Below, in pieces: positions 1 to 64,000 of a stretch of 64,000 nucleotides of DNA (positions are counted from its first letter, which is position 1; every line of letters begins with the position of its first letter). Source of the DNA: Odiellus spinosus (taxonomy: Eukaryota; Arthropoda; Arachnida; Opiliones; Phalangiidae); contig CAWUCO010000183.1 of NCBI GenBank assembly GCA_963920705.1, positions 369,507 to 433,506 on the forward strand. Reading direction: 5' to 3'. The notes beneath the pieces are model-generated. The model worked only from the letters and a program-made list of their open reading frames with translations, made no database searches and was not told the origin of the DNA. A program made the translations under genes and the position numbers.

Positions 1-24
1 AGTAATAAGGATTACGACTCGTCA

Positions 25-1287
25 TTATCTTCTTCTTCGAAAATGTAAAATAACAACTGTTTTTCCAAGTTTTAATGGTATTTTAGCGTCAGAATCGGTT
101 GTGATGTTAATTTCAATAACGTTAAAATTGTTTACACGGAGCGGGTAATAATTTATCGGATTACAAATAATATTATGTGGTGTATTGTATTTATTGTTTT
201 CTGGTCGACTAATTATTCGAATTAAACCACCCCACGCGTCACCTATTAGTTGTGGGTAGATCAAATTATTATGAATAAATAAACTCATGACACCTCTATT
301 TATATCAGCCACGAAATACCCGTCTGTGTTATTCGGTAAAAACCGATCGATCTGATCATTCTCAAATCCTAACATTTTTCCTAATCCGGGGTTATCTTTA
401 AATTTAATAGCAAAGATATCGATGTATTCTTTCTGTTTAACGGATAATTCCGTCTCCAAAACATTGATGATACCTATCCCGCAATGTAATTTTACCGTTC
501 CGTTTTTGTTATGAGAAAAATCGAAGTATTTATAGATTTTTTTCGGTAAACAGGCTTTCATTTCCGTAAGTAATAATTCTATACTTTCATACGTACCATG
601 CGGTAAATATAAAGGTTTAGTTGTTACAATTACCGTCTCTATATCTTCATCAATGTTAGGCTTACTCTCATTCTCAGCCCTTTTAACTTTACGTCTAATT
701 TGGAAAGGTGGTAGATTTTCCATACTAATTTGATCAAGTGTAAGATCTCTAGCTTTGAAACACATTAGAGATCCAGACTTTAACCAAACGTTAATCCTCT
801 CCATTTGTACACCTAGTATACTGTTGTATTCAGGTGGAAATTTAATAGATATATCCGAATTATCCGTTTTAATACAAATATGTGTTTTACCACTAGGTAG
901 GAGTTGTAAAGTAAACCAAATTTTACCTTTCATAGCCGTTTCATTAATAAGTCTTGTTAAATGTATCGTTATTTGGTCATAAACGTTTCTAAAGTCAGTT
1001 TTTGTTATTTGTCCGATTCGAGAGGCGTCAATGTTAGCGATTTCATATTTAAAATACATATCGGGATATCTAGCGTAATATTCATCATATCGATCAGTGA
1101 TATTATCCCATTTGGAAGGCATTGTTATTTCAGATAAACCCACCTCCCATTTACCTTCTTCTAAACTTAAGGTTGTGGCTAATTGAGTTTTAAAATTAGT
1201 TTTAGTATTCTCAGGAAATATATTCATAGAAGCATTACTAGCTACCGTACAGAAAAAATTATCTTCAGTAGGTATTAACATAGACAT
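25..1287 (-). CDS. Penton-like capsid protein, element 1
   Basis: Intact ORF of about 420 residues. It is clearly homologous to the protein at 42805-44073 and, more distantly, to the broken gene at 18356-19205. Shared blocks are the N-terminal SNASMxxxPxNT and EVGL...MPSKWDNI region, a central LPHGTYE motif, NPGL..MLGF, ADINRGV.SL, and the terminal K.GKTV..LHFRRR. The open frame starts at 1338, but the internal Met at 1287 (MSML...) aligns with the start of the element-2 copy, so I chose it. In Polinton-like elements a protein of this type sits beside the major capsid gene and is probably a jelly-roll vertex (penton) or minor capsid protein; that role is inferred. No frameshift or stop is seen, unlike the adjacent polymerase. 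Confidence 0.8.
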   Translation of the reverse strand: MSMLIPTEDNFFCTVASNASMNIFPENTKTNFKTQLATTLSLEEGKWEVGLSEITMPSKWDNITDRYDEYYARYPDMYFKYEIANIDASRIGQITKTDFRNVYDQITIHLTRLINETAMKGKIWFTLQLLPSGKTHICIKTDNSDISIKFPPEYNSILGVQMERINVWLKSGSLMCFKARDLTLDQISMENLPPFQIRRKVKRAENESKPNIDEDIETVIVTTKPLYLPHGTYESIELLLTEMKACLPKKIYKYFDFSHNKNGTVKLHCGIGIINVLETELSVKQKEYIDIFAIKFKDNPGLGKMLGFENDQIDRFLPNNTDGYFVADINRGVMSLFIHNNLIYPQLIGDAWGGLIRIISRPENNKYNTPHNIICNPINYYPLRVNNFNVIEINITTDSDAKIPLKLGKTVVILHFRRRR

Positions 1288-1729
1288 GTTTAATAAATAG
1301 ATACTTTGTATATACAAGGTGTTACCATTCCCCTCCAATATCCCTGTCTTTATAAGATTGATTATAAAAATCCTTTCTTATATTACTTCAAATTGACTTC
1401 AATTATTACTGTTCAGGGGGGTGCGGTGGTTCACCTTCCCTTTTTGACCTCTGACCCTCTTCGTCCCTGGGAACAACACACCTGGATGGCCCAAACTATG
1501 ATCCAGCGGAAAAACGTTTCAGTCTCCCTTTGAAGAGACTTTATTCTCTCTTTGTTGTTGATTGGTTTACCTGTTGACCTATTTACCTGTCAAACTGTGA
1601 TGGATAACCGTCAGAGACCTTTCTAGCTATTTTTTCCGCTCTTGCCTGGCCAAAGCTATGATTCAGTGAAAAGCGATCGCAGCGCCACTGGTGAGGAATG
1701 CGGGAGTTAGCTCGAAGTGTATGTTATTA
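1288..1729. other. Non-coding gap between capsid and polymerase fragments
   Basis: No supportable gene. It contains an imperfect direct repeat of about 30 bases (near 1486-1517 and 1646-1677, both with a TGGCC.AA.CTATGAT.CAG core). The polymerase frame breaks off at about 1730 exactly at its motif A, so this stretch marks a deletion or insertion that removed the polymerase C-terminal half. Confidence 0.6.
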
Positions 1730-4185
1730 CTACTTGCATACATCGTAATATAATATCCTTTCTTCCGGTTGAACCTTATAATACAACTTGAAACATTCTG
1801 TCCGACCACCGTATAGCGCAGACCTGGGACCAATGGGTGAACGAAATTTGAGTGGGGTGCAAAATTTTTTCATTTCCGAGTGGTTTTTTAACATTTCGTC
1901 AAATTCGCAACTCCATATTTGAACGAATTCGGCATTCGGAGCCGTGGCTTTGATACAATCATCTCGATCCAAGGTTCTATCGTACAAATTCTTGAAGGTA
2001 TCTTGTAGGAGCGGGTTCCGTTGACTTCCCTTCGTGTGAAGAGGGCATCCGTGCATGAAATCACCGTCATATTGAAAGATTATTTCTGGATCGGTAGAGT
2101 ATCCATCCACCGGGAAACGACCAATTTTCTTTTCCCCTTCCAAGGAAAGCGTTGTTCGAATTTTTATACCTCTCTTCTGTTCTTCCCAAGCCAGCCATTT
2201 CAAAGCCGATTGACTTTGATTACATTTATTTCCATATCCATTAGCGGGGACCACGCCTAAACTGTATTCTTCCAAATACCTGTGCAGAAAAAGTTCGTAC
2301 ACGCACCGGCGATATTTAAAGCGTTCATATTCGTCACGTCAAATCTCGTTTCTTCATACCATTTTAAAAATTCTCGATAATCTTTTTCCTTCATATGTTC
2401 GGGTTGGAAATATTCTATCGCTGGAACAGATCCAACGTACTCCATATGGGTTTCATCGTGAAAAATATATGGGAAAAATTGTTTCTCATCCTCGAGGGAA
2501 AATGTCGAGGGAAAAGTTCGAAGGGGTTGAGAAATAAAATTAAAGGAATCGATAAATTTAATTTTTGAACATGGTAATAAGATTCCTAATAATTTACTTC
2601 CGTCAAAAACTCCGCTAAATTTAACCGACATTTTTAACAAATTGTTTAAAATAAAAAACGAGTCGAACCCTTTGCTATTGTGAGCCATTATTGTGACGCT
2701 TTCAAAGACCGGAAGTGTTTTTTTAGTTCGTTTTGATTCGTGTTGCATAATTGTCTCTTTCGTCTGGAACAAGTAGTTCAAAAACTGCGTAGCGCAATCG
2801 AATCCACGAAAGGTGTTATAAGCGTATTGTTTCTCTTCCTTTTCCATGGCACTGACGATTAAAACGGGGACGTGTTCGCCATCTTTGACAATCGACTCAG
2901 AGTCAAAATAACATCGCCGCATCTTTTCGTATTTAGTTATTAAAGGCATAACGTAACAATGATTTTTCTCATGTCGAATTAAACAGTTTTGACATTGCAT
3001 AGAACATTCATGAATTTCAGTTATTTCTAAACCACATTCTAAACACCGTTTAAAATTTTCACAAGTACCGTTAGCAACGTGCATATCAAAACACACTTGC
3101 CCTTTAAAATAACGATAACATTTACGACATCTAATCAGTATTAAAAGTTTTTTTTCGTGAAACACGTTTAAAGTTTTACATCGATTACATTTTACTTTAG
3201 TCGCACACTCGTGTTTTTTAATTTCAGAATGTTTATGAAATATTTTTAAACACTTTGAACAATATTTTTCACCGCCTTTTAAGAAATGAAAATCTTTAAG
3301 CACGTGAACGTGATCATCATTAACTAAGACGAGAAAGATTTGTTTTTCTCGATAAGACCACACAAAATAATTTTCCAAATTATCAACTCTAACAACAACA
3401 ATCTGATACTCTTGTAAATAGTTTTGAAATTGTTGAATATTATTTAAATCAACGGCTCCGGGTTCAATATTGGCTTGACGATATAACTTTAACGCTTCCA
3501 TTTTTTGTAAAGGATAACTACAATCTTTGATTTTTCGGTAATACGATTTCTCGTCATTCGACTGTTGATGATTTTTGTTCTGACTCCTTTCATATCTCAT
3601 GTTAGCTAAATAAATTCCAATCACCAGCGCTCTTCCGAAACATAAATCATCGTTATTTTCTATGTAAATATAATTTGGGTTGGTTTTATAAAAGCTATCA
3701 AAAGGTATAATGTTTCTAGCGTTAAAGGATTTTTGACGAGTTCCAACCGGAACATCGCATTGTAAAAAAACAACGTCAAAAGTGAGAGACGCTTGTAAAT
3801 GAAAGTTTTTATTTGACTGATCCACTTGAGAAATAGCGCCCAGAACACGATGAGCCGTTAATTCATTTACATTCATCAATATTAAATTGATCGGATTTTG
3901 CAATTCATCTGATCTTATGCAAAACCTAACCCGATTATATCCTTGATAACCCTGTAATAATTGACTCAAGATCGAATTAATGATACTGAGAAAGGTTTCG
4001 TGAACTTCGGTTAGTTTAATTCGATCCAAATTTTTAAATTTTACTTTATATTCCAACTGGTGACAATTATATTTCAATGATTTTTTATTAAGAGTTCTTT
4101 CGCAATTATAATATTGTTTCGGGTTATATTTAAGACTTAAATTGAGAGGTTCATTTTCCTCGTCCGAGGAGTCTGAGCTACTCAT
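1730..4185 (-). pseudogene. Protein-primed DNA polymerase B, element 1 (broken)
   Basis: Two overlapping frames (4185-2257 and 2302-1730) align end to end with the element-2 polymerase. After an acidic N-terminus comes a Cys/His-rich zinc-binding region (about residues 305-412), then exonuclease motif I (YFDSES, about 420) and motif II (HNSKGFDSFF, about 498). Motif III is absent: about 40 residues present in element 2 (around YTIMDV) are deleted between KWYEE and the MNALNIAGACTN block. One base is missing in a T-run near 2290, shifting the frame. The second frame then runs through the pre-motif-A region and stops at YYDVCK, where motif A (YDIMSLYP in element 2) should be. Polymerase motifs B and C are missing. 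The family replicates linear viral genomes from a protein primer; this copy cannot. Confidence 0.9.
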
Positions 4186-4213
4186 TTTAAGTGAAATCTA
4201 TTCTCGAAAAGGT

Positions 4214-4882
4214 TCAAGTTTTGATGCAATTTGTGTATTCTCTCCAAAAAGCGCTAAATGGTTTTTTAATACCACCAGGTAGTTGAAAATTGATACTTAA
4301 AAAGCGAGTTATATATGATAAATCATAATGAAAAAACGCTTCAAACCATTTAAGATCATGATAATATTTAAACACTTTACAAGTTACATTATTTTCTATA
4401 GTTTTCAGAGCAAGCATGTTTAATTGTTTTATTAAAAACACACTCCAGTCATAATTTTTTGATATTAATATTCTATCTGTATATTCAAGTGTTTCAGACG
4501 CTTTTCGTAATTGTTCTAGTATCAATTCACGTATGACACCTACGTTTTTTTCATGCAAATAAATTTCATAACCGTTAATATATGTAACACGTGATTTCAT
4601 ATTCGGATAATCATTACAAAAATTATTTGTAAGATATATTGGATTTATAAACTTCATCGTATTAATACTAAAATATACTTGTCCTTGATAAGGTCTAATT
4701 ACATACATATATTTTATTAAACCAGTCTGTTCTAAATGTAATAAAAGTGTTACGTATTCTTCTTAATCTTCAAGTATCAGGTCAAAATCATCATGTAGGT
4801 TCACTTCTTTTTTGAATTCTCGATACCTACATCTACGACAGATTGCGTGCATAGCGATAATTTGAAGACTTGGTGGATTCAT
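4214..4882 (-). pseudogene. Accessory paralogue A, one in-frame stop
   Basis: Reading from an ATG at 4882 gives about 39 codons, a TAA at 4763-4765, then the same frame continues open to 4214. The neighbouring paralogue has Tyr where the TAA lies, so this looks like one 222-codon gene with a single nonsense change. The N-terminus (MNPPSLQIIAM) matches the starts of the next two upstream genes (4898-5083 and 5080-5916), and the body resembles 5080-5916 (aromatic, Cys-containing, no membrane segment). An internal ATG at 4708 could still start a 164-residue product. No known domain recognised. A lineage-specific viral accessory family is the most I would infer. Confidence 0.6.
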
Positions 4883-4897
4883 CTCAACAAGAATAAA

Positions 4898-5083
4898 TCA
4901 ACCAATTGCAAATAAAAGCTCCATGTATTGTTCATAATATTTATATATCAAATCATTATAATCAGGTAGTTTCAATTCTTTTTTAAGATTTTGAAAGTGA
5001 CGTCTGCGACTGTTAAGATCTTGATAGCGATATCTGCGATAGATTAGGCTCATTACCAGCATTTCAAGACTTAATGGGTTCAT
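4898..5083 (-). CDS. Short accessory paralogue B
   Basis: 61 codons. The start shares the MNP.SL...M..I..R.RY pattern with the pseudogene at 4882 and the following K.EL.LPDY.DLI segment aligns with it, but the ORF ends after about 60 residues, so it is a C-terminally truncated member of the family. Its ATG overlaps the stop of the upstream gene by four bases (ATGA at 5080-5083), typical of tightly packed viral genes. Function unknown. Confidence 0.5.
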   Translation of the reverse strand: MNPLSLEMLVMSLIYRRYRYQDLNSRRRHFQNLKKELKLPDYNDLIYKYYEQYMELLFAIG

Positions 5084-5916
5084 AATAAATTTTCAATGTC
5101 CTGAGGGTTTAAGGCTTTTAGTTTAAGTACCGAATGTGTTGAAAATGGTTTTTTACTATACTCGTAAGCAAACACGTTCGTTTCTTCTTTCGAGTAAAAG
5201 ACAACCTGTTTAAAATCGGGCAATTCTATACACATCAAATCGGAAATTCCGACGCAACAAGGCTTTGTCAAAAATAATATAAAATTCGAATAATCAAAAG
5301 AAAATTTATACAATTTAATAAGATAATCATCATGATGTATATTATAAAACATTGGGTAAGATGGAGTAATATTGATAAAATCAACAATTGTAACAGGTTT
5401 GTTATCATTTTCTTTCACGAGTTCCGAATATTTTAAGTATATTTGACTCAGAAAATGATCCAAAACACATTTTACAAGTTGAAAGTCCGTAATGAAGAAA
5501 CCGTTAAAATATAGTTTGCTTTTTTCTTCAAATAATTTCTTTTTCTTTTCATGGAATAGATATTCCAAATGAGCTTTACCACTTTCGGGTTGTATATTAC
5601 AAAACTCACACCAAATATCGTATGGATAATGCTCACACAAGACTTTAGGTAGTAAAATAGTAATACTCGAGAAACACACTACAGGCCATATGTATTTACG
5701 TTTATAATAATATTTCCTTGATAAACAAAAACCTCCTCCCACAGATATCCAGTTAATTTCTTCTAGCATATATAAAAATTTACAGTATACGAAATGGTTT
5801 CTATAAATGTTTTTAAAACTTTTTGGGTTAATACCGGTATCAAACAAACGTTTTGTAAATCCATCCTTCACTATCACGTTCATAGCTATAATGGATAAAG
5901 TGGGGGTATTCATCAT
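5080..5916 (-). CDS. Long accessory paralogue C, unknown function
   Basis: Intact 278-codon ORF. The N-terminus (MNTPTLSIIAM) matches paralogues A and B, and scattered matches to A continue through the body (for example CEHYPYD against CNDYPNM). Rich in Tyr, Phe and Cys, with a Cys-x2-Cys pair (WCEFC) near residue 105. No signal peptide or clear membrane segment. The start overlaps the stop of the upstream gene by one base and its stop overlaps the next start by four, so the three genes are probably co-expressed. I do not recognise a family. Confidence 0.65.
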   Translation of the reverse strand: MMNTPTLSIIAMNVIVKDGFTKRLFDTGINPKSFKNIYRNHFVYCKFLYMLEEINWISVGGGFCLSRKYYYKRKYIWPVVCFSSITILLPKVLCEHYPYDIWCEFCNIQPESGKAHLEYLFHEKKKKLFEEKSKLYFNGFFITDFQLVKCVLDHFLSQIYLKYSELVKENDNKPVTIVDFINITPSYPMFYNIHHDDYLIKLYKFSFDYSNFILFLTKPCCVGISDLMCIELPDFKQVVFYSKEETNVFAYEYSKKPFSTHSVLKLKALNPQDIENLL

Positions 5917-6350
5917 TAAGCTTTCTTAGTACGTTTCATTGGGGGTTTAACAACTTTTTCCTCGTTTTCACGCATGTCTTTCGCCACCTTGGCGACTATT
6001 TTTCGAATTAATTGACAATCCATGTTATTTTCATTAGCCATAAATTTAATTCTTTTTCCATCGGCTGTCCAAACATCGCTAAAGATATGATTCTTTATAG
6101 CATCCCATTCATATATTTGAATATCTATATAGTAATCACCAGTCTGGGCTGGTAAGGATATAGAAAATAATTGAGAGTCCTTTTTCAAATCGTATTTTGG
6201 AACTATACCGCCTTGTTTCGCGATAGTACTTTCTGTTTGCACTACGTTAACTTGCGCCTGGGTTTCAAACTCATCGTCAATATCAGCGTAGTCGGGATAT
6301 CTTTCGTTCAAATCAAAGGTTTTACGCTTACCCAGAGAGGATGTATTCAT
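5916..6350 (-). CDS. Small hydrophilic protein with basic tail, unknown
   Basis: About 144 residues from the ATG at 6350 (four codons inside a slightly longer open frame), chosen because a TATA box lies about 50 bases upstream and because MNTSS resembles other starts here. The N-terminal part is charged, the middle is beta-like (FSISLPAQTGDYYIDIQIYEW), and the end is lysine/arginine rich (KPPMKRTKKA), which could be a nuclear signal. First gene of the leftward accessory cluster. No family recognised. Confidence 0.6.
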   Translation of the reverse strand: MNTSSLGKRKTFDLNERYPDYADIDDEFETQAQVNVVQTESTIAKQGGIVPKYDLKKDSQLFSISLPAQTGDYYIDIQIYEWDAIKNHIFSDVWTADGKRIKFMANENNMDCQLIRKIVAKVAKDMRENEEKVVKPPMKRTKKA

Positions 6351-6396
6351 ATCGACAGTCAAGTTGAAAATGTGTATGGAATCTAAAATTCCACTG

Positions 6397-6410
6397 GGTT
6401 TTTATACCCT
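6397..6410 (-). promoter_or_regulatory. TATA box for the accessory gene cluster
   Basis: Minus strand reads GGGTATAAAAACCC, a perfect TATA core inside a small palindrome, about 50 bases upstream of the ATG at 6350. It fits a pol II promoter driving 6350 to about 4214. Confidence 0.55.
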
Positions 6411-7260
6411 TCAATTTTAGATTTTTTTCCTCAAACGTCACAATTCTCGAGACGTAAATTTTCTATCTGGGTCGTTTTTTTTATACTAAGGCATGACTCT
6501 CTGCGTTAGAGATATTTCTTCCTTTCGACCTAATAATTTTTATCCTCTTACTATTTTTTCGTACTCACCAAAGCCTACTCGTTTTTATAAAAATTGAGGG
6601 AAAGTTCTATAATTATTTTCGGTGGTCAGTTTTTTCATACTTGTTTTAGAAATCTTTTAGACAGTTTTGAAGATTAATGATATAACTAGTCGTTCTTCCT
6701 CTAACCTAGTAATTTTTTTGTGCATCGCAACGTAGTCTCGCTTTTATAAAATTGAGGTTAAGTATGTAATATGGAAGAACTGAAACTTTAATGTAGTTTA
6801 TAGGAAAGAATTGAAACTTTTTTATAACTTTTATTCAGGTTATAGGAAAGAATTGAAACGCTTTTTATATATTTATTCAAAAATGCAGGTTAAAAATTTA
6901 GTATAAAAACTCCGATGTTTAACATTAGAAAGCATCACAAGTTTCTTGTCGTTCCACCGAATACCGACTAACTTTTAACGCTCTTTGAACACCAGTCTCT
7001 CCTTGCCATGACCAGCTCAACGACTCGTATTTTTGAAACTTATTCTCTATGTAGATTATTCTAATAGATTATTTATAAATATTAGAACGCAGCACTCGCC
7101 ATTTAAATCTAACTACTAAGAAGATAGCCGTATATCCAATAGGGGCAAACTACGAATTAGTGATATTAGTGAAAACGTTAAACACCATCATCATACCCAT
7201 GGTAGTTTGGGAATGTATACTTAAGAACAAAAAAACGATCGAGGACTCCTTTCAAACTTT
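6411..7260. other. Intergenic region with divergent short repeats
   Basis: No gene supported. AT-rich. Two imperfect repeats: TATAGGAAAGAATTGAAAC (near 6799 and 6841) and a longer CTCG.TTTTATAAAA.TTGAGG block (near 6575 and 6735). A plus-strand TATAAAA (6902-6908) could serve rightward transcription toward 7333. The region separates leftward from rightward genes, so it is a plausible bidirectional promoter. Confidence 0.4.
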
Positions 7261-7332
7261 TTACCGGTAAATTTACTGAACACTGCCAACAACGTCACCA
7301 TTCCATTATCTGAATGTGTTTATCACATTTTA

Positions 7333-7647
7333 ATGGAACATGAAGTGATAAAAAATCACGTGATTTTTTTTAATGAGCAAAAACCGTATTTAAATAACAT
7401 GTATCTGGCTATTTTAGAAGTCTTTAATAACTTTGAAAAAAATTATCTGGACCTTCATAACAATAGAATGGTTGCATTTATACATTTTAAACATAGTTTA
7501 AATAGTCACCGTTCTGAAATTGCAGCTTCTTTCATGCAAAGGGAAGAGATGCGTAGAGAGTATTTAAAAAAAGATAAACTGACCCTAAAACCAATTTGTT
7601 TAAGTTTAGCAGATATGATTACTTATGCCTTGGTACATATTACATAA
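7333..7647 (+). CDS. Unknown helical protein, N-terminus possibly frameshifted
   Basis: 104 codons from ATG. The same frame stays open upstream to a TAA at 7222 with protein-like content (NLLNTANNVTIPLSECVYH), while a different frame starting at 7198 (MVVWECILK) runs into it at about 7269. The real gene may therefore be longer and broken by one frameshift near 7250-7270. Composition is helical and charged, with no membrane segment. No family recognised. Confidence 0.4.
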   Translation: MEHEVIKNHVIFFNEQKPYLNNMYLAILEVFNNFEKNYLDLHNNRMVAFIHFKHSLNSHRSEIAASFMQREEMRREYLKKDKLTLKPICLSLADMITYALVHIT

Positions 7648-7685
7648 TTTTTTATTTACATTAAAAAGGAACGTTTTTTACATAT

Positions 7686-8447
7686 AAAAGGAAGAAACCA
7701 AACCTGGAAGATTTTGAAATATTAATCGTAATTCTCTCAATTTCAAAATCTTCCAGATTTCGTTTATTAGGGAGAAGACTCAATATATAAAGAAATTCCC
7801 ATAAATTTAGCCGTTTTGCACCCCCTCCCAATAATGAAAACATTTACATTAAAAACAAAATCGAAATCAAAATCAAACATTTCAACGAGGGTTAGATAAT
7901 GCATGCATAGTTCGCTCATGCAGTAGAATGCTGAAAGTATGTGTGAAGGAAATGGATACACAGCTTAATGTATGTCCTTAGACCCACAGTGATAACACCA
8001 GACACAAACATAAATTTTTATTTTGATTTGAACAATGTTGTACATGTTTTCGGCGAATATACATTTTTTACTGATGAAAGGAGCATTTAAAAAAAGGAAG
8101 AAACCAAACCTGGAAGATTTGGAAATATTAATCGTAATTAATTCTCTCAATTTCAAAATCTTCCAGATTTCGTTTGTTAGGGAGAAGACTCAATATATAA
8201 AGAAATATCTAGAGTTTTTGAGACTCTACACCCCCCCATCATTAGTAAAAACATTTACATAATAAGATGTATTGTGAATATAGAATTTAACGTTGGTTAG
8301 ATAGTGCATGCAAAGTTCATTCATGCAGTAGATTGTTGGAATTGGATATGATGGAAACGGATACGCAACTTCGTGCGTTTCCGTAGATCGACAATACGGG
8401 TAGTTTTGACTGAAAAATAAATTTTTATTTTATAGACTTGAACAATG
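7686..8447 (+). repeat. Two-copy direct repeat (about 355 bp) carrying hairpins
   Basis: Copy 1 is 7686-8038 and copy 2 is 8092-8447, about 80 per cent alike by eye. Each begins with AAGGAAGAAACCAAACC, contains a 16-17 bp stem hairpin (7704-7756 and 8110-8166, CTGGAAGATTT... pairing with ...CTTCCAG), a TTAGATA.TGCATGCA block, a second small stem, and ends in TAAATTTTTATTTT...GAACAATG. Copy 2 runs directly into the coding sequence at 8462, so the repeat looks like a duplicated leader or promoter with the gene lost after copy 1. Short ORFs inside are shadows. Confidence 0.7.
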
Positions 8448-8461
8448 TGTTAATTGTCGAT

Positions 8462-9013
8462 ATGCTGTATACGCGATCGGGCAAAGCTTACAATTTACAA
8501 AAAGGAAAAATGGAGTATGGATTTAAAGTGAAAGAATTATCTGCCGGAATCTTTGTTAATAACAAAGTGAAAGTGGTACATCTAGCGACGTATAAACCCC
8601 CCTTCTCCAGCGATATCCTCCCACCCAAGATCAGGAGTTCGAATACGTATTGTCGGTGGAACCTGACGGGTCTCGGGTGGAATGACGGGTTGGCCCGGTA
8701 CTCGGTACTCGAACAACATCTGGCTAAGATAAGTGTTAATAAGGACACGGTTATATTCAGCAAGGGGCTGGAGAAGTGCGAGGAATTAGCGGCCTTGCTA
8801 AATGCACCCGTTATTAATCTAGAACAGCTCGGTTGCGCAAAGTTCGGAAAATCTAAAAAATGTTGCTCAATGCATCATATCTCCCCGTCAAAGTGCGCGC
8901 GCGAATCGGTCAAATATTATGGAGATTTCCTCCTAAACAATGAGGACTTGTTAAATATCTCGGTTGCCGATCTAGCAGATTCGGATGACGAATACATTTT
9001 TATGAAAAAATAA
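8462..9013 (+). CDS. Conserved Polinton-associated Cys/His protein, element 1
   Basis: 183 codons from ATG 8462. Homologous to 21388-21867 in element 3: both have a beta-rich N-terminus, a W..GL.W.DG / LRWDEGDH block, then KGLEK...L......V.N.E.LGC and a C-terminal C-x2/3-H-x5-C cluster. Proteins of this type recur in invertebrate Polinton-like elements. The beta-strand pattern followed by KG.EK could suit an RNase H or exonuclease-like fold, but I cannot point to catalytic acids, so function is open. The frame is intact. It is transcribed away from the polymerase, downstream of the duplicated leader. Confidence 0.65.
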   Translation: MLYTRSGKAYNLQKGKMEYGFKVKELSAGIFVNNKVKVVHLATYKPPFSSDILPPKIRSSNTYCRWNLTGLGWNDGLARYSVLEQHLAKISVNKDTVIFSKGLEKCEELAALLNAPVINLEQLGCAKFGKSKKCCSMHHISPSKCARESVKYYGDFLLNNEDLLNISVADLADSDDEYIFMKK

Positions 9014-9629
9014 AAAACATGTATAAGTGTAAAATATAAAACAAAACATTATTAAAGCTTTTATAATTTTATTTTTGAAATTTTTTTATTTTTGATTTTT
9101 ATAAAAATGAATATATCGTTGCGGATTTCTTGAGAAGAAATTTTCAGTATACTGAGGGTCAGGGGAGGCTAGTGTATCATAATCCCTATAAGGTTTTCTA
9201 ATATAAATTAAATGTGACACATATACAGGGTGTTTCAGAAAGGTCTGGAAAAAATGAAGGGGGTTCTTCGTGGGGTCAGACTGAGTGAAAAAGGTTTATG
9301 AACCTTTAGTCTCACGCGCTGCGTTGCGTAGTTATGAGCCCTTGAAAATAGTCCTCAAAAATACGAAAAACGACCGAAAGGTGTAGGTAAGATTGTGCCT
9401 TTGACCTTTATTGTTTTTCTATTTAATTGTGCATAAGCTAATTATCGAGAGATAAGTGAAACAAGGTGTTTATTAACTAAAAAAAGCGTTTCAACATGTT
9501 TAGGAGTGGGCAATCATTAACTTTGGTCAGAAGAACTTGAACTCAAACTGTGGTTTCGGGTGTTGAAAAGGGAATTTTACAAGACACCATTATTAATTAC
9601 CATATTTATCAATTGTTAAATAATCGGAA

Positions 9630-10300
9630 TCAGAAGTATTTACAAAAATTGTTCGAAATGCATTCCGTCAGCGTTGATACACACTTGAGCCCGTCTAATA
9701 AATGATTACCTAACTCGTTCGAAGATCCCTTGTGTGTTGCGTATGGTTTCGCAGGCATTAATAATCCTTTGACGTAGATCTTCCACGTCACGCACTTCAC
9801 TAACATAAACGAAGTCCTTAAGGTGGCCCCAAAGAAAGAAATCACAAGGGTTTAGGTTCGGAGATCTGGCTGGCCACTCAACCGTTCCGCCACAACCAAT
9901 CCACCTCAAATTGAATGTTTCATTAAGGAAGGCCCTGACTATAAGAGAAACATACGGTGGTGTCTCGTATCAAGGCCAATGGTACGTCTTCAAGAAGCTC
10001 TAACAGATTGTCTTGAAGAAACGGGAGGTATGCCTCACCATTAAGCCTTGGCTGCAAAATGAATGGTCCAATTGGTCACCAACAATTCCGCACCAGACGT
10101 TTAAGCTGAATTGAACTTGGTGAGCCCTAACATTTGTAGCGTGGGGGTTTTGTTTCGCCCATTGATGCCTGTTTTGCATGTTCAATATGCCGTCACGAGA
10201 AAAATGGCCTCATCCGTAACTAAAAGATTTTGGGGTAAGTTGATGTCTTGATGTTGAGCGATAAACCACCGACAAAAGTCCAGTCTTCTCCGTAATCAAC
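9630..10300 (-). pseudogene. Mariner-like transposase, left copy
   Basis: Minus-strand frames carry the DDE-3 type block RWIGCGGTVEWPARSP followed by NLNPCDFFLWGHLKD, containing the third catalytic aspartate. The upstream part is broken by frameshifts, and the helix-turn-helix N-terminus is missing because the homology to the right copy stops at about 10300. Inactive. Confidence 0.75.
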
Positions 10301-10307
10301 AAACTAT

Positions 10308-11220
10308 CCAAACTGTCGACAGACGTTTGAGCGAAGGTGGACATATCCAACCGGCGGGACGAGGTGCTGTAGCCCCAGACGTTCCTGAAGAGGTGGAGGA
10401 ACAAGTACTCACCATTTTCGACGAAGATCCAGGAACAAGCACTAGGCGAGTTGGACGCCAATTGGGAGTAAGTCACGTTCTTATCTGGTGAACACTCCGA
10501 GGACATCAGTTTCACCCTTACCATCTACAGAAGGTCCAAGCCCTTAACGAAACGGATTACCCGAGCAGACTGGACTTTTGTCAGTGGTTTATCGCTCAAC
10601 ATCAAGACATCAACTTACCCCAAAACCTTTTAGTTACGGATGAGGCCAATTTTTCCCGCGATGGCATATTGAACATGCACAACAGGCATCAGTGGGCGCA
10701 ACAAAACCCCACGCTACAAGTGTTAAGGCGCACCAAGTTCAATTCAGCTTTAACGTCTGGTGCGGAATTGTTGGTGACCATTTAATTGGACCATTCTTTT
10801 TGCAGCCAAGGCTTAATGGTGAGGCATATCTCCCGTTTCTTCAAGACAATCTGTTCGAGCTTCTTGAAGACGTACCATTGGCCTTGAGACGATACATGTG
10901 GTCTATGCACGACGGTACACCATCTCATTTTTCTCTCCTAAATGAAACATTCCCTTTGAGGTGGATTGGTCGTGGCGGAACGGTTGCGTGACCAGCCAGA
11001 TCTCCGGACCTAAACCCTTATTTCTTTCTTTGGGGCCACCTTAAGGACTTTTGTTTATGTTAGTGAAGTGCGTGACGTGGAAGATCTACGTCAAAGGATT
11101 ATTGATGCCTGCGAAACCATACGCAACACACGAGTTAGACAATCATTTATTAGACGGGCTCAAGTGTGTATCAACGCTGACGGAATGCATTTCGAACAAT
11201 TTTTGTAAATACTTCTGATT
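10308..11220 (+). pseudogene. Mariner-like transposase, right copy
   Basis: Plus-strand reading starts with a helix-turn-helix-like region (TRRVGRQLGVSH), then a nonsense codon, catalytic block 1 (TDEANFSRDG), block 2 (SMHDGTPSHF), a stop after RWIGRGGTVA, and block 3. Block 3 has lost the catalytic aspartate: NPYFFLWG here against NPCDFFLWG in the left copy, caused by a small deletion. Multiple stops and frameshifts; inactive. Confidence 0.75.
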
Positions 11221-11645
11221 CCGATTATTTAACAATTGATAAATATGGTAATTAATAATGGTGTCTTGTAAAATTCCCTTTTCAACACCTGAAACCACAG
11301 TTTGAGTTCAAGTTCTTCTGACCAAAGTTAATGATTGCCCACTCCTAAACATGTTGAAACGCTTTTTTTAGTTAATAAACACCTTGTTTCACTTATCTCT
11401 CGATAATTAGCTTATGCACAATTAAATAGAAAAACAATAATGGTCAAAGGCACAATCTTACCTACACCTTTCGGTCGTTTTTAGTATTTTTGAGGACTAT
11501 TTTCAAGGACTCATAACTACGCAACGCAGCGCGTGAGACTAAAGGTTCATAAACCTTTTTCACTCAGTCTGACCCCACGAAGAACCCCCTTCATTTTTTC
11601 CAGACCTTTCTGAAACACCCTGTATAGAAACAACATTTCACGTAC

Positions 11646-12050
11646 ACTTAAACCCTTTTTACTTTCACTTTCACTTTACACTTTCACTTAACCCTTTCAC
11701 TTTCACTTAACCCTTTTTACTTTTTTTACTTTCACTTAACCCTTTCACTTTCACTTAACCCTTTTTACTTTTTTTACTTTCACTTAACCCTTTTTACTTT
11801 TTTTACTTTCACTTAACCCTTTCACTTTCACTTAACCCTTTTTACTTTTTTTACTTTCACTTAACCCTTTCTCTTTCACTTAACCCTTTTTACTTTTTTT
11901 ACTTTCACTTAACCCTTTCACTTTCACTTAACCCTTTTTACTTTTTTTACTTTCACTTAACCCTTTCACTTTCACTTAACCCTTTTTACCTTTTTTACTT
12001 TCACTTTCACTTAACCCTTTCACATTCACTTTCACTTAACCCTTTCAGTT
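11646..12050. repeat. Simple satellite of TTTCACTTAACCC-type units
   Basis: About 400 bases of interleaved short motifs, TTTCACTTAACCC and TTTTTACTTTTTTAC, alternating as a loose higher-order unit of about 50 bases. Pyrimidine-rich on the plus strand. No coding signal and no CRISPR-type spacing. Confidence 0.9.
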
Positions 12051-12236
12051 GTGACTAGTCAAAACTAATCATATAATAATAACCCATACTACGTTATGTT
12101 CAAATGATATAATAGTATAATCTAACTTTTCTCAAATCCATTTAAAAAATTATGATAATAATTGTATAGCTTACATAAATTCAAAATGTTCTTCGATAGC
12201 CTGCATGGGGACCTCATCATCCTCCCCTTCGTCATG

Positions 12237-12455
12237 TTACCATGGTTCGTTTTCGAACTCCAATTCATCCTCCTCCTCCTCCTGGTTATTCTCCAGCTCC
12301 TCCACCACCTTCTCCTCCTCCAGCTCCTCAGCCTCCAACACCTCCTCCTCCAGCTCCTCATCCTCCATGATAACATCAAGCATGGGGTTAAAACTAGCTA
12401 ATTCGCTAGCGCTGAACAAAACGCCGCTCGCTAGTAATATGATCAGCATATTCAT
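12237..12455 (-). CDS. Small secreted acidic peptide (candidate)
   Basis: 72 codons from an ATG at 12455. The first 19 residues (MNMLIILLASGVLFSASEL) form a good signal peptide; the rest is extremely acidic, dominated by Glu/Leu/Val blocks, and ends ...ENEPW. A TATAAAA sits about 85 bases upstream on the same strand. The shape (signal plus acidic segment) recalls the propart of insect antimicrobial or venom peptide precursors, but no mature cationic peptide follows. GA-rich low-complexity DNA can make such ORFs by chance, so this rests on the signal peptide and promoter. Overlapping ORFs in other frames are shadows. Confidence 0.4.
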   Translation of the reverse strand: MNMLIILLASGVLFSASELASFNPMLDVIMEDEELEEEVLEAEELEEEKVVEELENNQEEEEDELEFENEPW

Positions 12456-12536
12456 TTTTATGTTTAGATACGTTTGGGTGACTTTCGGCAATGTGTTAGA
12501 ACGTGGGTGTGTGAAATAGTACTGGACCAAAATTCG

Positions 12537-12543
12537 TTTTATA
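12537..12543 (-). promoter_or_regulatory. TATA box upstream of the acidic peptide ORF
   Basis: Minus strand TATAAAA, about 82-88 bases before the ATG at 12455, leaving room for a short 5' UTR. Confidence 0.4.
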
Positions 12544-12938
12544 GGGATGGAGATAGGTCAGACGGTCAATAGCCAGAGTCCGGGTTTAGGTACTTTTCAT
12601 GTAAGATTTCCTGGTTTGTCTAGGTCAAATGACTTGTAGGTTATTTTAGATCCTTATTCTATTTTAAGACTTACTTCCTGGTTATTTTATAATATATATT
12701 TTATTTTCCAGAAATAAACCAAAATCGAGTTCACTGTTATTCGTGTCAACAAAGTTGCGTTATCACGATTAAACCAACTCTGGACGTAACAGTTTACTTC
12801 TGTTTAAATTCACATTGTGTGTGTTTTAAATCCGCTGTTTATGTTAAATCGAGTGACTACGTATCACACATTGTACCTCAGAACTATATGCAAGAACTCC
12901 CATCTGTTTTTTTTCTGTATACATTGTGACGTGTTTAG

Positions 12939-13598
12939 TTGGAAACGTCTGCGTTACCAAACTCCGTGTTCAAAGTTTCCAACCCGAAAGTACGCGTGTG
13001 TATATCCAAAGAACAAAAAATGTATTCATCGTATCATTTCTTCGAAAAATGTGCAATTACAGAAAACCTAATTACGAAAGTACCCCGATTAGGTTCTTTG
13101 TGTCTCTTTGAAATCTTAGCAAATAGAAAACAACACGTTAAAAAATACCGAATGTTAAACTACAACTTAAGGCAATTAATATGTACCGAAATGTTAAACA
13201 ATTCACGAGTAGCTCTGGAATTAACACCGCATCTTAATAAGTATATCTCTACACCAATGGTGATTGATGGGCGAGATTGTGCCCAGCATATTCAATCAAC
13301 CGAGTGTCATCTTGGTTTAATACATAAATACTACGACAAACAAAGGTGGCGGTGTCAAAATATTAGAAAAACTGCACTCGTACTGGGATTCATATGCCAT
13401 AGCGCCGCTGCTGCGCAGAGCGTTATAAACACAGCAATGCTTAAAATCCTATACGAGCTGGGTTCAAATAGAACCACTAAACAACGTCATGTCAGAAGAC
13501 CAGCTGGTCTCGCATATCAAAAGAACCTCCTGAAACTAGCTGAGATTGATATAAATATTTCAAAACTTAGACACTATCACTGGACATACCTAGATTAG
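12939..13598 (+). CDS. Unrecognised 219-codon ORF, probably truncated by a stop
   Basis: Basic protein with several Cys and His. It holds a PRLGSLCLFEIL stretch that fits the loose elongin-C-binding BC-box pattern (L-x3-C-x3-I), a guess only. The frame is preceded by GTGTTTAG, a possible splice acceptor, so the start is uncertain. The last third lies in a tandem duplication (13452 onward): copy 1 ends at TAG (HWTYLD stop) whereas copy 2 reads GAT GAG and continues about 40 codons further, suggesting that copy 1 has a nonsense change. It lies between transposon debris and element 3, so it could be a viral accessory gene or host-derived. Confidence 0.4.
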   Translation: METSALPNSVFKVSNPKVRVCISKEQKMYSSYHFFEKCAITENLITKVPRLGSLCLFEILANRKQHVKKYRMLNYNLRQLICTEMLNNSRVALELTPHLNKYISTPMVIDGRDCAQHIQSTECHLGLIHKYYDKQRWRCQNIRKTALVLGFICHSAAAAQSVINTAMLKILYELGSNRTTKQRHVRRPAGLAYQKNLLKLAEIDINISKLRHYHWTYLD

Positions 13599-13985
13599 CG
13601 TTTTGAAGATTGTCGCGTTAATAAACCAACTTTAAACTATATAAACATCTTCTTAAGGCCTTGCGTATACAGACCACAAAATAAAATATTCTGTAATGAT
13701 ACTTTGATAAACAGTACGAGCTGGGTTCAAATAGAACCACGAAACAACGTCATGTCAGAAGACCAGCTGGTCTCGCATATCAAAAGAACCTCCCGAAACT
13801 AGCTGAGATTGATAGAAATATTTCAAAACTTAGACACTATCACTGGACATACCTAGATGAGCGTTTTGAAGATTGTCGCGTTAATAAACCAACTTTAAAC
13901 TATATAAACACCTTCTTAAGGCCTTGCGTATATAACCCACAAAATAAAATATTCTGTAATGATACTTTGATAAACAGTGTTTGAA
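13452..13985 (+). repeat. 265-bp tandem duplication, 3' end of the preceding ORF
   Basis: Unit 1 (about 13452-13717) and unit 2 (about 13718-13985) are nearly identical, both starting near TACGAGCTGGGTTCAAATAG and ending near ATGATACTTTGATAAACAGT. Few differences (GATTAG/GATGAG, CATCTTC/CACCTTC), so the duplication is recent. Only unit 2 keeps the open reading frame to its natural-looking end. Confidence 0.85.
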
Positions 13986-14106
13986 ATGTAGTGACACTTG
14001 GTATGTAATGTATTCTGAATAAATTGGATTTAAAACAAGTTACATTGTCCTGTCAAACTTTGACAAGCTGTCATCTTTGACGAATTACACAAAAAAAATA
14101 ACCCTT

Positions 14107-15241
14107 TTAAACACTTATATATCGCGAAAAGACCCTCGTAACTCTCCTTCCTGCCTTCTGTAATGTTGCGCTCGAATAGCGGGTCCTAACTACTTTAGTG
14201 TACGATCTCATGTACTGATGTCTCTCGAAATTAGGGGTTAAAGGCTTGTAAGGAACGCTAGTTCCATCGAGGTAGAGAGCGATATGATTTAAATCAAAGT
14301 GTTGAAAATTAAAGGGCGACTGGGTATAGGCGTTCTGTTCTACCAGAGCGAAAAGGACTCGTTTGGGTAACTGTCCCATAAAGAGATTATCTCTAACGCA
14401 GATTTTTGTTCCGCTATTTATGGAAAAAGAGTTACACTCCGTTCGAGTTATTGGATATTTCATGGTAGCTAGTTCGAGATATTTGGCGTGGGCAATTGTA
14501 ATCTCGGGAGTTAATTTTACTTTTCTGATATACAGGGAAGCGAGTTCGTATTGTACCTTCCATCTAACACCACCCGATAAGGTTTTAATACAAAATTCGT
14601 TGGAGCTTTTAATAAATTAAAATTTCAAGTCAATCATGTTCGGAATAAAACGAGACTGTTGACAGAAGTCCGTGTGAACCGCGCCAATCATATCGATGGT
14701 CCCTTGTTTGGCGAAACTTGCTCTTTTCTTGAATCCTTCATTTTCCGGCGGGGTATTGAATTTTCCGGCTGTATCGTTGTAGAACATGGCGGCAGTTAGA
14801 AAACTTCTTTTCGCAGGTCCACCAAAAGTCACGGTTGTTTGAAACATGGCCTTGTAGGCATAGTTCTGTGGCGATGGCGTTACCGATCTATCACCCAAGG
14901 AAACGTGTACCTCGCTAAAAAGGCTCGAATGAAACAGATTCAGGGCGCTACCACGTCCGCCGGTGTGGTGATTACCCCAGCCGCATCGATTACTGCCGCC
15001 GCTGGAATTGTTCTCCCGTCCGCTGGGTCGACGAGTCTAACTTGAAGATGTAACAAAGTTTTGGACAAATCAATGTACGTATCGGAGTTTCCGGCCACGG
15101 CGAAGGTTAGAGTTGAATTTTCGTTAATGTTCGAGATGGGACTATACTCAACCCATTCTCCACTCACTATACTCGCGGCACGTTGAAAAGTTCGACTTCG
15201 GAACTAACCGAACCTTGGGAATCGGGATGGATATGGGCCAT
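14107..15241 (-). pseudogene. Major capsid protein (F54H12.2-like), element 3, broken
   Basis: Pieces in at least three frames match the intact element-2 gene at 41013-42353: an N-terminal part with SSEVELF then SPISNINENSTL...YIDLSKTLL, a middle part with YNDTAGKFNTP and an IDMIGAVHTD segment, and a later part with LASLYIRKVKLTPE and FNFQHFDLNHIALYLDG. Frameshifts lie near 15170, 14905-14940 and 14470-14620, and the C-terminal about 90 residues are missing at 14107-14190. I place the start at the Met at 15241 (MAHIHPD...). In Polinton-like elements this protein is the probable double jelly-roll capsomer. Confidence 0.8.
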
Positions 15242-15310
15242 TATATTGTAGAAAATATATCGGAGGGTTTTAAGAGCGGTCTTCTCTTCTTCCTGTTCGT
15301 CGCTGAACTG

Positions 15311-17905
15311 ACTATAGTCGCCCCAACGAAAGAAGAGCCCTGAGAAAAACGTCCGAAATGGGGTCGCCACCATCGACCCCATAGTTATTAATCAACTTGT
15401 TTTTCTCTTGCGATGTCTGTCTGCAATATCGTCTGCTATCAAGATTGAGTGGATAAGTTCGGTGTTATAGAACGTCGGCTTTTTGCAGTGTATATGCTGT
15501 TATATTTTGTTTATTGCGATCAAGTATTCTGTATAATTCACAACATAACGAAACAACATTAGAAAGTACACCAGTTCTAGTTTTTTGTTTATTACGATTA
15601 ACCTCTGAATTTAAAAACATTGAATATTTAAGGAAAGACACCATTAGTGAAAAAACATAAATACAATCAAAAATTAATGTAATTGTCTTAGAATTCAAGC
15701 ACACTTTGCCCGTTTAGTTCGAATATTCATCGGAGTCTTCGCTGTCATCTTGCATGTTGATAAGAGGATCAATCGCGGTTTCGATGATGGGATCTTTTTC
15801 CCAGTACTCTTCAAGTACCTTTTCCACATGCATAATCGCGTTGATTAAATTTTCCGGTGTAACACGTTCTATGGTCCTTACTGTGGTATCTTTGACCGTC
15901 GATAGTTTGAAACCAGAATTCTCCTTGGCAACTTCGTTCTTCACTTGTGCCCATATCAACTCAATTGGGTTAAACTGGCAATGGTACGGTGGAAGCCTCA
16001 CCACTTTGTGACCTCTACTTTCAGCAATCTCGTCAATTTCGTATCTCAGGGTTCTTGACTTGTGAAGTTTAATTATTTCATAGAGTTCCGCTTTGAGTGA
16101 GGTTTTGTCATAGGAAATGTGGTGGTCGTCGAGCCATTTCTGCCTTTACGAGTTGCTGTGGTAGGTGCTTTGTCTACAATAACCAAGTGATATCGCGCGT
16201 TGTCCATGAAGATGGTCGCATTTTCAATGTTAGGCAGAACTTGTTTTATAAACCACTCATTGAAGCATTTGGCATTCATGTCGGCATGATAGTCTGCAAG
16301 GCCCGATTTAGATGGGAATATCAAGAGTCCATTCTTCACAAAACCTTTCGAGGAACCCGCGTGAAGTACAATAAGTCTCTTTCCTTTACCAGAAGGGACT
16401 TTCGGACCAGATATATCGTCCGACTACCAACATTGCGATACCGTATGGTTTTCATTCACCCACGTCTCGTCAATAAAAATAACGTTGTCCTTCAAATCTA
16501 TACCTTTTACAGTTTTTAGAAATGGCCGACGGCGAGCCACGACGTCAGTTCTTTCCATAAGATGCTTGCGACTATCGACCTTTTTATACTCGAAACCAAG
16601 TTGATTTTTAAGTACTTGTCGTAATGATTCACGACCACCGCTGAAAATGGCTTCTTGCGTCACATCGTCGACTTGTCGAAGGGATTCCAGTAATTTCTCT
16701 ACAGTGGGGAGCTCTTTGTCTAAGTAGAATTGATGTACTCGACGTCTAATGGCTTCAAGCTGAAAGCTATCTACCTCAGTTACTGGGGATGATCGGCTTC
16801 TAGACTTCCCAGGACTCTGGGCAACCTCGGCGTATGACTTTCCTATCTGTTCGGCATCTTTCACTTCCTTCTGAATCCTTTTAACCGTTGTACAACTTAC
16901 ACCAGTTGCTTCTGCCGTGTGAACTTGAACCTGTTTCACCGGATGCAAGACACGTTTTTCGTTGCGCTCTCTTTCAAAATAACTGGCCACATTAGATATA
17001 ATTATTCGTGCCAGGCGGTGGATAGTTGAGCCTCTACTACATTTCGGCATGGTTAACTAACTATGAGCTGCACACTCCCATTGATTAATACCATGCGCGA
17101 TAAAATTGTCAAACGTTTTATATATTTATTATAGAGAAAATATTAAATTTAAAAAATATTCAATTACCCGTGGTTTCGTTTTTTTTTTTTTAGTTAAGCG
17201 GAAGGAATTGCACATTTTAATTAAGAGCACTTTTTCTTGTTTAAATTGACCATTTTATCTAAAATAAATATTTAAAACGTTTGACAATTTTATCGCGCAT
17301 GGTATTAATCAATGGGAGTGTGCAGCTCATAGTTAGTTAACCACAGTAAGGGCCATAGAACGTGTTACACCGGAAAATTGGATCAAGGCGATTATGCATG
17401 TGGAAAAGGTACTTGAAGAGTACTGGGAAAAAAATCCCATCATCGAAACCGCGATTGAACCTCTTATCAACATGCAAGATGACAGCGAAGACTCCGATGA
17501 ATATTCGAACTAAACGGGCAAAGAGTGCTTGAATTCTAAGACAATTACATTAATTTTTGATTATATTTATGTTTTTTCACTAATTGTGTCTTTCCTTAAA
17601 TATTCAATGTTTTTAAATTCAGAGGTTAATCTTAATAAACAAAAAACTAGTACTGGTGTACTTTCTAATGTTGTTTCGTTTATACAGAATACTTGATCGC
17701 AATAAACAAAATATAACAGCATATACACTGCAAAACGCCGACGTTCTATAACACCGAACTTATCCACTCAATCTCCATAGCAGACGAAATTGCAGACAGA
17801 CATCGCAAGAGAAAAACAAGTTGATTAATAACTATGGGGTCGATGGTGGCGACCCCATTTCGGACGCTTTTCTCAGGGCTCTTCTTTCGTTGGGGCGACT
17901 ATAGT
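15311..17905. mobile_element. Palindromic transposase region inserted in element 3
   Basis: The sequence 15311-15892 recurs inverted at 17340-17905, and 17051-17115 recurs inverted at 17275-17341, so the block is a large palindrome centred near 17195 whose right arm lacks about 1.1 kb of the transposase. Each arm ends with the same 70-90 bases that include ATGGGGTCGATGGTGGCGAC from the element-3 capsid locus, so the inverted duplication happened after the transposase entered element 3. Confidence 0.75.
15714..17050 (-). pseudogene. IS630/Tc1-mariner superfamily transposase, frameshifted
   Basis: The first frame (17050-16424, 208 residues) has an N-terminal DNA-binding region with ATGVSCTTVKRI and the first catalytic block FIDETWVNENHT. 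A second frame (16339-16073) holds NGLLIFPS...IFMDNARYH with the second Asp, and a third (16004-15714) holds PPYHCQFNPIELIWAQVKN with the Glu. At least two frameshifts separate them, so it is inactive. The C-terminal tail (MQDDSEDSDEYSN) is repeated inverted at about 17345-17513. Confidence 0.8.
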
Positions 17906-18297
17906 CTTCGACGCTTACACTTTCTTTTATGCCCGTTTCCAGTCATTCTAGCGATTTCGTTGGCGGCACTGATTACGACATCTCTCGCAGCGTCTTTCCC
18001 TCGAGATTTAGCCACGGATTTCACGGGAATTCCGCTGGCTACGTCGGTAACAATTTTAGATCCCGTATTTAACAGTTTTTTCCCAAGATACATGGCTCCG
18101 TTTTTCAAAAGTGGTACGGCTCGACGGAAGGCCGAGGCGATAAAGTTTCCTAGACCGTATCCTTGTTGAACGGGGAGACCCTGGTATACGGGTATAGAAC
18201 CCTTTCCAATTTGACTTTGAAAATATTTAGCGTGTCCAATTTGATTTAAAAAGTGCCGATCGTAGTCCGACTGGGTGGAGGACATTTTTTGCTTCAT
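17899..18297 (-). CDS. Minor capsid/core protein (pVI/pX-like), element 3
   Basis: 132 codons, intact, overlapping the palindrome end by a few bases. Homologous to 42415-42798: both share a QxG.GLG.......R...P..K......G.......G....DV..G...K.A...R layout and a strongly basic C-terminus (KRKCKRRRL here). Small basic, glycine-containing proteins next to the capsid genes of Polintons resemble adenovirus minor or core proteins; the exact equivalent is uncertain. Start taken at the first Met (18297); a second Met four codons on is possible. Confidence 0.7.
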   Translation of the reverse strand: MKQKMSSTQSDYDRHFLNQIGHAKYFQSQIGKGSIPVYQGLPVQQGYGLGNFIASAFRRAVPLLKNGAMYLGKKLLNTGSKIVTDVASGIPVKSVAKSRGKDAARDVVISAANEIARMTGNGHKRKCKRRRL

Positions 18298-18352
18298 GAT
18301 GCGTCTCGTTTAACTCTCGATAAGAATGGCGAGCGCGTCCATACTGTCGGCT

Positions 18353-18360
18353 TATTTATA
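18353..18360 (-). promoter_or_regulatory. Late-type TATA box overlapping a stop codon
   Basis: Minus strand TTATAAATAAG, about 60 bases before the ATG at 18297. The TAA that ends the penton-like frame is part of the same TATAAATA. The same layout appears before the element-2 penton-like gene (44119-44128). Confidence 0.5.
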
Positions 18361-19205
18361 AGGGCGACCACATTCTTCGAGGTCTAAAATTTAGAGTCGC
18401 GTGAACTTTACCTCTTTCGAACTTGACGGGTACACCCATTTCACTCATAATGTTAATTTCGATGCATTGAAAGGAATTGCAGGAAACTGGGAGGTAATGA
18501 GGACGAGAAAATTCTGTCTACCGTATCCCCGTCATTCCCTTGAACGCTCGTTATTCGTAGAAGCGGAACATGAACGTCACCTACAGCCGAGCCTACAGCC
18601 CTACTTTCGACGATATCGGAATATATGAAGAGAGAATGAAGACCCGCGTCTAAATCCACCGGATAACTGGCTACTCTCGCGTGGACGATTGTCGTAGTTT
18701 GTGTATGATCTTTCGTAAATCCCAACATGACCGCCAACTCCCCCGGTATAGTTAAGAAGTAATCCGGTTTTACAGAAACTTCCACACGTCGTAATTGCGC
18801 GATATAACTAAACGTGTATTTAGCACTCGTTGTCGTCTCTGACTCGAACATATCACCCTCGACTGGCGTCCCCTTTTTCAGTATAGTGACGTTCGAGATA
18901 TCATCTTCGTCGTAATTGAGTTGCTCCAATAGGTCTTCTATATTTCCGTAGTAGCCCGCGGGAAGTTCTACCATTCTCGAATGACTCGTGCTATTTCTAT
19001 TTACCCCGTGGTTAGTTAAAGATATCCAGAACGGCTATCTCATATTGCTCCATGTGTGGGGATAGCTGAATTCCACCAAAGCCACTTCGTACGGACCTTG
19101 TAATTTAACCGCTTCCGGTAAATGTGTTCGGAATTTACGAATCGTATTCCCGAGAAAGTAACTCATAGAACTGTATGACGGTAGGGTTATGTAGAACGGC
19201 ATCAT
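18356..19205 (-). pseudogene. Penton-like capsid protein, element 3, broken
   Basis: Starts at ATG 19205 (MMPFYITLPSYSSMSYF) with the family signature PYEVALVEFSYPHTW. An in-frame TAG near 19039 interrupts it, then the same frame runs from about 18974 to 18453 (LDAGLHSLFIYSDIVE, VPLLRI). A frameshift near 18470 precedes the last block, whose end (FERGKVHATLNFR) matches the C-termini at 25 and 42805. About 277 residues long, compared with about 420 in elements 1 and 2, so it is the compact form of the family. Its ATG overlaps the integrase stop by four bases. Confidence 0.75.
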
Positions 19206-20190
19206 GCAAGGTCAATTTCCTGCACCCAACTGTCGAATGATGGCGGGTATCCATTACAGCGAACGAATCTCTCGATACTTCCGTCAGCCTTGCGTCGTTT
19301 TTTCAACACTTTTTCGATTTTAAAAACGCTGTTACTCAGGTCCTTGCCAATTTTCTGTAGTTGCTCTCGGTAAAAAATCCCAGTAATGAGCTCTTCTTTC
19401 AAGTCTCGTATCTTATATACAGGAGGGCTACGAGCTAATTTGAAAAGTTCTTCCGACCATGTAGGTATGTATCCCTTATCGAAGAGATTAGTCTGTTAAC
19501 TTATACGAACTACGTCACCAACATCAAAGGGGAAAGAAAGCGGAGTCGAGAAATCTACGTCACCATATAGATTCTCCCAAACACGTTTAGATGTAGCCAG
19601 CGTGACTTCGACGGGTTTGCACTTTATAGATCGATGATAACTATGATTATAAGCTTTCACCATCTCTTTTAGAACATTGGTATATTTGAAGGTATTATTT
19701 TCCGTAAAATATCGATACATTCGAGTCTTTAAAGTTCGATTAAATCTCTCCACTATCGTCGCTTTCAGTTCCGATTCAGGGGCGAAAAAACTTTATCCCT
19801 CTACGTTTTAACTCGTTTTGTACTTCCTTGCAAACAAATTCATTTCCGTGATCCGATTGGATTCGTTTCGGCGAACGGCCGGAATCTAAAATGACGTTTA
19901 ACGCTCCGAGAATAGTCTTTCCTTTCTTGTCCTTGATCGCAACCACGAAGGCAAACTTACTGAAAACGTCGATACAGCGAACCATATATAATATTCTTCA
20001 AATCAGCCACTGTTCGTCGATTCCGTAGACTATAGTTTTATTTCTAGTAAGTGTTTCCTCGCACTCCTGTGAAGCGTATAAGTATCTTGGGTTTTCAAGA
20101 AATCGCTTATTTCTCTGACAGTAACCTTTAATCCTCGGTCTTTAGCCGCTCGGTATAAGCCGTCAACACTACCGTAAGAGCCCGGATCCG
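19202..20190 (-). pseudogene. Retrovirus-like integrase with chromodomain-like tail, element 3
   Basis: Recognisable Polinton integrase. N-terminal segment (GLYRAAKDRGLKV, FLKTQDTYTLHR) in one frame near 20070-20190, a frameshift near 20010-20040, then the catalytic core: CIDVFSKFAFV (first Asp), IQSDHGNEF (second Asp), a frameshift near 19780, and IVERFNRTLKTRM (Glu). The SH3-like part contains a TAA at 19496-19498 in an otherwise open frame and ends with a chromodomain-like VFKIEKVLKKRRK...GYPPSFDSWV segment. The family inserts element DNA into the host chromosome; this copy is inactive. Confidence 0.85.
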
Positions 20191-20209
20191 AAACCTTATT
20201 ATATATTTT

Positions 20210-20398
20210 TTAAGTTCTTCCATTGAATGAACAGTTGTTCGAAGTACTATAATGCCAGAATACAAAATCGCTAACTTCTATAATTATTATTATAAATACA
20301 ATTAAAACTGCAGTTAATAACTTGGGAGAATTTATAAATGACTCGAATAGAGACGCTAAAGGTCCTACAGAGACAACCTCGACATTACCACTCTCCAT
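20210..20398 (-). CDS. Small single-pass membrane protein, element 3
   Basis: 62 codons with one strongly hydrophobic segment (about residues 30-46, LLTAVLIVFIIIIIEV). It lies between the integrase and the conserved structural-type genes in the same orientation. Element 2 carries unrelated small membrane proteins at 39436-39819 and 44119-44319. Function unknown. Confidence 0.45.
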   Translation of the reverse strand: MESGNVEVVSVGPLASLFESFINSPKLLTAVLIVFIIIIIEVSDFVFWHYSTSNNCSFNGRT

Positions 20399-20436
20399 GT
20401 CAAAGCCTAATTAATAAATGAATCGAGAAAATATAT

Positions 20437-21069
20437 TCAAGTGTATTTTATTGGTATAAATATTAATGAAATCCAATTACAGAAACCGCGACCCTTCATT
20501 GGTCCGCTATCGTCAGAATAATACTCATCTTCCGTTTCATCTTTATATTCCCTCTTCTTGGGTGGGATGACGTCACGTTTGCGGATTTTTATTAGAGATC
20601 TAGGCGCGTTCACTTTATACAACAATTCGTAGAACTCTTTCGAGCCCGTGACTGCGATTTTTTTCTTAGATTTTGATACTGAATAAGCTAGGAGATCGAC
20701 GATGTTCGATCCTACGACTCTACGCTTGTTGTAAATCAACTCCCCGGCGTCAGTCCATTTAATTTTCAGTGATAACTCTAACGACTTGTATAAATCTAAA
20801 CATTCCGAAGTCATATATGACGGAACGCCGGAAGCAATCTCCGCACTCCAATTTTGTATTTTCTGTTTTTTAACTTTTTTCTTCGATCTTTTATTAATAA
20901 CCCTAGAGAGCACGTGATTATAGCGATTAATTTTGTCCGTGTTGTTCAAATTGGGATCATCGAGAATGTCTTTAATTTTATCGACCTTTTCCAATTCCAA
21001 AGATTTATCCACTTTCAAGTCTTTCTCCGAATTAAGTCTTTGGAACGTCTCCTCGGAAATTAATAGCAT
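20437..21069 (-). CDS. Conserved Polinton protein (GSNI-DLL family), element 3
   Basis: Intact, 210 codons. The N-terminus (MLLISEETFQRL) and a short helical pair (VDKIKDIL...NRYNHVLSRVI) match the start of 38737-39168 in element 2. A basic linker follows, then a C-terminal domain with TDAGELIYNKRRVVGSNIVD. Such proteins recur beside the pX-like gene in invertebrate Polintons and are presumed structural or core-associated; the biochemical role is unknown. Spacing to the upstream gene is 13 bases. Confidence 0.65.
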   Translation of the reverse strand: MLLISEETFQRLNSEKDLKVDKSLELEKVDKIKDILDDPNLNNTDKINRYNHVLSRVINKRSKKKVKKQKIQNWSAEIASGVPSYMTSECLDLYKSLELSLKIKWTDAGELIYNKRRVVGSNIVDLLAYSVSKSKKKIAVTGSKEFYELLYKVNAPRSLIKIRKRDVIPPKKREYKDETEDEYYSDDSGPMKGRGFCNWISLIFIPIKYT

Positions 21070-21082
21070 TTTTTCGCCATCT

Positions 21083-21421
21083 TTAATTGATAACTTTAGA
21101 TAGGATAGCTCCTGCTATCGAACTGATTATCGGAAGTAATATTGGGAGAAATCCACCTTTTTGAATTAAAATTTGACTTCGTTTAGCATGAGTATTTTTC
21201 TTGGCCACGCGACGTATGGAATTGCAATGCTTCTTCAGTCGCTTCTTCTCGTCATCTGTGAGAGAAACGTTACCCTGCAGTATATTTATACAACATTCGG
21301 CGATGGTTTTTAACTCTTCTTTACTCGCGTATTTAATGGCGGCGTTTCGTTGACACGCGTTACAGGAACTCAGATATTTTAGAAAGTCTAAGTGCTCGTG
21401 CACTCTCTTCGGCGGAGCCAT
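21083..21421 (-). CDS. pX-like basic core protein, element 3
   Basis: About 112 codons from the Met at 21421 (MAPPKRVHEHLD), chosen over a longer in-frame start at 21481 that would sit deep inside the upstream gene. Pattern: four-helix-like region (LKTIAECCINILQGNVSL), basic stretch (RRVAKKNTHAKRS), then QKGGFLPILLPIISSIAGA, a glycine/hydrophobic tail typical of adenovirus pX/pVI-type proteins. Homologous to 38326-38760. Probably condenses or anchors the genome in the particle (inferred). Confidence 0.65.
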   Translation of the reverse strand: MAPPKRVHEHLDFLKYLSSCNACQRNAAIKYASKEELKTIAECCINILQGNVSLTDDEKKRLKKHCNSIRRVAKKNTHAKRSQILIQKGGFLPILLPIISSIAGAILSKVIN

Positions 21422-21867
21422 GTAGCTAATCGGGCAGCTTTCACGAGCGTACAATTGTTTTCGTCTCGGTGAAACGTACAACTTCTAGGCGTTCCACAAA
21501 TTATAGTTACTAGTCTCGGGCAGCCCAAATCTTCGGCGTTAGCGACTTCCGTCTTCAAAAACCTTGATAACACGATAGATTTTTCTAAGCCTTTTGTTAT
21601 AAAAGTAATGGCTTTCTCTCGTATAATTTTGGCAATTTCAGTCTGAGCTTCGAATGGATGATCTCCTTCGTCCCAGCGTAAGTCGCAACTGTTCCTCGTA
21701 AGCCATTGACATTGCCTTTTATCCTTAGACGATAAGTCCGTGAAAGGGAATGGCGCTTTAAAGATCCATACCTCGTGTTCGCCCGTCTCCTTCACGAATA
21801 GTGTTATTTCTTTCACGATCCATTGGTCTTGAACTCTGAAGAAGTTTGCTTCGATTATTCCGGTCAT
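21388..21867 (-). CDS. Conserved Polinton-associated Cys/His protein, element 3
   Basis: 159 codons, intact, homologous to 8462-9013. Contains RWDEGDHPFE, TKGLEKSIVLSRFL, V.NAEDLGCP and a terminal C-x5-C-x2-H-x5-C cluster suited to metal binding. Its start overlaps the ATPase stop by four bases (ATGA), and its end overlaps the pX-like gene. Tight coupling to the packaging ATPase hints at a role in genome handling, but no catalytic motif is evident. Confidence 0.7.
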   Translation of the reverse strand: MTGIIEANFFRVQDQWIVKEITLFVKETGEHEVWIFKAPFPFTDLSSKDKRQCQWLTRNSCDLRWDEGDHPFEAQTEIAKIIREKAITFITKGLEKSIVLSRFLKTEVANAEDLGCPRLVTIICGTPRSCTFHRDENNCTLVKAARLATWLRRRECTST

Positions 21868-22499
21868 TTTGGTAGAAAAATGGCGGCTTGTTCTCCTGGT
21901 AAAATACCGGTCTTTAGTCTTCTATCTTCCGGGGTCGTAGCTTTGAGGTCTACGAATAGATATCCGTAACTGATAGCTGTAGCTTGTCTAAACGCGTCCA
22001 CAACGTATTTACTGTTGACTGGAGATATCTGTTTCGCCAAATGTAGAATCGCAGATTGGTCTCTCGGTGATTTAAAGATTATCAGATAATGAGCGTTGAG
22101 ATTCAATGTTCGAATTTCCTTTCTTGGGTAGTAGAGGTTTTGCATTAAAATTAATACTGAGGTATTTCGATGATGGGATCCTCGAATAAATAAGTTGGTA
22201 ACTTCCTTGTTATTAGCGATTTCGCATAAAAGGTCGTCTAATATAACAAAGTTTCTAACGTTGGCGTTTAAAGTGCCTACATCCAATAGACCTTCGTGAA
22301 ATACCACGCTTGGGGTATGACTCGATATGGAATTAAATAGTTTGTCTTGGTACTCAGTATAACACCATATTATCCGTTCGGGTGGGGGCGAAATTCTAAT
22401 TTCCTTGTGCTCAATTAATTTCGCAACAAAGACGCTTTTTCCACATCCCGTTACTCCAGCCACCAGTCCGTTAAAAGGGTGTTGCAGACTTAAATCCAT
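21864..22499 (-). CDS. Genome-packaging ATPase (FtsK/HerA/A32-like), element 3
   Basis: Intact, 211 codons. Walker A GVTGCGKS at residues 15-22, Walker B VILDDL at 85-90, and a conserved Gln in the sensor-like LMQNLYYPRKE. Length and layout match the element-2 ATPase (217 residues, 37618-38271) and those of Polintons and adintoviruses, which pump DNA into the capsid. The intact frame beside decayed capsid and integrase genes is notable. Confidence 0.9.
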   Translation of the reverse strand: MDLSLQHPFNGLVAGVTGCGKSVFVAKLIEHKEIRISPPPERIIWCYTEYQDKLFNSISSHTPSVVFHEGLLDVGTLNANVRNFVILDDLLCEIANNKEVTNLFIRGSHHRNTSVLILMQNLYYPRKEIRTLNLNAHYLIIFKSPRDQSAILHLAKQISPVNSKYVVDAFRQATAISYGYLFVDLKATTPEDRRLKTGILPGEQAAIFLPK

Positions 22500-22641
22500 A
22501 TCGATAAATGAGAGAATATTGGAATATCATCGAATATATATATGACTTTAAGAACTTAAAAAAATACTTACCAGAAGAGTGCAGGTCTAGATAATTGTCG
22601 TGAACGTTGTAAAATAGTCTTATCAATACGATGGAGATAGC

Positions 22642-22649
22642 TTTTTATA
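22642..22649 (-). promoter_or_regulatory. TATA-like element upstream of the ATPase
   Basis: Minus strand GTATAAAAAG, about 145 bases before the ATPase ATG and just after the end of the small ORF 22674-22868. A long leader or a small intron would be needed, so this is tentative. Confidence 0.3.
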
Positions 22650-22673
22650 CCATGAAAATATGTAACCTTTGAT

Positions 22674-22868
22674 TCAATGACGTGTTGGGTTTTCCTTATA
22701 TGACACTATTTGTTCAAGTTTTAGTTTCAGGATTGGTTTTAATATTGGTTCGTACACGCATTTAATACGCATTCTAAACATACATAATTGACGAAATTCG
22801 TGGTTAACTCTATCTTCATATGGTATTTTGTAAATGGTAGAGATACCAAAGCTTACTGATTTTCCCAT
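22674..22868 (-). CDS. PPP1R15-like PP1-docking small protein, element 3
   Basis: 64 codons. An RVxF-type PP1 docking motif (SVSF, residues 4-7) is followed by TIYKIPYEDR and, about 20 residues on, a basic-aromatic MFRMRI. This order (RVxF, short strand, aromatic, then [RM]F-x2-RI) is that of the PPP1R15/GADD34 core shared by herpesvirus ICP34.5 and African swine fever virus DP71L, which bring PP1 to eIF2alpha. The element-2 ORF 37469-37663 shares the K-V-[ST]-F and IP-x-EDR-x-N motifs and the same position upstream of the packaging ATPase. Assignment is by motif, so function is inferred. Confidence 0.55.
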   Translation of the reverse strand: MGKSVSFGISTIYKIPYEDRVNHEFRQLCMFRMRIKCVYEPILKPILKLKLEQIVSYKENPTRH

Positions 22869-23300
22869 ATCTTCGCGCCTTTATTTTAAACTTTCAATCA
22901 CGTGATATCTGAACATAGAGATAAGAACCGAGAATATAGATAAGGATGGAAAATAGTTTAAAAGTTGATAAGAGAAGATGGTGTATTCTGCTAATGTACC
23001 TACCTCACATACATGACGTTCCGGGTTCGAAACCAGGATGAAAAAAAAAAAAAAATTGGCACCTCAGGCACCTCCGGAACCTCTTGGCACCTCCTGTGCT
23101 TTAACGCTCATTTTCATACTACTGAGGTAATTCCCGTTAAACGGAAGTGAACGATAAGCTGGTATGATAATGTCTCTAGACTTTTGGCTCCACGAGCTCG
23201 GTCACGTGATATCCGCTTACACATGAAGTGACACACACACACAGACAGACACGATCAATGTAATACCTCCCCCTGAACTAAAGTTCAGTCGGGGAGGTAA
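22869..23300. other. Non-coding stretch with SINE-like piece and hairpin
   Basis: No gene. Contains GGGTTCGAAACC (about 23028), a tRNA B-box match, followed by a poly-A run (23041-23055), reminiscent of a tRNA-derived SINE; then GGCACCTC repeated three times, a short CA/CAGA microsatellite (about 23232-23250), and a strong hairpin at 23265-23298 (ACCTCCCC...GGGGAGGT with an inner TGAAC/GTTCA stem). Confidence 0.4.
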
Positions 23301-23348
23301 AAAGAAAAAATGACATAAAATACCAATGATCAATGAAAGTTTATCATT

Positions 23349-23420
23349 GTATCTACCAGGGCTAGAAACTGAGACCCTCCGCATGTGGGGCGGACGTGAT
23401 AACCACTACACCATATATAC
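23349..23420 (-). tRNA. tRNA-Val(CAC)-like, unit 1, probably pseudo
   Basis: Acceptor GTATATA/TAGATAC nearly pairs; D arm TGGTGTAGTGGTTATCAC; anticodon stem TCCGC/GCGGA with loop CCCACAT (anticodon CAC). The T loop region is altered (TTTCTAG instead of TTCGA), so a functional product is doubtful. Confidence 0.45.
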
Positions 23421-23497
23421 GTATCCTGCAACTTTTGTATATCTTTTATAAAAGCAAAAATGATATAAAATACCTATGATCAAAGAAAGTTTAACAT

Positions 23498-23570
23498 TGT
23501 GTCTACCAGGTCTCGAACCTGGGTCCTTCCGCGTGTTAGGCGGACGTTATAACCACTACACCATAGATAC
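23498..23570 (-). tRNA. tRNA-Val(AAC), unit 2, structurally near complete
   Basis: 73 bases. Acceptor GTATCTA/TAGACAC (one mismatch), D arm with TGGTGTAGTGG (A box), anticodon stem TCCGC/GCGGA around loop CTAACAC (anticodon AAC), perfect T stem CCAGG/CCTGG around TTCGAGA (B box GGTTCGAGACC), discriminator A. A T-run lies about 35 bases downstream. Could be a working gene, or a well-preserved unit of a tRNA-derived satellite. Confidence 0.6.
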
Positions 23571-23648
23571 TTGAGCAACAGGAGCTTCTGCACCTTTTAT
23601 AAAAGGAAAAATGACATAAAATACCAAAGATCAATGAAAATTAAACAT

Positions 23649-23719
23649 TGTATCTACCCGGGCTAGAAACAGACCCTCCGCATGTGGGGTGGACGTGATA
23701 ACCACTACACCATATATAC
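23649..23719 (-). tRNA. tRNA-Val(CAC)-like, unit 3, probably pseudo
   Basis: Like unit 1: anticodon loop CCCACAT and altered T loop, plus a two-base deletion beside the variable region. Probably not functional. Confidence 0.4.
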
Positions 23720-23798
23720 TTATCCTGCATCTTTTGTATATCTATTATAAAAGCAAAAATGACATAAAATACTAAGGATCAATGAAAGGTTAACATTG

Positions 23799-23855
23799 TA
23801 TTTACCAGGGCTCGAACCTGGGTCCTTCCGCATGTTAGTCGGACGTGATAAGCAC
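23799..23855 (-). tRNA. tRNA-Val(AAC)-like, unit 4, truncated
   Basis: Good T arm (CCAGG, TTCGAGC) and anticodon loop CTAACAT, but the D arm and 5' acceptor strand are lost at the boundary with the mitochondrial insertion, and the anticodon stem has a mismatch. Confidence 0.4.
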
Positions 23856-23865
23856 GTTATCTGTA

Positions 23866-25038
23866 AGGTTCATGAAATTTTATTTTTTTAGATAAGTTAA
23901 ATTTTAGTTATTTGTTTATTTGATTATTGATATGTATTTTTTTTGCTGCTATAACTAAAAGAGCTCAAATTCCTTTTTCAGCTTGACTTCCTGCAGCTAT
24001 AGCTGCTCCTACTCCTGTGTCTTCATTAGTTCATTCTTCTACGTTAGTAACTGCAGGTGTTTTTTTTCACAATGTTTATTGATCATTTCTTTATTAACTT
24101 TACTATTGTCAGGGATAGAAGCTTGTTTAGAAATAGATTTAAAAAAAGTTATTGCTCTTACAACTTTAAGTCAATTAGCTCTTATATTTAGTTTATCTAT
24201 TGGTTTATGAGAAGTAGCCTATTTTCACATATTAACTCATGCTATTTTTAAGGCTCTTTTGTTTTTATGTGCTGGTTCTTTAATTCATTCAATAGGGGGG
24301 TTGCAAGATATTCGTATTTTGGGGGGTGATCTTAATTTTTCTCCTGTATTAGGTTATGGGATATTGTTAAGTTAAGTTTAGTAGGGTTCCCTTTTACTTG
24401 TGGATTTTATTCTAAGGATTTGGTTATTGAAATTTTTTTAATAATGGATAAAAAAAATATTTTTTTTTTATTTTTTATTATTTTTTATTGGTGTTTTTTG
24501 TACAGTTATTTATAGTTTTCGTTTAATCTATAATCTTTTAATGATACGTTTTAATGGGGTTAGTTATTTTAATTATTGTGAGGATTCATATTCAAATTTT
24601 TCTATTATTATATTAGCATTATGTGGGGTTTTTTTTGGGGGATTTATAAATTGGTTATTATTTGACTATGCTCACTTAATTATTTTACCTAGCATTTTTA
24701 GGATACTTATAATTATAGGTTTATGTTTAATTTTTTGATTATTATTAGAAACTTTAGTTTTTTATAAATTTTTAAGTTTTTAATTTAAATTTTTTGTATT
24801 TTATTTTATTAGAATATGATATTTAAGTTATATTAGCTCATTTAGTTTTTGTAATATTTATAAGGGGGTAGGTTTTAAAATGTATGAAGGGGATATAGGT
24901 TGAGGAGAGATTTTAGGTGGTGATGGTATATATAAATTTTTATTTAATTTGAAATTTTTTCAAAATATGCAGTATAATTTATTGACTTTTGAAATACTTT
25001 TAATTTTATTTTTATTTATATTAATTTTAATTTTTTAA
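23866..25038 (+). pseudogene. nad5: nad5 3' part, left inverted copy (NUMT)
   Basis: Mitochondrial-code reading gives the ND5 core ([40 protein letters not shown]) to the natural TAA at 25036-25038. A four-base deletion near 24372 relative to the right copy breaks the frame. The 5' half is missing at the junction with the tRNA-Val array. Confidence 0.9.
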
Positions 25039-25100
25039 TTTATATAGTTAAAATATAATATGATTTTGAAGCAATCAAGGTAGAAAAAATTCTTATAAAT
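25038..25100 (+). tRNA. trnF: Mitochondrial tRNA-Phe (NUMT, left copy)
   Basis: Perfect acceptor ATTTATA/TATAAAT, anticodon loop TTTGAAG (GAA), adjoining the nad5 stop as in insects. Not expected to function in the nucleus. A partial inverted copy lies at about 26897-26950. Confidence 0.8.
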
Positions 25101-25417
25101 ATTTCTAACAAAACTATGTATTTTAATCTTGGAAAGATTAGGTGTTTCTTTACACTATAGAAAAAGAAATTATGTTAAAATATTTAACATTTATTAAAGT
25201 TAGCAGCTTTAAATTTTTAACTTCTTTAATAAGGGTATTTAACCCAATTTTCGTATTAACATTAAGATACCTATAATTTGGTTTTTATTAAAATAAGAAA
25301 TTTATTTTTCAAATTTTCAGGTCGAAACTGAATGTGAATTTTATTAAATTTATTAAGGCTAGGTGGGTAAACAATTTCTAAGTGTAAATTAGATTTTATT
25401 AATATTTAAATACTAAC
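25101..25417 (-). tRNA. Mitochondrial tRNA cluster Ala-Arg-Asn-Ser-Glu (NUMT)
   Basis: Reading the minus strand from 25417: Ala (anticodon loop now TAC, from TGC), Arg (TCG), Asn (GTT), Ser (GCT, about 25167-25231), Glu (loop TTTCCAA, one base from the normal TTC). The order A-R-N-S-E before tRNA-Phe is the ancestral insect arrangement. The two altered anticodons fit pseudogene decay. Confidence 0.65.
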
Positions 25418-25755
25418 CTATATTCAGTTAAGTCTTCCATCGTATCATTCATGTAGTAACCCTATAAAAATGATTATAATAAGAGTAGAGATAGAAATTC
25501 TTAATTTTCATGAATTTATTATAAATAGAGGGGAAGGTATAATGAGGATAATTTCTACATCAAAAATAATAAAAATTAAAGCAATTAAGAAAAACTGTAA
25601 AGAAAATGGAATGCGTGTTTTTTGTGAGGGATTAAAGCCACATTCAAAGGGTGAATTTTTTTCACTTATTATGTAATGTATTTTTGCTAAGTTAGAGGAT
25701 AGAATTATTTCAATTAGTCTAATGATAAAAGAAAAGGAAAGGTATGTTATAATTA
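25418..25755 (-). pseudogene. nad3: nad3 (NUMT)
   Basis: The minus strand contains the ND3 signature SPFECGFNP and FFLIALIFIIFDVE, ending LHEWYDGSLNWM and TAG at 25418-25420. Nearly full length in mitochondrial code. Confidence 0.85.
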
Positions 25756-25821
25756 TTATTTATTTTATTAAAAACTTTTTAGTTGGAAGCTAAATGTACT
25801 TTTTATTTTATACTAAATAAA
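25756..25821 (-). tRNA. trnG: Mitochondrial tRNA-Gly (NUMT)
   Basis: Between nad3 and cox3 as expected. Acceptor TTATTTA/TAAATAA, anticodon stem TTTAG/CTAAA with loop CTTCCAA (TCC). Confidence 0.7.
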
Positions 25822-26592
25822 TTATCCTCCTCATCAGTAAATTAATGAATATAATAGTAGTCATACTACATCAACGAAATGTCAGTATCATGCTGCGGCT
25901 TCAAATCCAAAGTGGTGGGTTCTAGAAAAGTGTATTTTATTTAGTCGGATTAGTGTAATTATTAAAAATGTAGTTCCTACAATTACATGTAGCCCGTGAA
26001 ATCCTGTTGCAACAAAAAAAGTTGCTCCATAAATTGAATCAGCAATAGAGAAGGGTGCTTCAATATATTCTTATGCTTGCAGTAATGTAAAATAGCCACC
26101 CAAAATGATTGTTATTATTAGTGATTTTTTAGCTTGTTTAAGGCTTCTATTTAAAATTCTATGATGGGCTCAGGTAATTGAAATTCCTGAAGAAATTAAA
26201 ATTGTTGTATTTAGTAAAGGAATTTGTATTGGATTAAAAGGTTCAATTCCTTTAGGGGGTCATATTATTCCAATTTCAATATAAGGGGAGAGGCTTCTAT
26301 GTAAAAATGCTCAAAAAAATGAAATAAAGAAAATACTTCCGAAACAATAAATAAAATTATACCCCATTTCAGCCCTATTATAACTTTTTGTGTATGATGT
26401 CCTTGTAGTGAGCTTCTCGAGAGATATCTCGTCATCATTGGTATCTTGTGATGATTAAAATTGTAAATCTAATTATTCTTAAAAATGGGGATTTAATATG
26501 AATTCATCTAGTTGTTCCTGATGTTAAAAATAAGGCTCCTAAGGCTGCTGTTAATGGTCAGGGTCTTTGGTCAACAATATGAAATGGAAGCT
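25822..26592 (-). pseudogene. cox3: cox3, nearly complete, left arm (NUMT)
   Basis: From PFHIVDQ at the N-terminus (26590) through LQGHHTQKV, AEMGMMWPPKGIEPFNP-like text and [18 protein letters not shown] to TAA at 25822-25824. A few substitutions and at least one disruption (near 26070). The palindrome centre lies just beyond its 5' end. Confidence 0.85.
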
Positions 26593-26899
26593 ACACTACA
26601 AGGACATCATACACAAAAAGTTATAATAGGGCTAAAATGGGGTATAATTTTATTTATTGTTTCGGAAGTATTTTCTTTATTTCATTTTTTTGAGCATTTT
26701 TACATAGAAGCCTCTCCCCTAATATTGAAATTGGAATAATATGACCCCCTAAAGGAATTGAACCTTTTAATCCAATACAAATTCCTTTACTAAATACAAC
26801 AATTTTAATTTCTTCAGGAATTTCAATTACCTAAGCCCATCATAGAATTTTAAATAGAAGCCTTAAACAAGCTAAAAAATCACTAATAATAACAATCAT
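26593..26899 (+). pseudogene. cox3: cox3 fragment, right arm (NUMT)
   Basis: Inverted copy of about 26100-26411 (LQGHHTQKV, KWG.ILFIVSE, PPKGIEPFNP). It stops at about 26899, where the sequence jumps to tRNA-Phe/nad5, so roughly 1.8 kb (cox3 end, G, nad3, A-R-N-S-E) was deleted from this arm. Confidence 0.85.
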
Positions 26900-26947
26900 T
26901 TTCTACCTTGATTGCTTCAAAATCATATTATATTTTAACTATATAAT

Positions 26948-28574
26948 TTAAAAAATTAAAATTAATATAAATAAAAATAAAATTAAAAGTATTTGAAAAG
27001 TCAATAAATTATACTGCATATTTTGAAAAAATTTCAAATTAAATAAAAATTTATATATACCCTCACCAATTAAAATCTCTCCTCAACCTATATCCCTTCA
27101 TACATTTTAAAACCTACCCCCTTATAAATATTACAAAAACTAAATGAGCTAATATAAATATCATATTCTAATAAAATATAAATACAAAAAATTTAAATTA
27201 AAAACTTTTAAAAATTTATAAAAAACTAAAGTTTCTAATAATAATCAAAAAATTAAACATAAACCTATAATTATAAGTATCCTAAAAATGCTAGGTAAAA
27301 TAATTAAGTGAGCATAGTCAAATAATAACCAATTTATAAATCCCCCAAAAAAACCCCACATAATACTAATATAATAATAAAAAAATTTATATATGAATCC
27401 TCACAATAATTAAAATAACTAACCCCATTAAAACTTATCATTAAAAGATTATAGACTAAACGAAAACTATAAATAACTGTACAAAAAACACCAATAAAAA
27501 ATAATAAAAAATAAAATTTTTTTTATCCATTATTAAAAAAATTTCAATAACCAAATCCTTAGAATAAAATCCACAAGTAAAAGGGAACCCTACTAAACTT
27601 AAGAAACTTAACAATATCCCATAACCTAATACAGGAGAAAAATTAAGAACACCCCCCAAAATACGAATATCTTGCAACCCCCCTATTGAATGAATTAAAG
27701 AACCAGCACATAAAAACAAAAGAGCCTTAAAAATAGCATGAGTTAATATGTGAAAATAGGCTACTTCTCATAAACCAATAGATAAACTAAATATTATAAG
27801 AGCTAATTGACTTAAAGTTGTAAGAGCAATAACTTTTTTAAATCTATTTCTAAACAAGCTTCTATCCCTGACAATAGTAAAGTTAATAAAGAAATGATCA
27901 ATAAACATTGTGAAAAAAAACACCTGCAGTTACTAACGTAGAAGAATGAACTAATGAAGACACAGGAGTAGGAGCAGCTATAGCTGCAGGAAGTCAAGCT
28001 GAAAAAGGAATTTGAGCTCTTTTAGTTATAGCAGCAAAAAAAAATACACATCAATAATCAAATAAACAAATAACTAAAATTTAACTTTTCTAAAAAAATA
28101 TAATTTCATGAACCTAAATTAACTAAAGCAACGATACCTAATAAAATACCAACATCCCCTAAAAGATTTCTTAATACAGTTAATATCCCTGCGTTAAAAG
28201 AACGAATATTTTGATAATAAATAACTAAAGCATAAGAAATTAAACCTAAACCATCTCACCCCAATAGTAAGCTTATTAAATTAGGACTTAAAACTAATAA
28301 ACCTATAGATAAAATAAATAACAAAACTAGGCTAGCAAAACGAACCTTATTTATATCACTTTTATATAAGAATTACTATAAATAAAAACTAAACCAGAAA
28401 TTAATAATACTACAGAAAAAAAGCTACACCTAGTCAATCTAATAATAAAAGAAAACCTCCACTTCTTATGCTAGTAAAAAGTTCATATTCATACAAATAA
28501 ACTTTATTTAATAATAATAAATACAAAGCAAAAAAAAATTATTAGAAAACTTGCAAGTATCAAAAAATTGACAT
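26948..28574 (-). pseudogene. nad5: nad5, right copy (NUMT)
   Basis: Near full length, ATG at 28574 next to tRNA-His, TAA near 26948. The overlap with the left copy (to about 28114) shows scattered substitutions and indels, so the duplication is not brand new or carries sequencing errors. Confidence 0.85.
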
Positions 28575-28579
28575 TATTT

Positions 28580-28637
28580 GGGGTAGTACATAACTACAAC
28601 TTTAATTCCACAAACTAAAATTTATTTTAAACTACCC
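28580..28637 (-). tRNA. trnH: Mitochondrial tRNA-His (NUMT)
   Basis: Between nad5 and nad4. Acceptor GGGTAGT/ACTACCC, anticodon loop TTGTGGA (GTG). The T arm is very short, as usual in arthropod mitochondria. Confidence 0.7.
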
Positions 28638-28639
28638 TA

Positions 28640-29968
28640 ATTTTTTAAAACATTAAGTTAACATTTAATATAAGTATTAGTAAAGGGTAAACATGCCCCC
28701 ATAAAATAATATACTTTTTTAAATCTAGGGAAGAAAAGCTAGAAAAAAGCCAAAATTTACCATGCTGGCTAATTGAGTATATATACAAAGAAAAACCTGC
28801 AACTAAAAAAAATATGAAACCTAAAGTGATTATATATCACAAACTTACCCCTACTATCCCAAATGAAAGAAATAATACACCTAGTAAATTTAGGAGAGGA
28901 GGTGCCGCTATATTTCTAATACTAAAAATAAATCATAATAAAGAAAGACTAGGTAAAACTAATATTAACCCTCGAATTATTAATAAACTTCGGGTATGTA
29001 TACGCTCATAAACTATGTTTACAATTCTAAATAACCCTGAAGATGTAAAACCATGGGCTAATATAATTAATAAAGAACCTATATAACCATAAATTGTTAA
29101 ACTTAATAAACCCCCTAAAAATATACTTATATGTCCTACAGAAGAATAAGCGACTAATCCTTTCAAATCACTCTGTGATAAACATACTACTCTTATTAAT
29201 AAACCACCCCCAAGAAAAAAAGATAAAATTAATCCTCCATACAAAACTAAAAATCCTAAAAATAAAGAGATTAAACGGATCATCCCATACCCCCCTATTT
29301 TTAATATTACACCTGCTAAAATAATAGACCCAAAAACAGGAGCCTCTACATGATCTTTCGGTAACCACAAATGAACTAAATATCCAGGAAGCTTAATTAA
29401 AAAAGCTAAATTAATAAAAAAAAATAACCAGAAAATTCATATGAAAATAAATAAAAGTAAAAAAATTTAAAGATCCTCTATCCTTACTAATTATTAATAA
29501 ACCAACTAAAAGAGGTAAAGAACCAAATATAGTATAAAAAAGTATATATAACCCGGCTCGTTATTTTTCTGGTTGATATCCATAACCCACAATTATTATA
29601 AGAAGAGGAATTAAAGAAGCCTCAAAAGAAAAATAAAATAATATAGTGTTATAAGTTAAAAAAGTTAATAATAATATTAGTATCAAAAAATAACACAAAA
29701 AAGTAAATATAATAAAATTATAACCCTCCTTATTTAAATTTCAGCTAGCTAATAAACCTAAATAAATAATTCATAATGTTAAATGAACTAAAAGAAAATT
29801 TAAAGAGTCACAACTAAAAATTAAAGAAATATTAGAAATAGTACCCTCTAAAGGAAAATAAAAACTTCATAAAAGTAAAGAGATTCTTAATAAGCCTAAT
29901 AAATTTAAAAAATTCAAAAAAGGAGTAAGGAGAATCAAAGAAAAATTATATAGTAAAAAGGCTAACAT
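28640..29968 (-). pseudogene. nad4: nad4 (NUMT)
   Basis: ND4 text throughout the minus strand: WLPKDHVEAPV.GSM.LAG, ILKIGGYGM, MVAYSSVGHM-like and FYFSFEASLIP. Frameshifts occur near 29450-29470. The first codons overlap nad4L by seven bases as in mitochondria. Confidence 0.85.
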
Positions 29969-30247
29969 CGTAATAAATTTAATAAACTAAATAAATCTGC
30001 CCCATACCCTTTAACTAAAGAAACTAATAATCCTAAACCTAATCTTCCCTCACATACCACTACAAATAAATATAACATTATTAATAAAAATTATTTAAAC
30101 CTCCCCCATTCTAATAGATAAAGAAAAATAAATTGAAAGCATTAAAAATTCTAATCTTAAAACTATTACTAATAAATGATAACGACTCAAAATACAAATT
30201 AACCCTCCAATAAATAAAGAAAAAATATAAAAATTTAAAATTATCAT
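29962..30247 (-). pseudogene. nad4L: nad4L (NUMT)
   Basis: The minus strand starts at ATG 30247 and reads FYIFSLFIGGLICILSRYHL and LSLEFLMLSIYFSLS; a frameshift near 30090 is followed by CSGMWGK-type text and TAG at 29962-29964. Confidence 0.8.
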
Positions 30248-30250
30248 TAA

Positions 30251-30311
30251 GTTTTAATAGTTTAAAAAAACATTTGTTTTGTAAACTAAATATGAAATTT
30301 TCTTAAAACTT
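30251..30311 (+). tRNA. trnT: Mitochondrial tRNA-Thr (NUMT)
   Basis: GTTTTAA/TTAAAAC acceptor, anticodon loop around TTTTGTAA (TGT). Correct position between nad4L and tRNA-Pro. Confidence 0.75.
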
Positions 30312-30315
30312 AAAT

Positions 30316-30380
30316 TAAGAGAACTATACACAAAGTTACTTTAATCTCCAAAATTAATATTATTTTTTAACTATATCTTA
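30316..30380 (-). tRNA. trnP: Mitochondrial tRNA-Pro (NUMT)
   Basis: Minus-strand anticodon loop TTTTGGA (TGG), located between tRNA-Thr and nad6 on the opposite strand, as in insects. Acceptor pairing approximate. Confidence 0.6.
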
Positions 30381-30385
30381 TTTAA

Positions 30386-30820
30386 ATTAGACTACTAATT
30401 ATCAATACTTTATTAAGATTAAGAGCTTATACCACCCACCCTCTAGTAATTATTTGTACCAGAATATTAGCCTTTAACACTTTTGTTTTTACAAAAATTT
30501 CACTATTTAGTTACATAATTATATTAGTTATATTAGGAGTGCTAATTATTCTATTTATTTATATAGCCTCATTAGCCCCTAACGAACCTATTTATACAAA
30601 AAAAAATATACAAATTCTTTCTATAAGAGTTTTAATAACAATAGTGGTACTTATATTTAACTACAAATTACCCTATCAAATTAATAAATCCATTGAAGTT
30701 AACTTATTAATAAATAATATTATATTAATTATTATTGCAGCTAGCTATCTTTTTATAACACTTATTGCGGTAGTAACAATTACAAAAATTTCTAGAGGCC
30801 CCTTACGATCAAACTTTTAA
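30386..30820 (+). pseudogene. nad6: nad6 (NUMT), open in mitochondrial code
   Basis: 144 codons from an ATT start to TAA, with ND6-like hydrophobic text (HPLVIICTSMLAFNTFVF, MLGVLIILFIYMASLAPNE). The TAA overlaps the cytb ATG by one base. This frame appears intact. Confidence 0.85.
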
Positions 30821-31029
30821 TGAAAATACCTTTACGAAAAACTCATCCTATTATTAAAATTATTAATTCATCTTTAATTGATCTACCAGCCCCATCTAAT
30901 ATTTCATACTGATGAAATTTTGGGTCTTTACTTATTTTATGCTTAATAATCCAAATTATTACAGGAATTTTCTTAGCTATACACTATACAGCAGATATCA
31001 ATCTAGCTTTTAATTCTTTATCACATATT
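30820..31029 (+). pseudogene. cytb: cytb 5' part, interrupted by a transposon
   Basis: ATG at 30820; [38 protein letters not shown] typical of cytochrome b. It breaks at about 31029 where a 1.95-kb element is inserted, and resumes at 32979. Confidence 0.9.
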
Positions 31030-32978
31030 GGGGGCAATTCTCTAACTTTTCAGGATTTTATCGTAAACGATAAGTGATAACTTTACCGGGCGGTACCTTA
31101 TCGATCGTTCGCTAAATCCGTATTCTCTAACTCGCGCGCTCGATTTACGATAAGGATTAGTACGATAACTCCAAAAACGGTAAAAACCGTACTTTCGATA
31201 AAAAAAAAAACTTTTTTCGTTAGGCTTAGCTCTAAAATGAAAACGTTTTACAAAGTTTTATTTCATTTTCATTCGGATTTATAGGATCCTTGGAATTCAT
31301 TTAAATAAGAAAAAAATTAAAGAAACAGAAAAGAAAGCTTATTTTATTTAAAGCCATTCTAAACTATTTAATAATTATTGAACTAGCTATGAAACTTTGA
31401 TTTAAAACGAGGCTAAAGATGAAGGATTTTCAAGTATGAATGTGTAACCACTAAACTCTTATTTAGCCTAATCCACACCGACAATATTGAAGTATTTAAT
31501 ATAAAAATTGATTCTTTAGTTTTAACTTGAAATAAGGATGTATTTACAGACTAGAAATGCGACGGAGAGAGTGCTTAGAAAGGAACAGTAGAAATAGTTG
31601 TAATGCCATATGTAAGAGGTTGAAAAAGCAAGTGATAATATGGATTTCATTCAAATTGTTTTTATTCAAACTGATTCGCATTAATGTTACACAAAGTACA
31701 TTTTATTCACTGATACAAGAATTATTAAACCGGCTTAGGTACAGATTTTACAATTAACACGGAGAAAAAATTTAAATGAGGAAATATTTTTAAAAAACAA
31801 GTTTACGGATAAATTCAAAATACCTAGCTAGAAGTTTTAATTGCCCTTGCAAAATTATTAATGTTTGCGTGTGGCACGGGTATTTTGTGACGAAACATGG
31901 CAATTCTTGATAAATGTCCAACTTCTTCAAAATCGGTTGCGGTATGAGTAATATTTTCGAAATTTAGCTTTCCAAAAGTCATGAAAAATATTTTAGATCT
32001 ATACACCGAGACTTCCGTAGTTTTATCCCATTTATTTATACGGTATTCTTGGCTTTTTAAATTTTAAGCGTAGAAACAGTTTGGTTGCGGGATCTCTTTC
32101 ACATTCCTAGCAAATTTACTGTACTAGTAGAATTTCCTACGGTATCTGGTATCCAACTTTTAAATCGTGATAAAATTCAGCAGAAAATCAACGTACGCAA
32201 CTCTGAAAAATGATTAGTGTGTTACTTAGCTACGTAGAAATCAAAAAGGTTCAACGAAAAAAGGTTGAGCGACGTACTGAGTTTTGAAATCACAAATAGA
32301 AATAATGAAATAATACTTTAAGAAAATGAAACTCAGGAAATCGTTCTACCATTTACATATGAATAGAGAGAATATGAAATATCAAATTGGTACAGTTTAA
32401 CTGATGCAAGGCTTACCTTAATAGTATCGAGGTCTTTCGAGGATCAGACTTCCTAGGACTATATGCTCTGGCTTGACGAACAGATTATTGAATTAGATAC
32501 TCGGGAGAGTTTAAAACCTTTATCATGATCTCGTAAAACATTCTCTCCGCGAAATATTCGTCGATTTTATTTATTTCGAGCCTTCGGGTTCGGCGCAAAT
32601 TCGTTCGTTCGCTTGGCTGCCATTTTAGCGGAAGCCTGACGAAGGTCGCCACCTAGCGTTTTTTATTTGAAATAAGATTGAAGCCGCGAAATTCAAACGC
32701 GTATTTTTACTAGTATTTGTTTGTTGAAGCCTATCAATTCTAAAAATGATCTAAAAACGCTGAATTATAGAAATTATGGATGTTTTTTCTTCGTTCGATA
32801 AGAGTTACCGACAGCAAATACCCTGTTGTTAAGTTATCGGGTGGTTATCGTATCTCGCGCTCGATAATTTCACGTTTGGAAGTTAGAGAATACCATTTTT
32901 TGATAACTTATCACATTTACGATAAATCCGGAGTTATCGTATGCGCGTGCACGATAAAAAAGTTAGAGAATTGCCCCC
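31030..32978. mobile_element. Non-autonomous DNA transposon in NUMT cytb
   Basis: Ends are inverted repeats GGGGGCAATTCTCTAACTTT (31030-31049) and its complement (32959-32978). Inside both ends are further short palindromic GATAA/TTATC and GTTAGAGAAT motifs, giving complex sub-terminal repeats. No transposase ORF of any size. I could not resolve a clear target duplication. Its presence proves that this cytb lies in the nucleus. Confidence 0.75.
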
Positions 32979-33622
32979 ATAATACGAGATGTAAACTTAG
33001 GTTGAATATTCCGACTAATGGGGCTAGTCTATTTTTTATTTGCATTTATTTACATATTGGACGATTAGTATATTATGGATCTTATAAATCTATAACTGTT
33101 TGGTTAACAGGAGTACTAATTTTATTTATCCTAATAGCAACAGCATTTTTAAGTTATGTTTTACCCTGAGGACAAATATAATTTTGAGGAGCTACTGTCA
33201 TCACAAATTTATTTTCAGCCATTCCATATATTGGAACAAATCTAGTATCTTGACTTTGAGGAGGATTCTCAGTAGATAACCCCACCCTAACACGATTCTT
33301 TACTCTACATTTTTTATTACCTTTTATTTTAACAGCAATAATTTTTATCCATATTGTTTTTCTACACCAAAAGGGATCAAATAATCCCTTAGGTTTAAAA
33401 AGTGAAATTGATAAAATCCTTTTTCATCCTTATTTTACTATTAAAGATATTTTAGGGTATATAATTACATTAACTTTTTTTTTACTAATTATTATAATCT
33501 ACCCAAACATATTAGGAGACCCAGAAAATTTTAATAAAGCAAATAGATTAGTAACCCCTCTTCATATCCAACCAGAATGATCATTTTTATTTGCATATGC
33601 TATTCTACGTTCTATTCCTAAT
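32979..33622 (+). pseudogene. cytb: cytb 3' part, cut by element 2
   Basis: Continues cytochrome b: [21 protein letters not shown]-like, [27 protein letters not shown] and AYAILRSIPN. A small deletion near 33015 shifts the frame. The sequence changes at about 33622 directly into polymerase coding DNA; the last about 270 bases of cytb are absent. Confidence 0.9.
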
Positions 33623-36600
33623 ACGGGACTACCAAGGGTACAATCGAGTACGTTTCTGTAGTCGCTCTGATGAATTGGATAGCACGATTAACCTGGCCTT
33701 TATGAACATAAATGACCTAACAGCCGAAAGAGTTATTCGAGCTATTAGTCAAGTAGCGCAATCGAACCAAAATTTTCATCTTGAGAGTTCCCTAACTTTT
33801 GACGTAGTTCTATTACAATGTGACGTCCCAGTTGGAGCTCTCCAAAAAAGTTTGAATCGTCGAAATATTGTCCCTTTTGATACGTTTATTAAAATCAATC
33901 CCAATTACATTTATCTGGAAAATGATGATCATTTATGTTTCGGCCGAGCTTTGGCTATTGGTATCTTTTTAGCCGACCTCCGGGTCGAGAAAAGAAAGAA
34001 CAAAGTCTTCAAACCGAGCAAAGACCAGACGTATTACTTTAGGGATCTTAAAGATAGTACGAAGGATGTACAGAAACGTGAAGCTCTACTCTTATACCAT
34101 AATGCCAAAATCGAACCAGGGGCCGTTAACTTGAAAAGTATAGAAAAATTCCAACACTTTTTGGTCGACTACCAAATTGTCATTATTCGATTAGAAAATA
34201 TTAATGAATTTTATTTTCGCGGTCCCTGGCGTGAAAAACAAATTTTTATGGTCCTTGTAAACGATTACGTGCATATATTGAAGGATTATCATTGTCTGAA
34301 GGGTGGGTCATCCTATTGTTCCAAATGCTTAAAGATTTTTACACGCTATAGTCGTCTTAAAGAACACGATTGCGAGACGCGTGTGAATTGTAGTAGATGT
34401 CGTATGTTAAACGTTTTTCACGAGGAAATTAACATTCCGTTACAGAGATGTCGCGACTGTGGGCGTTACTTTAGAGGTCCAGATTGCTTCAATTTACATT
34501 TAGCTAACGGCACGTGTAAAAATTTTAAACGATGTGTAAAATGTGGATTAGCATTGAAAGACAATCACGAATGTTCGAGACCCTGTAAAAATTGTCGGAG
34601 AAAACACGAAAAAAACCGTTGTTACGTCATGCCTTTGGATACCAAGTACGAAAAGAGACGTTATTGTTATTTTGACACTGAGACTGTGACCAAAAATAAC
34701 GAACATGTCCCAGTTCTGTTGGTTAGCGCCATGGAAAATGAAGAAGACGGAGAATACACTTACAGTATTTTCCGAGGGTTTGACTGCATTGACCAGTTTA
34801 TGGCGTACCTCTTCCAAACGAAAGATACCTATATTCAACACGCCACGAAACGTATGAAGAAAAAGGTTCCAGTCTTTGAAAACGTAACATTAATCGCTCA
34901 CAATTTTATGGGCTTTGATAGTTTCTTCATTTTAAACGCCTTATTAAAAATGTCCATTACCCCTGATGTCGTCTTTAAAGGTAGCAAGCTGCTGGCCATC
35001 TTTCAGAACCAACAAAAAATGAAATTCTTGGATTCCTTTAATTTTGTGGCTCAACCCTTAAGATCGTTTCCCGCCACGTTTTCATTGGGGGAAAGCAAAA
35101 AAGAATTTTTCCCCTATACTTTTCATACTGAAGACACGTTAGATTACGTCGGGCCTCTCCCTAGCAAAGACTATTTTCAACCTGAATACATGAAAGAAAA
35201 AGATTACGCCGAGTTTAGCCAGTGGTACGAAGAGAAGAAAAAGCAACCAGTCTATAATTTGAGAGAATTGGAGTATTACACAATCATGGATGTCAAGGTG
35301 TTACAACAAGGAATGGATACCTTTCGAAGATTATTCCAGCAAGAAACCGCTTACGACGTTATGAATATGAATGCTTTGACCATTGCCGGGGCTTGTACTA
35401 ACATATTTCTGCACAAGTACCTGGAAGAATTTAGTTTAGGCGTTGTTCCGGCAAACGGATATGGAAAAATGTCAATCAAAGTCAAGCCGCATTAAAATGG
35501 TTGGCTTGGGAAGCTGAGAAACGTAACATCGACATACAAACCACCTTATCGTTGGGGGGTGAAAAGAAAATTGGTCGTTTTCCGGTTGACGGGTATTGCG
35601 CTAATCCTGAAATCATTTTTCAATACGACGGGGATTTTTTTCACGGAGCTGCGAATGGGAAGAAATGCTGAAGACTAACCAGGAGCTAAAAACATTCTGC
35701 AAATCTTTATCTTTTCGCGAGCCAATTGGTCCGAAATCCGCTTTATACGGCGGTCGGACAGAAGGTCTCGTTTTGTATCGAAAGGCTCAACCGGATGAGA
35801 TCTTATTCTACGATATAATGAGTCTTTACCCCTTTGTCTGTAAGTACCGTGACTATCCAAAGTTACACCCGGAAGTAATTAAAAAAAATTTTAATTACGA
35901 AACAAATTTTTATTTTGGATTAATGTCTTGCAAGATTTTGGCACCAAAAAACGCCTATATACCAGCCTTATCTTTTCGAACAAGGGGTAAACTTTTCTTT
36001 GCCTTATGTAAGACATGCGTCGAAAACGATCTTGAGTCTTGCACCCACAGTGACCAAGAAAGGGCTTTCGACGGCTGCTGGACGAGTGTTGAAATACACA
36101 ATGCCGTGGAATTTGGATACGTCATAATGGAAATTTTCGAAGTTCATCACTACGCTGAAAGATACCGCTACGTTAAAGGGGAGGATCCAGGTTTCTTTGG
36201 AGGGTACATCAATACCTTTTTGAAGCTGAAAATTCAAAATTCGGGATGGCCGAGAGAAGTGAAAACGGAAGCCGAAAAATCTGAATATTTGAAGGCGATC
36301 AAGGAGAGGGAAGACATTGATATTAAAGCTGAGGATGTGACGTGCAACACCCCTCTCAGAACTCTTCCCAAGCTAGCGCTCAACTGCAATTGGGGACGTC
36401 ACTGCATGTCCCACGACAAGCCCAAGACGGTCTTTGTCAAAACCTACGAAGCCTACATATCCATTGTCACAGACCCGACTATCGAACTGACCGATATGCG
36501 ACCTTTCAATGACGAAGTTTGTATGTTGTCTTACAAGTTCAAGAAAGATTTTTGTCCGACGTACTACAAAGGCTCGCCAGTGGTTGGTTGCTTCGTTAGC

Positions 36601-37079
36601 TCCTATGGTCGCATTGTCTTGTTTCAAACTTTGCAACAGTTGGGGACCAGGATTTTATATTATGAAACTGACTCGGTTTTTTTGTCCGAAAGAACAATGA
36701 CGAAACAAATTTTCCACCCCTCGGTCAATTTATGGGAGACTGGACCGACGAAGTTCCGGGTACTTATATCACTGAATTTGTGTGTTCAGGACCCAAGTCG
36801 TATAGCTACAAAACAGCCGACGGTAAAAGCGTCACGAAAATGAAAGGCATTTCCCTCAATCGAAAAAATGAAGAAATCATCAATTTTGATTCGATAAAAG
36901 CGGCCTTGGACAAACCAGAAACCACGTACTCGGTGGAGGTCCCCTTTAACGTGGTGCGCAACAAGAGTCAGGCGAAGCTTTTTCTGGGTAATTTAAAGAA
37001 GACTTATGGTGTCACCTTTAATAAAAGAATTATCAAAGATGATTACTCGATAGTGCCCTTTGGATATTCGAACGAATAA
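33623..37079 (+). pseudogene. Protein-primed DNA polymerase B, element 2 (broken)
   Basis: Begins about 86 residues inside the element-1 protein (DYQGYNRVRF), exactly at the junction with cytb. Contains the Cys/His zinc region, exonuclease motifs I (YFDTET), II (HNFMGFDSFF) and III (YTIMDV), a one-base frameshift near 35470, a deletion of about 45 residues after DGDFFHG near 35646 (present in element 1), then motif A (YDIMSLYP, about 35810), a motif-B-like KLALNCNWG (about 36370), motif C (YYETDSV, about 36660) and a frameshift near 36725 before the C-terminal part (TYITEFVCSGPKSYSY to PFGYSNE). Motif C has Glu where polymerases of this family have the first catalytic Asp. Confidence 0.9.
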
Positions 37080-37080
37080 G

Positions 37081-37506
37081 ATGTATGGTGAAAGTAAAAG
37101 ATTGGAGACCTTTAACAATATCAATTGGTTGACGGCCTCGAAACATTTGCCACGCCACTCGTATCTAGCTTCGGAACTGGCTGAAGCGGGTTTTTTCTAT
37201 TTGAACGAAGGTTGTAAGACTAGATGTTTCTGTTGTCACAATGAATTTGACTGGAGCGAAAGCAGTAGCGATGAATATCCACTGAACGTACATCAAAGAG
37301 AAGCCCCGTTTTGCGCCTTTTTACTCGATCAGGATAAAACTAATTTGAAAGCGTACGAAGAAGCCCATCAAGAAAAATTGGCCAAGGAAGCTGTGGAAAA
37401 ACTGACCATTTTGATGAAAAACAAACATATTTTGAGGTTTGTGGAAGCATTACGCGAGGTGGTATTAGATGGATTTGGAAAAGAGTATAAAAAAGGTGAC
37501 ATTTGA
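37081..37506 (+). CDS. BIR-domain inhibitor-of-apoptosis-like protein
   Basis: 141 codons, starting one base after the polymerase stop. Residues about 8-82 form one BIR domain: RLETFNNINW, then AEAGFFYLNEG, then zinc ligands CFCC...H-x6-C (RCFCC, VHQREAPFC). The Cys-to-His spacing is 18, two longer than the commonest BIR. No RING follows; the C-terminal 55 residues are helical and charged. BIR proteins of insect viruses block caspases or sequester pro-apoptotic peptides; that role is inferred here. The frame is intact although the polymerase just upstream is broken. Its 3' end overlaps the PPP1R15-like ORF. Confidence 0.85.
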   Translation: MYGESKRLETFNNINWLTASKHLPRHSYLASELAEAGFFYLNEGCKTRCFCCHNEFDWSESSSDEYPLNVHQREAPFCAFLLDQDKTNLKAYEEAHQEKLAKEAVEKLTILMKNKHILRFVEALREVVLDGFGKEYKKGDI

Positions 37507-37663
37507 CGAGATAACGGTTATTTGGTATATCCCTGTCGAGGATCGGACCAATTGGAATTTTGTTAATCATTTCCGTTTTAAAAAGAGAATTAAAGATTTT
37601 GAGCTTAAATTTCAAAAATGTCGTGTCGAATCAAATTTCAAGCTCCAATGCAGCTGTTGGTGA
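37469..37663 (+). CDS. PPP1R15-like PP1-docking small protein, element 2
   Basis: 64 codons overlapping the BIR gene end (38 bases) and the ATPase start (46 bases). Residues 9-13 are KVTF within KKVTFDEITV, an RVxF PP1-docking motif followed by a beta strand; then IWYIPVEDR, NWNF and FRFKKRI. The W-x7-R-F-x2-R-I ending is the hallmark order of the PPP1R15/GADD34 core seen in several large DNA viruses, which targets PP1 to phosphorylated eIF2alpha. The element-3 ORF 22674-22868 shares IP-x-EDR-x-N and the place upstream of the ATPase. Everything beyond motif order is inference; a chance overlapping ORF is possible but unlikely to be conserved twice. Confidence 0.6.
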   Translation: MDLEKSIKKVTFDEITVIWYIPVEDRTNWNFVNHFRFKKRIKDFELKFQKCRVESNFKLQCSCW

Positions 37664-38271
37664 GTGGTCCAACCATGTGTGGTAAAACCACCTGGATATT
37701 TAACCTTTTAAAAAACGCCGAGACTTTAATTGAACCTCCACCCAATAGGATCGTGTACTGTTATAAAGAGTACCAACCAAAATTTAAAGACATGCAGAAA
37801 GAAATAAAAAATTTAGAGTTTATTGAGGGATTGCCCCCAGAAGATCGCAATTTTTGGGATGAAAATTTGCATAATTTTTTAATTATTGATGACTTGGCCT
37901 TTACCTGTTATAATAACGCGCACATTGCTAATATCTATTGTGTTTCCTCGCACCATAAAAATGTGTCAGTGGCTTTGTTAACTCAAAATCTATTTGGGCA
38001 AGGAAAAGAAAGCCGAACAATTAGCCATAATTCCTCGTATATCATATGTTTCAAAAATCCTCGTGATGGAAGTCAAATAAACTACTTGAGTAGACAAATA
38101 TTTCCCCATAACAAAAATCTCGTGGCCAAAGCTTTTCATCTAGTGACGGCTGCTAATCCATTTTCTTGCTTGTGTATAGATTTTAAACAAAATATGCCTG
38201 ACGAGTTACGTTTAAGAAGTAACCTATTCCCTCACGAAGGTACTATGATCATTGTTTGCAATGACAAATAA
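37618..38271 (+). CDS. Genome-packaging ATPase (FtsK/HerA/A32-like), element 2
   Basis: Intact, 217 codons. Walker A GPTMCGKT (residues 17-24), Walker B LIIDDL (88-93), sensor-like LLTQNLFGQGK. Homologous along its length to 21864-22499. In Polintons and adintoviruses it drives DNA into the capsid. It overlaps the preceding small ORF by 46 bases. Confidence 0.9.
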   Translation: MSCRIKFQAPMQLLVSGPTMCGKTTWIFNLLKNAETLIEPPPNRIVYCYKEYQPKFKDMQKEIKNLEFIEGLPPEDRNFWDENLHNFLIIDDLAFTCYNNAHIANIYCVSSHHKNVSVALLTQNLFGQGKESRTISHNSSYIICFKNPRDGSQINYLSRQIFPHNKNLVAKAFHLVTAANPFSCLCIDFKQNMPDELRLRSNLFPHEGTMIIVCNDK

Positions 38272-38325
38272 AAAAGCTTGTTTCTTCAATAAAAGTGTTA
38301 TTACGGATCTTGACTTTAAAAGAAC

Positions 38326-38664
38326 ATGTTGAGAAAACGTACCTCAAGACGTTTGCGGAGCAAGCGAAAACCAATATCATTACTGAAAAAAGTTTTATTA
38401 CGGAACGCTCAGAGGGCCTTACGGACCCAAACCAGATTTACCAGACAACGGCATCCCCTGAAGAAACACTTGCCTTTCTTACGAAGGTTGGTCAACGTTA
38501 GTCAAAAAGGAGGTGGAAAACTAGAGCAGTTTTTGAAAAGAGCCAAGGCCCCTCAAATTAAATCAATCAACAAAACGTTTTTTAACTTGTTACGCGGTAA
38601 CATTGAGATACCTGAGGAAGCCCTATTGTACCTAAAACAACACCGAGGTCTTGTCCGCAAATAG
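38326..38664 (+). pseudogene. pX-like basic core protein, element 2 (frameshifted tail)
   Basis: 112 codons with a very basic N-terminus (RKRTSRRLRSKRK), then QKGGGKLEQFL and NLLRGNIEIPEEALLYLKQH aligned to the element-3 protein. The stop at 38664 is followed, in another frame, by YKQAGGLLPWFCYQ (about 38700-38750), which corresponds to the QKGGFLPILLP tail of the homologue. One small indel has probably separated body and tail. A basic protein could still be made. Confidence 0.6.
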
Positions 38665-38736
38665 GCAGTAAACGGGGGACCACCCACACGAATCGGAAAT
38701 TGTATATAAACAAGCTGGAGGTCTGTTGCCCTGGTT

Positions 38737-39168
38737 TTGTTACCAGAAACGGCTCTTTCCTCGGAAGCGGGTAAAGAAGCCTCAGCTCTTGATCGTGAAA
38801 TAAAGAGGATTTTGAAAATGAACATGTCACCCGAAAACAAACTTCGACACTATCTGACGACACTACAACAATTTTTGACCATGAAAAGTTTAATAGAACC
38901 CCCCTCCGTCAACGTGCAGAACTTTCCAGCCAGTCTGACGGCACCAATATCAACACCAGCGCCACCATTGACCGGACCGACGCAAATTACACCTACACCG
39001 AGCTGGTTTCCAAGTTTTACAACTTCTCCCGCCTTAGCGTTGTCGTCAACTGCTACGTCTACACCGCTCGCTTCTATATCACGGACTCCTACCCCTCCAC
39101 CTCAGATATCAGCCGGAGCATCAAGCAGTCAGACCCAGCGTTTGTCACAAGCGATATCGAATCTGTGA
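38737..39168 (+). pseudogene. Conserved Polinton protein (GSNI-DLL family), element 2, degenerate
   Basis: LLPETAL...LDREIKRIL...NKLRHYLTTLQQFL matches the start of 20437-21069, but no ATG precedes it (the equivalent position reads GTT TTG), and after about 60 residues it turns into a Pro/Thr/Ser-rich stretch unlike the homologue. A second open frame overlaps from about 38800 and continues to 39395. Confidence 0.45.
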
Positions 39169-39395
39169 CTTCGCAAGCGGCGTCCTCTTTACCTCCGCTA
39201 CAAGTTGCTCACCTGCCTCCGAAGCGTAGCGCGAGCAGCGTGGCCAAAAAACTATTGGCGAGAAATCGAGAAGAGAAACGAGAGCATCAAAGGTACGCCG
39301 GTCGTACGCTTACTTTGAAAGATGCTACTGATATTGCCGATGATGAGGATGTGCCATCCCGAATGACTATGAGAAAAAAATCCCTAAAAGATTAA
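38860..39395 (+). CDS. Overlapping open frame, unknown product
   Basis: The frame used by 39165-39395 is open upstream to about 38800 without an ATG. It encodes TDANYTYTELVSKFYNFSRL, VVVNCYVYTARFYI and ends with a basic-acidic tail (SSVAKKLLARNREEKREH, ADDEDVP). Part of it may be the true continuation of the preceding gene after a frameshift. Function unknown; coding status uncertain. Confidence 0.35.
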
Positions 39396-39435
39396 ACAAT
39401 CGGGTAAAGGAACATTACTTTGGGAGTAATTGACA

Positions 39436-39819
39436 ATGATTTATTCTATCGCGAAAAAGTTTGCTAAACTGGTTTTATGCATAGTAATATTTTTGAACAT
39501 TACGTTTTGGTTAATTTTATTTTTACCCATTTTGTTACTTTGCCTTTTATATACCAAGTTTAAGCATAGGAATTCAATCTGTTGCGAATGTCCGGGATTA
39601 GTCCGTCTTTATTTTCACGATTCGCAGTTTCGTCGAGCATATTTTTTTATTTGGTGTAATTCTTTACACTTTATTATTTTTCTTGTAAAAGCCCTATTAT
39701 CATTTAATCTTAAAAAAGTAAAAATGCTGTATTATTCAGCCTTGTTTGTCTTTACTTCTGTTTTAGGCGCGGGTTACGGTGGTTTTTGTAATTATTGTCA
39801 TAAACGTATAACAAAGTAA
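39436..39819 (+). CDS. Multi-pass membrane protein, element 2
   Basis: 127 codons from ATG 39436. Long hydrophobic segment at residues 8-42 (LCIVIFLNITFWLILFLPIL), a second near 75-90 and a third near 100-118 (LYYSALFVFTSVLGAGY), with Cys pairs in the loops (CCEC, CNYC). Last gene of the plus-strand block, converging on the protease gene with an 11-base gap. No family recognised. Confidence 0.55.
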   Translation: MIYSIAKKFAKLVLCIVIFLNITFWLILFLPILLLCLLYTKFKHRNSICCECPGLVRLYFHDSQFRRAYFFIWCNSLHFIIFLVKALLSFNLKKVKMLYYSALFVFTSVLGAGYGGFCNYCHKRITK

Positions 39820-39830
39820 TAAAATGTTTT

Positions 39831-40310
39831 TTATTCAAGACAAGATTGATTTTTATGATTCCATAAATGTATAAGCATATTTAACATAATTATAGCGTCG
39901 TTGTACGTTTTGTCATTCTTGTTGTACATATCTTGAAGGATATCTTCGAAAGAAATTCCAGAGCACAGGTTTGTCAGAACAAAAATGACGTGTCCGCCGC
40001 AGGAGAAAGATTTGGTTGGCTGCAGTTGTGTAAGATTGTGTTTCCAGTTTGAGGCGTATCTCGACAAATCTAATCCGTAAAAATCCGGTTCTTTCCCGTA
40101 AGAACAAAAGAAAATGCCGTCATCATTTTTATCCACGTAGACGCCCATCCAATGCAATCCACTTTCAGTCGAAGGTTGCGAGTTGATGACGAAACAAAAG
40201 GGCGTAAAATCTGGTTTCTTGGGTAGAATATCTTGAGGGTAAACCCCGATAAAAAATGGTCTAGTACGGGGATCGCATTGCAAAAAGCCTTGTAAATCTT
40301 CGGTATTCAT
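39831..40310 (-). CDS. Adenain-like cysteine protease, element 2
   Basis: Intact, 159 codons. GVYPQDILP (22-30), CFVIN (39-43), catalytic His in LHWMGVY (His53), then IFFCSYG, then LQPTKSFSCGGHVIFVL with probable oxyanion Gln97 and catalytic Cys104. This is the fold signature of the adenovirus maturation protease, also found in Polintons. The acidic third member of the triad, usually Asp or Glu in a F-[DE]-S-[FY]-G context, is Cys69 here, which could impair activity. The ATG overlaps the integrase stop by four bases (ATGA). Confidence 0.8.
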   Translation of the reverse strand: MNTEDLQGFLQCDPRTRPFFIGVYPQDILPKKPDFTPFCFVINSQPSTESGLHWMGVYVDKNDDGIFFCSYGKEPDFYGLDLSRYASNWKHNLTQLQPTKSFSCGGHVIFVLTNLCSGISFEDILQDMYNKNDKTYNDAIIMLNMLIHLWNHKNQSCLE

Positions 40311-40860
40311 AATTCAATTTTTTGAAGCTCGGGCTCGTAAAAGCTACCCTTAATTATTTCATCATTTTCGTCTTGTATGACGTAAGCGGGCGGATCTCGA
40401 AATAAGACTTTTTTAATAACAAAAATTTCCGTTGTCCAGTACCCAGTATAACCTTTAGCAAAAACCCCTTTATCAGCCGCTATTCTAACCAAATCACCGA
40501 CTCGTAACTTTGGGACTTTTCTTTTTACGCTTCTATTCATGTATAATCTTTTCCAGACAAGATGTTCGTTATTTATAGTAACATTTTTGGGTGCCATCCC
40601 AATGGTTGAATGGACAGTTTGATTGTAACCATCAACCAATTTTTGTAAATGTTTCGAGTAATTATAATCCTGGTTCTTGGTCATAAGACGAAACATTCGG
40701 CTTTTTAAAGTTCTATTCCAACGCTCTATAATCCCACATTTTATATTACCATAACTAGCGTACCAGAGGATCCCTTTACGTTTTAAATAAGCTTGAACTT
40801 CTTTATTAATAAATGTTCTTTCGGCATGATAACGCGAGATCCGTCAGCGATATGATTCAA
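40307..40860 (-). pseudogene. Retrovirus-like integrase C-terminal part, element 2
   Basis: The open frame 40696-40307 carries the core end and SH3-like domain (YNQTVHSTIGMAP, LRVGDLVRIA, YTGYWTTEIFVI, DPPAYVIQD). The same gene extends upstream to about 40835 with TFINKEVQAYLKRKGI and IIERWNRTLKSRM (catalytic Glu). The N-terminal zinc domain and first two catalytic Asp blocks are missing. No chromodomain-like tail, unlike element 3. Confidence 0.8.
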
Positions 40861-40870
40861 AAAGTTCTTT

Positions 40871-41008
40871 TTAAACTTCTTTTAAGGCTTTTTTCATCTC
40901 TTGGAAATTCCAACAGGATCGAACAAATCCGACTTCTCTAAGATTGTTTCGAACTGTCACCACCAGGTTTAGTTCCTTTCGTTGAGAGAAGAAAACGTAC
41001 TCGTCCAT
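40871..41008 (-). CDS. 45-codon ORF between integrase and capsid genes
   Basis: ATG at 41008 just after the capsid stop at 41013; the product begins MDEYVFFSQRKE. It sits where the integrase N-terminus would be and may be a remnant or a separate small gene. Nothing recognisable. Confidence 0.2.
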   Translation of the reverse strand: MDEYVFFSQRKELNLVVTVRNNLREVGFVRSCWNFQEMKKALKEV

Positions 41009-41012
41009 CCTC

Positions 41013-42353
41013 TTACTCTAACTTGTAAAGAATGGTTCGATCTTTCGTTATCAACATTTGGTTCTCAAACTCGCCGTAGACGATAACTGTGACTGCCGAG
41101 CTTAACGGGTTTTTAAATTTCATCGTTAAGCGTAAACTACCGTGTTTTTCCAAAGAAAAATGTTCGCCACTAGCTCCCTCTTCAGCTGTTAAATCCAACG
41201 CCAGTAAACAATTGCCCTGGGGGTATTCCTCGTACGAGATATCATTACCTTTATTTTTACCGTAAAAATCTAAAGCCGTGAACAGGGATTGGTATTCGCG
41301 ACAATAGCGTTTTTCAGCAAAATTTGGTTGAAAAGGTTGATCGGGATAATTTTTATTTCCAACCGTAACGGCTAAATACGTCAAATCCAAGTGCTCGAAA
41401 TTAAAAGGATTTTCAGTTAAATCTCCGTTGAAGGCTGATGTCTTTACGATGGCAATTCTAATTCTATTTGGGATTCTACCCAAGAAGACATTTTCTTTCG
41501 TCGTGTCTGTGTTACCTCTTTCTATCCCAAAGTACTTTGCCACAGTCTGATTAATCGGGTAGACGCAGGGTGTTTTTTCCAAAACCATGGCGTGGGCTAA
41601 CATTAAGTCTGGGTTTAACTTAATTTTCCTAACGTAGAGCGATGCATCGCTGATGACGAATCTATATTGAGTGGCGGCTGGGGGCAGCGCGGGCGGGGCT
41701 GGAAGTGCTTCTCGCGATATAATGGGAAACGACATTCCTGATCTAATAAATTTAAATTTTACATCTACATTGTTTAAGACGAATTTATTCATTTTACAAA
41801 TATCCAGATGGAGTTTCCCTATCATTTCACATACTTGAGATGGATCAACGCGCTCTTTTCTCAGTTTCATTCCTTGATTAGACGCGTCAAAAATATCCTC
41901 GGGTTTTATCTTGGTATCTTTGTAAAACATTTCCAAAGCTAATTGCGTCTCTTTGGCATCTTTCCCGTAATTTAACAATGTTTCGAAATAAGCGATATAC
42001 GGAGCTAAATTATTAACGGTTTGTACTAGCGTATCATTTAACATTGCTTCTATTTGAGAAAATAAAGCCCATAAGAGTAAATTCACAGGTCCAACTGTGT
42101 CTACCGCCGCCGTCATATCTTCCCAAGCATTATTCGTCGTGTTTTTTTTTAATAATTTAACGTTAAGCTTTAATCTGGTTTTTGATAAATCGACATAGTG
42201 TTCCGGAGTACCGGGGACGAAAAATTCGATTGGTCCTCCATCCGTAATTGAATTGACGGGTTTTAATTCAATATCATTACTAGCCAAAATATTATAATTA
42301 CTAACAGGTTTGACGAACAAGTCGGCTTCAGACATCATACCTTCAGACCCCAT
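41013..42353 (-). CDS. Major capsid protein (F54H12.2-like), element 2, intact
   Basis: 446 codons without interruption. Family landmarks: GPIEFFVPGTPEHYVDLSKT, VGPVNLLLWALFSQIEAM, an AYFETLLNYG block, SLYVRKIKLNPDLMLAHA, FNFEHLDLTYLAVTVGN, and a C-terminal LRLTMKFKNPLS...VIVYGEFEN. Proteins of this family lie beside the minor capsid and penton-like genes in invertebrate Polintons and are presumed to form the capsid lattice. A TATAAATA 52-59 bases upstream fits a late promoter. The decayed element-3 copy is at 14107-15241. Confidence 0.85.
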   Translation of the reverse strand: MGSEGMMSEADLFVKPVSNYNILASNDIELKPVNSITDGGPIEFFVPGTPEHYVDLSKTRLKLNVKLLKKNTTNNAWEDMTAAVDTVGPVNLLLWALFSQIEAMLNDTLVQTVNNLAPYIAYFETLLNYGKDAKETQLALEMFYKDTKIKPEDIFDASNQGMKLRKERVDPSQVCEMIGKLHLDICKMNKFVLNNVDVKFKFIRSGMSFPIISREALPAPPALPPAATQYRFVISDASLYVRKIKLNPDLMLAHAMVLEKTPCVYPINQTVAKYFGIERGNTDTTKENVFLGRIPNRIRIAIVKTSAFNGDLTENPFNFEHLDLTYLAVTVGNKNYPDQPFQPNFAEKRYCREYQSLFTALDFYGKNKGNDISYEEYPQGNCLLALDLTAEEGASGEHFSLEKHGSLRLTMKFKNPLSSAVTVIVYGEFENQMLITKDRTILYKLE

Positions 42354-42404
42354 CTTGTTGCGTTAGATAACTACAACTAAAGCCGATGCCGGCAAGATCC
42401 GGCT

Positions 42405-42412
42405 ATTTATAT
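42405..42412 (-). promoter_or_regulatory. Late-type TATA box of the major capsid gene
   Basis: Minus strand GATATAAATAGCC, 52-59 bases before the ATG at 42353 and just beyond the stop of the minor capsid gene. Confidence 0.5.
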
Positions 42413-42414
42413 CC

Positions 42415-42795
42415 CTAGGATAAAAAATCGGTTTTCTTTCTTCGTTTTACTTTACGACCCTTTAGACTTTTTCTTTTACGTTTACCAGTGCCGTATTGCG
42501 AATTGAGAACTTTGTCACCAGCTGTGTGTAATAGATTAGACCCAGCAATTTTAATATTCCTTTTTAAAGCTGATTTTGGATCTTGCCCCGCTGAAATATC
42601 ACCGATCCAGCGACTTCCAACACCAATTGCTTCCCGACCTAAGGCCTTGGCCGCTGGCTTTATAATGGGGGTAATGAATCGAACTAGACTCTTAAAAATT
42701 GAACCTAACCCGTTACCGCGTTGAAAAACGGGACCTCGGAAGCCTCCTCCTCCAGCTTGCTGCAGGTAATAGTAATAATACCTATTTCGCGACAT
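42415..42795 (-). CDS. Minor capsid/core protein (pVI/pX-like), element 2
   Basis: 127-codon ORF whose second Met (42795, MSRNRYYYYYL) is an equally good start. Tyr-rich N-terminus, QQAGGGGFRGPVFQRGNGLG, then LVRFITPIIKPAAKALG and a Lys/Arg-rich tail (GKRKRKSLKGRKVKRRKK). Homologous to 17899-18297. Probably a DNA- or membrane-interacting internal capsid component (inferred). Confidence 0.75.
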   Translation of the reverse strand: MSRNRYYYYYLQQAGGGGFRGPVFQRGNGLGSIFKSLVRFITPIIKPAAKALGREAIGVGSRWIGDISAGQDPKSALKRNIKIAGSNLLHTAGDKVLNSQYGTGKRKRKSLKGRKVKRRKKTDFLS

Positions 42796-42804
42796 CATTT
42801 TTAT

Positions 42805-44073
42805 TTACCTTCGTCTAAAATGTAATGTGGTCACTGTTTTCCCGAGTTTGAAAGGAATTTTACTGCCCGAATCAGTGGCAAATTCTATATCAACCACGTT
42901 AAAATTCGGTGTTCTGACGGGGTAATAATTAATCGGGTTAAACGTTAACTCGTAGGGGGTATTATACTTGTTGTTCTCTGGTCTGGGTATTGTACGTAAT
43001 AGACCTCCCCAAGTGTCACCTATAACCTGAGGGTATATGAGACTGGTATAATCGAATAAACTCTGGACACCTCTATTTATATCAGCGATATGTTCACCAT
43101 GGCTCTTGTGCGTTAAGCCTTTCTCAATTTGTTTGGTATCAAAACCCAGCATAAGACCTAAACCAGGATTGGATTTGGGAAAGCGAATGGTAAAACTGTC
43201 TCTCAAATTTTTTTGTTGATCCGTGAGAAGATAATCGGGTTTTGCTTCATCAATTAACCCTAGACCACAAAGTATCGTTACCGTCCCATTGTTATTTTGC
43301 TCAAAATCAAAATAAGGCCTCATTCTCGGGGGTAAACACTCTCTCATTCCTTTTAACACCTTCTCTATAGTTTCGTACGTACCGTGTGGTAGTTGATAAG
43401 TTTTAGTTTGATATAAAAGATTTTCGACTCGTTCGTTACCCGTTAATTTTATGGTCTTGTCTCTTTTGACCATCTGCCGAACGTAAAAAGGGGGATATTT
43501 GGAGGTGTCGAGTTTGATCCTGTTCTGGTCTAAAGCTCGTGTTCCAACAATGGTTGTCCCCGTTATCCATTTTTCACAATCCCGCGCTTCTAAACCTAAT
43601 AATTCGCAATACATTCTGGGAAATTTAACGAAGGTTTCACCATTGGGATCTTTAAATTCAATAAGAAAACGTTCCTGACCGTTGACGATCCCGATTTGAA
43701 ATTCTAACTTGTCTTTTACTTGTTGTTGAGTAATAGACGCCTGCATCTGATTAATAATTTTATGATAAATACTTTCATTCGTATTTTTAATTATTGTACT
43801 TTTATCGTTTACGGTTCCCTGACCCGTTTCGTATTTTAAATCTAAATCAACCATTCTAACGACAAAAGTATCGAAGAAGTCGGTAATATTATCCCATTTC
43901 GAAGGCATACTAATGCCCGATAAACCGACTTCCCAATGTCCTTCAGATAAATCAAATGACGTTTGTAATTGCGTCGTGTAACTGGTTTTTGTGTTTTTCG
44001 GGTATTGAGTCATGGAGGCGTTACTCGGGAGAGTCAAGTAGAACGAATCGTAGATGGGAGCGAGCATCGTCAA
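42805..44073 (-). CDS. Penton-like capsid protein, element 2, intact
   Basis: 422 codons, homologous throughout to 25-1287: PSNASMTQYPKNTKTSY, HWEVGLSGISMPSKWDNI, QLPHGTYETIEKVL, NPGLGLMLGF, ADINRGVQSL, and KLGKTVTTLHFRRR at the end. Start at ATG 44073 (MTMLAPIYD). Capsid vertex or minor capsid role inferred from position and the compact homologue in element 3. A TATA-like GATAAATAA lies 46-55 bases upstream. Confidence 0.8.
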   Translation of the reverse strand: MTMLAPIYDSFYLTLPSNASMTQYPKNTKTSYTTQLQTSFDLSEGHWEVGLSGISMPSKWDNITDFFDTFVVRMVDLDLKYETGQGTVNDKSTIIKNTNESIYHKIINQMQASITQQQVKDKLEFQIGIVNGQERFLIEFKDPNGETFVKFPRMYCELLGLEARDCEKWITGTTIVGTRALDQNRIKLDTSKYPPFYVRQMVKRDKTIKLTGNERVENLLYQTKTYQLPHGTYETIEKVLKGMRECLPPRMRPYFDFEQNNNGTVTILCGLGLIDEAKPDYLLTDQQKNLRDSFTIRFPKSNPGLGLMLGFDTKQIEKGLTHKSHGEHIADINRGVQSLFDYTSLIYPQVIGDTWGGLLRTIPRPENNKYNTPYELTFNPINYYPVRTPNFNVVDIEFATDSGSKIPFKLGKTVTTLHFRRR

Positions 44074-44118
44074 ACAGAGTTGAAGGATAACAATGACGAT
44101 GAAACAAGCTGGTCAGAC

Positions 44119-44128
44119 TTATTTATCC
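44119..44128 (-). promoter_or_regulatory. TATA-like box of the penton-like gene
   Basis: Minus strand GGATAAATAA; its TAA is also the stop codon of the small upstream ORF, repeating the arrangement seen at 18353-18360. Confidence 0.4.
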
Positions 44129-44319
44129 TTCCTTTTGAGAGGAATTAAGCCATCGCACCAGTGGCATATATGGTTTAAAGGTTTCAACTCGTAGATCTCC
44201 CAATAATACGGTAAAATAAAGATTAGCCCAAGAATATCGTACCATGGGGCCAGAACGAATCGGGAATTTCGAGTAATAATTGAACGAATAAGACCAATGG
44301 GGACCGTGATCGGAGTCAA
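44119..44319 (-). CDS. Small membrane protein upstream of the penton-like gene
   Basis: 66 codons with one hydrophobic segment (about 24-40, PWYDILGLIFILPYYW), then a His/Cys-containing HICHWC motif and a basic tail (LKRKDK). First ORF of the minus-strand block. Unknown function. Confidence 0.4.
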   Translation of the reverse strand: MTPITVPIGLIRSIITRNSRFVLAPWYDILGLIFILPYYWEIYELKPLNHICHWCDGLIPLKRKDK

Positions 44320-44689
44320 GAGGACTCTAAGCCAGTATTTACAATGGCGAAGAGTGTAAGAATCGTGAAAGAACCAACGCTTCCAGATACAGCATTGACA
44401 TTTCTGTAATTAAACGCGAGCACTTTCCTTCGTTACCCGTAAATCCATTTTAAGCTGACTTTAGGATCGAGTCTTTTATATGATATCCTTCTACCCTGGT
44501 GAGTGAATGAGTCATTGGCCCCCCAGTCTTTTTGGCTATAGAATCCCCTTTTATATCCGGAGTCATGCAGAAAAACAAAGGAGCAGGGACTGAAAAAATA
44601 AAAAATAAAGGAGCAGGGACGGAAAAATGAAAATTTGTGTCAGTCCTCCTTGAAAATGGGTTTTTTGACCGGGGGTTAGGCCGGGTCAG

Positions 44690-44945
44690 ACTGGCGGGGT
44701 TAATTAGGCTAATTTGTTGACGGATGAGGTCATTTGTTGATGGATGAGCTGTTGATTGACGGGGGCGGGGTTAATTTGTGTACTGGGGGGTGGGGTCTAT
44801 TAGGCAAATTTGTTGATGGATGACGTCATTTGTTGACGGATGCGCTGTTTGTTTATTTTGGGGGCGGGGCTAATTATGCAAATTTGTTTATTTTGGGGGC
44901 GTGGCTTATGCAAATTTGTTTACTTGATGACGTCATTTGTTTATT
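44690..44945. promoter_or_regulatory. Repeat-rich enhancer-like region with CRE, octamer and GC boxes
   Basis: Imperfect repeats built from TTTGTT.A.GGATGA, GGGGGCGGGG or GGGGGCGTGGC (about 44761, 44859, 44898), TGACGTCA (about 44822 and 44929) and TATGCAAAT (about 44876 and 44908). These are consensus sites for Sp1/KLF, CREB/ATF and Oct factors, a combination known from adenovirus terminal repeats and other viral enhancers. It lies at the outer end of element 2, upstream of the capsid block. Possibly a remnant of its terminal repeat and promoter. Confidence 0.5.
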
Positions 44946-44974
44946 TTACCCTTAAAGTATAGGCTTAAACTACT

Positions 44975-46186
44975 AATCATGATATCCTTTTCAGAAAACT
45001 AAATCATTATGGACTTGGGGGTGATATTTTGAAATTTCTTGAGGTGTTTCTGAAAGGAAGATCAAATATTATTAAATGTAATGGGGTTGTAACTAAACAG
45101 GCTTACCTTACTAACTGCGGAGTCCCTCAGGGCTCTGCTCTAGGTCCGCTTTTGTTCACAATTTTTGTCAATGACCTATCGGACTGTATAACTAACGCTA
45201 ATACATCTCAGTTCGCGGATGATTCGAAACTCTATCCGGTAATCAAAAACTTAGAAGATTGCGAAAAATTACAAATTGATATAAACAATATAGAGAGGTG
45301 GAGCGACGAAAATTTATTACCGTTGAACGTAGCTAAGACTAAATTAGTTACATTTACTAGAAAAACGCGCAAAATTACCTACCAATACAAATTGAACAAT
45401 ATAATGATTGATAGGGAACCTTTTCGAGAAGATTTGGGTATAATATTTGACTCTAGGCTACTATTCTGTGAACAAATGTCAAATGTAACGTCTCGTTGTC
45501 GAAAAACTTTAGGAATGTCTTTGAAAATTTGTAAAAAAAATTGGTTCTGCGTATGCCTTTAAACTCTTATATATTTCCTTGGTTAGGAGTATAATAGAAT
45601 ATGGCTTATTGATATATGGGGGCTGTTCTCAATCCAAACTTAACATAATTGAAAAGGTACAAAAAAGTTCATTGAACTATATTATTTTAATTTTAAATGT
45701 GAAGGTATATATTTTTATAATAGTGTACTTAAACGTATACATGTCCAGAGCTTCGAGTGTAGAAAAATGTCAATTGAAATATTATTCTTAAAAAAGATAT
45801 TAAACAATCAAGTTGATTGTCCATTTTTATTATCAAAATTAGGTATATTTGTTCCTTTGAAAAATACGCGGCATTCGAACTATTTCTATCAGAAACAGCC
45901 TTCTAATCTTAATCCAATTTCTAGACTTCAATCTACTTATAATAGAATTTCCACAAAAATCGACTTAGGGGATAATTCTATTAATTTTATAAAGAATTAT
46001 TTTAGACACTAGTATTTTATTGTTGACGAATATGTTTTATTATAACATTTGATTTAAATTGTTAATTAATCTGTTCCTGGGAATATATACCGCTTAATTT
46101 AATTTATTAATTTAACGATGTGAACCACTGTAAAAAGCCTCGTCTGTTGGTGTTGTGGCCACAATAAAATTTGATTTGATTTGATA
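44975..46186 (+). mobile_element. 5'-truncated LINE (jockey/CR1-type)
   Basis: Begins inside a reverse transcriptase domain (HDILFRKLNHYGLGG) and ends with a tail of TTTGAT repeats (AAATTTGATTTGATTTGAT) directly against mitochondrial rrnL. A typical 5'-truncated insertion. Confidence 0.85.
44977..46012 (+). pseudogene. Reverse transcriptase fragment of LINE
   Basis: Contains GVPQGSALGPLLFTIFVNDL and the catalytic FADDSK block, then a YKLNNIMIDR-like thumb, with frameshifts near 45555 and 45780 before the C-terminal part that ends at 46012. Inactive. Confidence 0.85.
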
Positions 46187-47076
46187 ATTAAAATAAAGCT
46201 TTATAGGGTCTTATCGTCCCCTAATATTACTCTTGAATTTTTACAAGCAATTTAATTTCAAAATTTATCTAAAAGACAGCTATTATTCGTTTTCCCTTTC
46301 ATACAAGATTCCATTTAAAAACCTAATGATTATGCTACCTTTGCACAGTCAAAATACTGCGGCTATTTAATTAATTATTTAATCATGGAGCAGGGGTTAC
46401 TTTAAATATTCCCTTAAAGAAATGTTTTTGATAAACAGTCGAAAAAAATTTTTGCCGAGTTCCTTTTAAATAAGTTATAAATATTATAAGCATAAGATTA
46501 CTAAAATTCTATTAATAATTTTTTCTACCCTTTTATTCTACTAATAATTTCATTATTTATTAAAATAAAAAAATTTATACTACTATAATTTAACTAATTT
46601 TTATTTTAAAATTACTAAAACATGTTATTAAACAAAAAGCTACTTTAAAGCCTTAACTTTAAAAATTTTTAAAAAATATATTAAGAAAAAATTAAGCTTA
46701 TCCCTAACTTCTTAACTACTTAAAAAATTAATTTTTAAATACACATCTAAAATGATTTATAGAAGAAACCAGATAACAAAGAATACGTTAATATCTCACA
46801 ACTATAAATATTTTAATTTAATTTATGTAACAATCAATTATTTAATATTTATAACTCATTCTTTTTCGGGAAATTTAATAAATATAAAAACTTTTAAAAT
46901 TCCCTGATACAAAAGGTACCTCTTTAAAAAAAAAACTTTAATAAAATTTTTAAACTATACCCTTACAATTTACCTTTAATATTATTTGTTTCTAAAATTA
47001 TTAATAAAAATTAAATTTTTTTAAATTATTTTTCATACCTAATAATTAATACTAATAATAAAATTAATATTATAAT
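46187..47076 (-). rRNA. rrnL: Mitochondrial 16S rRNA, partial (NUMT)
   Basis: The complement contains conserved large-subunit text: TTACCTTTGCACAG-type on the plus side (CTACCTTTGCACAGTC, 46340) and CGACTGTTTATCAAAAACAT on the minus strand (near 46420-46440). The 3' few hundred bases are missing at the LINE junction. Collinear with tRNA-Val and 12S that follow. Confidence 0.9.
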
Positions 47077-47141
47077 TAAAATACTTTAACTTAATAAGGT
47101 TCCTCTTAATGTAAATAAGATGCTATATAAGCTTTATTTTA
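47077..47141 (-). tRNA. trnV: Mitochondrial tRNA-Val (NUMT)
   Basis: 65 bases, acceptor TAAAATA/TATTTTA perfect, anticodon loop TTTACAT (TAC), between rrnL and rrnS. Confidence 0.75.
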
Positions 47142-47188
47142 TCTTTCTAGATTCAAGTTCCCTTAAATCTACTTTGTTACGACTTATT
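47142..47188 (-). rRNA. rrnS: Mitochondrial 12S rRNA 3' end (NUMT)
   Basis: The plus strand ends TACTTTGTTACGACTTAT, the conserved complement of the small-subunit 3' region. Mitochondrial similarity stops at 47188. Confidence 0.8.
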
Positions 47189-48060
47189 AGATGCTGGCAG
47201 TCGCCAGCATCTGTTATTCATAGCTCTAGTTTTCCGTAGACGGCTAGCAGCTCCTCTGTTTGGGCTGTATTAACTCCAATGGGGAAATAACATGGGCTGC
47301 CAAGATCCGAGATTCTTATACATTATCGAAGCTCAAAAATCTTGGAATTACACATGACGCTTTTTTGGTACACGTTAAAGTTCAGTGTGTCTGTACCTAG
47401 AGTCGTCATACCCGAAGGCCTATCTATAATTTGGAAGCTGTTTGTTTTCTTTTTTTGTGTGATTTAGTTTAATCTTATGTCGATATGTGTGCTTTTGACC
47501 TTTTTTTTCCCCAAATCAGACTTTAGTATAAAGTAAAATTAATTTTAAATCTATGTTATACAGAATGGTCGCTCGCTTTGCACGCGTTGAAATTACGGTT
47601 GCCTCTAGCTAGTGCATAAAAGGCCATAAAGTATTTGCACAGCCCGCTTAGGCAAAAAAGGCTGTAGCTTCAAGCTCTATCATTGCTATAATGCTAAGTT
47701 CGTACGCGTTGAAATTCCGTATGGTTACACCTCTAGCCAATGAACGCGCCGTCAGGCGGTTAACCATCCCGCTTATAAATTCCCTACGCGCTGCTGCAAA
47801 GCGACCGTTCTCTATATTTATTCTGGGATAGAGAAAACACAACCCTTTACCTTTACACCCGCTGAATTTGGGAAGTGAAATAAGCGGGAGAGTAGCGAAA
47901 AGAGAGTAAGAGACGCCATAAAATGTTTCATCGGTTAGTTTCGTAAAACTACTATATCTTTAACAAAAGACTTGAATATGGTAATTATTTTTGTTTATTT
48001 TATTTTTGAAATATCTTAATAGAATTTTTATAAGTTTTATTTTCCTTTTGGACTTAAATA
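47189..48060. other. Non-coding segment after the NUMT
   Basis: Starts with a perfect 9-bp stem hairpin (GATGCTGGC...GCCAGCATC, 47189-47210) right at the NUMT edge. An imperfect repeat (ACGCGTTGAAATT.CG...CCTCTAGC) occurs near 47582 and 47704. No gene supported. Confidence 0.5.
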
Positions 48061-49263
48061 TTAACTAAATGAGTTGTTACGAAAATTCATATTGGCCCCA
48101 CTTAACAACTTGTTTACGCCCACGCTAAGTTCGAACGCTCTTTCTATACTCGAGTTTCCACAGACAAGGTCGTCTACGTAGAGATCGGAATCTAACGCCC
48201 TGACAAACTTCTGGTCAACCCCGTTAGCCTGTTTAATGTGATATTTTATCGTGCTGGCTAGCAAAAACGGGGAGGCGGTAATCCCAAAGGGTACCCTAGT
48301 CATACGTAGAACCCTGAACTGATTTTCAATTAATTTGTTTGTGGGTCCCTCTTTCACCCAAAAAAATCTGACAGCGTCTCGTTCACTTTCCGCTAGGGCT
48401 ATTTGTAAGAATGCGCCTTGGACATCCGCAACTACAGCTATTTTATGCAATCGGAATCTAAGGAGCAATAACAATAAATCTGGATTTAAGTTTGGCCCAG
48501 AAAACATGACGTCATTAAGGGAGGGGGCCCCCTTGGCATGAGAAGATGCATCATAAACGACTCGAACCTTAGTTGTAGCGGCTCCTGCTCTTCTTACTGC
48601 CTGGTGGGGGAGATAGTAGATTGGCCCCTGCTGCTTTTCTAGGGGGTTTAAAACCTCTTCGACTATCCCTAGTTTGAGTTGCTCGTCAATGACAGTTTTA
48701 TAATCGGAGTACGATAGGGGGTCTTTTTGAAATCGTTTCAGTAAACCGTTCATTCGTTTTGTGGCTATTTCCAAGTTATTGGGGAGGATATCTTTGGCTT
48801 CCTTCCATGGAAATTGCACGTGGTATCTACCACCTATCATTTTAATTTGACTATTGAATTTTTGAATGGTCTCGTTATTTTCTAGATCAACTGATTTTTG
48901 CTCCCCACTATCGATACCTATATGTTCTAGTTCCCAGAACCCTTTAAGAGTATTGGCTACCTGTCTCTCCGTGATACTAACTTTCATTGCTGAGACTTTA
49001 CAATAATCACCATCCCTACCCGACGATTCTACGGGTCCATGTACAGCCCAGCCTAACATTGTTTCCATCGCGACTAAACTATCCCCGAATCTTTCAGATT
49101 TTCCTGACGCAATTTTCCAATAAAAGTCGCCTCCTATAAGAATATCCATGCTAGAACTGTTCTGAATCTCGTTACTGGGTCTATCTGCTAATTGCCAACC
49201 CCGGGTTTTCGCGCCACGTCTTCTCGGATAAAGGACGATTGGGCTCCCGTATCTAGCAAACAA
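48061..49263 (-). pseudogene. BEL/Pao protease-end and reverse transcriptase
   Basis: 400 open codons: MDILIGGDFYWKI and GWAVHGPVES typical of the DUF1758 protease region, then RT motifs YYLPHQAV, RVVYDASS, VADVQGAFLQI and the catalytic LYVDDLVCG near 48170. The frame ends shortly after, without RNase H. Confidence 0.85.
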
Positions 49264-49268
49264 CGCAC

Positions 49269-49952
49269 CTATCTTCCCTCTATTTTATTTGGGCTTCTAA
49301 CAATAGCGAGCGCAGTTTGAAGTAAAACTGTTTTTCCGTGGCTCGCGAGGGTTGTAGCTACACTCGCCCCTACTACTTCTAATTCCCCGTAACTTTTATT
49401 TTCGCTTTTTGGCGCGCTTTTATTAATCTTATTTTCTGGGCAAAGCGCGAAATTGTGCCTTTTTGAACAGGTTCGACAATTTTTGAACTTGGAGTAACAA
49501 GTTTGAGCCTGATGTGAACGCCTAAGACAAATAATACATCTCCCTTGGTCCCTAATCATCTGTTGTTTTTGTTCAAGACTAAATTTTTCGCAATTAAAAT
49601 TTCTGTGCGTGGCATCTTGGCAAAATATGCAGAAAATATTATTTTTGGAGTACTGATTTTGATCTCTATTTACTACAGGTAATGCTGAAGCAGACGACTT
49701 AAAGGGTTTTTTAAAGGAGTTTTCTCGCGAATTATTTGTGGCTACGTTTTGAGAAAATCCAGAATAGGCACCTAATAATTCTGAGGTTTCCCTACTCTGA
49801 ATTTCTTCTCTTAAAAATTCTAACAAGGCTATGACGTTCCATTTTGCTTCAGCTTTGCGCGTGCGACTATATTCGAGTCTAATTTCTTCGGGTAAACATT
49901 TAAGTAACGCAAGGCATAAAAAAAGTACCATTAGCGACCGTATCTTCTCCAA
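49269..49952 (-). pseudogene. BEL/Pao Gag C-terminal part with zinc knuckles
   Basis: Three CCHC-type knuckles (CIFCQDATHRNFNC, CIICLRRSHQAQTC, CRTCSKRHNFALC). Separated by frameshifts from the Gag N-terminus (about 49905-49945) and from the protease/RT frame at about 49266. Confidence 0.85.
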
Positions 49953-50936
49953 GCGATTTCAGACTTCTGATATTTATTTCACAGATGTCATTTAATCGCC
50001 TGAGAGCCTTTAGGTCGCTCGATTTTCTTACGGGCTCTAAATTTAACAACCTGTTCATATGCGTATGAATTACTAGATCCCGGCGACCAAATCTATTTTC
50101 TAATATACCAATGGCCTCATCATAAGTTTCATTCGAGGCATATAACCCGGTTAACGCAATTTTGGCATCTCCTTCGAGATACGACACTAAATAATTAAAT
50201 TTTTCTACCTTGGGAAGATTTTGGTTATAGGCAATCGCTGATTTGAACTGGTTCCAGAAAGAGTTCCAATGGGTGATGTCCCCATTAAATTTTTGAATGC
50301 CGAGTTTTGGGAGCTTCGTTTCTGTGTGATCACCGACGTTTCCTGAAGTTTGAGGAGAAGGTGAGCTCGTAGACGGTAAAGTTTGTTGTCCCGATGGAGA
50401 AATCACAGGCGACGGTCCAGCGATGTTTTGTTGGGCGAGTGGCGTAATCCCGGGCGGCGGTCCAGCGACGTTTGTTAGCCGGTGATGATTGTTGATGATG
50501 TCGTCGACCCTGAAGGAACTCCGCTTGATATCGTTTGGTGTCCCGTTAGCTTGTTTACGTAACGTTGATCTTTTCGGATCGCGAGGGTAATTTTGTCTTG
50601 GCAATCGTACTCGTGTTGGGTACCCTTTTCTTGTTTCGTCGGATTGTCGTAGAGCGCTTCAATTTTTGCGTCGTACGAGATTAAACTTTCTTCTTTTTGT
50701 TGTAATAGCAAGATTACATCTATCTCGCACGCATCTGTATTTGGATCCTTCATTAGTGTTTCGAGGGCGTTCATTTGTCTGGTCGTAACTCCGCGCACTC
50801 CTCTTCTGGCGAGTTCGGCTTCCCTCTTGGCTTTTTCGACTAGTTGAGGATCACGTACGGTACTTGTTGACCTGGTAGCGGGCGTATCCGATGTTTTAGC
50901 TCCGGAGTCCGTAGTTTTGGCTCCAGTGGCATCCAT
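49900..50936 (-). pseudogene. BEL/Pao Gag N-terminal and DUF1759 region
   Basis: ATG at 50936 (MDATGAKTTD). Coiled, charged N-terminus with VRGVTTRQMNALETLM; a frameshift between 50604 and 50475; then the DUF1759-like KLPKLGIQKFNGDITHWNSFW and FNYLVSYLEGDAK blocks. Typical BEL/Pao Gag. Confidence 0.85.
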
Positions 50937-52340
50937 TTTGGCTCTCTATTTCCGAGCAAGCTTATACATTTGTTTTTGTTTAAGTTCCGATAGTTTGGTT
51001 TTTTTCCCGGGTTTCACAGCACCATGTAGAATTTACTCTTTGATTTCTTTGTATTCCAAGGGATGGGAGAGCTAACTTAATTTTGATTAAACCACCGACT
51101 GAAAAATGGTTTAATTATAGCTAGGTTGTATCGGAACTTATTTTAACTTTAACTAAAGAAAAAGACAACTAAATTTTAACTTTAACTAAAGAAAAAGACA
51201 ACTAATTTTTATGTCTCTAATTTTATTTCCTTTATATTTGGGAGCAATTTTACGTTTTGGGCTCCATACTGGCATCCTCTAAGAACGAGTTTTTGTAGAG
51301 AAGTGTGGTATATAATATTCTATTTGCCTCTGCGTAGCAAGCTACGACAGAGGCTTACAATGGTAGTGACGTAGGTAGAGGACATCATGTTGATTTTCGT
51401 GCGTATTTGGATTACCCCAAAAACCCCAAACAAAAGGGGGGAACAAAATATAGGGTTCGGTTTTTCTTATTTTAAACGCACCTGCATTTACAGAAATTTT
51501 GAGTTTATAGAAACATATTTGACATAAAGTGACCTCCGCTTTCTGATCATTCCCTTCAAAGAGATGGATATCAATTTATTTTTAAAATCACTGAATCTCT
51601 CCAACCTCCAGGTCTCATTCTAATCGCGGACTAAGTAGCGTGCATGATGAAGGTAAAAAAACACGACTGAGAAACTAAGTTAAAAACATTTAATTTCAGG
51701 AAATCGCATCGTCGAACCTTACATAATAAGAACTGACAACTAAAGGTACACTCGCAATGAATATATGCTAAATAAAAAACAGATCTATAATCTTTTACAT
51801 AATCATAATCAATTTAAACTTAAAATGTATACAACCGGTAAACATCTTATCAATTAAAAACAAACCTTAAAAAATCTATATACAATTACGAACACTCCGC
51901 TTTCTGATCATTCCCTTCGAAGAGATGGATATCAATTTATTTTTAAAATCATTGAATCTCCATAACCTCCAGGTCTCATTCTAATCAATTCCAAACGTAA
52001 CTCTCGTTTACGGCGTGCAGATAATTGATACAACGGTACATTTTTATTATTTGGAAGATCAAACACCGAGAATGTTTCACATATCTCCGTATTTGTTCCA
52101 TGATTCCTACGTAATATATTCGTCTGCAAAAACGGTAAGGGATGATACGAAAGTGCTATCGATCCAGGGACTCGGGGACTTGGTTTGGGTTCTGGTGGCT
52201 CTGTCGCTGCTCTCGGTGTCCGCCATATCTTCTTAAATCGGCAATAGAAAAAAGATGCTCCGTGGAAGTCATTTCACTTCGTTCGCCGAATCGTTTTGGA
52301 TCCACGTGGCTGATATTCTAAACAATTGTAAGTATCTCTT
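50937..52340. repeat. Non-coding flank with direct repeats
   Basis: Two near-identical copies of about 88 bases (51539-51625 and 51900-51987, CCGCTTTCTGATCATTCCC to GGTCTCATTCTAATC) and a 36-base tandem duplication at about 51143-51214 (TTTTAACTTTAACTAAAG). Could include remnants of the BEL LTR. No gene supported. Confidence 0.6.
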
Positions 52341-52778
52341 TCGAAAGTCAATAATTACGACGAATTAAACGTCCCAGAAGTGTCTCGACCATTCTTGTCC
52401 AAGCCTGGTCGTGCGCAGGGTTGGGATCGTGTTGGAAGCCTTGTCGTGGTGACGGACCCAAGATGAGAGTCTTGCACTTTGTTCCGCGAACTGGTAATAC
52501 GGCTGCTTCGTTCGGCTCCCGGAGGGGCTGGGCAAGCTGGGACGCGTTCGTCTCGGGGTCTTCCAGGGGCTCTTCTGTTCGTGACGTTCTTGCTCTCTGT
52601 GTTCCCCAATGCTTGGGTCGGTCGTTGTGTGCCGCGGTTACATTGCTGTATGGGTTTTGGTCTGCCAAGCCAGCTGTCCGCCTTCCTCTGCCTTAGTCGC
52701 ACGGTACTTTGCGGACTCATGATGCAGCCGCGCGGATTGGCGGGGCGGTATGTTCTGGGGTCACTGTAAGCCCCCTTA
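52341..52778. other. GC-rich segment with overlapping unassigned ORFs
   Basis: Four overlapping ORFs of 91-121 codons on both strands with no recognisable motif. The base composition differs sharply from the AT-rich flanks. Possibly part of an old retroelement ORF1/gag or a CpG-rich promoter; I cannot choose a coding frame. Confidence 0.3.
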
Positions 52779-53543
52779 GAGGGTAAATGAAAACTGCTCC
52801 ATCACTTTCTTGATTTTACGTTTTTCTGAATCTACGTTATCGAAAACCTAAGAAAAATATCAACTCTTATTTTTAAGCATCTCCTAAATATGATAAAAAA
52901 GGTTTTAAAGATCGGACTTAGTTGTCTGCTACAAAAAGCATGGAGCCTATGTGTTTCAATTTCCGAGGTAGTTACCCGACCAATAGGCGCTCTCGCGAAA
53001 TCCCGCGTGCTCGTGTATAGTATAGTTTATATTACCATAGCCTCCTAGAAGAGCGAGCGCCGCCGCCGAAGCGCGTGATATAAAACTTTAAAATGAATAA
53101 AGGCGCGTGAGTTAGAAATTAATTTACGTTTTAGGTTGGATTAAGGCTTACCATTTTTAAGAGATTATACATTTTTACTACGCTTAAGCGGGCGTTGCGA
53201 CTTAAATAAATTTATTTAGATGAAATAATGCTTTCTAAATAAAGCAAAACACAATTTCGAGCAGTTATTTCGCTATCAAAGGTATTTAGCCTGATTATAT
53301 GGTTTCTCTGGGGTCACGTTGTTTAAACGGCCCCTATTGGTCGGATTCCTTCCTCGGAAATTGAAACACAGGGGCTCCATGCTTTTTTGTAGCAGACAAC
53401 TAAGTTCGATCTTTAAAACCTTTTCTATCATATTTAGGATATGCTTAAAAACAAGAGTTGATATTTTTCTTAGGTTTTCGATAACGTAGATTCAGAAAAA
53501 CGTAAAAGCAAGAAAGTGATATAGCAGTTTTCATTTACCCTTG
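52779..53543. mobile_element. Fold-back MITE with about 200-bp inverted repeats
   Basis: AGGGTAAATGAAAACTGC at the left is mirrored at the right end (53525-53540), and similarity continues inward about 200 bases through GAATCTACGTTATCGAAAACC and GTCTGCTACAAAAAGCATGG. The flanks TTAG/TGAA are each one base from TTAA. No ORF. Confidence 0.75.
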
Positions 53544-54250
53544 AACAAATTACGTAAAGGTGTGATTATAGATTGAGAATATCTACTATGCAGTTGAAAT
53601 TCAAGAAAGTCTCGAAGTTACGCCAAAGAAGCGCGTAGAAGTTTTCAAAAAGATATGTCATTAGAGTTAGATGGGTTTCTTAAGAAGTTATGGATAGGTT
53701 AATCGTATGTTTAATCTAGATGGATGAATAATTGGTTCCCGTAGATAAGTAATTCTTTGAATTTTTTTGGCAGCCGTAGCGTGTGCTAAGAAAGTGGCAG
53801 TACCATTGAGATGCACGCGAGCCTGGTGGCTCTTGGGAGTAACATCTATACTTCAATTTTGGTGCGCTGGTTTGAAGAGCAATCTTATCGTTGATCACCT
53901 TTTGTTCATCGATTCTTTAGAGGATTTGATGTCCAGCCGAAAATTTATTTGCCATTTTTCTCCATCTACACGGTTACATAAATTGTTCGAGGTGAGTTAT
54001 TCCTGCAGAGTGAGGTATGGACCGAAACACGATCGATAAAATTTCTATGATATTTCAACAGGTGTTAAATTATCGCTGGTTCTACACGCGCGCTAAAGCT
54101 GCTTTAAGGATTTAATTCATTTGGGAAAAACAGTAGAACTAAAACTTGTTGTGCTCTTTTACTCTTCTTGGTCTATACCCATTCAGGCTTTTGCCACGAG
54201 ACAATCATGCTCTATAGTTACTCTCCCAAGCTTACTGATAACTATTGCAG

Positions 54251-54530
54251 GACGAAGATTCAAAATACACCAATTTGAGGCAGCAGTTTCAAATTAATGG
54301 AAAGGTTTATTGGCAGTTTGACGAGAAAACGAATGTAAAATTTGCTAGCGGGGAAGCTGTAGCAATCGAAGAAAGTACTACGCTTCTGGAATCCGCCGTA
54401 TTCGACAAGCTCAAGCGAAACCAGAGGAAACTGTACGTAGGAAAGACCAAATACGAGCAGTTCTACTCGCACATGGTATTCAACAAACGACTGCCTCGCG
54501 ATATCAAGGAGAGAATCGATTATGTGTAAG
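54251..54530 (+). CDS. Exon-like ORF of unknown host gene
   Basis: Preceded by ACTATTGCAG (acceptor) and ending at GATTATGTGTAAG, which is either a TAA stop or a GTAAG donor. It encodes about 92 residues (starts QDEDSKYTNLR, includes FDEKTNVKFASGEAV and KYEQFYSHMVFNKRL), hydrophilic, no known domain. Balanced codon use suggests real coding. An upstream open stretch bounded by TTTTTTGGCAG and GAGGTGAGT (53772-53990) could be another exon but is weaker. Confidence 0.35.
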
Positions 54531-55389
54531 AAACCTCAGATAAGAGTTATGACTTAAAAGTTTTTGAGTCGTCTTTTAAGGAAGACTGTAAAATTTAGAA
54601 TGCAACCTTTAAACAAGTGATTTTTTATCGATTCCTTATCGTTTAAATAGGCCTAATCCACTAACAACTCGTTTACAAAACAAATATTAAACTAGCAATA
54701 AATTTAAAACTTACTTGGAAAATAGGCTTAGCGGAATTCAAGGAGATCCTGAATTGCCTCCGTGTAAGGTCTAGTGACCAATCGAACGCGATTGTCAATC
54801 TCGTGGTGATCTCCCGTGAACGACGAGCTTCTATCATAATATCATATTTAAATTTAATTATATTGCGTAAATATATATGCTGTGAACGTTCTACCAGCAG
54901 TTGGCACTAGTTTCTTAGCCATCGTATAAATAGTGTGGCACCAAAAGTAACCATATAGCAAGAAGTGTGCCACTTCTCAATGCTGAGACTTCCTTAATTT
55001 AACCAAAAAAATTAACATCCTCAACTAGGTTTTATTAATTTTCCTGTTTAGCATTAGACTTGGCACGAGGAGAGGTAATATTTTGGTTTCCCAACTTGTT
55101 TTCTCTCTGCTCGGGCGAAAGCTCTTTTGACAAAACTTTCATAACCACATACCAATTATATTATGAATTGTAATCTTGAAGCATGATTTACCTGTGGTTA
55201 TAGAAATGAAAGCCATATTTGCGCTAAGTCTAATTTTGAAATTGAAGAAATTCAAATTAAAAAAATGAGGCTGAGCAGAGTCGCGGAATCGCGTGACGTG
55301 CGCCACGGCGCAACTTATTATAAGAAATATGAAGTAATTACTCAATGTCTTTTAACGCGACCGCTAATTGAAGGAAAGGTCTCTGTAGC

Positions 55390-55800
55390 GGAAAAAACCG
55401 GCGGCGGCGTGACGGTGTTTTTTAGTTTCGGCGGCGGCGCGCCGAGATTTTTCCCTAGGGGTGGCGTAAACCATGAGCGTATCGGCGGCGGCGGCGGCGT
55501 TTATCGGCGTATGACGACACGTGGTCAGCTCCCGACTGCCATGTCGCGTCTTTCAGCTCTCCCGTGAACGAGCCTGGGCAGAAATTTTACTTTTACTTTT
55601 ACTTTCGTGGTTACGGTCTTTCACCGTGCCTGCACCGCGTGGCAGTAGCCATTCGACAGCTGCTGACCCTTGTTGGCAGAGTCACGCTCGACTTTTGAGT
55701 CTTACGGATCATGGCGCGCCAAGAATTAACCGGCGGCCGCGGCGGCGCGCCGAAAATATTACATATCGGCGGCGGGGTCGAAAATATTGCAAAGTTAAAC
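55390..55800 (+). repeat. CGG/GGC-rich low-complexity region
   Basis: Several GGCGGCGGCG runs (55398, 55430, 55482, 55735, 55766) in otherwise AT-rich DNA, each followed by short AT-rich text such as GAAAATATT. ORFs here are composition artefacts. Possibly a CpG island or expanded trinucleotide tract. Confidence 0.5.
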
Positions 55801-56011
55801 GGTGCGCCGGCGTGTAATCTGCGGCTTCGGAGTCTACTCTGTAGTAGCGAAATTAAAACACACGTTCAAGATATAAAACTTTAAAATATATTTTCTGAGA
55901 GAATATTTTCCGATAGAATAACTACTTGAAATGTTATGGAAAAAACTTCAGCGGTTCCTATTTTAAAGGGATCTAAAAAACACTTAATTTTAGATGTTAG
56001 TATCCCTTTAA

Positions 56012-56488
56012 AGGGAGAATGAAAGGCCAAAACAACCTATTTTTAATCGATTAAGAACGCTAAAATAATGAGAAAAACAATAAATAAAACTCACCAAAAA
56101 TATTTCGTTATTTTATAATCAATTTCCAAAGGTCCGAAACTTGCAGATGCTAAGGCTTAGCTGCCTAGCTCTGCGAACTAGGCGAGCACGAGCCGTATTG
56201 TTTTTAATATTCCCGTCTGATCTAGTCGCCAATTACGTGCGAGGACGCGTATTTTTAAAATACGCGTACTCGCTCGTGATTGGCGACAACAACATCCGCG
56301 ATTATTAAAAAAATACAGGTCGTTCTAGCCTAGTTCACCGAGCTAGGCAGACTAGGCTTAGCATCGGAACTTTATAAATTGATTATAAAATAACGAAATA
56401 TTTTTGGTGCGTTATATTATAGTTTTTCTCATTTATTAAGCATTCTTAATCAATTAAAAATATATGGTTTTGGCCTTTCATTCTCCCT
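56012..56488. mobile_element. Fold-back MITE with TTAA target duplication
   Basis: Terminal AGGGAGAATGAAAGGCC inverted at both ends, flanked on both sides by TTAA (56008-56011 and 56489-56492), as for piggyBac-type insertion. Inverted similarity extends through nearly the whole 477 bases, with a central palindrome near GCGTATTTTTAAAATACGC. Confidence 0.8.
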
Positions 56489-56548
56489 TTAAGAAAATAT
56501 TAAAAAAAGTTTTTTACTAGGGCAACAAGAATAATTGAAACGAGACAG

Positions 56549-56776
56549 TTGGAGCCCTTTTATCGAATCGGAAAGAACTTAAAAGGAGGAAACGTATTCG
56601 AGTCGGATAATTCGATATCTTTCACGCCAATAAACATCGTGTATATGAACGTCGTTTTTCATCTTTGGATTATTGGCCTATCATTGGGAACAATAACCTT
56701 CATCTTCGAATATTTCGGGAATGAACTTTGGCGAAAAAGGTCCGTATTAATTTCAACTATATATCACCACATTTAG
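56549..56776 (+). pseudogene. Possible ionotropic-receptor C-terminal fragment
   Basis: 75 open codons with NIVYMNVVFHLWIIGLSLG followed by TITFIFEYF, resembling the last membrane helix of insect ionotropic (iGluR-like) receptors, preceded by a short ligand-domain-like stretch and followed by a basic tail and stop. No neighbouring exons found. Low-confidence resemblance. Confidence 0.25.
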
Positions 56777-57079
56777 AATAAATGTACTTTTTAAGAAGCG
56801 TAAAGAGAAACTAGGTGTTTCTATCGTTCCTTTACTTTAAAGGAATACAGGCGTTTTTCTTTGGACTCTCCGACTGTTATGTGGGCACTCTGGATGCAAT
56901 TTTGAAGTACTCCGGGAACAATCCAAGCAGTCCGAAGAAAAACGCCATTAAATTCTTTCTTTGCGGATGATATTTTCCTCTTTGAACGAAGAATGCAAAA
57001 ATACAGAGAAACACATTGAGGAATGTGTATGTAAAAGACGCAACTTGGTGCCATGACTTCCCTTGGGCTGGGCGACAAT

Positions 57080-60000
57080 TCTCAGTGTCCCTGAACTAAA
57101 TCGTTCAAGATGTTCATGAAGCGGTCTTTTTATCTAATGAAATATTTATTCTTTTCTCAATCAATGATAGATTATTTAGGACCATCTACAAGATTTTTAG
57201 AAAGAAAGCAGTAAACGTGGAACCGTATTCAATGTAAGAACACGTCCGAACGCCATAATTATGATGAAGCATTTTTCCTGGAAGACATTCTTCAACACGT
57301 CGTATCAATTAGCAGCTCAGCTTCCTCAACATTTTCCCACAATTCTATAGAACCCTCGCTTCCCGCTTACGTTTTGAACTTACGCCAGTTTACGCTACTG
57401 CGTACGATTATTGACGATAGAACTGAAGATCAAAGTACCACCGATCGAGGGGTTAACTACTCCACGTTATCGGTGTTCAAGCCTGTAGCTTTGACTGTGG
57501 TAAAGTGATTATGTAACTTGTTGTTTAGCATTACCAAAGGTTGATGTGAGTTATGGGAGTGGTTAAACCCGTCACCACCCATTTATAAAATAAAATCAAT
57601 ATAATAAAAGTCAATCAACGGCTGAAAAAACCGAGAGACATCAAAGGATCAAATTTGATAATCGGTGTTTAGATTCGCCGAAATGTCATTAGCCCTGGGC
57701 GTTGATATATTTAAATATATCCCCTAAAAAGTAAAAATTTTATCAAATATCCATCCCACTAACATTAATATTATAAAACTTATAGTGCAAGATAAATATA
57801 ATTAATCAATATGATTTAAGTGTACGTAATACGTTATTTTATAGTTTCATTATTAATGAGTGTTTGCCGATGAAATTGTAACCTAGCAGAGTTTCGTGTG
57901 GCTAGAATTTTTGCGTCGCGACAAGAGGCTCCGGGTTCTATTCAAGCTTGTTCAAAACCTTCGGCGATGAGTTTTCAAAGAGGGCTTTCCTAGATTCCTT
58001 CGGTTTCCCCTTGCCACAAAAACTCACGGAGATAAAGGTATTATTAAGCGTAGGGTCGCTAGCAGTGGGTGGTTAGTAGTTGCATCATGGTTAACTACTT
58101 CCACCGTACCCTCTTACGTTCGATGAAATCGCTTCTCAAGAACCAGCTTAGATTAATGTTATTATATTCTGATAATCAACGTTTGGAATCGCCGAAAAAC
58201 ATAACTAAGGATGGCTGATTCTTCTATTTACCAATTACTTGAACCGTTAAATGTTAATTGTAGTTAATTAAATTATTCTAAGCAGCCGTGTAATTTGTCA
58301 CATTTTATTCTACCCTACCCTCTTAAGTTCGATGATATCCATTCTCTAGAAACAGCTTAGATTAATATTACTATATTCTCATTATCACCGAAAAACATAA
58401 TTAAGGGTGGCTGATTCTTGTATTTACCAATTACTTGTTATGTTAAATGTTAATTGCTGATGTTATTGTAAGCAACCGTGTAATATTTCACTTTAAATTA
58501 CCATTAAAAATTAAATGTTTCAAGATAGAATATGAATATGATAAAATATTATTCGATCCAACAGTCTTACGTCATCTGTTCTATACACATTCGCAACATT
58601 GCTTAGAGTTAAATTCAACAAAGAATGAACGTTTAGCTCTGTAAATATTTATGTATAGTTGTTCCCGGTGTTGTAGCAAGCATATGATGGTGTAATCTAT
58701 TTCTCTTTACTGATGGGCGACCCATTTATATTTATCCAAAGAACAAAAGCAACTCCCCATAAGAGTCTGGTTACATGTAATGTTAAAAATCTTCGTCTCT
58801 CTTATGATAAATTCGTATTATATTATTAAAATAGGGTAATTGGGGTACAATTTAAACGTAAAATTCGCGCTCACAACTGTAAATCCTAGGAATAACAATT
58901 AATGCAAAGTGTCTTCTATAATGTAAAGTAAACTTTCGTGCCGGATATGAAAGCCTTCCCCCACACGAAAATCGTGAATGGTTTTGATTTTAAATTGATA
59001 ATTATGTTAGGAAAATATTAGAAAATAATTATTTTGTAGCTGCCGTGGGTATAGTGCTGGCGGCAAATGAAATTCCTATACATTTGTCCTAAAATGCTCG
59101 AAATAGTTCAAAACGCCCACCTATCGCTTATTCATGCAGTACGATTTGATTGCTGTTCAAGGGCTAGTGCAAAGACTATATAGATCACTTGAGTAGCTTT
59201 TGGTGTATAAGAAACCCGAAAAATAAATAGAGAAAGCATACCTAATAGTAGACACTGGAGTAGTATCTTTGATTATTTTTTAATTCATATTTAACAATAT
59301 ACACTTTTATAACATTTAAAGGCACAATTATGCATTTGCTAAATAACTTGGTTACTTCCACCCACGAACAACTTGTTTTCCTATTCAATTGTATGAGATT
59401 TTAAAATACCACCTTCGAAGCGAGCTGAGAGAAAATAAAAGTAAATGTACAGAAAACCCAAAAATTGTCAAGGACATGAAGAGCACCTGGCTCCATTGTC
59501 CTCTCTCTCGGCTCCCGTACGAAGGGAAAAGTTCGATCTAAAGGATCAGAGTTGAAATTGTAACGTATCGACTAAGAGAGCAGAAAAAACCTCTCTTTAG
59601 GGCCGCAATAAAACAGGTCAAAAATAAAAATAGTTTGGATTAGAAAATCAGTCCTTTTTTAAAAACTATTTAAAAATATTAACCCAAGATCCCTGAAATG
59701 TTTCAGTCCGTTTCACGAAAACTCATAAACTAAAAATAAGATGCTCTCCCAAGCTTAGAACCAGGTTTAGAAGTTAGCCAAAATTCTTCAGAATTTAACA
59801 CTTAGATATTATACGTTTAACGTATGTCTAGCGGCTCTAGCTCAGTGGCATCTTCACCAAGATACCAGATTACGCTGCTAACGTGAGAACAAGTACCTAT
59901 TGTCAAACTACCATCAATGCCATTGCAATACCAGCCTTTAATGGCATTTATACCTGCCACGTTAGGTACATAACGAATGATAGCTTGGTGAACAACTCAG

Positions 60001-60700
60001 GTGAAAAATTGACCAGGCACACGTATAATAATTAAGTAATGTTCAACTTTGAACTCTTCGACGCCGAAAGAGACTGATTTCTCTACAGTCAAAGACACAT
60101 AAGATTTAGTGCGTTTCGTTTCAAAGTCGCTCAAAGCCATCTCATGTACATCACTTTCCCGAAGTACCGGGAAGTCTTGGAAGTCCCTATCACAATTCTT
60201 TGCAGATTATCGCGCCCAACTACTTCCTTAAGAGGATTTTTTTTCGTGGGGCTGAAACCATTTTTTGACGGCGTCTTCCCAGAAACCTTTATAGGGAGTT
60301 GCTATTGATCTTTGATACTTTTTCGAGGACTTTGTACCTGATCTATATCTCCCGGTTGGATATTTTTTACGAAGGAAGTAATAAAAGATTCTAACGAGAA
60401 TTTTAAGCCTTCATTTACGAGACGGGATAATGACACTCTTATAAGGAAGCATTTAGCCAGTGACTCGAATTACACGAAATGTAATATTATTGAGCTGCCC
60501 CTATTTACACCTTATCAGGACAAAGCCTAGGTAAATATTAATTCTTTCATTTACACTAGAGACTTTGAAATAAATACGTGAGATTGTAAAATTTTGGCGT
60601 CAACTGTAACGATATTTTATCATAAATTTTGGCGTCAACTGTAACGATATTTTATCATAAAATTTAAGTATGAATTTTCATTATTTTTTGAAAAATATTT
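57080..60700. other. Sparsely coding region
   Basis: No gene I can support. Contains an imperfect tandem duplication of about 200 bases (58107-58310 and 58316-58500, sharing ACCCTCTTA.GTTCGATGA and GGCTGATTCTT.TATTTACC) and a perfect-looking 35-base tandem duplication (about 60591-60661, TTTTGGCGTCAACTGTAACG). A short exon-like open stretch at about 60356-60530 ends at a GTAAAT donor, but nothing confirms it. Confidence 0.5.
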
Positions 60701-61749
60701 AATCAGAACAAAAGTCTTTCACTTTATTCCACAAAAGTAAACAACGCCCCGTAGCTTAATACTATCAGCAAAGGGCCAAGGTAGACGTACTATTCTAACT
60801 TGAAACTAGTTGCCAAAAAAGTCATCACACCTGTCTGGTTCGAGTGATTTGGACTCTTCCTGAATAATTTGAGTCGGGAGGGTGGGACGGAATTTAGGGG
60901 CGCCGCGCTTGGTTATATTGTCTTCCCCGCAAGTCCGTAATTTTTCCAAAGAGTGGCGCTTCCGATTTCACTATGACTGCGGCCGATGGAGCACTGCTTT
61001 CCCTAATACTAGGCCACGAAATGCCAGCAAAATGTATTTAATCTTAACATTTCCAATTTGTCCGATATAGATGTCACTTTCCTGAGGAATCTGTCTGGGG
61101 ATTATGAAATGAATAGCCAAGCGCGAGTCTCGTGGCGCCTAGAGCCAATTAGAAATGACTAGTAAGTAAGATCATAGAAGTCCTAGCGGTGTATTCCTGT
61201 TGAACCGACATCCATTCGACCGACTCAATATCGATTGTATTTATCATTTATATATGTCGATATTTTCTGGGTCGAGCTACATCCCATTCGACCGATACAA
61301 TATCGATTGAGGAAAATGTTGATGATGATATACAGGGTGGAAACCTTCGCCGGCGTCCAGTCAAGATACTTCCCCTTACGTATTGTTGTTATTCAGTGAA
61401 ATGTTAAGGGATCAGTTCACTTCAGTTCCACTTAATAATCAAAGGTTTCAGTTTTAATGTAGAGAAATGAAATGCATAAGTGAAATCAATGACGGATTTA
61501 ATTTAATTTAATTAGGAAAGAAAAGATGTCACTTGCGGAAACCAAATAGCCCAAATTGAAGTTAATCAAACATTTCCAAATTTAAACATTAAACTCTTCA
61601 AATTTAATAACAAAGCATTACATTAAATGTTCAAAATGTCTTCCGTCGACATTGACACATTTCCGACAACGGAATTGCCAGTTTTCTTTTTCGCGAGTTA
61701 ACATCTCGGGAGAAACGAGAGCAGCCGCTTGCTGAATTCGGTCTCGAAG

Positions 61750-62698
61750 TCAATCAAGTGTTGGTGGCTCAGTGGCGTACACAAGGCTTTGTACATACCC
61801 CCAAAAGAAAAAATCCACCGGCGTTAAATCTGGCGAACGATGTGGCCAAGCGACTGGACCACCACGACCTATCCATTGGGGACCGAATTCCGCGTCTAGC
61901 CAATCCCGAGAAACACGTGCAAAATGCGGTGGTTCACCATCGTGCTGGTACCAGACTCGTCTTCGATCTGCTAAGGGAAGATCGTCTAGGGCATCGGACA
62001 CTACGGTGTTTAAGAGATCAACGTAACGATCTCCGTTTAGATGTACTTCGAGAAAAACAGGTCCAATTACCCGATCACCTAACAATCCACACCAAACGTT
62101 TATCCTCCAGTTTTCTTGGTGATGATTCGCCCTTAGCCAATGGGGATTTTCCCTCGACCAGTAGTGCATGTTGTGGCGGTTAACCGTACCGTCCCGGTAA
62201 AACGTACACTCATCACTCGTAAGTACATGGTTTAGGAAATTTCCATCAACTTCAATTTGGTCCAATACCCATCGGCAAAACTCTACGCGTGGTCCAAAGT
62301 CTTGTGGTTTAAGATGTTGGTGAAGATGAATTTTGTAGGGGTGAAATCCATCACCACGAAGAATTTTTAAGACCGTTGTATGAGAACAATTTAATTCCGC
62401 TCCGATTGCCCGTGAACTGGTGTGGGGGTTTTCTACGATACGCCTTACTACTTCGTTTCGTCTGCCCGCCCCGTGTCCACCTCCTTGTACAACTGGCGGA
62501 TGATGTTAATGTCGCACTGGTGCCTCTTTCAAGAAATCGGGTTATTGCGTTTAAAATTACTTGATGCCCCGGATGTGGCCGGTTCGGAAACCTTTCTGCA
62601 AACGTCCTATCAGCTAACCTTGCGTTTCTCTGACACTCTCCGTAAATGAAAAACATTTCAAGGTAATCCTCAAAACTGTACATATCAATTTCAGCCAT
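61750..62698 (-). pseudogene. Mariner-like transposase, frameshifted
   Basis: ATG at 62698 (MAEIDMYSFEDY) with helix-turn-helix-type text (RTFAERFPNRPHPGHQVI), a frameshift near 62350-62550, then an intact catalytic part: TSDECTFYRDG (Asp 1), WYQHDGEPPHF (Asp 2), RWIG-like QWIGRGGPVAWPHRSPDLTP and VDFFFWGYVQ (Asp 3). It ends PPTLD near 61750. Related to, but distinct from, the 9.2-11.6 kb copies. Confidence 0.85.
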
Positions 62699-62811
62699 GT
62701 TTTACCAGACGTAAGCTAGAAAACGGACTGCTTTCTTCAATTAGAAACAAGTAGCCTTTGTTTCGCATTTACTGTCTTGGTTTTTTATTGTTTCAAAAAA
62801 TAAGAATTTTG

Positions 62812-63041
62812 TTGTGCATGACGTAGACTTCGAAACAAAGGTTAAATGTTTCTCATTGAAGAAAGCATTCCGTTTTTTGTTGTTTCATAATGACCTAGAT
62901 TGTTTTGTAAAAACCCGACTTCTTGAAAGAGGCACGGTGATTCGACAAAACAGTCTAGGTCATTCAAACAACAAAAAACGGACTGCTTTCTTCAATGAGA
63001 AACATTTAACCTTTGTTTCGCAGTCTACGTCATGCACAATA
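62812..63041. repeat. Fold-back repeat, arms about 97 bp
   Basis: GTGCATGACGTAGACT...GACCTAGATTGTTTTGT (62813-62908) is inverted at 62945-63040 with about 36 bases between. A third, direct-oriented partial copy (ACGGACTGCTTTCTTCAATTAG) lies at 62719 just upstream of the mariner ATG, so the fold-back derives from mariner 5' DNA. Confidence 0.75.
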
Positions 63042-63059
63042 GAGATATTGATTTAAATC

Positions 63060-64000
63060 TACGATTTGATTTAGAACTTGTTCTAAATTTAAATATCGTA
63101 AAATAACGGTTTAATTATTTGACTCTTAAAATAAACACCAATTAATTTATTCTAGATTATTTATTAATCTAACATTCGTATCTATTTTTGAATTTTTCCA
63201 CCTTCATTTGAATCTTCCCCTTTTTTTATCCTCAACGATATTTTTGAAATTGGTACCGTCACCCCTTTTTTCCTACGGAGAGTCATAGTATTAAAGAAGG
63301 CAGTGGCATAAGTGTCTCGAATCAGAATCTATCGGTACAATTACCCGAAACTTTGCTTATAGTATTAAGCCACGGGGCGTTGATTACTTACTATGGAATA
63401 AAGTGATAGACTTTTAATCATAATAAAAGCTTTGAAAACATAGATATTTCGATAAAAATATTTAAATACTCCTGTCCATTTATGGGTTTCACCCGAACAA
63501 AATTAAGTTCACCTTTACGGCATTTTACACTTTATGTTATATTATTCATGACCCGAAACCCCCACTTTTCTCATCTTTTTTCAATTTTTAATCATAATTG
63601 TAAAGAAAATGAATATGAAAAAAGTGATTAGATTACGTCGTCTGCTCGAAATAAGAGTTCAATAATCAGTGCAGACCGCCATTACGATAAAAAGTAAATC
63701 AGGTATTTCTCCTAAGTTGAGGCTACTCTGTACTCAAAGACGTATCATTTCAAGCCGAACGTTAATCTTTATACTTTATCATTTATAGTGAAATGTTACT
63801 ATTCAAATTATTTTGTATTCATGAAATTTATTTTTGGGGTTATCCTACCCATGAATAAAGTTTAAGAACTGAATACCATAAAATGTTCCCCGCTTTGACC
63901 TAATTAATTTTTTGTCAGCTCGGACAAACCATATAATAGCTAGAATCCATAATTAAACTGTGAATTTTTCCTTTTATATCCAGTGCACCCTTGCCACTAT
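63060..64000. other. Terminal AT-rich stretch without genes
   Basis: Apart from the right inverted repeat near 63350-63415, I see no ORF, RNA gene or repeat worth naming. Confidence 0.5.

What the first reader, a model, noticed from the sequence alone, without database searches (positions are those of the whole stretch)
37469..37663. PPP1R15/GADD34-like mini-protein in a Polinton-like element
The 64-codon ORF has KVTF (an RVxF PP1-docking motif) followed by a beta-strand-like stretch, IP-x-EDR, a Trp and then RFKKRI, the same order as the PP1-recruiting core of PPP1R15 and of the herpesvirus and African swine fever virus proteins that reverse eIF2alpha phosphorylation. If real, it is a virus-like transposon gene that keeps translation running under stress. 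I do not know of this family being reported in Polintons.
Basis: partly seen in the sequence, partly recalled or inferred. Interest (0 to 1): 0.9.

Follow-up and report, generated by a model that had tools for sequence, protein, structure and literature searches.

The report
Stress-response phosphatase mimic in Polinton transposons
A tiny gene in virus-like jumping DNA of an animal genome resembles the part of a host protein that switches protein synthesis back on after stress, which suggests that these elements, like some known viruses, try to keep the cell making proteins.

Summary
Supported. The 64-codon ORF (37469-37663 +) is a selected gene and a divergent homologue of the PPP1R15 (GADD34/CReP) core. 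Alone it is weak: no Pfam hit; 11.4 bits to a cellular-R15 HMM, reached by 1 of 10000 shuffles. The host genome decides it: at least 159 matches and further divergent families, one of them met by a Pfam PP1c_bdg scan. A profile of 14 minis from six families ranks PPP1R15B first in the PDB (E 3e-7; R15A did not appear). Its invariant residues include the RVxF V and F, the EDR arginine and F-x2-R-I. The core is under purifying selection (dN/dS 0.07-0.20 in 12 of 15 family-B pairs, 3 saturated). In families A, B, C and E it usually follows a BIR (IAP) gene, overlapping it or, in 2 of 11 E loci, fused to it. Best reading: a Polinton module that recruits PP1, and probably actin, to dephosphorylate eIF2alpha. 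Viral R15 mimics are known; in Polintons, with BIR pairing and a shortened hinge, I found none reported. No biochemistry was done.

The parts
37469..37663 (+). mini-PPP1R15 ORF, 64 aa
37493..37504 (+). RVxF PP1-docking motif KVTF (residues 9-12), inside the overlap with the BIR ORF
   Evidence: V and F invariant in 14 minis; overlap
37538..37546 (+). EDR (residues 24-26); the Arg matches R658 of PPP1R15B, which binds the Arg site of PP1
   Evidence: invariant in 14 minis; role from passages of PMC4394352
37553..37555 (+). Trp 29, probable counterpart of W662 (PPP1R15B); Tyr in families C-F
   Evidence: role
37574..37591 (+). RFKKRI (residues 36-41); F37, R40, I41 match the actin-contact Phe, Arg and the conserved Ile
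   Evidence: F, R, I invariant in 14 minis; roles
37081..37506 (+). BIR (IAP-type) ORF, 141 aa, 3' end overlapping the mini-R15 ORF by 38 nt
   Evidence: Pfam BIR E 1.9e-11
37618..38271 (+). Polinton packaging ATPase, 217 aa
   Evidence: 266 homologues at E<=0.001, alignment
33597..37079 (+). protein-primed type DNA polymerase B, broken into pieces in different frames (33597-35495, 35665-36843, 36732-37079)
   Evidence: DNA_pol_B_2 in the first two pieces, searched apart; ORFs
39831..44067 (-). minus-strand module: protease-like ORF 39831-40310, integrase C-terminal fragment 40307-40696, ORFs 41013-42353, 42415-42798 and 42805-44067 that match counterparts beside integrase and protease in another Polinton
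   Evidence: tblastn to L043 and L044; L043 integrase rve plus Chromo, protease Peptidase_C5

Best explanation
The ORF encodes a stripped-down PPP1R15 (GADD34/CReP) core carried by Polintons. Its N-terminal half would lie along protein phosphatase 1 through the RVxF motif, the hydrophobic stretch after it and the EDR arginine; the helix that starts around RFKKRI would hold G-actin; the complex would dephosphorylate eIF2alpha and keep translation on while the element replicates. Encoded next to, overlapping with or fused to a BIR protein, it would be part of an anti-stress, anti-apoptosis accessory module. Shown here: homology of the family, conservation of the contact residues, purifying selection, spread over several families in one genome, BIR pairing. 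Inferred: binding to PP1 and actin, eIF2alpha as substrate, benefit to the element, and translation from its own ATG near the BIR stop (reinitiation or leaky scanning).
For: Best of 1041 window frames on a cellular-R15 HMM, 1 of 10000 shuffles as high. A PF10488 scan of the genome, made without the ORF, met the host gene and 13 sub-cut-off loci, 12 of them with a BIR hit just upstream. Profile of families C-F without A, B or cellular rows: ORF64 44.4 bits, host R15 23.8, P0121 (R15B type) 19.6, each 0 of 10000 shuffles. hhalign 95.9; PDB first hit PPP1R15B, third DP71L. Invariant V, F, EDR, F, R, I in 14 minis match residues shown by others to matter. dN/dS 0.07-0.20 in 12 of 15 B pairs. BIR and R15 core in one frame in L073 and L081.
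Against: No binding or activity data. ORF64 has no Pfam hit. Families C and D stay under the PF10488 cut-off, and the A, B, E and F representatives do not reach E 10; family F scores only 2.7-4.0 bits on the cellular HMM. Human PPP1R15A did not appear in the PDB search at E<=10, while unrelated NDUFB7 did at 0.005. Minis have three residues fewer between the Arg and the helix Phe, the conserved Trp is Tyr in families C-F, and the R612 actin segment is not recognisable. Some copies lose a key residue: position 40 in L023, L024 and L027, the EDR arginine in L053 and L083.
Confidence: 0.78

Rival explanations
1. An R15-derived PP1 regulator with a changed substrate: it docks on PP1 but, with a shorter hinge and without the full actin segment, steers PP1 to another protein, for example a viral or BIR-linked target.
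For: RVxF and Arg motif kept, while the hinge is three residues shorter, Trp is Tyr in families C-F and the R612 segment is not seen. BIR fusion or pairing could give another location.
Against: F-x2-R-I, the actin-facing part that generic PP1 regulators lack by the account of PMC4394352 (passages), is invariant in the 14 minis.
Confidence: 0.13
2. Convergence: an unrelated short protein that came by RVxF and a basic helix without descent from PPP1R15.
For: The core is only about 33 residues; ORF64 alone is weak; family F barely scores on the cellular HMM.
Against: Profile-profile match over 49 columns; PF10488 is the best Pfam family for C and D; PPP1R15B first in the whole PDB; a C-F profile finds the host R15 exon with 0 of 10000 shuffles as high.
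Confidence: 0.07
3. Not a gene: a chance open frame across the BIR-ATPase junction.
For: It overlaps BIR and ATPase at its ends; single-sequence searches found nothing.
Against: The tested codons lie outside both neighbours and show strong purifying selection, which the other two frames do not; the core recurs away from the ATPase and fused to BIR.
Confidence: 0.01

Closest known systems
Cellular PPP1R15A (GADD34) / PPP1R15B (CReP), Pfam PF10488
   Same: RVxF, hydrophobic stretch, Arg, F-x2-R-I in the same order; conserved stretch of about 70 residues
   Different: Minis are about 50-105 aa with no long N-terminal region; 11 instead of 14 residues from the Arg to the helix Phe; Trp is Tyr in families C-F; no R612 segment
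African swine fever virus DP71L
   Same: Small virus-encoded R15 core (PDB chain of 71 aa); third PDB match of the mini profile, E 7.2e-6; recruits PP1 to eIF2alpha (PMC5346070, abstract and passages)
   Different: Has the 14-residue spacing in the printed alignment; different virus group
Herpesvirus ICP34.5
   Same: Virus-encoded R15 core, according to PMC4394352 and PMC8500838 (passages)
   Different: Different virus group; sequence not compared here
Avipoxvirus R15-like protein (Shearwaterpox SWPV1-205, P0131)
   Same: 100-aa protein with the core (Pfam PF10488; 93.2 bits on the cellular HMM)
   Different: 14-residue spacing and PWE block as in cellular R15; no BIR context was looked at
Granulovirus R15 (coGV-gp036)
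   Same: An insect virus named as carrying an R15 core in a figure legend of PMC4394352
   Different: Baculovirus; sequence not compared here

Membership tests
PPP1R15 (PF10488) | RVxF PP1-docking motif at the start of the core | tested here: met
   V10 and F12 invariant in 14 minis of six families
PPP1R15 (PF10488) | Arg for the Arg site of PP1 after a hydrophobic stretch | tested here: met
   EDR invariant in the 14; two fetched copies outside that set (L053, L083) have Gln
PPP1R15 (PF10488) | conserved Trp after the Arg (W582/W662) within a PWE block | tested here: inconclusive
   Trp in families A and B, Tyr in C-F; PWE block absent
PPP1R15 (PF10488) | F-x2-R-I helix that contacts G-actin | tested here: met
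   F37, R40, I41 invariant in 14 minis; position 40 changed in L023, L024, L027
PPP1R15 (PF10488) | 14 residues from the Arg to the helix Phe | tested here: not met
   11 in 14 of 14 minis, 14 in 11 of 11 cellular rows
PPP1R15 (PF10488) | C-terminal R612 / amphipathic actin-cleft segment | tested here: inconclusive
   No conserved counterpart after the helix in A5, where the tails do not align
PPP1R15 (PF10488) | score over the curated PF10488 cut-off (26.1 bits) | tested here: not met
   Best mini 22.0 bits, E 1.4e-4 (L034); ORF64 no hit
PPP1R15 (PF10488) | binds PP1 and G-actin and dephosphorylates eIF2alpha | not testable with these tools
   needs biochemistry or complex modelling
Polinton/Maverick | PolB, packaging ATPase, rve integrase, adenovirus-type protease, capsid genes | tested here: met
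   PolB (broken) and ATPase in the window; integrase fragment, protease-like ORF and capsid-module ORFs match an element with rve plus Chromo and Peptidase_C5. The capsid ORFs have no Pfam match, so their identity as capsid genes is by position and inference

The most novel reading that the evidence does not exclude
Polintons of this animal carry their own old branch of PPP1R15, marked by a shortened hinge and usually coupled to a BIR protein as overlapping or fused genes: a compact two-function module that blocks both stress-induced translation arrest and cell death. It would be evidence that these 'transposons' live as viruses that face an antiviral integrated stress response.
Probability: 0.5. 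Interest if true: 0.85.

Novelty: new variant of a known kind. Interest (0 to 1): 0.74.

Why it matters
R15 mimics are described in herpesviruses, African swine fever virus and a granulovirus, and an avipox one came up here. Polintons are known mainly by their replication and capsid genes. A conserved eIF2alpha-phosphatase mimic would say that Polintons need to defeat the integrated stress response, which a quiet transposon would not need, and would give a direct assay of their viral life. The small size and the missing hinge residues are also a natural test of which parts of the R15 core are needed.

Tried and rejected
Single-sequence searches with ORF64 gave nothing useful (Pfam, PDB, proteins, viral contigs). 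NDUFB7 (E 0.39, 0.0052 with the profile) was taken as chance: it covers the helix part without RVxF; this was not examined further. Viral-contig scans with the ATPase and with a family-C mini found no relative; phage records gave only two weak matches, E 0.4. The AlphaFold monomer (pLDDT 62) is of low confidence and was not fold-searched. A chance frame is rejected. A recent capture from this host's own gene is disfavoured: the host exon L029 lacks the three-residue deletion. Searches stopped with script errors after part of their output and were redone. Rows used: cellular HMM 13 (12 of the 15 proteins plus the host exon; viral P0131 and fragments P0134, P0135 left out); alignment A6 11 of those 13 (P0126, P0132 left out); selection 7 of the 28 family-A/B loci and 4 of the 13 family-C loci.

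Full report
WHAT IS THERE. The ORF at 37469-37663 (+) encodes 64 residues; its ATG directly follows a stop. It is in frame 2 and bridges the gap between a BIR/IAP ORF (37081-37506) and the packaging ATPase (37618-38271), both in frame 1. The surroundings are a Polinton: DNA_pol_B_2 in two separate pieces, an ATPase with 266 homologues at E<=0.001, and on the minus strand a protease-like ORF, an integrase fragment and capsid-module ORFs that match counterparts in a second Polinton (L043: rve plus Chromo integrase, Peptidase_C5). The window's copy is decayed: PolB is split over frames and the integrase is a fragment.

SINGLE-SEQUENCE EVIDENCE IS THIN. ORF64 matches no Pfam model at E<=10, and no protein of a 5.8-billion set shared enough words with it. 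Against the human PPP1R15B core (letters from PDB 4v0u) it has 16 identities in 41 columns, pairwise BLASTP E 5e-4, and a local score reached by 1 of 20000 shuffles, the best of 1421 window frames; against PPP1R15A the score is reached by 33 of 20000 shuffles and ties with another frame. An HMM of 13 cellular R15 sequences gives 11.4 bits, reached by 1 of 10000 shuffles, first of 1041 frames with the next at 6.3.

THE HOST GENOME SETTLES IT. The window is C183:369507-433506 of a 443-Mb, unnamed assembly. ORF64 has 159 matches at E<=10 (150 of 302 candidates scored, so a lower bound); 61 rows of the table, the window's own included, cover residues 1-64 without an internal stop; some look like copies within duplicated stretches, so they are not all independent. 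Twenty more divergent loci that I chose (L009-L028, 'family B', 41-53% identical) all have BIR and ATPase hits around them on the same strand, as do the 8 family-A loci. A scan of the genome with Pfam PF10488 gave 14 matches: the host PPP1R15 exon (L029, E 2.6e-8) and 13 others at E 0.07-0.66, below the curated cut-off. Those 13 are a third family ('C'); 12 of 13 have a BIR hit just upstream. A search with a C mini reached more. Of the 40 further loci examined, 21 are C, 11 E, 4 D and 4 F; BIR hits accompany 21 of 21 C, 10 of 11 E, 0 of 4 D and 0 of 4 F. The same search hit ORF64 back in its own frame (E 0.015, 40% identity) with about 30 other family-A copies.

PROFILES. Fourteen minis of families A-F (alignment A5) have invariant M1, V10, F12, E24, D25, R26, F37, R40 and I41. 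Outside those 14, position 40 is changed in L023, L024 and L027 and the EDR arginine in L053 and L083. A5 against 11 cellular R15 sequences: hhalign probability 95.9, E 5.2e-9 for this one comparison. A5 against the PDB: PPP1R15B first (E 3.2e-7, 6.6e-7), DP71L 7.2e-6, NDUFB7 0.0052; PPP1R15A chains did not appear at E<=10. Pfam: L034 PF10488 E 1.4e-4, L041 4.7e-4, L066 0.21, each the best family of that protein; A, B, E and F representatives none. A profile of families C-F only, with no A, B or cellular row, gives ORF64 44.4 bits, the host exon 23.8 and P0121 (R15B type) 19.6, each 0 of 10000 shuffles; P0133 11.3, 1 of 10000; R15A-type P0130 5.5, not shuffled. Weak point: family F scores 2.7-4.0 bits on the cellular HMM.

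CONTACT RESIDUES. Passages of PMC4394352: PPP1R15B V641 and F643 engage PP1, R658 sits in the Arg site, and changes at R658, W662, F672 and I676 weaken activation by actin; the mouse PPP1R15A counterparts of the last two changes still worked in cells. Passages of PMC8500838: human PPP1R15A F592 enters an actin pocket, R595 pairs with actin D334, R612 also contacts actin, and the enzyme pivots on a hinge between the PP1-facing and actin-facing parts of R15. ORF64 has V10, F12, R26, W29, F37, R40 and I41 at the matching places. No R612 segment is recognisable. From the Arg to the helix Phe there are 11 residues in 14 of 14 minis and 14 in 11 of 11 cellular rows, also 14 in the avipox protein and in the printed DP71L alignment. 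The Polinton minis therefore share a three-residue deletion at the hinge that this host's own gene does not have: a distinct branch, not a recent copy of it.

SELECTION. In 32 codons after the BIR stop and before the ATPase start, A against six B sequences: pN 0.24-0.30, pS 0.83-0.91. Of 15 B pairs, 12 give dN/dS 0.07-0.20 and 3 are saturated. C pairs that differ give 0.18 and 0.35. The two other frames show no comparable deficit of pN. This stretch overlaps neither neighbour, so the selection is on the mini-protein. Seven of 28 A/B loci and 4 of 13 C loci were used.

GENE ARRANGEMENT. Of 41 loci (L001-L028, L030-L042) the core was located by pattern in 40; in 36 of 40 the longest neighbouring frame, with the C-terminal residues of the BIR protein, ends 8 nt after (18, TGA) or 7 nt before (18, TAA) the V codon, always in the same relative frame; in the other 4 another frame was longest. 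The mini's first ATG lies 9-27 nt upstream of V in all 40. In families A and C the RVxF codons lie within the overlap, in the mini's frame, which argues for translation from its own ATG (inference). In L073 and L081 (2 of 11 family-E loci) one frame runs from the BIR Met through the R15 core; in L074, L077 and L080 the frame runs from the stretch after the BIR domain into the core. So overlapping and fused forms both occur naturally. Family C sits in elements whose ATPase, where found (L044, L045), is 34% identical to the window's, and not beside it. One F locus (L087) lies in an element whose ATPase is 81% identical to that of L044; in L088 the F mini precedes the ATPase. No Polinton gene was recognised around family D in L086 and L090, so its carrier is unknown.

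HOW IT PROBABLY WORKS. Most likely the mini-protein wraps around PP1, recruits G-actin through its helix and targets phospho-eIF2alpha, as reported for cellular R15; DP71L is reported to recruit PP1 to eIF2alpha (PMC5346070, abstract, passages). A BIR partner would block apoptosis (inference from the domain). PP1 and actin binding and the substrate are inferred. The AlphaFold monomer (pLDDT 62) shows a loose N-half and a helix 29-63, compatible but weak.

WHAT IS KNOWN. PMC4394352 names a granulovirus R15 (coGV-gp036) and a herpesvirus one in a figure legend; one search returned an avipox one. Library searches: PPP1R15 with Polinton 0 papers; adintovirus with inhibitor of apoptosis 0; Polinton with BIR 2, of which I looked at passages of one, where BIR is in the reference list, and did not open the other; granulovirus with PPP1R15 1; Maverick, Polinton and inhibitor of apoptosis together in 2 of the 25 listed of 141; of the 15 listed of 123 papers of a mixed search none held PPP1R15 or GADD34. 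In PMC11071296, PMC8363768 and PMC8097293 the word phosphatase does not occur (passages only). The first description of adintoviruses (recalled) is not held, and most subscription papers are missing, so absence from print is not proven.

VERDICT. A real gene, a divergent PPP1R15 core in Polintons, very probably an eIF2alpha-phosphatase recruiter. New variant of a known kind. Whether it exists outside this one genome was not testable here.

Noticed in passing
window 23880-33600: AT-rich mitochondrial-like DNA in a nuclear contig (numt), with an inverted partial copy of one stretch by eye and a cytochrome b split in two (residues read with code 5); the Polinton begins about where the cytochrome b reading ends.
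   Followed up: partly
window 31029-32979: Insert of about 1.9 kb inside the cytochrome b copy, bounded by perfect 22-nt inverted repeats.
   Followed up: no
window 23300-23860: Several tandem tRNA-Val-like units by eye; only one (23498-23570, minus) passes ARAGORN and Rfam.
   Followed up: partly
window about 45000-45600: Reverse-transcriptase-like stretch (non-LTR type by eye) just right of the Polinton; no database search was made.
   Followed up: no
L073, L081: Family-E loci with BIR and R15 core in a single continuous frame.
   Followed up: partly
L087 against L044: Elements with 81% identical ATPases carry different accessory genes (F mini, no BIR hit, against BIR plus C mini), which suggests exchange of accessory modules between Polintons.
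   Followed up: no
L066-L068, L083, L086, L090: Family-D minis without a BIR hit or recognised Polinton gene nearby; carrier unknown.
   Followed up: partly
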